DNA of 37,888 nt from Lachnospiraceae bacterium (GTDB lineage: Bacteria; Bacillota; Clostridia; Lachnospirales; Lachnospiraceae). The translations under genes and the position numbers were made by a program. This document shows, one piece after another, positions 1-37,888 of this stretch. Under the pieces are notes generated by a model, which did no database searches, had not been told where the DNA came from, and saw only the letters and a list, made by a program, of their open reading frames with translations. Positions within the stretch are counted from its first letter, which is position 1. Each line of letters starts with the position of its first letter. The DNA is taken from positions 1 through 37,888 of the forward strand of contig JAFUXA010000003.1 of assembly GCA_017470985.1 (NCBI GenBank), in the 5' to 3' direction.

Positions 1-136
1 GACTGATAAGCAGTGGCTTCTATGATTTAGCCACAGCCTACCAGTCTGTGCACGTCAACTATTGAAAGCGCCGTATACCGAACGGTACGTACGGTGCTGT
101 GAGAGGACGGGAGCTAATCACTCCCTTCTACTTGAT
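1..136 (+). mobile_element. Group II intron, 3' end (domains V and VI)
   Basis: The window opens inside a group II intron. Positions 67-98 fold as domain V: a 9-bp lower stem (67-75 with 90-98) that starts with the catalytic AGC triad, a 2-nt CG bulge (88-89), a 4-bp upper stem (76-79 with 84-87) and a 4-nt loop. Positions 101-132 fold as domain VI, with GGGAG (109-113) pairing CTCCC (121-125) and an unpaired A near 130 as the branch-point candidate. The 3' splice site is probably at or near 136. The intron reverse transcriptase, if present, lies beyond the left edge. Bases 1-66 would be the end of domain IV. I cannot assign the intron class. Confidence 0.8.
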
Positions 137-238
137 TTTTCAGCGATGATGATAAAAGGGACATTAATGGGACAGTGTGCGAGTATAATAGAAAGTGTAA
201 TAAATAGTTTTAACATTGTACATGAAGTTAAATTTGAT

Positions 239-273
239 AATATTTGTTGAAAATATTACTTATAAGTAATATT
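239..273. promoter_or_regulatory. Overlapping AT-rich palindromes, likely operator of the XRE/SecB-like operon
   Basis: Bases 252-273 are a perfect 22-bp palindrome (half-site AATATTACTTA). A second dyad, AATATTT/AAATATT (239-245 and 251-257), overlaps its left half. No T-run follows, so a terminator is unlikely. The site is 136 bp upstream of the XRE gene and 31 bp upstream of a TTG-started mini-ORF. Autoregulation by the XRE protein is an inference from the usual behaviour of antitoxin-type regulators. The rest of 137-408 holds no convincing gene. Confidence 0.5.
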
Positions 274-290
274 ATGTAAGTGGGGAGGAC

Positions 291-380
291 TTGGAGTTGG
301 AGTTAGAAAAAATATGTATACCTGGTATTGCTAATACATATGCTATCTCAAATGTGAAAAAAGAGATTAAATTGGCTTGA
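291..380 (+). CDS. Possible 29-residue mini-ORF
   Basis: A TTG codon at 291 follows a good ribosome site (GGGGAGGA, 282-289, but spaced only one base away) and opens a 29-codon frame ending TGA at 378-380. The peptide starts MELELEKICIPG if TTG is the start. I do not recognise it. It lies between the palindrome and the XRE gene, where a toxin gene would be expected in a toxin-antitoxin-chaperone operon, but it is too short for a known HigB-type toxin. It may be a remnant, a leader peptide or chance. Confidence 0.2.
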   Translation: MELELEKICIPGIANTYAISNVKKEIKLA

Positions 381-408
381 TAGTTGAGTGATTATGGAGG
401 ATTAATAA

Positions 409-807
409 ATGAGCTTTGTAGATAAGGTGTCCAATGCAAAAGAAACAAATTGGGTGACAGAAGGTTTTTCTAATGCAGACGTAAAAACTACGGTTGAACT
501 TGCAAAGATATCTGCACAAATAGAACGGTGCAGGATAGACATGCATATGACTCAAAAAGAATTCGCAGATTATATGGGGGTGACCCAGGGGATGGTTTCG
601 AAATGGGAAAGTCGAGAATACAATTTTACAATGAAAACATTAAATGAGATCTGTGCAAAACTTAAGTTAGAAGCATCTGTTTGTATAGAAAAACCTTGTG
701 CAAAGTCAGATTATACAATTATAAAATGGGATTTAGAAAAGGTTGCAAATAGGCAAAGTAAAGATGAGTGGGTGACATCTTTTTCTGAGAAGGGAGCTAT
801 AGCGTAA
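409..807 (+). CDS. XRE-family regulator, probable antitoxin with chaperone-dependent C-terminal tail
   Basis: This is a 132-residue protein. Residues about 31-92 form a Cro/CI-type helix-turn-helix; the recognition part reads TQKEFADYMGVTQGMVSKWE. Residues about 94-132 are an extension rich in aromatics (Y102, W107, W121, F125). The stop overlaps the ATG of the SecB-like gene by one base, so the two are translationally coupled. In known toxin-antitoxin-chaperone systems such as M. tuberculosis HigBA-SecB, the antitoxin carries a C-terminal chaperone-addiction segment. The tail here would fit that role, by inference. The start has the ribosome site GGAGG at 396-400. No toxin gene is seen beside it. 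It could also be a plain transcription factor. Confidence 0.75.
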   Translation: MSFVDKVSNAKETNWVTEGFSNADVKTTVELAKISAQIERCRIDMHMTQKEFADYMGVTQGMVSKWESREYNFTMKTLNEICAKLKLEASVCIEKPCAKSDYTIIKWDLEKVANRQSKDEWVTSFSEKGAIA

Positions 808-1244
808 TGGATTATAATATAATAGCAAGTGGGATTGAATTGGTAGGGACGACAGTAAAAAATATTGCTGTTGAGAATGGTATAGTTGATATTGAAAAAG
901 ATGCAAAGAGAAATTTTGGATTAAGTATCAATGAGCCTTATTTTGATGAAACGGAAGAAGGCTTTTTCTCCCAAATGATAATAGATTTTGATATAGAGAT
1001 AGAGCAGTCTGATGAACAAAAATTTAAATTTAAATTATCTCTTGAAGGTGCTTTTATATCTCACGATGGAGTTGACAGGGAAGAATTTAGACAACTGGTT
1101 GCAGTGAACGGGGCGGCAGCTCTTGTGGGAATCGCAAGAGGAAAAATTGAGACAATTACTGCAAATATATTTCATAAAGGAAAGATTGTAATTCCTTTTG
1201 TAAATGTTGTTGATTATTATAAAAGTGTTGCAGAAGAAAAGTAG
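807..1244 (+). CDS. SecB-like chaperone (toxin-antitoxin-chaperone type)
   Basis: This is a 145-residue protein with the SecB pattern in its second half: EGAFIS then an EF pair (residues 80-94), NGAAALVGIARGKIETIT (101-118), and IVIPFVNVVDYY (127-138). These match the SecB family order of a beta strand, the 'N-A-P-A-L-P-aR-I-T' helix and the 'lPpiNf' end. The acidic stretch at residues 48-68 agrees with SecB chemistry. Classical SecB belongs to proteobacteria. SecB-like proteins in Gram-positives are usually partners of an antitoxin, and this gene overlaps the XRE gene by one base. The likely role is to bind and stabilise the XRE tail. Family membership is by motif only, without a profile search. 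Confidence 0.7.
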   Translation: MDYNIIASGIELVGTTVKNIAVENGIVDIEKDAKRNFGLSINEPYFDETEEGFFSQMIIDFDIEIEQSDEQKFKFKLSLEGAFISHDGVDREEFRQLVAVNGAAALVGIARGKIETITANIFHKGKIVIPFVNVVDYYKSVAEEK

Positions 1245-1302
1245 GAAGTAATTCCTATAATGATATAGCTGTAAAAGCAATGAGTTAAAACGAGGGACTA
1301 GG

Positions 1303-1599
1303 ATGGATTATAGAAGTGAGTGGGCGAGTTCGCGGGATGATCTGGTAAATGCAATTACTGGACTTGGCTTCCCTGAAGAACTTGGTGTGGAAATTGCAAA
1401 ACAATTGGGTAGCCCAAAAGCTATGGAGAGAATGCTTGGCTATTTATACAATGTGAAGCCGCAAAGTGTAGAACTGGTTGTGGATGAGATGCTGGCTATT
1501 TGTAGCGATGTGGAAGCGTGGAAAGAAAAGAAGGCCTGTGAGGAAGCCAATGCATTCTATAATGAAATCTTGAATCATGGATTGAGTGGAGATAAGTAG
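1303..1599 (+). CDS. Small conserved Lachnospiraceae protein of unknown function
   Basis: This is a 98-residue soluble, probably helical protein with no signal peptide or membrane segment. I recognise its opening (MDYRSEWASSRDDLVNAITG) and the segment PKAMERMLGYLYNVKPQSVE as a protein seen often in Lachnospiraceae genomes, without a known role. A ribosome site (GAGGGA, 1291-1296) precedes the ATG. The MmcQ/YjbR gene starts 17 bp after its stop, so the two probably form an operon. Confidence 0.7.
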   Translation: MDYRSEWASSRDDLVNAITGLGFPEELGVEIAKQLGSPKAMERMLGYLYNVKPQSVELVVDEMLAICSDVEAWKEKKACEEANAFYNEILNHGLSGDK

Positions 1600-1616
1600 C
1601 TTGGGGAGGTGTTACG

Positions 1617-1958
1617 ATGAATACACGTGAAGAAGCTTTGGCATATGGCCTGACATTTGCTAATTCATATCAAGATGCTCCTTTTCGTGACGAAAACTGG
1701 CAATTAATTCGTGTGAAGCCAAGTAAGAAAGCTTTCTTGTGGACTTATGAGAAGGATGGTCAGGTTTGCATAAATCTAAAATGTGATCCAGAATGGCGAG
1801 ACTTCTGGCGCAAGGTGTATAAGTCGGTTTTGCCGGGGTATCATCAGAATAAGGAACATTGGAATACAGTGATTTTGGATGGTTCAATACCCGATGAAGA
1901 AATTAAGCGAATGATAGCGGAAAGCTATGATTTAGTAATAAATTCTAAGAAGAAATAA
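1617..1958 (+). CDS. MmcQ/YjbR family protein
   Basis: This is a 113-residue protein of the MmcQ/YjbR (CyaY-like fold) family. The family pattern is visible: an N-terminal helix (REEALAYGLTF), a strand with KKAFLWTYEKDGQVCINLK, a WR..W-type segment (WRDFWRKVYKSVLPGYHQNK), HWNTVILDG, and a closing helix (PDEEIKRMIAESYDLV). The family is described as DNA-binding-like but its function is unsettled. GGGGAGG (1601-1607) is the ribosome site. It probably shares an mRNA with the preceding small protein. Confidence 0.8.
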   Translation: MNTREEALAYGLTFANSYQDAPFRDENWQLIRVKPSKKAFLWTYEKDGQVCINLKCDPEWRDFWRKVYKSVLPGYHQNKEHWNTVILDGSIPDEEIKRMIAESYDLVINSKKK

Positions 1959-1971
1959 ATGTAAATAATTA

Positions 1972-1980
1972 TGCTATAAT
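1972..1980 (+). promoter_or_regulatory. Extended -10 promoter for the gdx transcript
   Basis: TGCTATAAT at 1972-1980 is a perfect extended -10 element (TGnTATAAT). No strong -35 is needed with this type. Transcription would start near 1987, leaving about 25 nt before the riboswitch. Confidence 0.6.
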
Positions 1981-2017
1981 AGCTATGCAAATATTTTGAG
2001 TTAAATTGAATAAAACA

Positions 2018-2100
2018 GGTGCCCGTTGCTACCGAGTAACGGGATTGACGCCGTTCCTTTGCCGTTAGGTCTTAGCAGGTAAGGGAATGGCGTATTATTT
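2018..2100 (+). ncRNA. Probable guanidine-IV (mepA-type) riboswitch
   Basis: A structured leader lies just before a Gdx/SugE exporter gene. P1 is CCCGTT (2022-2027) with AACGGG (2038-2043), enclosing a 10-nt loop that contains ACC (2031-2033). P2 is GCCGTTCCTT (2050-2059) with AAGGGAATGGC (2081-2091), enclosing a 20-nt loop that contains GGT (2068-2070) and AGC (2074-2076). These can pair with ACC and GCT of the first loop as a kissing interaction. P2 is followed by a T-rich stretch (2093-2100), which fits transcription termination control. The two-stem kissing layout and the opening GGTGCCC resemble what I recall of guanidine-IV. Guanidine-I and guanidine-II consensus loops (the latter ACGR) are absent. 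The class is from memory, not a covariance search. Confidence 0.6.
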
Positions 2101-2115
2101 TAGGAGGTTTATTAT

Positions 2116-2436
2116 ATGAAGTGGATTTATTTGTTGATTGCGGGTGCTTTTGAAATCACATGGGCAGTGGCGATGAAAATGTCCAATGGTTTTACTGTGC
2201 TTATCCCATCAATTGTTACATGCGTGGGTTACATAGCCAGCGCTGTTTTCCTGGCCATTGCACTTAAGCAGTTGCCACTGGGCACAGCTTATGCCATGTG
2301 GACTGGAATGGGGATTTTGGGAACTACATTGCTTGGAGTATTTCTGTTTCAAGAGAAGCTATCGGTTCCGCAACTTATATGTGTTATTCTGATAGTGGTC
2401 GGAATAGCAGGATTGAAAATTTTGGCAAATGATTGA
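2116..2436 (+). CDS. gdx: Guanidinium exporter, SMR family (Gdx/SugE)
   Basis: This is a 106-residue protein with four membrane helices, the normal size for small multidrug resistance transporters. Features of the Gdx (formerly SugE) branch are present: the central proton/substrate glutamate E13 in AFEITWAVAMK, the GTAYAMWTGMGILGT loop in helix 3, and a short C-terminus. Gdx proteins work as dual-topology dimers that exchange guanidinium for protons across the plasma membrane. The candidate guanidine riboswitch upstream supports this over a quaternary-ammonium role. The start follows AGGAGG at 2102-2107. The next gene begins 10 bp after its stop. Confidence 0.9.
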   Translation: MKWIYLLIAGAFEITWAVAMKMSNGFTVLIPSIVTCVGYIASAVFLAIALKQLPLGTAYAMWTGMGILGTTLLGVFLFQEKLSVPQLICVILIVVGIAGLKILAND

Positions 2437-2446
2437 GGTGACGAAG

Positions 2447-2923
2447 ATGTTTAGAAAAATGCGTAGATTTAAACAGCAGGTAACAGAGGCGGAGTGTATT
2501 GAGATTTTGAAAAATACTAAGAGGGGCGTGTTGTCTCTGGTTGGCGATGATGGTTATCCATATGGCATGCCCATAAATCATTACTATTGTGAAGAGGATG
2601 GCAAAATATATTTTCATGGTGCCAAGGCAGGACACAAGATTGATGCAATTAAGTTTTGCGATAAAGCCAGCTATTGCGTATACAACGATGGTTATCGCAA
2701 GGAGGGAGAGTGGGCATTAAATATTACCAGTGTTATTACCTTTGGCAAGATTCATCTTGTGGATGACGAGGAACTCTCTCTTAAAATCTGTTCTGAATTG
2801 ACCAAGAAGTTTACAGATGACCAGGAATATCTGGATAGTGAGATCGAGAAATTCTTTAAAAATGTGCAGTGCATTGAATTGGTGCCGGAGCATATGACAG
2901 GAAAACTCGTAAATGAATCATAA
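2447..2923 (+). CDS. Pyridoxamine 5'-phosphate oxidase-like flavin protein (NimA type)
   Basis: This is a 158-residue protein of the split-barrel FMN-binding fold. Visible family features are the N-terminal helix with AECIEILKNTKRGVLSLVG, the core GYPYGMPINHYY and KIYFHGAKAGHKIDAIK, and the strand ITSVITFGKIHLV. This arrangement is typical of the small NimA/5-nitroimidazole-reductase-like group in Clostridia. I prefer the ATG at 2447 over an upstream in-frame start at 2429, because GAGGTGA (2434-2440) is correctly spaced for it and overlaps the gdx stop. It is probably cotranscribed with gdx, but a link to guanidine metabolism is not established. The substrate is unknown. Confidence 0.75.
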   Translation: MFRKMRRFKQQVTEAECIEILKNTKRGVLSLVGDDGYPYGMPINHYYCEEDGKIYFHGAKAGHKIDAIKFCDKASYCVYNDGYRKEGEWALNITSVITFGKIHLVDDEELSLKICSELTKKFTDDQEYLDSEIEKFFKNVQCIELVPEHMTGKLVNES

Positions 2924-2998
2924 TCCTCAGCGAACTGCTGCGAAATCATTTCTCCAATGCTTTGAAAAATGTATTAATAAACCAACCTTAGAATATTA

Positions 2999-3043
2999 TT
3001 GACAAGTTAGATACAACTAACTATAATGTTAGTCGAAACTAAC
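2999..3043 (+). promoter_or_regulatory. Consensus sigma-A promoter overlapped by GTTAGT/ACTAAC operator
   Basis: TTGACA (2999-3004) and TATAAT (3022-3027) are separated by exactly 17 bp, a perfect consensus promoter. ACTAAC (3016-3021) and GTTAGT (3028-3033) flank the -10 as an inverted repeat. GTTAG (3006-3010) and ACTAAC (3038-3043) add further half-sites. Such overlap implies strong repression when a regulator is bound. The half-site style recalls DtxR/IdeR-type boxes, but no regulator gene is adjacent and the assignment is inference. Confidence 0.75.
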
Positions 3044-3122
3044 TGGTTTGCGGCGCTGATATTTATACCAGTGAAACCAGGCGGTAATTACTGCCTGTCA
3101 TAGAAGAAGGTTGGAGGAAAAT

Positions 3123-4907
3123 ATGAAAAAAAGAAGCACTATCTCCTGGGTTTTGGAGTTTGCCGGGAGAAAGAAATCTTACTACTTGGCCAGTGTGATA
3201 CTGGCTATTCTCGGAGTGGCTGCATCCTTTGCTCCGTATCTGCTGATTGCTGATATGGTAAGGCAACTTCTTGTGGGAAATCGAGATTATAACTATTTTC
3301 TCAGGATGGTTATCCTCATGGGAGCATGCTGGATTGTCCGAGTTACACTTCATTCATTATCTACTACACTTTCGCATGTGGCTACATTCAATGTCTTAGG
3401 TGGCATTCGCAGACAACTGTGCGAGAAACTTTCTAAAATTCCGCTTGGTTCAGTTCTAGATGACAACAGTGGAAGCTACAAAAATATCATTGTGGAGCGG
3501 GTTGACTCAATGGAAACGACTCTCGCTCATATTGTTCCAGAATTTACCTCAAACATTTTACTGCCAATAGTTATGTTCATCTATCTGTTGATGATAGATT
3601 GGCGAGTTGGTTTATCGAATTTAATCCCAGCGGTAATAGGCTTAATCTTTGCTGCTGTCATGATGATAAAAAGTCAGGGAGAGTTCGAAGTTACAATTGA
3701 GAAGACTAAGCACCTCAACGATACCGCGGTTGAATATATCAATGGTATAGAGGTAATCAAAGCTTTTGGCAAAACAGGTAGCTCATATGAGAAGTTCGTG
3801 GTCGCGGCCAGAGAGGGGGCTGATTGCTTTATTAACTGGATGCGTAAATGTATCTGGTGGCAAGCGGGAAGTCTATCATTTATGCCAGCGACATTTCTTG
3901 GAGTACTGCCTGTTGGGCTGCTTCTGGTTCGTGGTGGAAGCCTGACTACGGGAGATTTTATTACCTGTGTTATTTTATCGGCAGGGCTAATAACACCGCT
4001 GGTGGTGGCTTTTTCCTATATGGATGACATTATGAAGATGGGAACCATTTTTGGCGAGGTTGTAGAAATTCTCGAACGTCCAGATATGGTAAGACCTGAT
4101 ACAATCGCTGAATATCCAATTGGTTCAGATATTGAGCTTCAGGGAGTGAGATTTGCGTACAAAGATAAGGAAATTCTCCACGGAATCAACATGGTGATTA
4201 AGCAGGGACAGGTAAATGCTTTTGTGGGTCCGTCGGGTTCCGGCAAAAGTACCATAGCCAGACTTATTGATTCTCTCTGGGATGTGGACGAGGGAACAAT
4301 TACATATGGCGGCGTAGATATCAGAGAACTGCCGTTGGATTATTATACAAGTCAAATTGCTTACGTGGCCCAGGATAATTATTTATTTGACATGACTGTT
4401 ATGGACAATATACGTCTGGGTAAGAAGGGCGCAACAGATGAAGAGGTGGTAAATGCAGCCAAAGCCTCAGGTTGTCATGAATTTATAATGAACCTTGAAA
4501 ATGGTTACAACACTGTAGTAGGCGGAGCAGGCGGACATCTGTCTGGAGGTGAGCGCCAGCGCATATGTATTGCCAGAGCGATGCTGAAAGATGCGCCTGT
4601 AGTCATCCTTGATGAGGCTACAGCTTATACGGATCCTGAGAATGAAGCATTGGTTCAGGAGAGTGTGGCTAAACTAGTTCAGGGCAAGACTTTGATTGTT
4701 ATTGCTCATCGCCTGTCTACCATCCAGGATGCTGACCAGATTTTTGTGATAAATGATGGTCAAATTGCGGCATCAGGTAATCATTCAAATCTTTTGTCTA
4801 ACTGCATTCTCTATAGGAAGATGTGGGAAGCGCATACTATGGCAAAGGACAATGATCTGGAAAATGTGTCGGCAATCGCTGATGGAAAGGAGGCCGTAAA
4901 TGCTTGA
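3123..4907 (+). CDS. ABC transporter, fused permease/ATPase, subunit 1
   Basis: This is a 594-residue half-transporter: six membrane helices in residues about 15-300, then a nucleotide-binding domain. The domain shows Walker A GPSGSGKST (near residue 370), Q-loop (AYVAQDNYLF), signature LSGGERQ, Walker B with catalytic glutamate (VVILDEAT) and H-loop histidine (VIAHRLST). GGAGG (3113-3117) precedes the chosen ATG. The second subunit overlaps by 8 bp, so a heterodimer is expected. Overall look is close to the YbtP/YbtQ and IrtA/IrtB group, exporter-fold proteins that import ferric siderophores. That, plus the metal-regulator-like operator, suggests iron-chelate uptake. Drug or peptide export remains possible. 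Confidence 0.85.
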   Translation: MKKRSTISWVLEFAGRKKSYYLASVILAILGVAASFAPYLLIADMVRQLLVGNRDYNYFLRMVILMGACWIVRVTLHSLSTTLSHVATFNVLGGIRRQLCEKLSKIPLGSVLDDNSGSYKNIIVERVDSMETTLAHIVPEFTSNILLPIVMFIYLLMIDWRVGLSNLIPAVIGLIFAAVMMIKSQGEFEVTIEKTKHLNDTAVEYINGIEVIKAFGKTGSSYEKFVVAAREGADCFINWMRKCIWWQAGSLSFMPATFLGVLPVGLLLVRGGSLTTGDFITCVILSAGLITPLVVAFSYMDDIMKMGTIFGEVVEILERPDMVRPDTIAEYPIGSDIELQGVRFAYKDKEILHGINMVIKQGQVNAFVGPSGSGKSTIARLIDSLWDVDEGTITYGGVDIRELPLDYYTSQIAYVAQDNYLFDMTVMDNIRLGKKGATDEEVVNAAKASGCHEFIMNLENGYNTVVGGAGGHLSGGERQRICIARAMLKDAPVVILDEATAYTDPENEALVQESVAKLVQGKTLIVIAHRLSTIQDADQIFVINDGQIAASGNHSNLLSNCILYRKMWEAHTMAKDNDLENVSAIADGKEAVNA

Positions 4908-6636
4908 TATGCTTCGCAAGTTTTTTGATTTTTGCAGCCCACAGGACAGGGCGAAATTTTATAAATCAGTATTATTGGGAGTGCTTGATGCGATTTTCGG
5001 GGCTATGAAAATACCGGCAGCATTTTTTGCTATAAATGCTGTGATAGAAGGAAAAGTCGATACCAATACTTTAATGGTAGTAATGATGTTTATGCTCATT
5101 AGTACAGTGGGTAAAATGGTGGTTAATAGATTTTCACAGATGCTTCAGACTGAAGCGGGATACAATACTTGTGCAGGGAAAAGAATTGAAATAGGGGAGC
5201 ATTTGAGATACCTGCCTATGGGCTATTTTAATGACACGAGCTTAGGTCATATTACATCTGTGACCACCAACACCCTGGAGCAGACTGGCGATATTGCCAC
5301 AAGAGCCATTATGATGGTGCTACAGGGAAGCATCACAACTGTTGTAATTGCAGTGGGAATGTTTTTCTTTGATGTGAGAATAGGAATTATTTCACTGGTT
5401 GGAATTCTGGTTTTTCTCATTTTCAATAAATATACCAATTACAGCGTGGCGCAAGTCGCAGGAGAGAAAATTGAATCTGATAAGGATATGGTTGGAGTGG
5501 TTCTTGAATTTATTCAAGGCATTGGTGAAATTAGAAACTACAATATCATTTCACAGAGCAATACCAGATTGAATAATGCAATTGAGAGAAAGACCAGGGC
5601 TGACATAAGAGCTGAGGTTGCGGCTATTCCAGCAGTGGGCGTGCAGATGCTTATATGCAAAATGATAGGTGTGGTGATAGCTGGTGCATCTATTTATTTC
5701 TACCTGACGGGGACGATGGAAATCGCTTATACCATAACCATGCTTCTATGTTCATTTATGATATTTGAATCATTGGATTTGGCGGGTATATATACTGCGC
5801 TGCTGAAAATTATAGGCAGGGGAGTTGATATGGTAAATGAGATTCTCGACATTGAGCAAATGGATATAAATGGCGAGGATATTGTACCTGAAAATAGAGA
5901 TATACATCTGAATCATGTAAGCTTTGCTTATGAGAATAGAACTATTATTGATGATGTGACACTTGATATAAAGGAGAAGACCACAACAGCGATTGTGGGA
6001 CCATCGGGTAGCGGCAAGACAACCATTACATCTCTTATTGCAAGATTTTGGGATGTAAACTCTGGGCAGGTTACTCTTGGCGGGAGAGATGTAAGAGATT
6101 ACAGTTTTGATTCTCTTATGGAGAATTTCAGCTTTGTATTTCAGCGAGTATATCTGTTTGAGGATACAATTGCCAACAATATACGTTTCGGTAGACCAGA
6201 GGCTTCAATGGAAGAAGTGATTGCTGCTGCACAGAAGGCGTGCTGTCATGACTTCATCATGGGACTTCCTGATGGATATGACACCATTGTGGGGGAAGGT
6301 GGAGCTACACTTTCTGGAGGCGAGAAACAGAGAATAGCAATTGCCAGAGCGATTATGAAAGATGCGCCGATTATTATTTTGGATGAAGCTACAGCCAATG
6401 TGGATCCTGAAAATGAGAAAGAAATTACTATGGCAATAGAGAACCTGACTCAGGACAAGACAATTATTATGATTGCTCACAGACTGAAGACGGTAAGGCA
6501 TGCTGACCAGATTGTGGTCATTGATAATGGCAAGATTGTGCAGCAGGGTAAGCATGATGAATTGATGAAACAGGATGGAATCTACAAGAATTTCGTCAGT
6601 GGTAGAAAGCAGGCAGTTAGCTGGAAGATAGCCTGA
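4900..6636 (+). CDS. ABC transporter, fused permease/ATPase, subunit 2
   Basis: This is a 578-residue partner of the preceding gene, starting inside its last codons, with GGAGG (4888-4892) as ribosome site. Six membrane helices occupy residues about 15-300. The nucleotide-binding domain has Walker A GPSGSGKTT (near residue 367), Q-loop (FSFVFQRVYLF), signature LSGGEKQ, Walker B IIILDEAT and H-loop MIAHRLKT. Both subunits keep the catalytic glutamate and intact signature, so neither ATP site looks degenerate. That differs from many heterodimeric drug exporters, where one site is degenerate. A strong terminator follows, closing a two-gene operon. Confidence 0.85.
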   Translation: MLDMLRKFFDFCSPQDRAKFYKSVLLGVLDAIFGAMKIPAAFFAINAVIEGKVDTNTLMVVMMFMLISTVGKMVVNRFSQMLQTEAGYNTCAGKRIEIGEHLRYLPMGYFNDTSLGHITSVTTNTLEQTGDIATRAIMMVLQGSITTVVIAVGMFFFDVRIGIISLVGILVFLIFNKYTNYSVAQVAGEKIESDKDMVGVVLEFIQGIGEIRNYNIISQSNTRLNNAIERKTRADIRAEVAAIPAVGVQMLICKMIGVVIAGASIYFYLTGTMEIAYTITMLLCSFMIFESLDLAGIYTALLKIIGRGVDMVNEILDIEQMDINGEDIVPENRDIHLNHVSFAYENRTIIDDVTLDIKEKTTTAIVGPSGSGKTTITSLIARFWDVNSGQVTLGGRDVRDYSFDSLMENFSFVFQRVYLFEDTIANNIRFGRPEASMEEVIAAAQKACCHDFIMGLPDGYDTIVGEGGATLSGGEKQRIAIARAIMKDAPIIILDEATANVDPENEKEITMAIENLTQDKTIIMIAHRLKTVRHADQIVVIDNGKIVQQGKHDELMKQDGIYKNFVSGRKQAVSWKIA

Positions 6637-6680
6637 GGTAAACAACTTTCACATATATTTTGAAAATACACATTTCAATA

Positions 6681-6716
6681 GACTTGTGGACATGGAGAGT
6701 GTCTACAAGTCTTTTT
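6681..6716 (+). terminator. Intrinsic terminator of the ABC transporter operon
   Basis: A 12-bp stem pairs 6681-6692 (GACTTGTGGACA) with 6700-6711 through one G-T pair, has a 7-nt loop, and is followed by five T residues. Confidence 0.9.
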
Positions 6717-6777
6717 CTATATTAAGCTTGTGTTATTTTAAATTGCGAAAGCTGCCAGTTAACATCTTTTCTATAGC

Positions 6778-6888
6778 CATATAAATTGATTTGTGGTAGA
6801 ATTCAATTTATATGAGCATAAGGGTGAGTCTATTTAATAAGCAAAAATATATAGGGGTGAGTAATAAGTTGATTTTTGCACTTATTAC
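6778..6888. promoter_or_regulatory. Two inverted repeats in the leader of the exosortase operon
   Basis: The first dyad has perfect 12-bp arms, CATATAAATTGA at 6778-6789 and its complement at 6803-6814. The second has perfect 9-bp arms, GTAATAAGT at 6861-6869 and ACTTATTAC at 6880-6888. GGGTGAGT occurs twice between them (6822-6829 and 6856-6863). Neither dyad is followed by a T-run. They could be operators or RNA hairpins controlling the gene at 6926. I do not recognise a known riboswitch and could not fix a promoter with confidence. Confidence 0.45.
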
Positions 6889-6925
6889 GAGAAGTTAATT
6901 ATATAGAAAGGAAATTTTAGCTAGT

Positions 6926-8734
6926 ATGAAATCAAAATTCAATAGGGGCATTGCGCTTCTTCTTGCGAGCGCATTATCTATAACAGCTGTGGCAGTATCT
7001 ACACCAGCGTCCTTGGGACATGTAGTAGCTGCACAGTCTATTTCTGTTGATGGAGACGCTGCTGACTGGGGAGATATATCCAGCAGAGGCTCTTCAGATT
7101 CTAAAATATCTGATTGGAAAGTCGCAGTGGATAATGATTATTTATATTTATATGTGGCTCAGAATCCGCTGGGCTATTATGGAGAATCCATAGGCCAGAC
7201 ACAGATTCATTTTAATTATAATTTGCAAAACTATAATGGTATCTACAATTCCATCCAGTTCGCACAGGATTGGAATAATCAGGGATCTCAGTTCGTTGTG
7301 AAAAATGCTTGGTACCAGAACGTTGACGGGTCAAGTGTAGTATTTGAGGGAAAAGGAACTGACTATAATCAGGAACATGCTTTCGTTGAGATTGCTATTC
7401 CTCGTAGCTGGTTTCCTACAGAGGATTTCACAATGACTTATGCAGGAGTACCTGTAGCGTCAAGTGATATTGAGACAATAAATGGCGCCAAGGCTCTGGG
7501 TCAGTCAGAGGCGCAGGATGAACAGGCTGAGCAGGAAAATCAGAATGCTCAGACAGATGAGGCAACAGAGACTTCAGAGGACGATGTTTATAACGGAATC
7601 GTAATAGATGGTGATTTCGCAGATTGGAATACAATCGCCAAGACACAGTATATTGATCCGGCACTTCCTGAGTCAGCTGCTGTCTGGGATGGTGAAAATG
7701 TATATGTATATCTGCACGAGCAGGGTGTCTGGGAAGGTACAGCTGGAACAGTCGGTCCTAAGTCAAATGGTATGTATTGCATAGAGACATCTGATGGAAC
7801 CAAGACATCATTTGTCATCAGAAAAGATGGAGCTTATCTTATTACAGATAGGGGTAATATCAATCTGGAGATGTCTTATAAGGACAGACAGTACGAAGTT
7901 CAAATTCCTGTATCTGAGTTAAATGGAATTAACAAGACCACTTCAACTCTCAGTGTTGCAATTCAGGGTGATTCATATGGTGAGGCTGGAAGCGGAATGG
8001 CATACATCGCTCAGGGGCTTGTTAATTTAAATCCACCATTTGATTATGAGGATACTACAGCAGGTCAGTTGAAGAAAATTACTTATGACTATGATTTCTC
8101 AGATTGGGAAGGATATAAGAAGACTGTAATCGAGTATTCTTCATCAGGAAAGAATGGCTCGGATTCAGCGGCGGCTTTATATTCAGATGGTGATTATCTC
8201 TTTGGATATGTAGATTATTATGCTGCTTATTACAATGATCAGTTCAACCAGATATATATGACAATTAATGATGGTGTCAATAAGAAATGGTATAACCATG
8301 ATGATAGCAGCAGAGTTATGTTTACATTGAGATCCGTAGATGCAAGCGGCAATGTGAACTGGAATTCTCAGGCAGTAGGGCTTGAGGAGGGTGATTATGA
8401 ATATCACATCTTTGATAATGCTCATGCAGGTTATAATAATTCTGATAAATATGATTATGGTAGAGCTTTTGTGCATGTTGATAAGACAGGACGAGCTCAG
8501 ATTGAGTATTACATCGACATAGCTAAGCTTGTAAATGTGGTAAATGAGGCACCATATTCATGGCATATCAAGCAGTCTGATATCAAGATGTATCACATGG
8601 CTTATCCTAGAATTGGTACAGAATGGGTATCATCTGCCGGCGCATCATCTGGACCAATTTTAGGAATTGTATTATGCATTATGAGTGTGGTATTGGCACA
8701 AATTTATAACTTGAGACGAAAAAGAGAACATTAA
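6926..8734 (+). CDS. Secreted protein with Firmicu-CTERM sorting signal, likely XrtG substrate
   Basis: This is a 602-residue protein. A signal peptide (about 1-36, ending VVAAQS) is followed by three modules that each open with a GDxxDW or similar motif: VDGDAADWGD (about 40), IDGDFADWNT (about 226) and YDYDFSDWEG (about 388). Each continues with a strand like 'DNDYLYLYV', as in CBM9/DOMON-like carbohydrate-binding folds. A Glu/Gln-rich linker (about 190-222) separates modules 1 and 2. The C-terminus has a short SSGP-type motif (about 573-576), one membrane helix and a basic tail (RRKREH), which matches the tripartite Firmicu-CTERM signal. The exosortase gene follows after 26 bp. The protein is presumably exported, processed at the C-terminus and kept at the cell surface. 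GGAAA (6910-6914) is the ribosome site. Confidence 0.8.
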   Translation: MKSKFNRGIALLLASALSITAVAVSTPASLGHVVAAQSISVDGDAADWGDISSRGSSDSKISDWKVAVDNDYLYLYVAQNPLGYYGESIGQTQIHFNYNLQNYNGIYNSIQFAQDWNNQGSQFVVKNAWYQNVDGSSVVFEGKGTDYNQEHAFVEIAIPRSWFPTEDFTMTYAGVPVASSDIETINGAKALGQSEAQDEQAEQENQNAQTDEATETSEDDVYNGIVIDGDFADWNTIAKTQYIDPALPESAAVWDGENVYVYLHEQGVWEGTAGTVGPKSNGMYCIETSDGTKTSFVIRKDGAYLITDRGNINLEMSYKDRQYEVQIPVSELNGINKTTSTLSVAIQGDSYGEAGSGMAYIAQGLVNLNPPFDYEDTTAGQLKKITYDYDFSDWEGYKKTVIEYSSSGKNGSDSAAALYSDGDYLFGYVDYYAAYYNDQFNQIYMTINDGVNKKWYNHDDSSRVMFTLRSVDASGNVNWNSQAVGLEEGDYEYHIFDNAHAGYNNSDKYDYGRAFVHVDKTGRAQIEYYIDIAKLVNVVNEAPYSWHIKQSDIKMYHMAYPRIGTEWVSSAGASSGPILGIVLCIMSVVLAQIYNLRRKREH

Positions 8735-8760
8735 TTGAGAGACTTATAAGGAAATAGATT

Positions 8761-9357
8761 ATGAACAACTGGATTGGCTTATTATTGGTAGCTTTTTGGT
8801 TGTATATATATTACATAATGAACAAGGCACAGCTGAGAGCCTGGAAATATTTCTGGGGCAGCTGTGGTTTGTTTATTATTATGATGATTTGGATACGACC
8901 ACTTTTGACACAGCCATTAGCTGAAGTAGTAGCTTCAGTGGCTGGTATTTGGGGAAAATTAACAGGAATGTATTCGTCATATTTTAAGTATGGCGTTCTT
9001 TTTGTGGACTCTGTAAACGGGGCTATAAGTTTACAGATTGATTTTGAGTGCTCAGGAATACTTGAGATTATGGCATATCTTGCCCTCTTGGTATTTTTTG
9101 AAGCATACAATATTTTCGAGAGAGTGATAGTCGGTGTTATTGGTGTGATGTATATAATACTTGCCAATGCAATTAGAATATCAACTATCTGTACAATTTT
9201 ATATTTTCATGGAATCGGTGCGTATCATATGGCACATACAATAGTAGGCAGACTGATTTTCTATGGTCTATCTGTTGTACTATATTTCTTTGTATTTACC
9301 AAGGCGCAGATTATCAGACAGAAAGTAGGTGGATTTACTTATGGGCATTCTAAATAG
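8761..9357 (+). CDS. xrtG: Exosortase family protein XrtG
   Basis: This is a 198-residue polytopic membrane protein. The exosortase/archaeosortase catalytic residues are visible in order: C97 in DFECSGILE, R139 in ANAIRIS and H159 in HMAHTIVGR, each at the outer end of a membrane helix. The small size and the neighbours (GT2 glycosyltransferase, PTPS-like proteins) identify the Gram-positive XrtG type. Exosortases are thought to be transpeptidases that cut the C-terminal signal of target proteins and transfer them to another molecule. The adjacent Firmicu-CTERM protein is the obvious target. Neither the acceptor nor the cleavage site is known from this sequence. Confidence 0.9.
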   Translation: MNNWIGLLLVAFWLYIYYIMNKAQLRAWKYFWGSCGLFIIMMIWIRPLLTQPLAEVVASVAGIWGKLTGMYSSYFKYGVLFVDSVNGAISLQIDFECSGILEIMAYLALLVFFEAYNIFERVIVGVIGVMYIILANAIRISTICTILYFHGIGAYHMAHTIVGRLIFYGLSVVLYFFVFTKAQIIRQKVGGFTYGHSK

Positions 9358-10762
9358 TGTATTTAATTCCATCTTGTTTTGGGCTGCATGGATTATCATC
9401 CCATTTATCATGGAAATGATTCCTGCTATTGGTAATATCGTAATCCTAATCAAGAAACAAATTAAGAAAAAGAATAAGCAGCAAAGTGATTCTCAGGAGG
9501 AACTGACATTTTTTCCTGAGATCACAATTATGGTTCCTGTCTATAATTCGGCAGATACTCTTGAGGCATGTATCAGATCTATTAATGATAGTGATTATCC
9601 AAATAATAGAATAAATGTATATCTGGTCAATAATCAGGGGCAAGATAACAGTTTCCAGGTGTATTGTCAGTGCCAGGAGAAATATCCTGAACTTATTATG
9701 CAGTGGTTAAATGCTCAGCAGGGTAAGTCCAAGGCACTCAATATGGCACTTTTCAACAGTAAGGGAAAATACATCATCAATATAGATAGTGATGGTATTT
9801 TGGAGAAGTCTGCGCTGAAGAATCTGGTGACTAAGTTTGAAGTTGATCCTACTATACAGGTAATGACAGGTGCTATTTTAATTGAACCAAGACTTATTGA
9901 AGAGTATCCTTGGATATTTCCTAAGCTTTTGCGTAAGACTGAATTTATGGAGTATGCACAGGCCTTTTTGGCAGGACGAAATTATGCCTCTGAGACCAAC
10001 TCTATATATACATTATCAGGAGCATTTTCTGCTTTTAGGAAGTCTGCTGTGTTAAGTTCCCATATGTACAATACAGATACTATATGTGAGGATACAGAAC
10101 TTACATTTCAGATGCGATACAACAAGAAAGAGCGAGTACAGATTTGTGAGGATGCAATCTTCTTCGTTGATCCAATAGAGGATATGAATAAGCTCTACAC
10201 TCAGCGCCAGCGTTGGCAGAGAGGAAGCCTTGAAGTATCGGCTATGTTTTTGAAGGACAAGATGAAGGCTCGCAAGATGCTTATTGATCCAACTGTCCGC
10301 ACTTTGGTTTATGATCATACATTTGCTTTCCCTAGAATGATATGGTATCTGGCACTTTTGTGTTTACTGTTTTTGAATTATTCTATGAGAATGATTGTGA
10401 TTTCAGTTGCAATATTATTTGTAGGCTATATTGTAATGGGATTTTTCTATTTCTTCTCTACGGTGGCTTTCCTGAAGCCTTTTGATGAAATTAGAAATTA
10501 TTACAAGAAGCAATGGTATATAGTATTTATATTGCCATTTTTCAATCTTTTGGTGTTCTTTATCAGATTTGCTGGAATTATCAATAGTATCAATACTGAC
10601 AGCGCATGGAAGACCAGAAATCTCACAGAAGAGTGGCAGGCATTTACCAGAGAACTTCATGTGAGTGTAAGTGGAATCAGAAGTCGATTCAAGAAGCTTC
10701 AGGACCTGGTGAATGTGGAAGAGCCCACTGAGCAGGATGCGGAAAATAATACTGATAATTAG
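9341..10762 (+). CDS. XrtG-associated membrane glycosyltransferase, family GT2
   Basis: This is a 473-residue processive-type GT2 enzyme. After an N-terminal membrane segment (about 8-30) the GT-A domain begins with TIMVPVYNSADTLEACIRS. The metal-binding DSD is at 149-151, the catalytic ED at 250-251 (ICEDTELTF), and the QRQRW motif at 288-292. Three or more membrane helices follow (about 325-420). The QxxRW motif is typical of synthases that extend and export a polysaccharide. I take the ATG at 9341, with AGGTGG at 9325-9330; a GTG at 9329 is an alternative. The gene overlaps xrtG, as expected for the known XrtG-associated glycosyltransferase family. It probably builds the glycan or lipid-linked sugar used in the locus. 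Confidence 0.85.
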   Translation: MGILNSVFNSILFWAAWIIIPFIMEMIPAIGNIVILIKKQIKKKNKQQSDSQEELTFFPEITIMVPVYNSADTLEACIRSINDSDYPNNRINVYLVNNQGQDNSFQVYCQCQEKYPELIMQWLNAQQGKSKALNMALFNSKGKYIINIDSDGILEKSALKNLVTKFEVDPTIQVMTGAILIEPRLIEEYPWIFPKLLRKTEFMEYAQAFLAGRNYASETNSIYTLSGAFSAFRKSAVLSSHMYNTDTICEDTELTFQMRYNKKERVQICEDAIFFVDPIEDMNKLYTQRQRWQRGSLEVSAMFLKDKMKARKMLIDPTVRTLVYDHTFAFPRMIWYLALLCLLFLNYSMRMIVISVAILFVGYIVMGFFYFFSTVAFLKPFDEIRNYYKKQWYIVFILPFFNLLVFFIRFAGIINSINTDSAWKTRNLTEEWQAFTRELHVSVSGIRSRFKKLQDLVNVEEPTEQDAENNTDN

Positions 10763-10861
10763 TAGGTGATTAATAAATGGAAATTGCCTATAGATTAGAT
10801 AATCAGATTTGAGAGAGGTATCAGCAGATTAGTTGATACGAATAATAAGAGGAGGACCTCC

Positions 10862-11971
10862 ATGACTAGAAGAGAGAAGAGAAAGACCTTGGAGTGGGAA
10901 TATAAGAAGCGTGACATGATCAAACTCCAGTTGAGGTTTAGAGTTATACTTGTGGCCACAATTGCCGTGATAATTGTATTTGGAATTATGGGATATGCCC
11001 TTATGGGTATGTACAAGGATGCGATCCTCAATGTATATGCTGCGCAGCAGGATAATTATGTACAGTTGGTTGTGGATCAGATTAATCTGCAGGATGACAG
11101 AACAGACGAGAGCATCATCTCAGATATTATCGATACTCTCGATAGTGGTAATACTCATTATTGGACATTGGCCAAGTCTGGTAATATGCTTTTTGTAAAA
11201 AATGTAACTGAGACCAATAAATATCAGGGTGCAATCATGGAAGATTTCTTTGACACAGCTACAGCAGATAAATTTGTGGAGGAGCTAAATGTTAATAGAG
11301 CCGCCCATGATATTATCAAAATGAATGGTCAGAGATATGTGGTATCAGGTGCAGTATTTGAATATAACAGAAATGAATACAGCCTGTGTCTGTTGACAGA
11401 TGAGACTGTAATTTTGGACAACAATGATTTCCTGTCTACCAGAATTGCACTTTATATCTATGTAATATTTATTATGCTTCTACTTCTTCTTGCAGCAATG
11501 GTTGCAGAGGCAATGGTTATGAGAAGAGAAGAAGACAATAATATGTTAAAGGGCAGACTTGAGTTGCAGAATCAGCATATTAACCGACTTGAACTTGAGG
11601 CTAAGCAGAGAGATTCCTTCAATACCAGATATAATGCTTACAATGAGTCTCTACTTGGAGAATTTGCCAAGAGACTTGATGAGAGAGGATTGGATAAGGC
11701 AGTGCTGGTTAGAATTGATTATACCAGTGTGGAAGACGCCAAGAAATTCCTGATAAGAGCTGCAACTACTCTTGATGAGACTGTTATCAGATTCAAGAAT
11801 GATACAGGTCGGGTGAGCCTTATTATGACTTGCTTCGATGAGAAAATGGCAGTGGATACAATCGCCAGATTTGAGATTGATTCAAGGGTAAATGTAGTGA
11901 TGGAAGATGTGGCAGCAGGCAAAGAAAGTATAAGTGAAGCTTATGAGAAGATGTATGAGGAGGAGATGTAA
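10862..11971 (+). CDS. Two-pass membrane protein with degenerate GGDEF-like domain
   Basis: This is a 369-residue protein with a basic N-terminus, membrane helix 1 (about 27-49), an extracytoplasmic region of about 140 residues, membrane helix 2 (about 193-217), a coiled-coil-like stretch (about 222-250) and a cytoplasmic domain. The last domain resembles a GGDEF fold, with strand VLVRIDY (about 279-285) and later VIRFKNDTGRVSLIM, where an active enzyme would have R-GGDEF-l-l. The metal- and GTP-binding signature is missing, so it should not make c-di-GMP. It may bind a nucleotide or relay a signal to the glycosyltransferase. GGAGG (10852-10856) is the ribosome site. The 99-bp gap before it (10763-10861) contains only an 11-codon frame at 10777. 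Confidence 0.6.
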   Translation: MTRREKRKTLEWEYKKRDMIKLQLRFRVILVATIAVIIVFGIMGYALMGMYKDAILNVYAAQQDNYVQLVVDQINLQDDRTDESIISDIIDTLDSGNTHYWTLAKSGNMLFVKNVTETNKYQGAIMEDFFDTATADKFVEELNVNRAAHDIIKMNGQRYVVSGAVFEYNRNEYSLCLLTDETVILDNNDFLSTRIALYIYVIFIMLLLLLAAMVAEAMVMRREEDNNMLKGRLELQNQHINRLELEAKQRDSFNTRYNAYNESLLGEFAKRLDERGLDKAVLVRIDYTSVEDAKKFLIRAATTLDETVIRFKNDTGRVSLIMTCFDEKMAVDTIARFEIDSRVNVVMEDVAAGKESISEAYEKMYEEEM

Positions 11972-11973
11972 TT

Positions 11974-12450
11974 ATGGCAGTGCAGTTTAATCGTACTTAT
12001 AGATTTAAATTTTATCTAAATGCAAATCATTTCATTATCATTAATGGGGTGGAAGGCGAGACTCATCCTCACACATGGGAGTTTACATTTGAAATAATGA
12101 TAATGAGCGATGATTTCGTGCAGTTCAATTCTTATGAGAGAGCAATCGACGAGTACTTCTCTAAATATCAGAATCGCGTAATGAATGACTTCGAACCATT
12201 TGATACAGTTATTCCTACTCTGGAAAATATGTCTGAAGTCTTCGTGCTGGATATCAAGGATATTGTAGAGGCACAAAACGGTAAGCTTCTGAAGATGGAA
12301 AGTAGTGAGACTCCTACCAGAAGCTACATTATCAGTTTTGCAGAGAATGAAGACTTCAAGGAGACAATGAAGAATCGTCGTAAGGAAAGTCTGGATTTAG
12401 AGATTGATTCAGTGATAGACAAGGTTATGGACAAAAGAGAAGCGTTATAA
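11974..12450 (+). CDS. 6-pyruvoyl-tetrahydropterin synthase-like protein of the XrtG locus
   Basis: This is a 158-residue protein of the PTPS/QueD T-fold type. The zinc-binding histidines are present: H19 in NANHF and H31 and H33 in THPHTWEF. A conserved glutamate sits at E112 (SSETPTRS). The whole protein has no cysteine, so the catalytic cysteine of PTPS and QueD, normally a few residues before the HxH motif, is absent. It is therefore unlikely to run the standard pterin reaction. Related proteins recur in XrtG loci, where their role is unknown. It begins 2 bp after the previous stop, with GGAGGAG (11959-11965) upstream, and overlaps the next gene by one base. Confidence 0.8.
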   Translation: MAVQFNRTYRFKFYLNANHFIIINGVEGETHPHTWEFTFEIMIMSDDFVQFNSYERAIDEYFSKYQNRVMNDFEPFDTVIPTLENMSEVFVLDIKDIVEAQNGKLLKMESSETPTRSYIISFAENEDFKETMKNRRKESLDLEIDSVIDKVMDKREAL

Positions 12451-14939
12451 TGAAGAAGATATCTAATAAAATAATTATTCCAATAATAATATGCATATAT
12501 GCATTGATAGCATTTGCATTTACCTATGCTATCTATAAGGGAGGCGACTACCCATCAGGTTCTAATACCATGGGATTTTTGTACCGCGCCAAGGTGTTGC
12601 TTGCAGGGATTGGCAGTGGAGATATATACCCATCTTATGATCCTTATTGGTTCAACGGGCAGCAGCTTATGAGATATGTGGAACCATTTCCTCTGTATAT
12701 TTTGGCAGCATGTATAGCGAGTGCGGCAGGTAAAGTTATACCGGGTTATCTGGTTTATGTCATGGTGCTTGTTATGGCTACAGCTTTGCCTTGGATATGG
12801 ATTGGTAAGAAGACCAATAGGTTATGTCTGGCAGCGTGCATGGGGCCAATCTGGTTTTTCATTCCAGCCAATATGTACAATTTATTTGTCAGAGGTAATC
12901 TCAATGAATGTCTGGCAAATGTTGTAGTTCCAATCCTTATAATGTTGACTTATCTGTGGCTTCATGACGAGGAAAATAAGACAAGATATCTGTTGGGACT
13001 GATTCTTGCAGAATTATATATTGCAAATTGCAGTGTGACTGTAAGTATTGAGATGCTTATTACCATTGCAGTGTATGGACTTTTTCATCTTCTTAGATAC
13101 AAGAAGTTCAAGAAGTTTGTGATGCTTATTTTCACATTGATCCTGGGCATAGGAATATTTGCCATATGGATATATCCATCCACCAAGGGAGATTTCTATG
13201 AGTTGAGAAATGTTGAACTTATGGTGAAATATTTCCAGGATGCTATTACATCATTAAATCCTGTATATAGAGTGACAGGAGATGATAGCAGATATTACTT
13301 CGGGCTCTCAATATTTGCCGTGGGAATATTTGGCATAGTAGCAGGTAAGGACAATGACAAGAAGGGACTGCTTCTGGCGCTCATATTGTTTATTGCATCA
13401 ACCACAAGTGCCTATGGCATGTTTTCGAAGATTCCTGGGAATAATTACCTGTGGATGGCCAGATATATGTCCATAGCTGCAGCTTTGGTTCTCATTGGAT
13501 TTATCAGCTGGAAGAAGTTGCGCAAGGGATTTATAGTTTTGTGCATGGCTTTGATTGTGTTGGATATAATTCCATCAATTATGGTAAATATTGGTGATGG
13601 CAGATACACTGCCAGGGACAAGGCGGAAGCATTTACCAGCGCCAATATGATAGACGAGGTCAGGGCCATCACAAAGCAGAGAATGATATTTATCGACGGC
13701 GATGTATATGAGACCAATGGTGATTATTATGCAGCGGCAGCAGATGATGGCAATGGAATGGTGCCTCAGTCAGGCGGAGATAGCATCGGATATGGAGCTA
13801 CGCATGAGAACCTGATGGATTTAAATGATGCCATCAGTGCGAGACATTATACATATCTGTTTGACAGACTTCTCACATTGGGAAATGATACTGTACTTCT
13901 GTCTACACATGCTTCGGAATATCTCACTGCAGATGTCAATGAGGTTATAGCTTCTGCAGCCATGAGTGGATATAAGCTGGTGGATAATGATAGATTCACT
14001 TATTTATTCCATAGGGAGACACCGGAGACCTTTGGCGTGACTACTGTATTTGACGCCATAAGCATAGGAGATACGGGAAAGCTTCTGTCTTATTCTTATG
14101 TGGATATGGAACAGGGCAAGTCCAATAATATCAATGATTATACCTATGATGATTTGAAAGATTACAAGCTTATATATCTGTCAGGATTTACCTTTGATGA
14201 TCAGACCAAGGCTGAGGAGCTGATTCTCAAGCTGGCTCAGTCTGATATCAAGATTGTGGTAGATGGAAGTGGCATCCCTGTGGATAAGCATACAGGTATA
14301 CAGAGCTTCCTGGGAGTTACCTGTCAGCCTATTAAATTTGAAAACGGTTATCCTGTTCTTCATTTTAATAATGAGGATGTGGTATGTAAGCTGTTTCCGG
14401 CAAATGATAGAAAATGGTCGACTGTATATCTCAACGGTTTGGACCATGTAAAGGGATATCTGTATGAAAATGGTGTGCAGTTGGCTTATGCCGGTACTGC
14501 AGAAAATGAGAATATCAATTTCATAGGTATATCTCTGGCTTACCATTATTATGCAACTCTTGATGATAAGGGAAGCAAGAAGATTCTCGACAATATGATG
14601 TGGCAATATATGGATGAAGTGCCTCAGAGAACTCTGGTACCACTTGATATCACATATGGCAGAGATGAAATAACAATAAATTCAGATTATGATGATGTAG
14701 ATACCACACTTGCTGCAGTGGATACCATGACAGGTGATTTTGATGCAATAATCAATCTGGTATTCGTCGACAAGGGTACAACTATTATTAAGATGAGAAA
14801 TCCTTATGTTGTAAAAGGTGCCTGTATAAGTATATTGGCTCTTGTTGGGGCGGTGCTTATGTTGGTGCTGAATCAGAAAAGAGAATCGGCAAAAGTGCAA
14901 AATGTGAATCTGCAAAAAGTGCAAAAAGCGAATCGTTAA
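12450..14939 (+). CDS. PTPS-related large membrane protein (glycosyltransferase-C-like)
   Basis: This is an 829-residue membrane protein. The N-terminal half (about 1-380) carries roughly ten or more membrane helices, with acidic extracytoplasmic segments such as GGDYPSGSNTMGFLYRAK in the first loop. The second half is a large outside domain (about 390-785), followed by a last membrane helix (about 795-815) and a basic tail. This is the build of the 'PTPS-related membrane protein' family found with the PTPS-like gene in XrtG loci. Helix-rich halves of this kind are typical of GT-C enzymes using polyprenyl-linked sugars, which is my inference. The start overlaps the previous stop (TAATG). Confidence 0.75.
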   Translation: MKKISNKIIIPIIICIYALIAFAFTYAIYKGGDYPSGSNTMGFLYRAKVLLAGIGSGDIYPSYDPYWFNGQQLMRYVEPFPLYILAACIASAAGKVIPGYLVYVMVLVMATALPWIWIGKKTNRLCLAACMGPIWFFIPANMYNLFVRGNLNECLANVVVPILIMLTYLWLHDEENKTRYLLGLILAELYIANCSVTVSIEMLITIAVYGLFHLLRYKKFKKFVMLIFTLILGIGIFAIWIYPSTKGDFYELRNVELMVKYFQDAITSLNPVYRVTGDDSRYYFGLSIFAVGIFGIVAGKDNDKKGLLLALILFIASTTSAYGMFSKIPGNNYLWMARYMSIAAALVLIGFISWKKLRKGFIVLCMALIVLDIIPSIMVNIGDGRYTARDKAEAFTSANMIDEVRAITKQRMIFIDGDVYETNGDYYAAAADDGNGMVPQSGGDSIGYGATHENLMDLNDAISARHYTYLFDRLLTLGNDTVLLSTHASEYLTADVNEVIASAAMSGYKLVDNDRFTYLFHRETPETFGVTTVFDAISIGDTGKLLSYSYVDMEQGKSNNINDYTYDDLKDYKLIYLSGFTFDDQTKAEELILKLAQSDIKIVVDGSGIPVDKHTGIQSFLGVTCQPIKFENGYPVLHFNNEDVVCKLFPANDRKWSTVYLNGLDHVKGYLYENGVQLAYAGTAENENINFIGISLAYHYYATLDDKGSKKILDNMMWQYMDEVPQRTLVPLDITYGRDEITINSDYDDVDTTLAAVDTMTGDFDAIINLVFVDKGTTIIKMRNPYVVKGACISILALVGAVLMLVLNQKRESAKVQNVNLQKVQKANR

Positions 14940-14984
14940 ATGCACAAAATGAGATGATATAGATAAATCTAGCGAGGGTAGATT

Positions 14985-17093
14985 ATGAAGATAAAGAAGA
15001 AAATTCTGGCCTGGGTTTTAATGAGCGTTGTTGTATTAAATGGCTGTGGTGTTGGCAAAGTCTTTGACGAGGAGAGCTCATCTATTAGTCAGCCTATGTA
15101 TCAGGATGGAGATACAGCTTATGCATTTCGCACACAGGGCAAGAAATATCAGAGATACAATGGCAGCGATTTTGAAGACTTCTATATCGAAGGGGTAAAT
15201 ATTGGTGCTGGTATTCCAAATTCATTTCCCGGAGAATTAGGTGTCTCAGAGGATGATTATTACAGATGGTTTGAAGAGATTGCTGCTATGCATGCTAATA
15301 CAATTAGATCATATACAGTATTGATGCCTGAATTCTATAATGCCCTGTATAGATATAATGAGAGTCATGATGATAAGCTCTATCTGTTTCAGGGATGCTG
15401 GTATGATGAGGATGTGGTAACTGCTACTGGAAATGCATATGATTCATACGATAGAGTCAAGACGGATTTGAAGGATCTGGTTGATATCATACATGGTCAT
15501 GCTTCTATTGATAAATTGTCTGGTCATGCTTATGGAATCTATACCAAGGATATATCTCAGTATGTATGTGGATGGATACTGGGTATTGAATCAGACCAGG
15601 ACTTGGTTGAAGGAACCAACAATGCCAACCCGCAGTTGAATTCATATGATGGTAAATATTTATCCTGTCATGATGTACAACCTTATGAGGTATTCTGGTG
15701 TGAGATAGGAGATTATGTACTGGCATACGAGGATGAGAATTATCATATGCAGCGCCCTGTAAGTTATTCTAACTGGGCTACTGCAGATGTATTTCACCAT
15801 CCTAATGAACCACTTAGCAAGGAGGATGCAGTTTCTCTTACGGTGGAGGATTTAAATCCCGGGGAGCGTTTCCCGGCGGGATTATTTGCCAGCTATCATG
15901 TGTATCCTTATTATCCGAACTTTATGTTCTCTGAGGAACCATACAAGTCTTATAAGGATGAAAATGGTGAGATAGATACATATCTGCCTTACCTGAAGCA
16001 ACTGGTGGATTATCATAGCGTGCCTGTGGTTATAGCGGAGTTTGGTCTTCCAACCAGCAGAGGTGTCACCCATGTAAATCCAATTACAGGCTGGAATCAG
16101 GGCGGACATACTGACGAGGAACAGGGAGAACTTCTTGTAGCTATGTTTGAGGACATCAGAAAAGCCGGTTGTGCCGGTGGCATGATATTTACATGGCAGG
16201 ATGAGTGGTTTAAGAGAACCTGGAATACAGAGCTTGCCACGGACAGTGATTATAGAGCTTATTGGAATGATGTTCAGACCTGTGAGCAGCATTTCGGTCT
16301 GCTGGAATTTGTATCAGATGAGTTGGAAAATGTACCTGTAATAGATGGCAAGTCAGATGATTGGTCAGAGGATGATGTGATTTATTCTGATAAGGAGACC
16401 AAACTGGCAGTCAAATCTGATTCCACTTATGTATATCTCATGATGGAAAGCCAGGGTGCTGATTATTCCAAGGCTGGAAATTATGTATACTTCGATATTA
16501 ATCAGGATGCCGGCTGTGCATCATATGATGGAATGAGTCTCAGCAGAGATGCTGATTTTGTTATTGAGATAAATGGAGAGGATAACACCCGCATAATGGT
16601 GGAGGAGAGTTCTGATCCATATATGGTTGCAATGGCTGAACAGGATGTGGGAACAGTTGATTTACATGGTCATGATACAGATACATTTCACAGAGAATAT
16701 CTGGTATTGGACAGATCATTGACCTATCCTCAGACAGGCGAGACAGTGCCTGTACAATTGACAGAGACCGGACTTATGAGATTCGGTTCTACAGATGAGG
16801 ATTCAGATGAGTATAACTATCTGACAGACTTCGCATACGAGGGTGATGTGATAGAATTTAGAATCCCTTGGGGACTGTTGGGATTTGCCGCTCCATCTAT
16901 CAAGGAAATCAATACTCCGGCTGCAGAGAATAATACTGCCAAGGTTGATGGTATGTATCTGGGATGCTTGATTGGAAGCGAAGATAGAGGCACTGTCAAT
17001 TACACCTGGAAAGACTGGTCAAGCGCGCGTTATAAGGAGAGATTGAGAAAATCTTATTATATATTGCAGGATTATCTGGGCGATGAGAAATAA
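14985..17093 (+). CDS. Lipoprotein with glycosidase-like barrel and C-terminal carbohydrate-binding-like module
   Basis: This is a 702-residue predicted lipoprotein with signal peptide and lipobox VLNGC (C21). Residues about 55-440 look like a clan GH-A (beta/alpha)8 barrel: FYIEGVNIGAG at strand 1, HANTIRSYTVLMPEFY, a possible acid/base glutamate at E202 (LGIESDQD), the likely nucleophile E352 in VVIAEFGLPTS, and IFTWQDEWFKRTW at strand 8. Residues about 450-700 begin VIDGKSDDWSEDD and continue with STYVYLMME, the same module style as in the sorted protein at 6926. The family looks like GH2/GH5-type enzymes but I cannot place it. It ends the XrtG gene set and may trim or transfer the surface glycan. 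GCGAGGG (14972-14978) is the ribosome site. Confidence 0.7.
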   Translation: MKIKKKILAWVLMSVVVLNGCGVGKVFDEESSSISQPMYQDGDTAYAFRTQGKKYQRYNGSDFEDFYIEGVNIGAGIPNSFPGELGVSEDDYYRWFEEIAAMHANTIRSYTVLMPEFYNALYRYNESHDDKLYLFQGCWYDEDVVTATGNAYDSYDRVKTDLKDLVDIIHGHASIDKLSGHAYGIYTKDISQYVCGWILGIESDQDLVEGTNNANPQLNSYDGKYLSCHDVQPYEVFWCEIGDYVLAYEDENYHMQRPVSYSNWATADVFHHPNEPLSKEDAVSLTVEDLNPGERFPAGLFASYHVYPYYPNFMFSEEPYKSYKDENGEIDTYLPYLKQLVDYHSVPVVIAEFGLPTSRGVTHVNPITGWNQGGHTDEEQGELLVAMFEDIRKAGCAGGMIFTWQDEWFKRTWNTELATDSDYRAYWNDVQTCEQHFGLLEFVSDELENVPVIDGKSDDWSEDDVIYSDKETKLAVKSDSTYVYLMMESQGADYSKAGNYVYFDINQDAGCASYDGMSLSRDADFVIEINGEDNTRIMVEESSDPYMVAMAEQDVGTVDLHGHDTDTFHREYLVLDRSLTYPQTGETVPVQLTETGLMRFGSTDEDSDEYNYLTDFAYEGDVIEFRIPWGLLGFAAPSIKEINTPAAENNTAKVDGMYLGCLIGSEDRGTVNYTWKDWSSARYKERLRKSYYILQDYLGDEK

Positions 17094-17182
17094 TTTTAGC
17101 TAGTCAATGTGATATCATCTTTTTTATTAAACACTATATTGTAATCACGTAAACTATTTTGCAATAAAATGCCGGCTCATGA

Positions 17183-17344
17183 TGTTATGCTATTATTCCA
17201 ATCACTAATGCGTTAGGCGGAACTCAATCTGCATGGATTAAGTTTGGAGTAATTGGCTATATTATCTATGGAAGATATCCGGTAAATCAGAAAATGAGAG
17301 ATAAAATGATTTCGGACTTACAGAACCGTAGAGAAAAAAGGTAG
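17183..17344 (+). pseudogene. Remnant of a membrane transporter C-terminus (GPH/MFS-like)
   Basis: An open frame without a usable start encodes about 53 residues: one hydrophobic helix (AWIKFGVIGYIIYG), then RYPVNQKMRDKMISDLQNRR. This looks like the C-terminal end of sugar:cation symporters, where the last helix is followed by YPL(T/N) and a charged helix ending in RR. A TGA at 17180-17182 closes the frame upstream, and nothing further left continues it. The rest of 17094-17364 shows no gene. It is most likely the end of a deleted transporter gene. Confidence 0.45.
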
Positions 17345-17364
17345 ATTATAGGGAGAAGGAAAAA

Positions 17365-18033
17365 ATGAATAAATTTTCAAAAGGTATTGAGTACTTGATT
17401 TTAAAATATCTGGCTGTGCCAAAGGTGCCTGAGATTGATCATAGCAAGAATACTATCATCTGCATCGGAGACAGTATTACTTTCGGCGCCGGTGTAAATG
17501 GGAAAAAGACGATGACCTGGGAATATTTTCTGGAGAATAAACTGGGTGAAGATTATCAGGTGTTAAACTATGGTATCAGCGGAAGAACATTGCTTAGTAC
17601 AGGCGATTATCCTTATTCAGATGAAAAGCAATTTGCGGCTTCGCAGGAAGCTTTGGCAGATACATATATTATAATGCTGGGAACCAATGATTCTAAGCCG
17701 TACAATTGGGATGAGAGTAGATATGCAAGAGAGTTAGAAGAATTTGTAAATCTATATAGAAGTTTGCCAAATGATCCCAAAGTAATTTTGATGACACCGC
17801 CGACATGTTATATTGATCCTAAGATTGGCATGGTTGGATTTGATATAGATGGAGATGTTGTATCGGGGGCAATTTATAATATTGTATCCAATATGGCTGA
17901 AAAGTATGAGTTAGAGCTGATAGATTTGAATAAGTATACAGCTAATCATGAAGACTGGTTTGTGGATGGTGTGCATCCAAATGAGCTGGGAAATAGAGAA
18001 ATTGCTGAGTATATATTTGAGCGAATTAATTAG
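17365..18033 (+). CDS. SGNH/GDSL-family hydrolase
   Basis: This is a 222-residue protein with the four SGNH blocks: catalytic S37 in CIGDSITFGAG, the oxyanion glycine in NYGISGRTLL, asparagine in MLGTNDSKPYN, and the D201/H204 pair in VDGVHPNE. There is no signal peptide, so the enzyme appears cytoplasmic. This family removes acetyl or other ester groups, often from plant cell-wall oligosaccharides or from glycans. A cytoplasmic acetylxylan-oligosaccharide esterase would suit the sugar-use content of the window, but the substrate is not shown by the sequence. The ribosome site is GGGAGAAGGA (17350-17359). A long hairpin follows. Confidence 0.85.
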   Translation: MNKFSKGIEYLILKYLAVPKVPEIDHSKNTIICIGDSITFGAGVNGKKTMTWEYFLENKLGEDYQVLNYGISGRTLLSTGDYPYSDEKQFAASQEALADTYIIMLGTNDSKPYNWDESRYARELEEFVNLYRSLPNDPKVILMTPPTCYIDPKIGMVGFDIDGDVVSGAIYNIVSNMAEKYELELIDLNKYTANHEDWFVDGVHPNELGNREIAEYIFERIN

Positions 18034-18055
18034 GGATTGGTGCTGATTTTAGTTG

Positions 18056-18101
18056 TACCCGTTATACCTAGGTGAAAAAGATTTCAGAGGTATAACGGGT
18101 A
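18056..18101. terminator. Long hairpin after the SGNH gene
   Basis: Perfect 14-bp arms (TACCCGTTATACCT at 18056-18069 and its complement at 18088-18101) enclose an 18-nt loop. The following sequence is AT-rich without a clean T-run, so termination may be weak or need another factor. Confidence 0.55.
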
Positions 18102-18130
18102 TAATTATATCATAAAGTTGGTTACAAAAG

Positions 18131-18207
18131 CACATATAATGGGACAATGATTTCTGTATTATATAACCCTAGAAACCATAGAAACCATAGAAACAATGGT
18201 ATATGTG
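18131..18207 (+). repeat. Structured leader repeat, copy 1, with 9-bp tandem units
   Basis: This shares CATATAATGGGACA, then TTATATAACC and ATAGAAACAAT, with copy 2 at 22061-22117. Terminal arms CACATATA (18131-18138) and TATATGTG (18200-18207) are complementary. Inside are three 9-bp units, CCCTAGAAA then CCATAGAAA twice (18168-18194); copy 2 has only one. The shared TATAATGGG could serve as a -10 element. It lies upstream of the chemotaxis receptor. Confidence 0.6.
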
Positions 18208-18229
18208 ACGATGGATATATTTACAAGAC

Positions 18230-18249
18230 TTAAGTTGCATCCAACTAAC
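18230..18249. promoter_or_regulatory. Dyad TTAAGTTG/CAACTAAC upstream of the chemotaxis receptor
   Basis: TTAAGTTG (18230-18237) and CAACTAAC (18242-18249) form an imperfect inverted repeat. CAACTAAC also occurs in the operator of the ABC transporter at 3014-3021. A common regulator is possible but unproven. Confidence 0.35.
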
Positions 18250-18299
18250 TCGAGATGTATAATAAGTACATATTATATATACGAGAGGGGATGTTTGTT

Positions 18300-20081
18300 A
18301 TGGAAAATGCACAAAAGAAAAAGTCTAAAATAAGAGGTAAATTTTTTCAAACAATTACTTTTCAAAACATTGTAATCTACTTAGTGATTTTAATTGCATT
18401 TATTGTATATGCATTTATTAGTAGAGATGCAATGAACAGTGTTAAGAATCAGGCATTACTTGCCAGCGAAAATGAATTGAACTGCGCAATGGAAAGTGCT
18501 GCGTTGAAGCAGGATGTGGTTCAGATTTCAGCAGAAATCAACAGGACCTTAGGACAATTTGAAGGTGGTACTGCTGTCTCTAAAGAAGATTTTGCAGATA
18601 TGGAAGCGACTATAGAAGATACAGCTGCTCATCTGGATTATATGGATCAAAGCTTGTTGGTTGATAATTTGCCGGATGGACAGGAACGCGTAGCTACATT
18701 GAGAACAAGCGTTGAAGCTTTTACAGAGACGGCGAAAAACTTGGAAGATTGTATATTAAGACAGGATTTGGATGGGGCAATCAAGTATGTATCTACTGAC
18801 TATGGTACAAATCTTGGAGCTGCAAATGAAGCGGTAGAATCAATAGATCAGGGAGTATTATCGCTGAGTGAGGGATTCAGTGCCTACTTGGACGGTTACA
18901 TTACATCTGTTTCAGTTAAAGGATATATTGTAATGGGAATTGTGGTTCTCCTCATAGTTATAAGTTTTGTCCTGTCATTTGTCAGAATTAACAAGACTAT
19001 TACGGGTATTTCAGGAGAATTACAGGTTATCATCAATCAAATTAATGAAGGTAAGGGCGATTTGACAGCTCGTATCCGAACCAATACCAAGACGGAGCTG
19101 GCTACTATTGCAGATTGTATCAACCAGTTCTTGGATACTTTGCAGGGAGTAATCAAAGATGTAAAGGATGGTGCGACAATTCTTACATCATCTTCAGATA
19201 GTATGATCGTAAAGATTAGAAATGCTTCAGATAATGTAACCAATACTTCAGCTGCTATGGAAGAATTAGCAGCGTCTATGGATACAGTTGCATTTACGGC
19301 AAATGATTTGACTAATTCATTGTCGGAGGTTCGTGAGGCTACTCATGAGATTGATGCAGAAGTTGAAACAGGAACGGTAAAGGCAAATGAAATCAAGGCT
19401 TCTGCAGATGCAATCAAGCGCGAAGCTATGAGCAAGAAAGAAAGTACTGGAGCGAAGATGGAAGAACTTTCAAATGTATTGGAAGTATCTGTTAAGGAAT
19501 CAGAGCAGGTTAACCAGATTAGTGATCTGACAAATGATATTCTGGATATTGCAAGTCAGACAAATCTCCTGGCTTTGAATGCATCTATCGAGGCTGCCCG
19601 TGCTGGTGAGGCTGGAAAGGGCTTCGCTGTAGTTGCTGATGAGATTAGTGCTCTAGCAGCAAATTCTCGTGAAACTGCTGGAAATATTCAGGAGATTTCT
19701 ACTCGAGTAACTACTGCTGTAAAAGAACTTTCGGATAATGCTATACAGGTAATCGACTTTATTAATGAAAATGTATTGGCAGATTATGATGCATTTGTCG
19801 ATACAGGAACAAAGTATGAAGATACAGCTGATTTGATTGAAGAAATGCTTGGCGCATTTTCTGATAAGGCAAATAATTTGAATGCTGTAATGGATGAAAT
19901 GTCTGAACGAATTGAGGCTATCTCAAATTCTGTACAGGAAAGTTCAGAGGCGATAAATATGTCTGCAAATGCTTCTACTGAGATTGTTGGTGAAATCCAG
20001 GGTATCAATGAAGCAATGGATCAGAACAATGATGTAACAAAGCAGTTGAATGAAAGCACTCAGAAGTTTGAGATTGTATAG
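18300..20081 (+). CDS. Methyl-accepting chemotaxis protein
   Basis: This is a 593-residue transmembrane receptor. Membrane helix 1 (about 20-38) is followed by a mainly helical extracellular sensor of four-helix-bundle type (about 40-205), membrane helix 2 (about 208-228), a HAMP domain (about 230-285) and a long cytoplasmic coiled coil. The signalling tip is clear: [20 protein letters not shown] then [18 protein letters not shown]. It senses an unknown ligand and controls CheA, and suggests a motile host. I chose the ATG at 18300; GAGAGGGG (18283-18290) directly abuts an in-frame ATG at 18291 but is well spaced for 18300. No other chemotaxis gene is in the window, and a terminator-like hairpin follows, so it appears monocistronic. 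Confidence 0.95.
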
Positions 20082-20118
20082 GATGAATAGAATAATCTAA
20101 TTATAGAGTTGATTTTGT

Positions 20119-20150
20119 TAGAGCCAAAACGAGATGCCGTTTTGGCTCTA
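20119..20150 (+). terminator. Hairpin after the chemotaxis receptor
   Basis: A perfect 13-bp stem pairs 20119-20131 (TAGAGCCAAAACG) with 20138-20150 around a 6-nt loop. The downstream T content is modest (TTGTACTTTG). Confidence 0.7.
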
Positions 20151-20160
20151 TTGTACTTTG

Positions 20161-20203
20161 TACGTTGACAACGTATCTTGATTGCTTTATACTTTAATAA
20201 AGT
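20161..20203. promoter_or_regulatory. Two small palindromes before the XRE gene
   Basis: TACGTT and AACGTA (20161-20166, 20170-20175) flank GAC. ACTTTA and TAAAGT (20191-20196, 20198-20203) flank one A. They sit within 70 bp of the XRE start and may be its own operators. Confidence 0.35.
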
Positions 20204-20226
20204 ACAAAAAGTATGGAGATGATGAT

Positions 20227-20430
20227 ATGGATGTTTCAAAGAGAATAAAAGAGTTACGTAAAAGCACAGGATTATCGCAAAGTAAGTTTTCAGCAAAGTT
20301 TGGAATCCCTGTAAGAACTCTTCAGCAATGGGAACAGGGGATAAGCGCTCCTCCGGATTATTTGATTAGAATGATGATGTATATTATGCAGCTTGAAGGG
20401 AAAAGTGAAGATAATAAGCAGGACACATGA
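20227..20430 (+). CDS. Small XRE-type helix-turn-helix protein
   Basis: This is a 67-residue protein that is almost entirely a Cro/CI-like helix-turn-helix: IKELRKSTGLSQSKFSAKFG then IPVRTLQQWEQG (about 7-40). The sequence RTLQQWEQG is typical of small regulators in Clostridia, and of HigA-like antitoxins. No toxin gene adjoins it. GGAG (20215-20218) supports the ATG at 20227. The nuclease gene follows after 78 bp, so the two may or may not be linked. Confidence 0.75.
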   Translation: MDVSKRIKELRKSTGLSQSKFSAKFGIPVRTLQQWEQGISAPPDYLIRMMMYIMQLEGKSEDNKQDT

Positions 20431-20508
20431 AAAAGATTACACTGAAGTGGAATCGAAAATAATTGTATTGGGCGTGGTATGATGCTATTATTAGTGTGAG
20501 GAATAAGT

Positions 20509-21372
20509 ATGGCTAAAAAGAAAGATATAGAAGAAAATTTCTCAAAGACAGAGCTTAGTGCTCAAATTAATCTAGAACTTGACAAGGCCATTGATGATTT
20601 GACGTTGTTTGATGATGATCTTATGAGTAAGGTATTTGATGGCAATGTTGAAGCTGCAGAGTTATTACTTAAAATTATTCTTCAAAGAGATGATATAAAG
20701 GTCGAAAAGGTTAAGGGACAGGTTACGATGAAGAACCCATATGTCAGAGGCAGAGATATCACGATAGATATCCATGTTAAAGATGGTAGTGGTAATGAAT
20801 TTGATGTAGAGGTTCAGCGTAGCGAAGAAGGCTCAAGCAATCAGCGCATCAGGTTTCACAGTAGTATGCTTGATGTAAGAATGCTAAAGAAAAAGCAGAA
20901 GTTCCAAGCTATTAAAGACGGATATGTTATATTTATTTGCCAGCATGATAAGTTTGGTAAGAATTTGCCGATATATCATGTAAATAAGATTGTTGAAGAG
21001 ACTGGTGAGGTTTTTGATGATGGCTCGCACATCATTTTTGTAAATGGAGTATACGAGGGTGATGATGATTTTGGAAAGTTGGCACATGACTTTAATTGCA
21101 AAAAGGCAGACAATATTTATTTCAAGCCTCTTGCTGATGGAGTTAGACATTTTAAAGAAACAGAGAAAGGACGTGATGCTATGTGTGAATCATTTACAAA
21201 GTTAGCTGATAAAGTTGCTGAAGAGCGTGCAGATTTAAGAGAAGAGCAGATAAAAGTTAATGCTGTTAGACTTATGATGAAAAACTTAAAGTGCTCTCTT
21301 GAAGATGCTCTGAATACGTTGGAAATTAGCGGTAAAGAGCGTGCAATCATAGCAAAGCAACTCCAGAAATGA
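20509..21372 (+). CDS. Rpn/PD-(D/E)XK nuclease family protein
   Basis: This is a 287-residue protein of the Rpn (recombination-promoting nuclease, putative transposase) family. An N-terminal helical part with DDDLMSKVFDGNVEAAELLL is followed by a nuclease core with D87 (TIDIHV) and the E-x-Q pair E101/Q103 (EFDVEVQRSE), then RIRFHSSMLD and a C-terminal charged helical region. Family members cut DNA and can promote RecA-independent recombination; copies are numerous in Lachnospiraceae genomes. No inverted repeats were noticed at its ends. GAGGAA (20498-20503) precedes the start. Confidence 0.85.
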   Translation: MAKKKDIEENFSKTELSAQINLELDKAIDDLTLFDDDLMSKVFDGNVEAAELLLKIILQRDDIKVEKVKGQVTMKNPYVRGRDITIDIHVKDGSGNEFDVEVQRSEEGSSNQRIRFHSSMLDVRMLKKKQKFQAIKDGYVIFICQHDKFGKNLPIYHVNKIVEETGEVFDDGSHIIFVNGVYEGDDDFGKLAHDFNCKKADNIYFKPLADGVRHFKETEKGRDAMCESFTKLADKVAEERADLREEQIKVNAVRLMMKNLKCSLEDALNTLEISGKERAIIAKQLQK

Positions 21373-21400
21373 ACTTAATTATAGCTACAAAGTACAGTGA

Positions 21401-21427
21401 AGCAGTGGATATGTCTGCTGCTTTTTT
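21401..21427 (+). terminator. Terminator after the Rpn-type gene
   Basis: AGCAG (21401-21405) pairs with CTGCT (21415-21419); a run of six T residues follows at 21422-21427. The stem is short. Confidence 0.55.
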
Positions 21428-21514
21428 CATGTTGTGCGTTTAGCAGCGCACGTTTCTGATATCAGTGAGTAGTAAATGGTATAATATTTTTATACTAATT
21501 GTTGAGAAGATGCT

Positions 21515-21538
21515 AACCGTGACAAATTGTCACCGGTT
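21515..21538. promoter_or_regulatory. Imperfect dyad before the DUF3006-like/HicB-like pair
   Basis: AACCGTGAC and GTCACCGGTT pair with a single bulged C around a 5-nt loop. It lies about 45 bp before the first start codon and could be an operator for the HicB-like protein. Confidence 0.3.
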
Positions 21539-21582
21539 GAAAATGATAGTATAGGATAGAAAAAACTTGAAGAGGAGTCTAT

Positions 21583-21753
21583 ATGGAAACCTGGTATTAC
21601 GTAGTAGATAGTATTGATGGTGATTACGCCAACTTAAAGAGAACAGATATTGAGTCTGACGAATTGAAGAATGTAGCGAGAGCTTTATTACCTGCTGAGA
21701 TAGAAGAAGGTAGTGAGCTGAAGTATGAATTGATGCAGTATTTTCTGATATAA
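21583..21753 (+). CDS. DUF3006-like small protein
   Basis: This is a 56-residue protein. The pattern YYVVDSIDGDYANLKR, then ALLPAEIEEGSELKYEL, matches small DUF3006 proteins: a short beta-barrel-like fold with 'vvDriEg..A.Ve' at the start and a 'lP..v.EGd.l' segment. Its function is unknown. GAGGAG (21572-21577) is the ribosome site. The HicB-like gene starts 12 bp after the stop, so they form an operon. It has no HicA features such as the GSH motif, so it is not an obvious toxin. Confidence 0.6.
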   Translation: METWYYVVDSIDGDYANLKRTDIESDELKNVARALLPAEIEEGSELKYELMQYFLI

Positions 21754-21765
21754 GGGGAAAAATTT

Positions 21766-21969
21766 ATGGTAAAATACGATGTCTTTATAACTTGGTCAGA
21801 AGAAGATAATGCATATATAGCAAGCGTGCCAGAATTTGCTGGATGTATTGCTGATGGGCAAACAAGAGAAGAGGCTTTACAAAACATAGAAATTGTAGCG
21901 CAGGAATGGATGGAAGCGGCTGAAGCACATGGCAGAGCTATTCCAAAGCGTCATAATAGATCCGAATAA
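21766..21969 (+). CDS. Solitary HicB-like protein
   Basis: This is a 67-residue protein consisting of a HicB partial-RNase-H fold: MVKYDVFITWSEEDNAYIAS, VPEFAGCIADGQTREEALQN, and a final helix (IEIVAQEWMEAAEAHGRAIP). It lacks a C-terminal DNA-binding domain. HicB normally neutralises the HicA ribonuclease, but no HicA gene is adjacent. Its partner is instead the DUF3006-like gene. Solitary proteins of this type are common and may be orphan antitoxins. A terminator follows directly. Confidence 0.8.
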   Translation: MVKYDVFITWSEEDNAYIASVPEFAGCIADGQTREEALQNIEIVAQEWMEAAEAHGRAIPKRHNRSE

Positions 21970-21971
21970 AA

Positions 21972-22022
21972 ATGAATGATACTACCAATACTTTAAATTT
22001 TGGTGGTATCATTCATTTTTTA
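21972..22022. terminator. Strong bidirectional terminator
   Basis: A 17-bp stem (21972-21988 with 22000-22016) has one G-T pair and an 11-nt loop, with a T-run after it and an A-run before it. Confidence 0.9.
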
Positions 22023-22060
22023 TAGTTTCTGTTTTATTTCTTCTCATTCGCAAATAAAGT

Positions 22061-22117
22061 ACATATAATGGGACATTGGCTGTGGCATTATATAACCATA
22101 GAAACAATATTATATGC
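22061..22117 (+). repeat. Structured leader repeat, copy 2
   Basis: This matches copy 1 at 18131-18207 in ACATATAATGGGACA, TTATATAACC and ATAGAAACAAT, but has one CCATAGAAA unit instead of three. ATAATG (22065-22070) and CATTAT (22086-22091) form an inner inverted repeat. It stands before the small membrane protein and ABC-2 genes. Confidence 0.6.
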
Positions 22118-22147
22118 ATAGATGCATTGTGAGAAAGGAGCTTGGGT

Positions 22148-22363
22148 ATGACAGATTTAAAAGGTGGAGATTATTTCAGCCCTATGGGTCATGAGAATTG
22201 GAATACAATTGAAAGTTCTAATTCCGGGGGAGTTAAACACAGCAATAGTAGTGGATTAGTTCGAGGAATAGGTATTACACTGATTGTAATTGGAGTAATA
22301 GGAGCGGCATTTTTCCCTCCTATCGGGATATTGATTTATATCGGTTTGAAGATGACAAATTGA
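22148..22363 (+). CDS. Small membrane protein of unknown function
   Basis: This is a 71-residue protein. A polar, Ser/Asn/Gly-rich N-terminus (about 1-36) is followed by a hydrophobic hairpin (about 39-68) that could form two short membrane helices around FFPP. I do not recognise the family. AAGGAG (22134-22139) supports the ATG at 22148; an in-frame TTG at 22142 is too close to it. The ABC ATPase starts about 100 bp downstream, so a link to that transporter is possible. Confidence 0.5.
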   Translation: MTDLKGGDYFSPMGHENWNTIESSNSGGVKHSNSSGLVRGIGITLIVIGVIGAAFFPPIGILIYIGLKMTN

Positions 22364-22467
22364 GGATACAAAGATATGTAATGCTATTTGTTCTCACACT
22401 GTGTTGGTGGAAGAAAACTTGCTTAAATGATAAAATGATTAGTAATGGAATTAATAAGGAGCGGGTT

Positions 22468-23286
22468 ATGAAAGCAATAGAGACGATGAAACTTACAAAA
22501 TCATATGGTGCAAGTCGTGGAATAAATGAATTGGAACTGTCTGTGGAAGAGGGGGATTTCTACGGATTTATTGGCCCTAATGGTGCAGGAAAATCAACGA
22601 CGATACGTACAATTTTGGGATTGATTAAACCGACATCCGGAAGTGCCAGAGTATTGGGATATGACATTGTAAATGATTCTAAATTAATTCTTGAGAATAC
22701 TGGATATCTTCCATCTGAGGTGAATTATTACAACCATATGAAGGTCAGAGATGTGATTGAATACTCAGCAGCATTACGAGGTGTGAAATGTTCAGACAAG
22801 GGGCGTCGGATTTCTGAACGTTTGGGATTGGATTTGAATAAAAAAGTTACGGAATTATCTCTTGGAAACAGAAAGAAGGTCGGCATAGTATGTGCCATAC
22901 AGCACAGCCCGAAGCTTCTGATTCTGGATGAACCTACATCTGGTCTGGATCCACTGGTTCAGAGAGAGTTTTTCTCTATATTACAGGAGGAGAATAAGCA
23001 GGGGACCACAGTGTTCTTGTCTTCTCATGTGTTGTCGGAGGTACAGAATTACTGCCGCTCAGCAGCATTTATCAAAGATGGTCAGATTATTATTGCGGAC
23101 AAAGTGGAGAAACTGGAGGGGGCAAATGTCAAGCAAATTGCAATTAAGACCAAGGATGGTATTGAAGAATTTATTTATAATGGGGACATAAATGATTTAA
23201 TGAAATCCATGGCTACAAAAGAATTGCTTGATATAACCATCACGGAACCGAGTTTAGAAGATGTGTTTATGAATTATTATAGATAG
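22468..23286 (+). CDS. ABC-2 type transporter, ATP-binding protein
   Basis: This is a 272-residue ATPase: Walker A GPNGAGKST (about 40-48), a signature that is degenerate (LSLGNRKK instead of LSGGQ), Walker B LLILDEPTSGLDP and H-loop SSHVLSE. The C-terminal tail ends LEDVFMNYYR, as in bacteriocin/antibiotic-type CcmA-like ATPases. AATAAGGAG (22452-22460) precedes the chosen ATG; an upstream frame to 22360 lacks a ribosome site. The permease begins 10 bp after the stop. The LSLGN signature is seen in related Firmicute ATPases of this class. Export of a peptide or antibiotic, or self-protection, is plausible. Confidence 0.85.
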   Translation: MKAIETMKLTKSYGASRGINELELSVEEGDFYGFIGPNGAGKSTTIRTILGLIKPTSGSARVLGYDIVNDSKLILENTGYLPSEVNYYNHMKVRDVIEYSAALRGVKCSDKGRRISERLGLDLNKKVTELSLGNRKKVGIVCAIQHSPKLLILDEPTSGLDPLVQREFFSILQEENKQGTTVFLSSHVLSEVQNYCRSAAFIKDGQIIIADKVEKLEGANVKQIAIKTKDGIEEFIYNGDINDLMKSMATKELLDITITEPSLEDVFMNYYR

Positions 23287-23296
23287 GGAGAAGTCT

Positions 23297-24085
23297 ATGA
23301 AAATATTACAGCAGGAAATAAAGTCACAGAAAATGGCAATTGTAATATGGAGTCTATCAATAGGACTTCTTATTGCAGTATGCGTATTAATGTATCCTGA
23401 AATGAAAGCGGAGATGACAGATGTCAATGAAATATTTGCATCTATGGGCAGCTTTTCTTCAGCTTTTGGAATGGATCAGTTAAATTTTGGCACATTGATT
23501 GGATTCTATGCTGTCGAGGGTGGTAATATGCTGGGTATTGGCGGAGCTTTCTTCGCAGCCATTGTGGGAATTACATCTCTTATGAAAGAGGAAAAAGACC
23601 GGACGGCAGAATTCCTTTTTACACATCCCATGACAAGAGGCAGGGTATTACTGGAAAAGGTATGTAGTATTTACATTATATTATTGATAATGAATTTGAT
23701 AGTATATGTTGTTTCTGTAGTATCGATTCTGATAATTGGCGAGAAGATTGATTGGACAGTGCTGTCATTGATTCATCTGGCTTATTTCTTGATGCAGTGC
23801 GAGATTGCCATGATATGTTTTGGAATCTCTGCATTTCTTAGAAAAGGTGGAATAGGTTTTGGAATAGGAGTGGCAGCCGGATTATATTTCCTGAATATTG
23901 TTGCCAATATATCACAGGATGCCAAGGCTTTGAAATATATAACACCCTTCGCTTATACAGAGGGATATGAATTGATAAATAATAAAAAAATTCCGATGGA
24001 ATATCTGATTTCGGGTATGGTATTGATGTTGGCTGGAATAATTGTGGCCAGTGTATATTACAGGAAAAAAGACATTTTCTCATAG
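23297..24085 (+). CDS. ABC-2 type transporter, permease
   Basis: This is a 262-residue membrane protein with about six helices: one near 12-32, a loop with EIFASMGSFSSAFGMDQLNF, and helices near 75-95, 110-140, 150-170, 180-200 and 235-255. The segment MKEEKDRTAEFLFTHPMTRG is the typical cytoplasmic coupling region of ABC-2 permeases (the 'E...G..e.L...P..R' pattern). It pairs with the preceding ATPase to form an exporter. GGGAGAAG (23286-23293) is the ribosome site. No terminator is evident before the arabinose region. Confidence 0.85.
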   Translation: MKILQQEIKSQKMAIVIWSLSIGLLIAVCVLMYPEMKAEMTDVNEIFASMGSFSSAFGMDQLNFGTLIGFYAVEGGNMLGIGGAFFAAIVGITSLMKEEKDRTAEFLFTHPMTRGRVLLEKVCSIYIILLIMNLIVYVVSVVSILIIGEKIDWTVLSLIHLAYFLMQCEIAMICFGISAFLRKGGIGFGIGVAAGLYFLNIVANISQDAKALKYITPFAYTEGYELINNKKIPMEYLISGMVLMLAGIIVASVYYRKKDIFS

Positions 24086-24096
24086 GAGTAGGTGTG

Positions 24097-24148
24097 TTTT
24101 TTAACGAAAATGTTTCATTTTTTTAACGAATAAAAGTTAACCGGTTGC
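24097..24148. promoter_or_regulatory. Direct repeats and AACCGGTT palindrome before araA
   Basis: TTTTTTAACGAA occurs twice, at 24097-24108 and 24119-24130, 22 bp apart or about two helical turns. This is the usual layout for AraC-type binding, so the response regulator at 25778 is the natural candidate. AACCGGTT (24139-24146) is a palindrome with the central CG seen in LacI-family operators. Confidence 0.45.
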
Positions 24149-24211
24149 CATTGCAGACCGGGTGTATTATGGTTGAAAAAGAGATATTTTCAACTACGGA
24201 GGAGAAATAAT

Positions 24212-25711
24212 ATGAAGCAGAAATTAGACTACAAATTTTGGTTTTGCACCGGCTCACAGGACTTATATGGGGATGAGTGTCTGGCTCATGTGGCAGCACA
24301 TTCCAAGGAGATTGTGGAATGTCTGAACAAGTCAGGAAATCTGCCTTTTGAGGTGGTTTGGAAACCTACCATGATTACCAATGAGGTAATTCGTCGCACC
24401 TTTAATGAGGCCAACAACGATCCTACATGCGCAGGTGTCATCACATGGATGCATACATTTTCACCTGCTAAATCTTGGATTTTAGGTCATCAGGAATTGC
24501 GCAAGCCGCTTTGCCATATGCATACCCAGTACAATCGTGAAATTCCATATGAGACAATGGATATGGATTTCATGAATGAGAATCAGGCGGCACACGGCGA
24601 TCGCGAATATGCTCACATCTTGTCTCGCATGGGGATTGAGAGAAAGACTATTGTGGGATATTGGCAGGACGAAGCAGTGCAGAAGGCTCTGGGCTCTTGG
24701 ATGCGTACTGCAATAGGTATTGTGGAATCCAGCCATATTCGTGTTATGCGTGTGGCTGATAATATGAGAAATGTAGCTGTTACCGAGGGCGACAAGGTAG
24801 AAGCTCAGCTGAAGTTTGGCTGGGAGGTTGATGCTTATCCGGTAAATGAAATTGCTGAGGCGGTTTCGGATGTTTCTCAATCTGATGTAAATGTACTTGT
24901 AGATGAGTATTATGATAAATATGATATCTGTCTGGAAGGTCGTGACCCGGAGGAGTTTAAGCGCCATGTTGCGGTACAGGCTCAGATAGAGCTTGGCTTT
25001 GAACGATTCCTTGAGGAGAAGAACTATCAGGCTATCGTGACACACTTCGGTGATTTAGGAGCATTACAGCAGCTTCCAGGACTTGCAATTCAGCGCCTCA
25101 TGGAGAAGGGCTACGGCTTTGGCGCAGAAGGTGATTGGAAGGTGGCTGCTATGGTTCGTCTCATGAAGATTATGACAACTGGTATGAAGGATGCCAAGGG
25201 CACATCAATGCTTGAGGATTACACTTACAATCTGGTACATGGCAAGGAAGGTATTATCCAGGCGCACATGCTTGAGATATGTCCAACTATTGCAGATGGA
25301 CCAATTCAGATTAAGTGCCAGCCACTGTCTATGGGCGACCGTGAAGATCCAGCTCGTCTGGTATTTCAGTCCAAGACTGGAAGAGGAATTGCAACCTCTC
25401 TTATTGATTTAGGTAACCGTTTCAGACTTATTATTCAGGATGTGGATTGCAAGAAGGTGGAGAAGCCTCTTCCTAAGCTTCCTACAGCAATCAATTTCTG
25501 GACACCACAGCCTGATTTCTATACTGGAACAGAAGCCTGGTTATTAGCAGGTGGTGCACACCATACTGCATTCACATATGATTTGACTGCAGAACAGATG
25601 GGAGACTGGGCAGCAGCTATGCGAATTGAGGCAGTATATATCGACAGTGACACTCGTATCCGCGATTTCAAGCGCGACTTAGCTCTGGGAAATGTGGTAT
25701 ACGGTAAATAA
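24212..25711 (+). CDS. araA: L-arabinose isomerase
   Basis: This is a 499-residue protein, the normal length for AraA, which converts L-arabinose to L-ribulose in the cytoplasm using Mn2+. Recognisable family segments are FWFCTGSQDLYGDECL at the start, WMHTFSPAKSWI, QYNREIPYETMDMDFMN, GFGAEGDWKVAAMVRLMK with metal-ligand glutamates, and MLEDYTYNL. Metal-binding histidines lie near HMLEICPTI and GGAHHTAF. GGAGGAG (24200-24206) supports the ATG at 24212. AraB and AraD are not in the window. The two-component and importer genes that follow are in the same direction with a gap of 66 bp. Confidence 0.97.
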   Translation: MKQKLDYKFWFCTGSQDLYGDECLAHVAAHSKEIVECLNKSGNLPFEVVWKPTMITNEVIRRTFNEANNDPTCAGVITWMHTFSPAKSWILGHQELRKPLCHMHTQYNREIPYETMDMDFMNENQAAHGDREYAHILSRMGIERKTIVGYWQDEAVQKALGSWMRTAIGIVESSHIRVMRVADNMRNVAVTEGDKVEAQLKFGWEVDAYPVNEIAEAVSDVSQSDVNVLVDEYYDKYDICLEGRDPEEFKRHVAVQAQIELGFERFLEEKNYQAIVTHFGDLGALQQLPGLAIQRLMEKGYGFGAEGDWKVAAMVRLMKIMTTGMKDAKGTSMLEDYTYNLVHGKEGIIQAHMLEICPTIADGPIQIKCQPLSMGDREDPARLVFQSKTGRGIATSLIDLGNRFRLIIQDVDCKKVEKPLPKLPTAINFWTPQPDFYTGTEAWLLAGGAHHTAFTYDLTAEQMGDWAAAMRIEAVYIDSDTRIRDFKRDLALGNVVYGK

Positions 25712-25777
25712 TTCTGTTAGATAACAGCTTGTCTAACAGGCAATGAAAATGCGGAGTATTGGAAGATGGGGGACACA

Positions 25778-27385
25778 ATGTTAAAGGTTTTTCTAGTAGA
25801 GGACGAGTATGTCGTCCGAGAATCCATCAAGAATAATATAGAGTGGAATGATTATGGCTTCGAATTTTGCGGAGAAGCAGGGGATGGGGAAGTTGCCCTG
25901 TCCCTGATTCGCAAAGAGCTTCCGGATATTGTAATTACGGATATCAAGATGCCATTTATGGATGGCCTCACTCTGTCGAAGCTGATAAAAGAAGAGCAAC
26001 CATCCATAGAGATTATCCTGCTGACAGGCTATGAAGAATTTTCTTATGCCCAGGAGGCACTTCACATAGGAGTGGCGCGCTATTTAAGTAAGCCAATCAG
26101 TGGGGAAGCGCTGACTTCTGAGCTTACAGAGCTTGGAACCAAGATTCAGCAGAAGAGAGAAGAACAATCTATCCGTGAGAAATACAAGAAGGAGATGGAA
26201 GAGCGAACTGTGCAGGAGAAGCAGGAGTTCTTCGATTCCATTGTAACCGGTGGCAAGAATGCGGCTGCTCTACTTGAGGAGGCTAGAAATCTGTCTTTGG
26301 ATTTATCCGCAGTATATTACAACATTCTCTTGTTGAAGGTCTGGTCCGACAGACATGACATGGAAGAGTATTCTCAGACTGTTGTATCTATGGAGAAACG
26401 CATAAGGTCAATGGCTGAGGAGAAGAAGGTTCTATTATTTGACAGACATTTAGAAGGCAAGGCCCTCATATTCAAGGCCGACTCTGAGGAGGAGATGAAG
26501 TCTCTCATGGAGGAGTTCATCCAGAAGCTTCAGGCAATGTTTGCAGAGAATCGCCATATCCATTACTTCGGTGGCGTAGGCAAGACGGTGATGCACATAT
26601 CAGAAATTCCGGAATCATTTGCCTCTGCCGGCAAGGGATTTGCTCATCGCTATTTAGGTGAGAAGGATTGCTTCCTCTATGACAACGACAACAAACAGGT
26701 GGATAGCTTATCCCTGTCAGAGATTAATCCGAAGCAGATGGCTCACGAGCGCGTCACAGAATTCCTCCGTCGAGGTGACGGAATGGAAGTCAACTTCTTC
26801 GTGGAGGAGTTCGTAAATGGCCTTGGGGAAAATGCACTGCATTCATCCATGTTTCGCCAGTATATCACCATGGATACTTACCTGGCGGTTATTGATTTTA
26901 TGGAAAATGAGCTTGGGGTATCCCGTGAAGTTTTGGATACAATGACCCTTGATGTGACCGTTACATCCACTGAGGAGAGTGCGGTAGCATTTATGAAAGA
27001 CATCATAAGCAATGCTCTGGCTTTGCGTGAGGACATGTCCAAAAATCGTTATCATGATGTGGTCCGTGATGCCATTTCTTATATTGAAAATCATTATTCG
27101 GAGGAGGAATTCTCATTAAATGAGCTTGCTTCTTATGTGAATTTCTCGCCGAATCATCTAAGCGCGGTATTTCGTCAGCAGACAGGTCAGCCATTTATCA
27201 AATATCTGACTGACTACCGCATAAACAAAGCCAAGGAGCTATTGCGCTGCACCGGCAAGAAAAGTAGTGAGATTGCAATTCTGGTAGGATACAAGGATGC
27301 ACATTATTTTTCATACGCATTTAAAAAAGCACAGGGAATGACACCGACTCAGTATCGTGGCAGTTCCAAAGAGGGTGAGAAATGA
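25778..27385 (+). CDS. Response regulator with AraC-type DNA-binding domain (YesN-like)
   Basis: This is a 535-residue protein. An N-terminal receiver domain (about 1-125) has the acidic pocket (VEDE) and phosphoacceptor D55 in IVITDIKMPFMDG. A long middle region (about 140-420) is followed by two AraC-type helix-turn-helix motifs (about 430-530): SLNELASYVNFSPNHLSAVF and SSEIAILVGYKDAHYFSYAF, ending KKAQGMTPTQYR. It would bind DNA at the araA and transporter promoters when phosphorylated by the kinase encoded next, whose ATG overlaps its stop by 4 bp. The start at 25778 is preferred because MLKVFLVEDE is the conserved opening; an in-frame ATG at 25766 is the alternative. Confidence 0.92.
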   Translation: MLKVFLVEDEYVVRESIKNNIEWNDYGFEFCGEAGDGEVALSLIRKELPDIVITDIKMPFMDGLTLSKLIKEEQPSIEIILLTGYEEFSYAQEALHIGVARYLSKPISGEALTSELTELGTKIQQKREEQSIREKYKKEMEERTVQEKQEFFDSIVTGGKNAAALLEEARNLSLDLSAVYYNILLLKVWSDRHDMEEYSQTVVSMEKRIRSMAEEKKVLLFDRHLEGKALIFKADSEEEMKSLMEEFIQKLQAMFAENRHIHYFGGVGKTVMHISEIPESFASAGKGFAHRYLGEKDCFLYDNDNKQVDSLSLSEINPKQMAHERVTEFLRRGDGMEVNFFVEEFVNGLGENALHSSMFRQYITMDTYLAVIDFMENELGVSREVLDTMTLDVTVTSTEESAVAFMKDIISNALALREDMSKNRYHDVVRDAISYIENHYSEEEFSLNELASYVNFSPNHLSAVFRQQTGQPFIKYLTDYRINKAKELLRCTGKKSSEIAILVGYKDAHYFSYAFKKAQGMTPTQYRGSSKEGEK

Positions 27386-28728
27386 TAAAGAAAAGTACCG
27401 GAAAGGAACATTCACGACTTGCTCTGCAGATTCGTATTTCTTATCTGTTCATGCTGATCCCGATTGTGGTTTTTCTCATTTATATTTTCTACAATCTGTG
27501 GCAGACCAATGAGCGATATGAGCAAATGTTGAATTCTGTAGTAACCGCCAGTGAATTCTCTCTGGATTTCAAAAATGATTACGATTACGAGACCTACCTG
27601 CTAATCGTGGAGAACAAGAAGCCACAGGATTCCAGACTACCAGAGATGCTTACAGATGCCAGGCGCATTGTAAATGGTTTGGAACAGTATACGGATACGG
27701 AGGACAACCGTAAACGACTGGAGTCCGCCAACAAATATTTAGATAATCTTGAGACCTATCATAAGCGAATTCTGGAAAATCTAGGCAAAGAAGATCGCTA
27801 TGAGGAGAACATGGTTATATGGGAAAATGATGTTCAGATTGTAACTGCTTTGGTGCAGGAAACCATCAATGAATATATTTATTATGAGAATCGAGAATTG
27901 CAGACTGCACAGGAAGAAAACCGTAAGCAAGTGTTGCATGTTATGCAGCTGTCTATGGTGATTATTGGTGTGATTCTCATTGGAGTGGTAGTTTACTCAG
28001 TATTTGTTCCCCTTAGTATCACAGAACCTATAGAGAGACAGGTTCGTGCGGAACAGCGTCAACTTCGCAAGGCGGAGTTTGAACTATTGCAGGCTCAGAT
28101 TAATCCACATTTCCTATATAATACCTTGGATGCTATTGTATGGTCTGCGGAGGCTGGAAATCAGAAGCAGGTAATTCAAATGGTTGGAAGCTTATCGGAT
28201 TTCTTCCGCACATCTCTAAATCGTGGCCGGGAAATTGTGACGGTGAGAGAAGATTTGCAGCATGTATGCAGTTATCTAGAGATTCAGAAAATCCGCTATA
28301 TGGATATTTTGGAATATGAGATTCTGGTACCGGAGGAATTAAACGACTACAAGATTCCCAAGATTACATTGCAGCCTTTGGCGGAAAATGCTCTGTATCA
28401 CGGAATTAAGAATAAGCGTGGCGGTGGCAAGATAACAATTCGAGGACATGAGGACAAGGATTGCTTCGTCATAGAAGTGTGGGATGATGGAATCGGAATG
28501 ACACAGGAGCGTCTAATTGCAGTGCGCAAGGGCTTGTCTGACAAGGCTCCGGAGGAAAGCGAGTTGTATGGACTATACAATGTCAACGAGCGTATAAGAT
28601 TGAACTTCGGTGATGAATATGGAATAAATATTGCCAGTGAACACGGCCAGGGAACGGTAGTGGAAGTTCGCCTCCCGAAAATTTTAACCGAAATCGTAGA
28701 AAATCCAACTCTCGAAAAAACTGAATAG
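27382..28728 (+). CDS. Sensor histidine kinase (YesM/LytS-like)
   Basis: This is a 448-residue membrane kinase: helix 1 (about 17-37), an extracellular helical sensor of about 150 residues (about 38-190), helix 2 (about 192-213), and a cytoplasmic kinase. The H-box is LQAQINPHFLYNTLDA with H243, the N-box is LAENALYHGIKNKRGGG, and the G-box is WDDGIGM followed by GLYNVNERIRLNFG. It phosphorylates the response regulator encoded just before it. The sensor has no periplasmic-binding-protein domain of its own, so a sugar-loaded binding lipoprotein from this locus may be its input, by inference. The frame ends 120 bp before the first binding-protein gene. Confidence 0.92.
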   Translation: MIKKSTGKEHSRLALQIRISYLFMLIPIVVFLIYIFYNLWQTNERYEQMLNSVVTASEFSLDFKNDYDYETYLLIVENKKPQDSRLPEMLTDARRIVNGLEQYTDTEDNRKRLESANKYLDNLETYHKRILENLGKEDRYEENMVIWENDVQIVTALVQETINEYIYYENRELQTAQEENRKQVLHVMQLSMVIIGVILIGVVVYSVFVPLSITEPIERQVRAEQRQLRKAEFELLQAQINPHFLYNTLDAIVWSAEAGNQKQVIQMVGSLSDFFRTSLNRGREIVTVREDLQHVCSYLEIQKIRYMDILEYEILVPEELNDYKIPKITLQPLAENALYHGIKNKRGGGKITIRGHEDKDCFVIEVWDDGIGMTQERLIAVRKGLSDKAPEESELYGLYNVNERIRLNFGDEYGINIASEHGQGTVVEVRLPKILTEIVENPTLEKTE

Positions 28729-28767
28729 AAAATCCAACGATATTCGTTTTTTTATGAATGTTCATTT

Positions 28768-28842
28768 ACCCTCCTTTGGGTTAACATTTCTTTCAGAAAG
28801 GGGAATAGTTCCCCGCGAGAAGTGTAACACTATAAGGAGGGT
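28768..28842 (+). promoter_or_regulatory. Leader able to mask the ribosome site of the binding-protein gene
   Basis: ACCCTCCTT (28768-28776) is perfectly complementary to AAGGAGGGT (28834-28842), which contains the Shine-Dalgarno sequence of the gene at 28849 and runs into six T residues. A small hairpin, GGGGAA (28800-28805) with TTCCCC (28809-28814), lies between. Formation of the long pairing would hide the ribosome site or act as a terminator. Confidence 0.5.
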
Positions 28843-28848
28843 TTTTTA

Positions 28849-29841
28849 ATGAAAAGGAAACTATTAGCATTGCTAATGGCAGCTACCATGGTATTTGGAT
28901 TAGCAGCCTGCGGCAGCAAAGCAGCAAAGGGCACAGATGCTTCAGGGGGAGCTTCTGACGGATTGATCAAGGTTGGTATTATTAACAACGATCCAAATGA
29001 ATCAGGATATCGTACAGCCAACGTTGCAGACTTGAAGGCAATGTTTACCAAGGAGAATGGATATGATGCTTCTTTTGCATACAGCCTTAAGAACGATGAG
29101 CAGATTCAGGCAGCTCAGCAGTTCATTGCTGATGATGTTGATTACTTGCTTCTTTCAGCAGCTGATACAGCTGGTTGGGATAGCGTATTAAAGGATGCTC
29201 AGGCAGCTGGTATTCATGTAATCTTATTCGACCGTACAATTGATGCTGATGATAGCTTATATGATGCTTCTATCGTATCTGATATGGCAGCAGAAGGTGA
29301 GACAGCAGTTGATTGGTTAGCAGGTCAGGGATTAGACAGCTACAAGGTAATTCATATCCAGGGTGTTATGGGATCTGCAGCTCAGCAGGGACGTTCTGGT
29401 GCATTGGATACTAAGGTAGCAGCTGAAAGCAACTGGGAAATTGTTACACAGCAGACAGCTGAGTGGAACGCAGAGAAGGCACAGCAGATTGTACAGTCAG
29501 TTATCGATTCAGGCAAGGAATTCAATGTAATCTACGCTGAGAACGATGATATGGCAAAGGGTGCTGTAGCAGCATTGGATGCAGCTGGTATCTCACACGG
29601 TGTTGGCAAGGACGTTATTGTAATGGGCTTTGACTGCAACAAGTGGGCATTGGAAGAGCTTCTCGCTCAGAACTGGAACTATGATGGACAGTGCAATCCA
29701 TTCCAGGCTTCTTACATTGATGAAATCATCAAGACAATTGAGGGCGGATCTGCTCCTGCTGAGAAGGTTGTAATTATGGAAGAAAAGGGATTTGACGCTA
29801 CAACAATTACTAAGGAAGATGTTGAGAAATACGGAATCTAA
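28849..29841 (+). CDS. Sugar ABC transporter substrate-binding lipoprotein 1
   Basis: This is a 330-residue lipoprotein with lipobox GLAAC (C21) followed by an Ala/Ser/Gly linker. It has the type I periplasmic-binding fold of the ribose/galactose family (Peripla_BP_4). IKVGIINNDPNESGYRTANV and the segments GWDSVLKDAQAAGIHVILFDR and VIYAENDDMAKGAVAALDAAG mark the two domains. It resembles YtfQ-type binding proteins but differs from the second one at 33562 in its ligand-facing start. Codon use is skewed to one choice (for example GCAGCT runs), as for a highly expressed gene. A terminator directly after it should limit expression of the downstream genes. Furanose-type sugars such as arabinofuranose are the likely ligand, given araA. 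Confidence 0.9.
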   Translation: MKRKLLALLMAATMVFGLAACGSKAAKGTDASGGASDGLIKVGIINNDPNESGYRTANVADLKAMFTKENGYDASFAYSLKNDEQIQAAQQFIADDVDYLLLSAADTAGWDSVLKDAQAAGIHVILFDRTIDADDSLYDASIVSDMAAEGETAVDWLAGQGLDSYKVIHIQGVMGSAAQQGRSGALDTKVAAESNWEIVTQQTAEWNAEKAQQIVQSVIDSGKEFNVIYAENDDMAKGAVAALDAAGISHGVGKDVIVMGFDCNKWALEELLAQNWNYDGQCNPFQASYIDEIIKTIEGGSAPAEKVVIMEEKGFDATTITKEDVEKYGI

Positions 29842-29871
29842 TTCTTGATACAACATGGAATAAAACTTAAG

Positions 29872-29900
29872 GAGGCGCGGTGGGTACCGCGCCTCTTTTT
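29872..29900 (+). terminator. Intrinsic terminator between binding protein and ATPase genes
   Basis: A perfect 9-bp GC-rich stem (GAGGCGCGG at 29872-29880 with CCGCGCCTC at 29887-29895) has a 6-nt loop and is followed by five T residues. Partial read-through would give much more binding protein than membrane complex. Confidence 0.9.
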
Positions 29901-29921
29901 AAAAGGAAGAGGTGGAAAACC

Positions 29922-31442
29922 GTGGAAGACAAAAGACTGTTGGAAATGCATGGAATATGCAAGAGTTTTCCGGGTGTACGAGCACTTTCAAATGTTGATT
30001 TCTTCTTGAATGAAGGAGAAATTCATGCTCTCATGGGAGAAAATGGAGCAGGAAAATCTACTTTGATAAAGGTGTTGACCGGTGTTTACTCAAAGGATGA
30101 AGGATCAATTCAACTGAAGGGAAAAGGTGAAGTACAGATTCATTCTCCGCAGGATGCGCAGAAGAATGGTATCAGTACCGTATATCAGGAAATTACATTG
30201 TGCCCAAATTTGACTGTGGCTGAGAATATGTATATCGGCCGTACAGAAGGGGCAATTACAAACTGGAAGAAGATGAATGAGGATGCAGGCAAGTTGTTGG
30301 AACTTCTGGATATTCCAGCATCCCCAACTCAGCAGTTGGAAAGCTGCTCGATTGCAGTACAGCAGATGGTTGCAATTGCTCGTGCTGTAGACATGGAATG
30401 TAAAGTATTGATTTTGGATGAGCCTACTTCATCTCTGGATGAGCAGGAAGTACAGAAATTGTTTGGTCTGATGCGCAATCTGAAATCACGCGGAGTAGGA
30501 ATTATATTCGTTACACATTTCTTAGATCAGGTATATGAAGTCTGCGACAAGATTACAGTACTTCGAGATGGCCAGTTGGTGGGAGAATACGAGATCAAGG
30601 CTCTCCCTAGAGTTCAGCTGGTTGCCAAGATGCTTGGTAAGGAAATGGACGATTTATCGGATATCAAGGGTGATGCAACAACCTATCATGAGAAGGATGC
30701 TGATGAAGTAGTATTTGAGGCAGAGGGCTTGCAGAGCAATGCTGGAATTAAGCCATTTGATTTCTATATCAAGAAGGGCGAGGTAAATGGATTTACTGGA
30801 TTGCTTGGATCAGGTCGTTCCGAGAGCGTGCGTGCTATCTTCGGTGCGGACCGCGTACTTGGAGGCAAGGTAAAGGTTCATGGCAAGGAGGTCAAGATTC
30901 AGAAGCCTCTGGATGCTATGAAAAATGGTATCGCATATTTGCCTGAAGACCGTAAGGTGGATGGAATCATTGGAGATTTGTCTGTTCGTGAAAATATTAT
31001 TCTGGCGCTTCAGGTATTAACAGGATTCTTCAAACCATTTTCCAAGGCACAGCAGTATAAATTCGCAGATGAGTATATCAAGAAATTGAATATCAAAACC
31101 GCATCTGCAGACACACCAATCAAGTCATTGTCCGGTGGAAATCAGCAGAAGGTTATTCTGGCCAGATGGCTTCTGATGCATCCGGAATATCTGATTCTAG
31201 ATGAGCCAACCCGTGGTATCGATGTAGGAACCAAGGTTGATATTCAGAAGCTGGTATTGGAATTGGCTTCCGAGGGTATGAGCGTCACATTTATATCTTC
31301 TGAAACAGACGAGATGCTTCGTACATGTTCGAGATTGGTTGTTATGCGTGACCGCAAAGTAGTAGGAGAATTATCAGGTGAGGATCTCACCCAGAACAAG
31401 ATTATGAGTACAATAGCCGGAGGTGAAAGTAAACATGAGTAA
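29922..31442 (+). CDS. Sugar ABC transporter, double ATP-binding protein (YtfR/RbsA-like)
   Basis: This is a 506-residue protein with two fused nucleotide-binding domains. The first has Walker A GENGAGKST, signature-like ESCSIAVQQM and Walker B LILDEPTSSLDEQE. The second has a degenerate Walker A (GLLGSGRSE), a good signature LSGGNQQK and LILDEPTRGIDVG, the usual asymmetry of RbsA/MglA/YtfR proteins. I take a GTG start at 29922, which has AGGAAGAGG upstream (29904-29912); earlier in-frame GTG codons lie inside the terminator hairpin. It overlaps the permease gene by 8 bp and powers import of the bound sugar. Confidence 0.93.
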   Translation: MEDKRLLEMHGICKSFPGVRALSNVDFFLNEGEIHALMGENGAGKSTLIKVLTGVYSKDEGSIQLKGKGEVQIHSPQDAQKNGISTVYQEITLCPNLTVAENMYIGRTEGAITNWKKMNEDAGKLLELLDIPASPTQQLESCSIAVQQMVAIARAVDMECKVLILDEPTSSLDEQEVQKLFGLMRNLKSRGVGIIFVTHFLDQVYEVCDKITVLRDGQLVGEYEIKALPRVQLVAKMLGKEMDDLSDIKGDATTYHEKDADEVVFEAEGLQSNAGIKPFDFYIKKGEVNGFTGLLGSGRSESVRAIFGADRVLGGKVKVHGKEVKIQKPLDAMKNGIAYLPEDRKVDGIIGDLSVRENIILALQVLTGFFKPFSKAQQYKFADEYIKKLNIKTASADTPIKSLSGGNQQKVILARWLLMHPEYLILDEPTRGIDVGTKVDIQKLVLELASEGMSVTFISSETDEMLRTCSRLVVMRDRKVVGELSGEDLTQNKIMSTIAGGESKHE

Positions 31443-32514
31443 AACGAAACAAAACGACAGCTTTTTACGTCGGCTGATTTCTAATCAGATGTTTATACCT
31501 TTGCTTGCATTGGTATTATTGGCAATTATTAATTTAATAAATGATCCGAGTTTCTTCAAAATCAGTGTCCAACTTAATAACGCAGGAAATGCTGTATTAT
31601 CAGGATACTTGATTACAATTTTGGATTATGGCTCAGAGCTGGCGATCCTGGCAATTGGAATGACTCTGGTAACAGCTGCTTCTGGAGGACAGGATATTTC
31701 CGTTGGAGCAACCATTGCTATTGCAGGTTCTGCAATGTTGCATGTGCTTTGTGGCGGCGTGGCTCGTCCTACAGAGTTGGCAACACCAGTATTTGTTGCA
31801 TTTCTTGTAGCTTGTCTGGTGGGTATGGCATGCGGTTTATTTAACGGTTTGCTGGTTGCCATTTTCAAGATTCAACCTATGATTGCGACTCTGATATTAT
31901 TTACCGCAGGACGATCAATTGCAGCTTGGATTAACAACAACGAACTTCCAATAGTTCCAGATCCAAAGTTCGCATACTTCGGCGGATTCATTCCGGGAAT
32001 TCCGATTCCTACAACAGTATTTATCGCAGCTGCATGTATAATCATCATGGCACTTGTTTTGAAATTTACAAACCTTGGCTTGTATACTCAGGCAGTTGGT
32101 ATCAATGAGAAGTCATCTAGATTAAATGGTATTAATCCAACATTTATCAAAATATTGGCTTTCATAATACTGGGACTATGTGTGGCAGTTGCAGCTTTGA
32201 TCAAGGTAAGCCGTCTGTCTACAATCAACTATTCAGTTATTGCCAAGGATATTGAGATGGATGCAATCCTGGCTGTAGCCCTTGGAGGCAACTCACTGTC
32301 AGGTGGTAAGTTCAACATCTGGGCATCAATACTTGGTGCTTATGTCATTCAGTTTTTGACAACAACTTTGTACAAGTTCGAAGTTAGCTCTGATGCATTG
32401 GCTGCATACAAGGCAATAGTTGTAATTATCCTTGTCGTATTCTCTGCTCCTACAGTTCGCGACTACATGGGACGACTTGGCAAGCAGTTACGTGCGAAGA
32501 AGGAGGTGGCTTAA
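31435..32514 (+). CDS. Sugar ABC transporter permease 1 (YtfT-like)
   Basis: This is a 359-residue BPD_transp_2 (RbsC-like) permease with about nine or ten membrane helices. Family segments are visible: AIGMTLVTAASGGQDISVGATIAIAGS after helix 2, FNGLLVAIFKIQPMIATL, and ALGGNSLSGGKFNIWASILG near the end. GGAGGTG (31420-31426) supports the ATG at 31435, inside the last codons of the ATPase gene. It should pair with the next permease to form the membrane channel. Confidence 0.93.
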   Translation: MSKTKQNDSFLRRLISNQMFIPLLALVLLAIINLINDPSFFKISVQLNNAGNAVLSGYLITILDYGSELAILAIGMTLVTAASGGQDISVGATIAIAGSAMLHVLCGGVARPTELATPVFVAFLVACLVGMACGLFNGLLVAIFKIQPMIATLILFTAGRSIAAWINNNELPIVPDPKFAYFGGFIPGIPIPTTVFIAAACIIIMALVLKFTNLGLYTQAVGINEKSSRLNGINPTFIKILAFIILGLCVAVAALIKVSRLSTINYSVIAKDIEMDAILAVALGGNSLSGGKFNIWASILGAYVIQFLTTTLYKFEVSSDALAAYKAIVVIILVVFSAPTVRDYMGRLGKQLRAKKEVA

Positions 32515-32515
32515 A

Positions 32516-33562
32516 ATGAAGAAGGTTAAAGCTAACAAGGGGAGTATATTTACCCGAGTAAATGATACAAATCTACTTCTGGGAATTACAGTTATAGTAT
32601 TTCTCATAATGTATTTAGGTGCTGCATGTATATTGGGCGGCGCATTTACCAAGCCACAGGCATTTTTTAACATTTTAAATGCTAATGCTTCACTGATTAT
32701 TACCTCATGTGGAATGAGTCTTGTAATGATTACCGGGGGAATTGATATCTCTGTAGGTGGTGTGGTTGCACTTGTATCTATGTGCTGCGCAGTGTATCTG
32801 GATTACCATGATGGTACGATTTTGGGATCGATTCTGATTGCACTTGGCATTGGATTGGCATATGGTATTGTCCAGGGATTTCTGGTGGCATATTTGGATA
32901 TTCAGCCATTTATCGTATCCCTGGCTGGAATGTTCTTTGCGAGAGGTATGACAACCATTGTAAATACAGCTCCATTTAACGTAACAAATGAAGCATTTAA
33001 CCAGTTGAAGCAGACACGAATCAATGTGCCGGGGCTTGGTACTTACAATAGACGCGGTATCTATGTGCCGACCTATGCAGAGATTGGAGTGCTGGTAGCC
33101 CTTATTGTGGTCCTTGTATTGTATATCATGCTGAAATGGACTAAGCTGGGCCGCAGTTTCTACGCTGTTGGTGGAAATAAGCAAAGTGCATTAATGCTTG
33201 GTATTAATGTGAAGCGCACGAAGTTCTTATCTCATTTAATATGTTCGACTTTGGCAGGCGTGGGCGGATATGTATATTTCTTGCATGTTGGTTCCGGAGC
33301 AGCCAGCCATGCCATGGGTATGGAAATGAATGCCATTGCTTCTTCAATTATCGGAGGAACCATGTTGACCGGTGGTGTGGGAAATATTATCGGAACATTA
33401 TTCGGTGTGTTATCCCTCAGCACAATCCAAAATATTGTATCTTCTGCCGGCTTCGATCAGGCTTGGTGGACAGGTATTACAATTGCAACTATGCTGTGCT
33501 TGTTCCTTTTGATACAAAGTGTTATTATGGCTAAAAAGAAGAAAGCCTTAAAGACAACGTAA
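32516..33562 (+). CDS. Sugar ABC transporter permease 2 (YjfF-like)
   Basis: This is a 348-residue BPD_transp_2 permease, distinct from permease 1. It has SCGMSLVMITGGIDISVGGVVALVS, VQGFLVAYLDIQPFIVSLAGMFFARG, and SIIGGTMLTGGVGNIIGTLFG. Use of two different permeases together with a double ATPase is the arrangement of the YtfQRT-YjfF galactofuranose importer. AGGAGGTGG (32501-32509) precedes the ATG at 32516, which follows the previous stop after one base. The last base of its stop codon is shared with the start of the next gene. Confidence 0.93.
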   Translation: MKKVKANKGSIFTRVNDTNLLLGITVIVFLIMYLGAACILGGAFTKPQAFFNILNANASLIITSCGMSLVMITGGIDISVGGVVALVSMCCAVYLDYHDGTILGSILIALGIGLAYGIVQGFLVAYLDIQPFIVSLAGMFFARGMTTIVNTAPFNVTNEAFNQLKQTRINVPGLGTYNRRGIYVPTYAEIGVLVALIVVLVLYIMLKWTKLGRSFYAVGGNKQSALMLGINVKRTKFLSHLICSTLAGVGGYVYFLHVGSGAASHAMGMEMNAIASSIIGGTMLTGGVGNIIGTLFGVLSLSTIQNIVSSAGFDQAWWTGITIATMLCLFLLIQSVIMAKKKKALKTT

Positions 33563-34614
33563 TGATGAAAAAATATAAAATGTTATTTTGGCTTCTGCTC
33601 TCAATGCTGGCTCTTGTCGGCTGCGGGAGCAGACGTCATGTAGAGAAAGAAAATACAACAAATGTGCCTTCCGAGGGAATTGACAGTAACAGTGTCGTGG
33701 TGGGGTTTTCACAACTTGGAGCTGAATCCGATTGGAGAAATGCTAATACAGAGTCCATGAAGGAAGCTTTCTATGCTAGACATGGTTACAGCCTGGTATT
33801 TAAAGACGGCCAGCAGAAGCAGTCAAATCAAATTACTGCAGTGCGTACCTTTATTCAGCAGGATGTGGATTATATCGTCCTGGCGCCGGTGACAGAGACT
33901 GGTTGGGATTCTGTGTTGCAGGAAGCCAGGGATGCTGATATTCCTGTGATTCTGGTGGATCGATTGGTGGATGTGTCAGACGAATCTCTGTATCAATGCT
34001 GGGTTGGAAGCGATTTTGAACTGGAAGCCAAGAAGGTATGTGAGTGGTTGAATCAGTATGCCATTGCAAATGGAATTGCTCCTGGGGATTTGCATATTGT
34101 AGATTTGCAGGGAACACTTGGGTCAACGGCTCAGATAGGACGATCTCGGGGATTGTATGAAGCTGCTATGGAAAATGGTTGGGATATTGTTGATGCGGCT
34201 GAAGCTGATTTTACCCAGGCCAGAGGTCGTGAAGTTATGGCATCTATGCTTCGTGCTCATGATAATATCAATGTGGTATATTGTGAAAATGATAATGAAG
34301 CAATTGGCGCCATTAAGGCTTTGGAAGCTGCCGGTTATACAGTTGGATCCGACATTTTAAATGGAGAGGTAATGGTACTTTCATTTGACGGAATCAATAA
34401 GGATGCTCTCGATTATGCTAGACAAGGTAAAATTGCCTGCATTGGTGAGTGTAATCCTATGCACGGAGAACGAGTGGCAAGTATGATTGAGCAGTTGGAA
34501 AAGGGCGAGACAATCAACAAATTGAATTATGTGGATGAGCGAATATTTAGCGCATTATCAGATGTGACAGATATTACGGTGGATGGTGAGAAGTATTCAG
34601 TGACGAGTCCGTAG
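33562..34614 (+). CDS. Sugar ABC transporter substrate-binding lipoprotein 2 (YtfQ-like)
   Basis: This is a 350-residue lipoprotein with lipobox ALVGC (C21). It is closer to YtfQ than the first binding protein: VVVGFSQLGAESDWRNANTE, FKDGQQKQSNQITAVRTFIQ, ILVDRLVD and VLSFDGINKDALDYARQGKI are YtfQ-type blocks. The ATG overlaps the previous stop (TAATG) with no clear ribosome site, so translation is coupled to the permease and expression is probably much lower than for binding protein 1. It could bind a different furanose, or deliver a signal to the kinase encoded upstream. A terminator follows and closes the locus. Confidence 0.9.
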   Translation: MMKKYKMLFWLLLSMLALVGCGSRRHVEKENTTNVPSEGIDSNSVVVGFSQLGAESDWRNANTESMKEAFYARHGYSLVFKDGQQKQSNQITAVRTFIQQDVDYIVLAPVTETGWDSVLQEARDADIPVILVDRLVDVSDESLYQCWVGSDFELEAKKVCEWLNQYAIANGIAPGDLHIVDLQGTLGSTAQIGRSRGLYEAAMENGWDIVDAAEADFTQARGREVMASMLRAHDNINVVYCENDNEAIGAIKALEAAGYTVGSDILNGEVMVLSFDGINKDALDYARQGKIACIGECNPMHGERVASMIEQLEKGETINKLNYVDERIFSALSDVTDITVDGEKYSVTSP

Positions 34615-34620
34615 GTTAAG

Positions 34621-34651
34621 CAGCTATTTCGAAAGAGGTAGCTGTCCTTTT
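34621..34651 (+). terminator. Intrinsic terminator of the sugar importer operon
   Basis: A 10-bp stem (34621-34630 with 34635-34644), with two G-T pairs, is closed by a GAAA tetraloop and followed by CC and six T residues. A close relative occurs at 36516-36552. Confidence 0.9.
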
Positions 34652-34674
34652 TTATTAGCATTTTGAAATCGTGT

Positions 34675-34730
34675 ATTCCTTACTGGATGAGGAATCTGTA
34701 TAATTGAAGATAGTGAAATTTATAAAACGG
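34675..34730 (+). repeat. Recurring intergenic promoter-like element, copy 1
   Basis: ATTCCT (34675-34680) and AGGAAT (34690-34695) form a dyad just upstream of CTGTATAAT (-10 at 34699-34704). The shared tail TTGAAGATAGTGAAATT (34704-34720) follows, then a less conserved TATAAAACGG. It precedes the membrane protein gene at 34754. Confidence 0.7.
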
Positions 34731-34753
34731 AGTTTATGGAGAGAGGAAAAACT

Positions 34754-35149
34754 ATGAAAAAATATAAGATAGCAGCAATTATCATGATTATTCATGGCGG
34801 ATTCATGGAACTGGCTGGTGTGCTATGTATGATACCTGCGTTGTTACTAGGAAATGATAAGTTTGATATTGGGAAGTTTTTTGGATTCAAGCTTCAATAT
34901 TTTCAAGATAACATTTATATGATGATTGTTATGGGGGCAATCTACGGTGTGATTAGACTGATTGGTGCTATAGGACTACTAAAAAATAGAATGTGGGGGT
35001 TAGTGCTGTCGGTAATCATCTGTATAATAACCATTACGCTGATGATGTTTTTATTGCCAGCCGGCATTATGGATGGAATTCTTGCTGGAAGTGCATTGAT
35101 ATTGATTTTAATGGGATTTTATGGCGATAGAAAGATAACTGATTTTTAG
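34754..35149 (+). CDS. Four-helix membrane protein, unknown function
   Basis: This is a 131-residue hydrophobic protein with four predicted membrane helices (about 6-29, 49-72, 80-100 and 104-124) and a short loop with NDKFDIGKFFGFK. The architecture resembles small DoxX-like or DUF-type membrane proteins of Clostridia, but I do not recognise a family. GGAGAGAGG (34738-34746) fits the ATG at 34754; an in-frame ATG at 34736 lies ahead of that site. An intergenic repeat lies on both sides. Confidence 0.65.
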   Translation: MKKYKIAAIIMIIHGGFMELAGVLCMIPALLLGNDKFDIGKFFGFKLQYFQDNIYMMIVMGAIYGVIRLIGAIGLLKNRMWGLVLSVIICIITITLMMFLLPAGIMDGILAGSALILILMGFYGDRKITDF

Positions 35150-35150
35150 C

Positions 35151-35209
35151 AATAATTGAAGATAGTGAAATTAACAAGTCGAAATATTTAGAGGCAAATT
35201 ATATTACAG
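35151..35209 (+). repeat. Recurring intergenic element, copy 2
   Basis: This begins 1 bp after the preceding stop: AATTGAAGATAGTGAAATTA then ACAAGTCGAAATATTTAGAG, ending TATATTACAG like copy 5. The -10-like TATAAT is lost (it reads CAATAATT). Confidence 0.7.
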
Positions 35210-35229
35210 TTTTAACGAGGAAGGGGAAT

Positions 35230-35724
35230 ATGATAAAGTTTTTACATTTGTTCAAGAACTATTATTTGGGAATATCGTTTATAGGTATAGCAGCATTTTT
35301 GATACAAGAGATTCCATATATCGTTATGCCATTGATAAAACCTGCATCAAATCCAATCATGAATATGTCGAATGAGATCAAGTGGATTGAGACAGTACAG
35401 GGAATATTTGGTATTTTGTCTATGATTCTGCTGATGTTAATCGTAAGGGATGATGTTAAACTTATTCCAAAAGAAACAACAAATGAAAAGATATTCCTGT
35501 TTCTTGTGATTCTGATGATCCTGATCAACTTTATTGGATGGATATTGTACTATATGGGTTACCAATATGGATGGCTGATTATAATCACTCAGTTTGCCGT
35601 TGTTCCGTTGTACTATTTGTTTTTAGGACTTTGGCAGAGAAATTACCTGTTGGCAGGGATGGCGGTTCCATTTTTTGTGATTCATACCATCAACGGGATT
35701 ATGAATTTTGCCGTAAAGAGATAA
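35230..35724 (+). CDS. Five-helix membrane protein, unknown function
   Basis: This is a 164-residue protein with about five membrane helices (near 12-35, 56-76, 88-108, 114-134 and 138-158). The first outer loop reads PLIKPASNPIMNMSNEIKWIE. I recognise no family. A cluster of small hydrophobic proteins of this kind is common in Lachnospiraceae accessory regions. GAAGGGG (35220-35226) precedes the start. A 42-bp gap with its own ribosome site leads into the VOC gene. Confidence 0.65.
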   Translation: MIKFLHLFKNYYLGISFIGIAAFLIQEIPYIVMPLIKPASNPIMNMSNEIKWIETVQGIFGILSMILLMLIVRDDVKLIPKETTNEKIFLFLVILMILINFIGWILYYMGYQYGWLIIITQFAVVPLYYLFLGLWQRNYLLAGMAVPFFVIHTINGIMNFAVKR

Positions 35725-35766
35725 TATTATAGTTGATATATTCAACTTCAGTTGAAAGGAAGGTAA

Positions 35767-36132
35767 ATGATGAAACTGAAAAACGTATTGATTGTAGTTA
35801 AAGATATAGAGAAGTCCAAACAGTTTTATCATGATTTGTTTGGACTTGAAATGATTCTTGATAATGATGGAAATATGATTTTGACTGAAGGTTTGGTATT
35901 ACAAGAAGAGAAATACTGGAAAGATTTTCTTGGACAAGAAATCATTCCTGAGAACAATGCCTGTGAACTTTATTTTGAAGAATCAGACATTGAAGGATTT
36001 GTAGAAATGCTTGAACGGCTTTATCCGGAAGTAAAATACGTAAATAAACTCATGACGCATAGCTGGGGGCAGAAAGTCGTTCGCTTTTATGATTTTGACG
36101 GAAATTTGATTGAAGTTGGAACGCCAATGTGA
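35767..36132 (+). CDS. VOC family (glyoxalase/bleomycin-resistance type) protein
   Basis: This is a 121-residue protein with the paired beta-alpha-beta-beta-beta pattern of the vicinal-oxygen-chelate fold. The first half has LKNVLIVVKDIEKSKQFYHD and LFGLEMILDNDGNMIL. The second half has CELYFEESDIEGFVEML and ends VRFYDFDGNLIEVG, where the final glutamate is the usual metal ligand. The first-strand histidine ligand of true glyoxalases is not evident, so enzyme activity is uncertain. GAAAGGAAGG (35754-35763) is the ribosome site. Such proteins often give resistance or handle small electrophiles. Confidence 0.85.
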   Translation: MMKLKNVLIVVKDIEKSKQFYHDLFGLEMILDNDGNMILTEGLVLQEEKYWKDFLGQEIIPENNACELYFEESDIEGFVEMLERLYPEVKYVNKLMTHSWGQKVVRFYDFDGNLIEVGTPM

Positions 36133-36180
36133 CCTATTGAGGACGGGGCATGGGGGTTCAATTATTTATATAGATTTGGT

Positions 36181-36243
36181 ATTCCATGACGACTAAGGAT
36201 TCTGTATAATGAAAGGTAGTGAAATTAATAAATCGGGATTTGG
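36181..36243 (+). repeat. Recurring intergenic element, copy 3
   Basis: ATTCC...GGAT flanks the region before CTGTATAAT (-10 at 36205-36210). GGTAGTGAAATTAATAAATC and GGGATTTG follow. It lies before the DUF4177-like gene. Confidence 0.7.
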
Positions 36244-36282
36244 CAAGATACAAATAACAAGATATTTTGGAGGGTGATTAAT

Positions 36283-36480
36283 ATGGAAAAATTCGAATAC
36301 AAAGTGGTGACATATGATCCTAATGGTTTTTTTGGGGGGAATGTTAAGATCGATCAGATCGAGGATCAGCTCAATCAACTGGGCAATGAAGGATGGGAAT
36401 TGGTCAGTTGTACGTCTTCTAACCAAAGTTATGGATCGACCAAAAGTTTAGTTTGTATTTTTAAGAGAAGAACAGCTTGA
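36283..36480 (+). CDS. DUF4177-like small protein
   Basis: This is a 65-residue protein with the pattern of DUF4177: FEYKVVTYDP at the start, IEDQLNQLGNEGWELVSC in the middle and VCIFKRR at the end. The fold is small alpha/beta and the function is unknown. GGAGGG (36269-36274) supports the ATG at 36283 rather than a GTG at 36274. A strong terminator follows. Confidence 0.8.
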   Translation: MEKFEYKVVTYDPNGFFGGNVKIDQIEDQLNQLGNEGWELVSCTSSNQSYGSTKSLVCIFKRRTA

Positions 36481-36515
36481 TAAATCCAAGTCATTAGAGG
36501 TGGCATCGGAAATTG

Positions 36516-36552
36516 GGACGGTTATTTCGAAAGAGATAGCTGTCCTTTTTTT
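36516..36552 (+). terminator. Intrinsic terminator after the DUF4177-like gene
   Basis: A 13-bp stem (36516-36528 with 36533-36545) with three G-T pairs and a GAAA loop is followed by seven T residues. Its inner part and the sequence after it closely match the terminator at 34621-34651. Confidence 0.9.
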
Positions 36553-36569
36553 ATTAGCACTTTTGAATT

Positions 36570-36635
36570 GTGTATTCCTTACTGGATGAGGATTCTGTAT
36601 AATTGAAGATAGTGAAATTAACAAATCGGCGTTTG
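36570..36635 (+). repeat. Recurring intergenic element, copy 4
   Basis: ATTCCT (36574-36579), AGGATT (36589-36594) and TATAAT (36598-36603) are followed by TTGAAGATAGTGAAATTAAC and AAATCGGCGTTTG. It is the best match to copy 1; the similarity extends left through the terminator, for a duplicated block of about 110 bp. Confidence 0.8.
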
Positions 36636-36639
36636 TGAG

Positions 36640-37086
36640 ATGGATATGAGTATACGTTTAATGACAATTAATGATTATAAAAAAGTGTATAAGCTGTGGA
36701 TGTCCTGTGCGGGAATGGGTTTAAATAATCTTGATGATTCAATAGAAGGCATAGAAAAATTCCTCAAAAGGAATCCTGACACTTGTTTTGTTGCAGAAGT
36801 AGATAACAATATTGTTGGAGTGATTATTGTTGGGAATGACGGTAGGAGAGGATATATTTATCATACAGCAGTAAATCCACAATATAGAAAGCAAGGCATC
36901 GCAAAGAGTCTTGTAGATACGGCTATGGAAGCATTACAGAAACATGGAATTAATAAGGCGGCGTTGGTTGTTTTCGATAGAAATGAAGTTGGAAATGATT
37001 TTTGGGAGAAAATGGGCTTTATCGTCTGTGATGATTTAGTATATCGAAATAAAGCCCTTGCTGAAATCATCAGAATAGACACATAA
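36640..37086 (+). CDS. GNAT-family N-acetyltransferase
   Basis: This is a 148-residue protein of the GNAT fold. Motif A is clear: GYIYHTAVNPQYRKQGIAKS (about 70-89) contains the acetyl-CoA loop Q/R-x-x-G-x-G/A (RKQGIA). Motif B follows with NKAALVVFDRNEVGNDFWEKMGF. The opening MSIRLMTINDYKKVYKLW is typical of RimI-like acetyltransferases. The acceptor is unknown. The start may be the ATG at 36640 or 36646; no strong ribosome site is seen. Confidence 0.88.
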   Translation: MDMSIRLMTINDYKKVYKLWMSCAGMGLNNLDDSIEGIEKFLKRNPDTCFVAEVDNNIVGVIIVGNDGRRGYIYHTAVNPQYRKQGIAKSLVDTAMEALQKHGINKAALVVFDRNEVGNDFWEKMGFIVCDDLVYRNKALAEIIRIDT

Positions 37087-37107
37087 CTTCGAATTTGTAG
37101 AGGGTGG
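37087..37107 (+). repeat. Fragment of the recurring intergenic element
   Basis: TTCGAATTTGTAGAGGGTGG matches only the 3' part of the element as seen in copy 5 (CGGAATTTGTAGAG). It supplies the ribosome site of the next small frame. Confidence 0.4.
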
Positions 37108-37112
37108 ACAAC

Positions 37113-37190
37113 ATGGAGAGACAGACAACAGAAGTAAAGTTTTATGATTTTGTAGAGGAGATAGCGGATGATTTTACATTATGCAGGTAA
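37113..37190 (+). CDS. Possible 25-residue peptide overlapping the DUF3267 gene
   Basis: A frame starting ATG at 37113 with a good ribosome site (GAGGGTGG, 37100-37107) encodes MERQTTEVKFYDFVEEIADD and five more residues. It ends inside the next gene, overlapping its first 23 bases in another frame. It could be a leader that couples translation, or the remains of an older start region. Confidence 0.3.
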   Translation: MERQTTEVKFYDFVEEIADDFTLCR

Positions 37191-37743
37191 ATACGACGGG
37201 AATGAAGATAGTCTTCCGAGTAAGGAACATCACCCTAATGCGGTACCGTTTAAGGAAGTGGATGATATGAAAAAGTTTTCCCTGATTGCAAATATTGGAA
37301 GCATTGGAGTAATGCTATTATTAGCCATACCATTTTTAATTATGGGATTAAAGTTTATTCCAAGTAATGTCATATTGGTGATGTTTGGAGGTATTCTGGG
37401 AGGTCTTTCCTTGTTTCCACATGAGTTGTTGCATGCGATATGCTACAAAAAGGATGTGTACCTTTACCAGGATTTAGAACATGGGTTGATGTTTGTGGTA
37501 GGGACGGAAGATATGAGCAAATGGCATTTTATTTTTATGTGCCTATGTCCGAACATTGTACTAGGTTTAATTCCGTATATAGTGTTTTTAATCTGTCCAA
37601 AACTTGTGGGATTAGGATTGTTTGGAATTATATGTATCGGAACAGGTTTTGGAGATTGGATTAACGTATATAATGCGATGAAACAGATGCCAAAGAATGC
37701 AAAAACGTATTTATGCGGTATGCATTCTTATTGGTATGTATAA
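37168..37743 (+). CDS. DUF3267 membrane protein with HExxH-like motif
   Basis: This is a 191-residue membrane protein. A polar N-terminus (about 1-35) is followed by helices near 37-58, 66-84, 110-145 and 148-168. The segment LFPHELLHAICYKK carries an H-E-x-x-H motif (HELLH), and WHFIFMCLCPNIVLGLIP carries a candidate third ligand region; both are typical of DUF3267, a family distantly related to membrane zinc proteases. Activity is unproven. GAGGAG (37155-37160) is the ribosome site. Confidence 0.8.
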   Translation: MILHYAGKYDGNEDSLPSKEHHPNAVPFKEVDDMKKFSLIANIGSIGVMLLLAIPFLIMGLKFIPSNVILVMFGGILGGLSLFPHELLHAICYKKDVYLYQDLEHGLMFVVGTEDMSKWHFIFMCLCPNIVLGLIPYIVFLICPKLVGLGLFGIICIGTGFGDWINVYNAMKQMPKNAKTYLCGMHSYWYV

Positions 37744-37787
37744 ATTGAAATTAACAAATCGGAATTTGTAGAGTACCTATATTACAG
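37743..37787 (+). repeat. Recurring intergenic element, copy 5
   Basis: This starts at the preceding stop codon: AATTGAAATTAACAAATCGG then AATTTGTAGAG and, after 5 bp, TATTACAG. It lacks the -10-like part. Confidence 0.65.
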
Positions 37788-37839
37788 AATAACTGATTAT
37801 AAGACAGATGAACTACAGGGAAGGAGATTCGAGAAAAAA

Positions 37840-37888
37840 ATGAGCAAAGAGATAAAATGGGCTGTACTGGGAACAGGTGTAATTGCAA
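37840..37888 (+). CDS. Gfo/Idh/MocA family oxidoreductase, N-terminal fragment
   Basis: Only 16 codons are in the window: MSKEIKWAVLGTGVIA. The GTGVIA part is the start of the NAD(P)-binding Rossmann motif (G-x-G-x-x-A) as found in Gfo/Idh/MocA dehydrogenases. AAGGAGA (37821-37827) is the ribosome site. The gene runs off the right edge. Confidence 0.75.
   Translation, partial: MSKEIKWAVLGTGVIA

Follow-up and report, generated by a model that had tools for sequence, protein, structure and literature searches.

What does exosortase G (XrtG) do to the one protein encoded beside it, and why does it stand among genes for the synthesis of a sugar polymer? Enzymes of the exosortase type that carry a catalytic Cys are regarded as transpeptidases. 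For XrtG itself, no published reaction or acceptor was found in the accessible parts of the exosortase G/Firmicu-CTERM literature (including PMC12854382 and PMC8951740); in the available portion of PMC12854382, transcripts are described as over-expressed and mechanism is absent from the account. Here, we analysed a window, that is, the whole stretch of 37,888 nucleotides of DNA from a Lachnospiraceae bacterium, which contains a complete XrtG gene set within a run of seven genes (6926-17093, + strand). The gene set probably encodes a membrane machine in which one dedicated protein takes part in building a sugar polymer for the cell surface. Its strict six-gene core, an unnamed protein constant across the loci analysed and a Cys-less fusion found in distant relatives make the question of the XrtG reaction directly testable.

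Organization and Conservation of the Locus

A sequence-only reading of this DNA had described an XrtG locus with its substrate, and profile searches bore this out: TIGR03110, TIGR03111, TIGR03112 and TIGR04145, the families shared with the XrtG/Firmicu-CTERM system of NCBIfam, all score above the NCBIfam cut-offs in one operon. The predicted operon probably spans 6926-17093, because a terminator-like hairpin (6680-6712, +) lies between it and the upstream ABC genes and the gaps among the seven genes are of at most 99 bases; the GTG start of the GT2 gene overlaps the XrtG gene. Terminator-like hairpins occur at 11 sites in the region, against 5.2 expected by shuffling.

The six core genes, with one CTERM gene per locus, occur together in 65/65 clostridial loci with enough flank, a figure that is valid for near relatives because the gene-content profiles were built from those same loci, namely the 80 best among 243 retrieved, supplemented by four. 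Nineteen of these 84 loci had too short a flank and were excluded from the count, as were L016, L018, L020 and L021, which duplicate L071, L039, L069 and L091. Beyond the NCBIfam system, the window carries an unnamed sixth family, which no clostridial locus of sufficient flank lacks, together with a GT-C-like protein and, as an optional member, a GH157-like lipoprotein. The XrtG, substrate and GT2 genes and one PTPS-like gene of the earlier description were confirmed, but the unnamed gene had been left unmentioned in spite of its constancy.

The Dedicated Substrate and the Exosortase

The Firmicu-CTERM protein (6926-8734, +) matches TIGR04145 with 113.1 bits (cut-off 50), and by eye it shows a signal peptide and, at the C-terminus, the sequence SSAGASSGP followed by a hydrophobic helix and an RRKR tail, in line with the earlier description. 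It consists of three tandem domains, d1 (~34-192), d2 (~222-375) and d3 (~382-570), which hhalign relates in series (d1-d2 98%, d2-d3 95%), a direct d1-d3 match not being found (0.1%). The suggested genome search for further Firmicu-CTERM proteins returned ORF 6926 alone in its own genome (assembly 88.76% complete), where XrtG is also present once and all three stretches matching TIGR04145 lie inside this ORF. A strict C-terminal sorting motif is found in 63/80 CTERM homologues, and the other 17, inspected by eye, mostly carry variants in which Pro is replaced. The protein is predicted to be the dedicated XrtG substrate, undergoing cleavage and transfer. For the domains themselves, no Pfam or PDB match holds up, and a CBM9-like fold was not confirmed in these comparisons.

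XrtG (8761-9357, +) belongs to the exosortase family by TIGR03110 (183.2 bits, cut-off 102.75) and has the previously noted C97, R139 and H159, which are invariant in 10/10 XrtG. The catalytic Cys is present in 84/84 clostridial loci, one of the two patterns used to find these XrtG containing that Cys itself; this census was used for Cys only, and Arg/His counts were set aside since the pattern was too narrow. In the comparison of XrtG clades, the enzyme was recovered from 36/40 sources, and the four missed by the pattern (L063, L098, L135 and L176) all had the Cys when checked separately.

The Glycan-Synthesis Genes

The occurrence of glycan-synthesis genes and one dedicated substrate at the XrtG locus, already part of the sequence-only reading, was upheld. 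The GT2 membrane synthase (9329-10762, +; TIGR03111, 613.7 bits, cut-off 363.95) is of the processive type, its QRQRW sequence corresponding to the QxxRW motif of processive synthases, which is kept in 82/82 homologues. In eight loci the GT2 reaches 946-994 aa, and in the three of these tested the C-terminal part is an OpgB-like phosphoglycerol transferase. Furthermore, GtrA and polyprenyl-phosphate sugar synthase-like genes accompany some cassettes (L051 and L017 tested).

Two PTPS-like proteins had been announced downstream. One stands, at 11974-12450 (+; TIGR03112, 132 bits, cut-off 69.35); the other (12450-14939, +) is PTPS in Pfam name only (PF10131, PTPS_related; 375.2 bits, cut-off 26.4). 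Active PTPS/QueD enzymes have a catalytic Cys before an HxH motif, plus an Asp-His pair. In the family of the window protein this Cys is found in 0/65 members, against 5/5 QueD, Asp70 is Gln in 65/65 and His71 is replaced by Asn (51), Asp (12), Glu (1) or Gly (1), while three metal-site His and two Glu are kept in 65/65; one PTPS protein of more than 420 aa was left out of this census. Lacking the catalytic Cys, Asp and His, the protein is predicted not to be an active PTPS/QueD enzyme, and a single-sequence search for solved relatives gave chance matches only. The PF10131 protein, a polytopic membrane protein, looks like a glycosyltransferase of the GT-C type, and the available part of PMC7801869 places PF10131 in the GT-C clan. 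PDB matches of the PF10131, CTERM and 10862 protein profiles were at chance level, with no solved PF10131 relative among them.

The unnamed protein (10862-11971, +; 369 aa) appears to be laid out as a helix, an outer domain, a second helix and a degenerate GGDEF-like inner domain. It is encoded in 65/65 loci with enough flank and in 8/291 genomes, all eight of which have XrtG. Its inner domain aligns to GGDEF by hhalign at 65%, against 0.6% for the N-terminal control; the GG[DE]EF motif and the RxxD I-site of diguanylate cyclases are both absent from the window protein, so that binding of c-di-GMP by this domain is not expected, and by eye no GGDEF motif was seen in 35 aligned rows of the family. 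No c-di-GMP riboswitch reached the gathering threshold near the operon in the window and five other loci. A link to c-di-GMP would come from this degenerate domain and from one Lactococcus plasmid, described below, because clostridial cassettes show few GGDEF/EAL genes: a motif scan of 88 loci found one GGDEF (L086) and two EAL-like genes (L025, L086).

Gene Fusions and a Cys-Less Clade

Several cassette genes are fused in relatives: PTPS to GT-C in L019, L127, L128, L129, L131 and L132, and PTPS to the 10862-type protein in L015 and L092. In L129 and L132, and in L130 without the PTPS part, the GT-C protein ends in a CTERM-like domain complete with its tail; four loci were aligned. A CTERM-like domain is also fused to XrtG in one distant clade, where Asn or Ser replaces the catalytic Cys. 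Both kinds of CTERM fusion leave the domain bound to a membrane protein.

Arg and His are retained in the eight fused XrtG inspected (L183 and L184 outside this set), the one tested (L127) still scores above the TIGR03110 cut-off (105.2 vs 102.75), and the GT2 and GT-C genes are retained (L127, L128), with a TIGR03111 GT2 above cut-off adjoining the fused gene in G325, G442 and G385. The reading frame is complete in eight genomes and runs off the contig in a ninth (L184), and dN/dS values of 0.08-0.13 in four pairs indicate purifying selection. The ten fused rows include near copies (L127, L128 and L168, 95-96% identical) and two rows from one genome (L170, L177); short contig-end matches (G719, G737) were excluded from them, and the placement of L111 in family f145 is unsure because of its 3,089-base contig and a genome contamination of 5%. 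The fusions form one clade, far from the window XrtG and in other classes, and perhaps reflect one event; their function may have changed. By profile, the distant CTERM-like domain resembles those of the window only weakly: that of the unfused counterpart gives 46%, 84% and 68% against d1, d2 and d3 over 52, 17 and 19 columns, and that of L133 scores 19.4 bits with TIGR04145, below the cut-off of 50.

A Model for XrtG and Its Alternatives

Our preferred reading, held tentatively and at a little under even confidence, is that the six core genes form one membrane glycan machine in which XrtG cuts the CTERM protein and transfers its new end to a membrane acceptor. Gene content, motifs, fusions and Cys loss are observed; from these we infer every reaction. 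Judging from their families, the processive GT2 would draw on cytosolic sugar donors to polymerise a chain, and the GT-C-like protein would add sugars outside, from undecaprenyl-phosphate sugars. The PTPS-like protein and the membrane protein with the GGDEF-like domain would have no catalytic activity and would probably serve as regulatory subunits. After export, the CTERM protein would stay anchored in the membrane through its C-terminal helix, its repeated domains handling the emerging glycan; XrtG would bind the helix, cut in the window at the AGASSGP motif, and move the new end to an acceptor that is most likely a lipid or lipid-linked glycan. The lipoprotein would be an optional trimming enzyme. 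Since the clade with CTERM fused to a Cys-less XrtG retains the cassette, the essential outcome would be a CTERM domain placed at the machine; an uncut helix would suffice for anchoring alone, so in the Cys-bearing majority cutting should do more.

A protein leaving the membrane as a protein-glycan conjugate is known from type IX secretion. XrtG might likewise form a covalent bond between the CTERM protein and the completed glycan, and the conjugate would then leave the membrane; we consider this unlikely, though a real contender. That XrtG is strictly accompanied by a single substrate and a glycan synthase fits it, as does the C-terminal glycosylation of type IX cargo described in the available part of PMC7468200, but the clade of L127 and L128 keeps its GT2 and GT-C although Asn or Ser replaces the Cys thought necessary. 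The earlier idea of a surface glycan joined to, or processed with, the sorted protein therefore keeps its glycan-synthesis side, whereas obligatory joining by XrtG is weakened by this clade. The same clade suggests that XrtG could be a docking subunit rather than a sorting enzyme, holding the glycan-handling domain at the synthase, with Cys cleavage freeing or renewing the subunit and docking becoming permanent where the Cys was lost. This is rather improbable in our judgement; if true, exosortase-type proteins would include catalytically dead scaffolds, changing the view of the whole group.

That XrtG is a mere release protease, freeing the CTERM protein from its helix to diffuse into wall or medium, water being the sole acceptor, appears quite improbable. 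The catalytic residues of the window are intact and the sequence implies cleavage only, but two lineages have a CTERM-like domain joined to a membrane protein by gene fusion, and what is conserved is therefore not release; the transpeptidase character attributed to such enzymes also speaks against it. The weight given to the fusions would vanish if they were decaying or repurposed and uninformative on the window system, as their confinement to a single distant clade and the weak similarity of their CTERM-like domain might suggest; the low dN/dS, the complete frames, the retained Arg and His and the adjoining GT2 make this very improbable.

The Optional Lipoprotein

The last gene (14985-17093, +) encodes a lipoprotein with a GH157-like TIM barrel, recognised by fold match (VIA-align), in which E202 and E352 are invariant, and a C-terminal beta-rich domain. 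The proposed glycosidase-like character has this fold match behind it; by sequence, no match was found in Pfam, NCBIfam or PDB. It differs from LaGH157 (9g4n, with laminaritriose) in lacking a Pfam match, in its extra C-terminal domain and in being a lipoprotein. Its inclusion in the set did not survive: it occurs in 21/65 loci, and 24 of the 25 clostridial genomes carrying it are without XrtG, the exception being that of the window, so it was rejected as a core component. In a shared-domain test by hhalign, its C-terminus gave 32% with d1 and <1% with d2 and d3 of the CTERM protein, and 28% and 4.5% with distant CTERM-like domains.

Comparison with Known Systems

Among harmless bacteria, Lachnospira eligens ATCC 27750 has the locus and so, according to PMC12854382, does Lactiplantibacillus plantarum. 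The Lactococcus lactis plasmid pBV60 (NZ_CP110851.1) has the same order as the window, CTERM-XrtG-TIGR03111-PTPS-GT. Unlike the window, it shows no match to the 10862-type protein in the stretch examined, and immediately upstream it has an EAL gene together with one whose GGDEF motif is intact; its GT is TIGR03766, with no match to the PF10131-type profile built here. PgaC/BcsA-type c-di-GMP-controlled synthases and the Lactobacillus acidophilus gts operon, as far as covered by the available text of PMC6123363, similarly combine a membrane GT2 with GGDEF/EAL-type partners, whereas the GGDEF-like domain of the window has no GGDEF motif. The gts operon was rejected as an XrtG locus, 'exosortase' and 'CTERM' each occurring 0 times in that text.

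To our knowledge, the opg system of membrane oligosaccharide synthesis works without an exosortase. What the OpgB/OpgH pair has in common with relatives of the window is a GT2 with a phosphoglycerol transferase; in these relatives, though not in the window itself, the two are fused into one polypeptide.

The Exosortase G Cassette

The open reading frames that the sequence-only reading had placed around exosortase G (XrtG) were borne out in the sequence, and the four families that it had named were recovered by profile search, all above curated cut-offs: TIGR04145 for the Firmicu-CTERM (CTERM) protein, the putative XrtG substrate (6926-8734), TIGR03110 for XrtG itself (8761-9357), TIGR03111 for the GT2 protein (9329-10762) and TIGR03112 for the PTPS-like protein (11974-12450). 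The residues C97, R139 and H159, which it had described as retained in XrtG, do not vary among ten aligned XrtG proteins (the window and nine other genomes), and the whole-genome search for Firmicu-CTERM proteins that it had proposed gave a total of one such protein and one XrtG in the genome of origin. XrtG is present in two of the three genomes of the genus and in 9 of the 291 genomes sampled from the class; since none was found in G002, a member of the same genus with a 100% complete genome, the locus is accessory.

The conservation of the cassette was measured on the best 80 of 243 relatives in named genomes, to which loci from further genomes were added. A six-frame census covered 84 loci (the window, three further loci and the 80 named ones), 65 of which had enough flanking sequence (at least 3.5 kb before and at least 6.5 kb after XrtG). 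In all 65, six genes lie on one strand within 9.5 kb, encoding exactly one CTERM protein, XrtG, a TIGR03111-type GT2, a member of the 10862-11971 family, a PTPS-like protein (one gene in 29 loci, two in 36) and a PF10131 protein; the profiles were derived from the same loci that were counted, so this result is valid for near relatives.

The PTPS-Like Proteins and Their Neighbor

The PTPS-like proteins were compared with five QueD proteins from the same genome and its relatives. Three histidines and two glutamates are kept in all 65 cassette proteins, and a cysteine within the eight residues before HxH, found in 5/5 QueD, occurs in 0/65. Asp70 is replaced by Gln in every one, and His71 by Asn (51), Asp (12), Glu (1) or Gly (1). 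With these catalytic positions of pterin synthase replaced, the cassette protein probably acts in binding or regulation and not as a pterin synthase. A second, shorter homologue lies upstream of the CTERM gene in several loci, including L031 (about 117 aa) and L032; among 35 of these the catalytic cysteine before HxH is absent from all, Asp70 is kept in one and His71 in three. In L128, a PTPS-PF10131 gene is broken into two reading frames (4215-7717).

The product of 10862-11971 stays below every cut-off in Pfam and NCBIfam; when 35 family members were scanned with Pfam, only scattered weak names came back, apart from the two PTPS fusions. In the 291 genomes, where up to seven candidates per genome were scored, the family was found at E 1e-8 in eight, all within the nine having XrtG, and in the ninth (G158) XrtG lies on a contig of 3,078 bases; the family is therefore a cassette protein. 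By eye, a conserved outer region lies between two hydrophobic helices. When the C-terminal part was aligned by profile with 14 GGDEF domains, the probability of a match was 65% (P 6e-5); an N-terminal control gave 0.6%. Of the 35 members, a Pfam match to GGDEF_2 was seen for one (E 0.0026) and to GGDEF for one (E 0.013). The window protein has no GGDEF motif, and neither the motif nor a clear RxxD site was seen by eye in the aligned rows of the family. Because a PTPS-like domain stands in place of the GGDEF-like part in L015 and L092, the PTPS-like protein is probably a partner of the 10862 protein.

The L134 cassette, carried by a Lactococcus lactis plasmid that was typed as conjugative, has a GGDEF and an EAL gene immediately upstream (4413-6098), the former with an intact GGDEF motif. 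Together with the degenerate GGDEF-like domain, these neighbors hint at control of the cassette by c-di-GMP. Genes of this type are rare near clostridial cassettes, and six stretches searched for a riboswitch gave none.

Fusion of the CTERM-Like Domain and Loss of the Cysteine

Of 398 genomes in the phylum, 10 have a TIGR03111 match above the cut-off, among them the window's and one relative's; the remaining ones served as entry to other classes. In families f97 and f123, the PF10131 protein ends in a fused CTERM-like domain with its tail (L129, L130 and L132 read, four loci aligned), and the adjoining XrtG keeps its cysteine (L129-L132). In f101, and in single f145 and f153 genomes, it is the N-terminus of XrtG that carries the fused domain; of the 63 genomes in the class of G325, 14 match, eight fused and six unfused. 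Among 36 XrtG examined, the cysteine is missing in all ten fused proteins (nine Asn, one Ser), rows that include near copies, and present in all 26 unfused ones, or 30/30 with four rows checked apart; six of these cysteine-bearing proteins share a class with the fused ones. The fused proteins group in a single clade (96/93), so one event may account for them. Arg and His are kept in the eight fused XrtG that were read, dN/dS is 0.08 to 0.13 in four pairs, and the fused protein of L127 scores 105.2, over the XrtG cut-off.

The unfused CTERM-like gene lies directly 5' of XrtG and encodes the C-terminal motif, helix and basic tail; its domain matched the XrtG-fused domain at 100% over 166 columns and the GT-C-fused one at 99.8% over 168 columns. 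Against the window domains d1, d2 and d3, the unfused domain gave 46%, 84% and 68% over 52, 17 and 19 columns; the corresponding values for the GT-C-fused domain were 23%, 52% and 74%, with less than 1% for three unrelated controls. TIGR04145 reached 19.4 bits on L133, under its cut-off of 50. With these scores, the identity of the fused domain as a CTERM domain is based on position, tail and DG-DW motif more than on score. The relative likelihood of the readings of XrtG depends on gene arrangement and is unaffected by these scores. A cysteine-less XrtG fused to its substrate is not mentioned in the titles and opening abstract lines of the papers found on exosortase G, Firmicu-CTERM or exosortases with c-di-GMP.

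Glycosyltransferases and the Probable Product

QxxRW is present in all 82 GT2 proteins of at least 390 aa, and the next-best family of the window GT2 after TIGR03111 is PgaC (135.9 bits, below cut-off). In eight loci (L039, L043, L049, L066, L073, L076, L087 and L088) the GT2 is 946-994 aa long, and each one tested, three of the eight, carries an OpgB-like phosphoglycerol transferase part (L039 and L073 by Pfam; L039, L073 and L088 by NCBIfam) with scores below equivalog cut-offs. PF10131 is placed among the GT-C transferases in PMC7801869, and some cassettes include polyprenyl-phosphate sugar synthase-like genes with GtrA helices (L051 and L017 tested). The product is thus probably a glycan that is made at the membrane and completed outside. 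Two further sources touch on the system: PMC12854382, which describes the L. plantarum set as over-expressed, and PMC8951740, through a table entry for an exosortase G-associated GT2.

How the CTERM Protein May Be Used

We infer that the parts of the cassette behave as one membrane machine. The sequence-only reading had suggested that the surface glycan is joined to the sorted protein or processed along with it, and coupling of the two by XrtG is possible. As the fused clade shows, no cut in trans is required once the CTERM-like domain is tied to XrtG; we therefore favor a CTERM domain working at the machine over one that is sent away. At such a machine, the cysteine-bearing XrtG would most likely join the CTERM domain to a lipid or a lipid-linked glycan.

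Neighborhood of the Locus

Directly upstream of the operon and on the same strand are two ABC exporter half-genes (3111-6636); the nearest relative (L014/L022) has no such pair there, and a 106-aa SMR-like gene precedes its CTERM gene. A GDSL/SGNH esterase-like gene (17365-18033), 271 bases 3' of the operon, has a homologue in 0 of the other 87 loci; its product could act on the glycan. The left end of the window matches a group II intron (66-136, RF00029, 43.9 bits), and 24173-34614 holds, by eye, an L-arabinose isomerase, a two-component system and a sugar ABC transporter cluster. Ten XrtG-less clusters (L191-L200) encode a GH157-like protein, with a GT2 in nine, and L200 also encodes VTC, DUF4956, CotH and HEAT-repeat proteins; these clusters are apparently a separate surface-glycan system.
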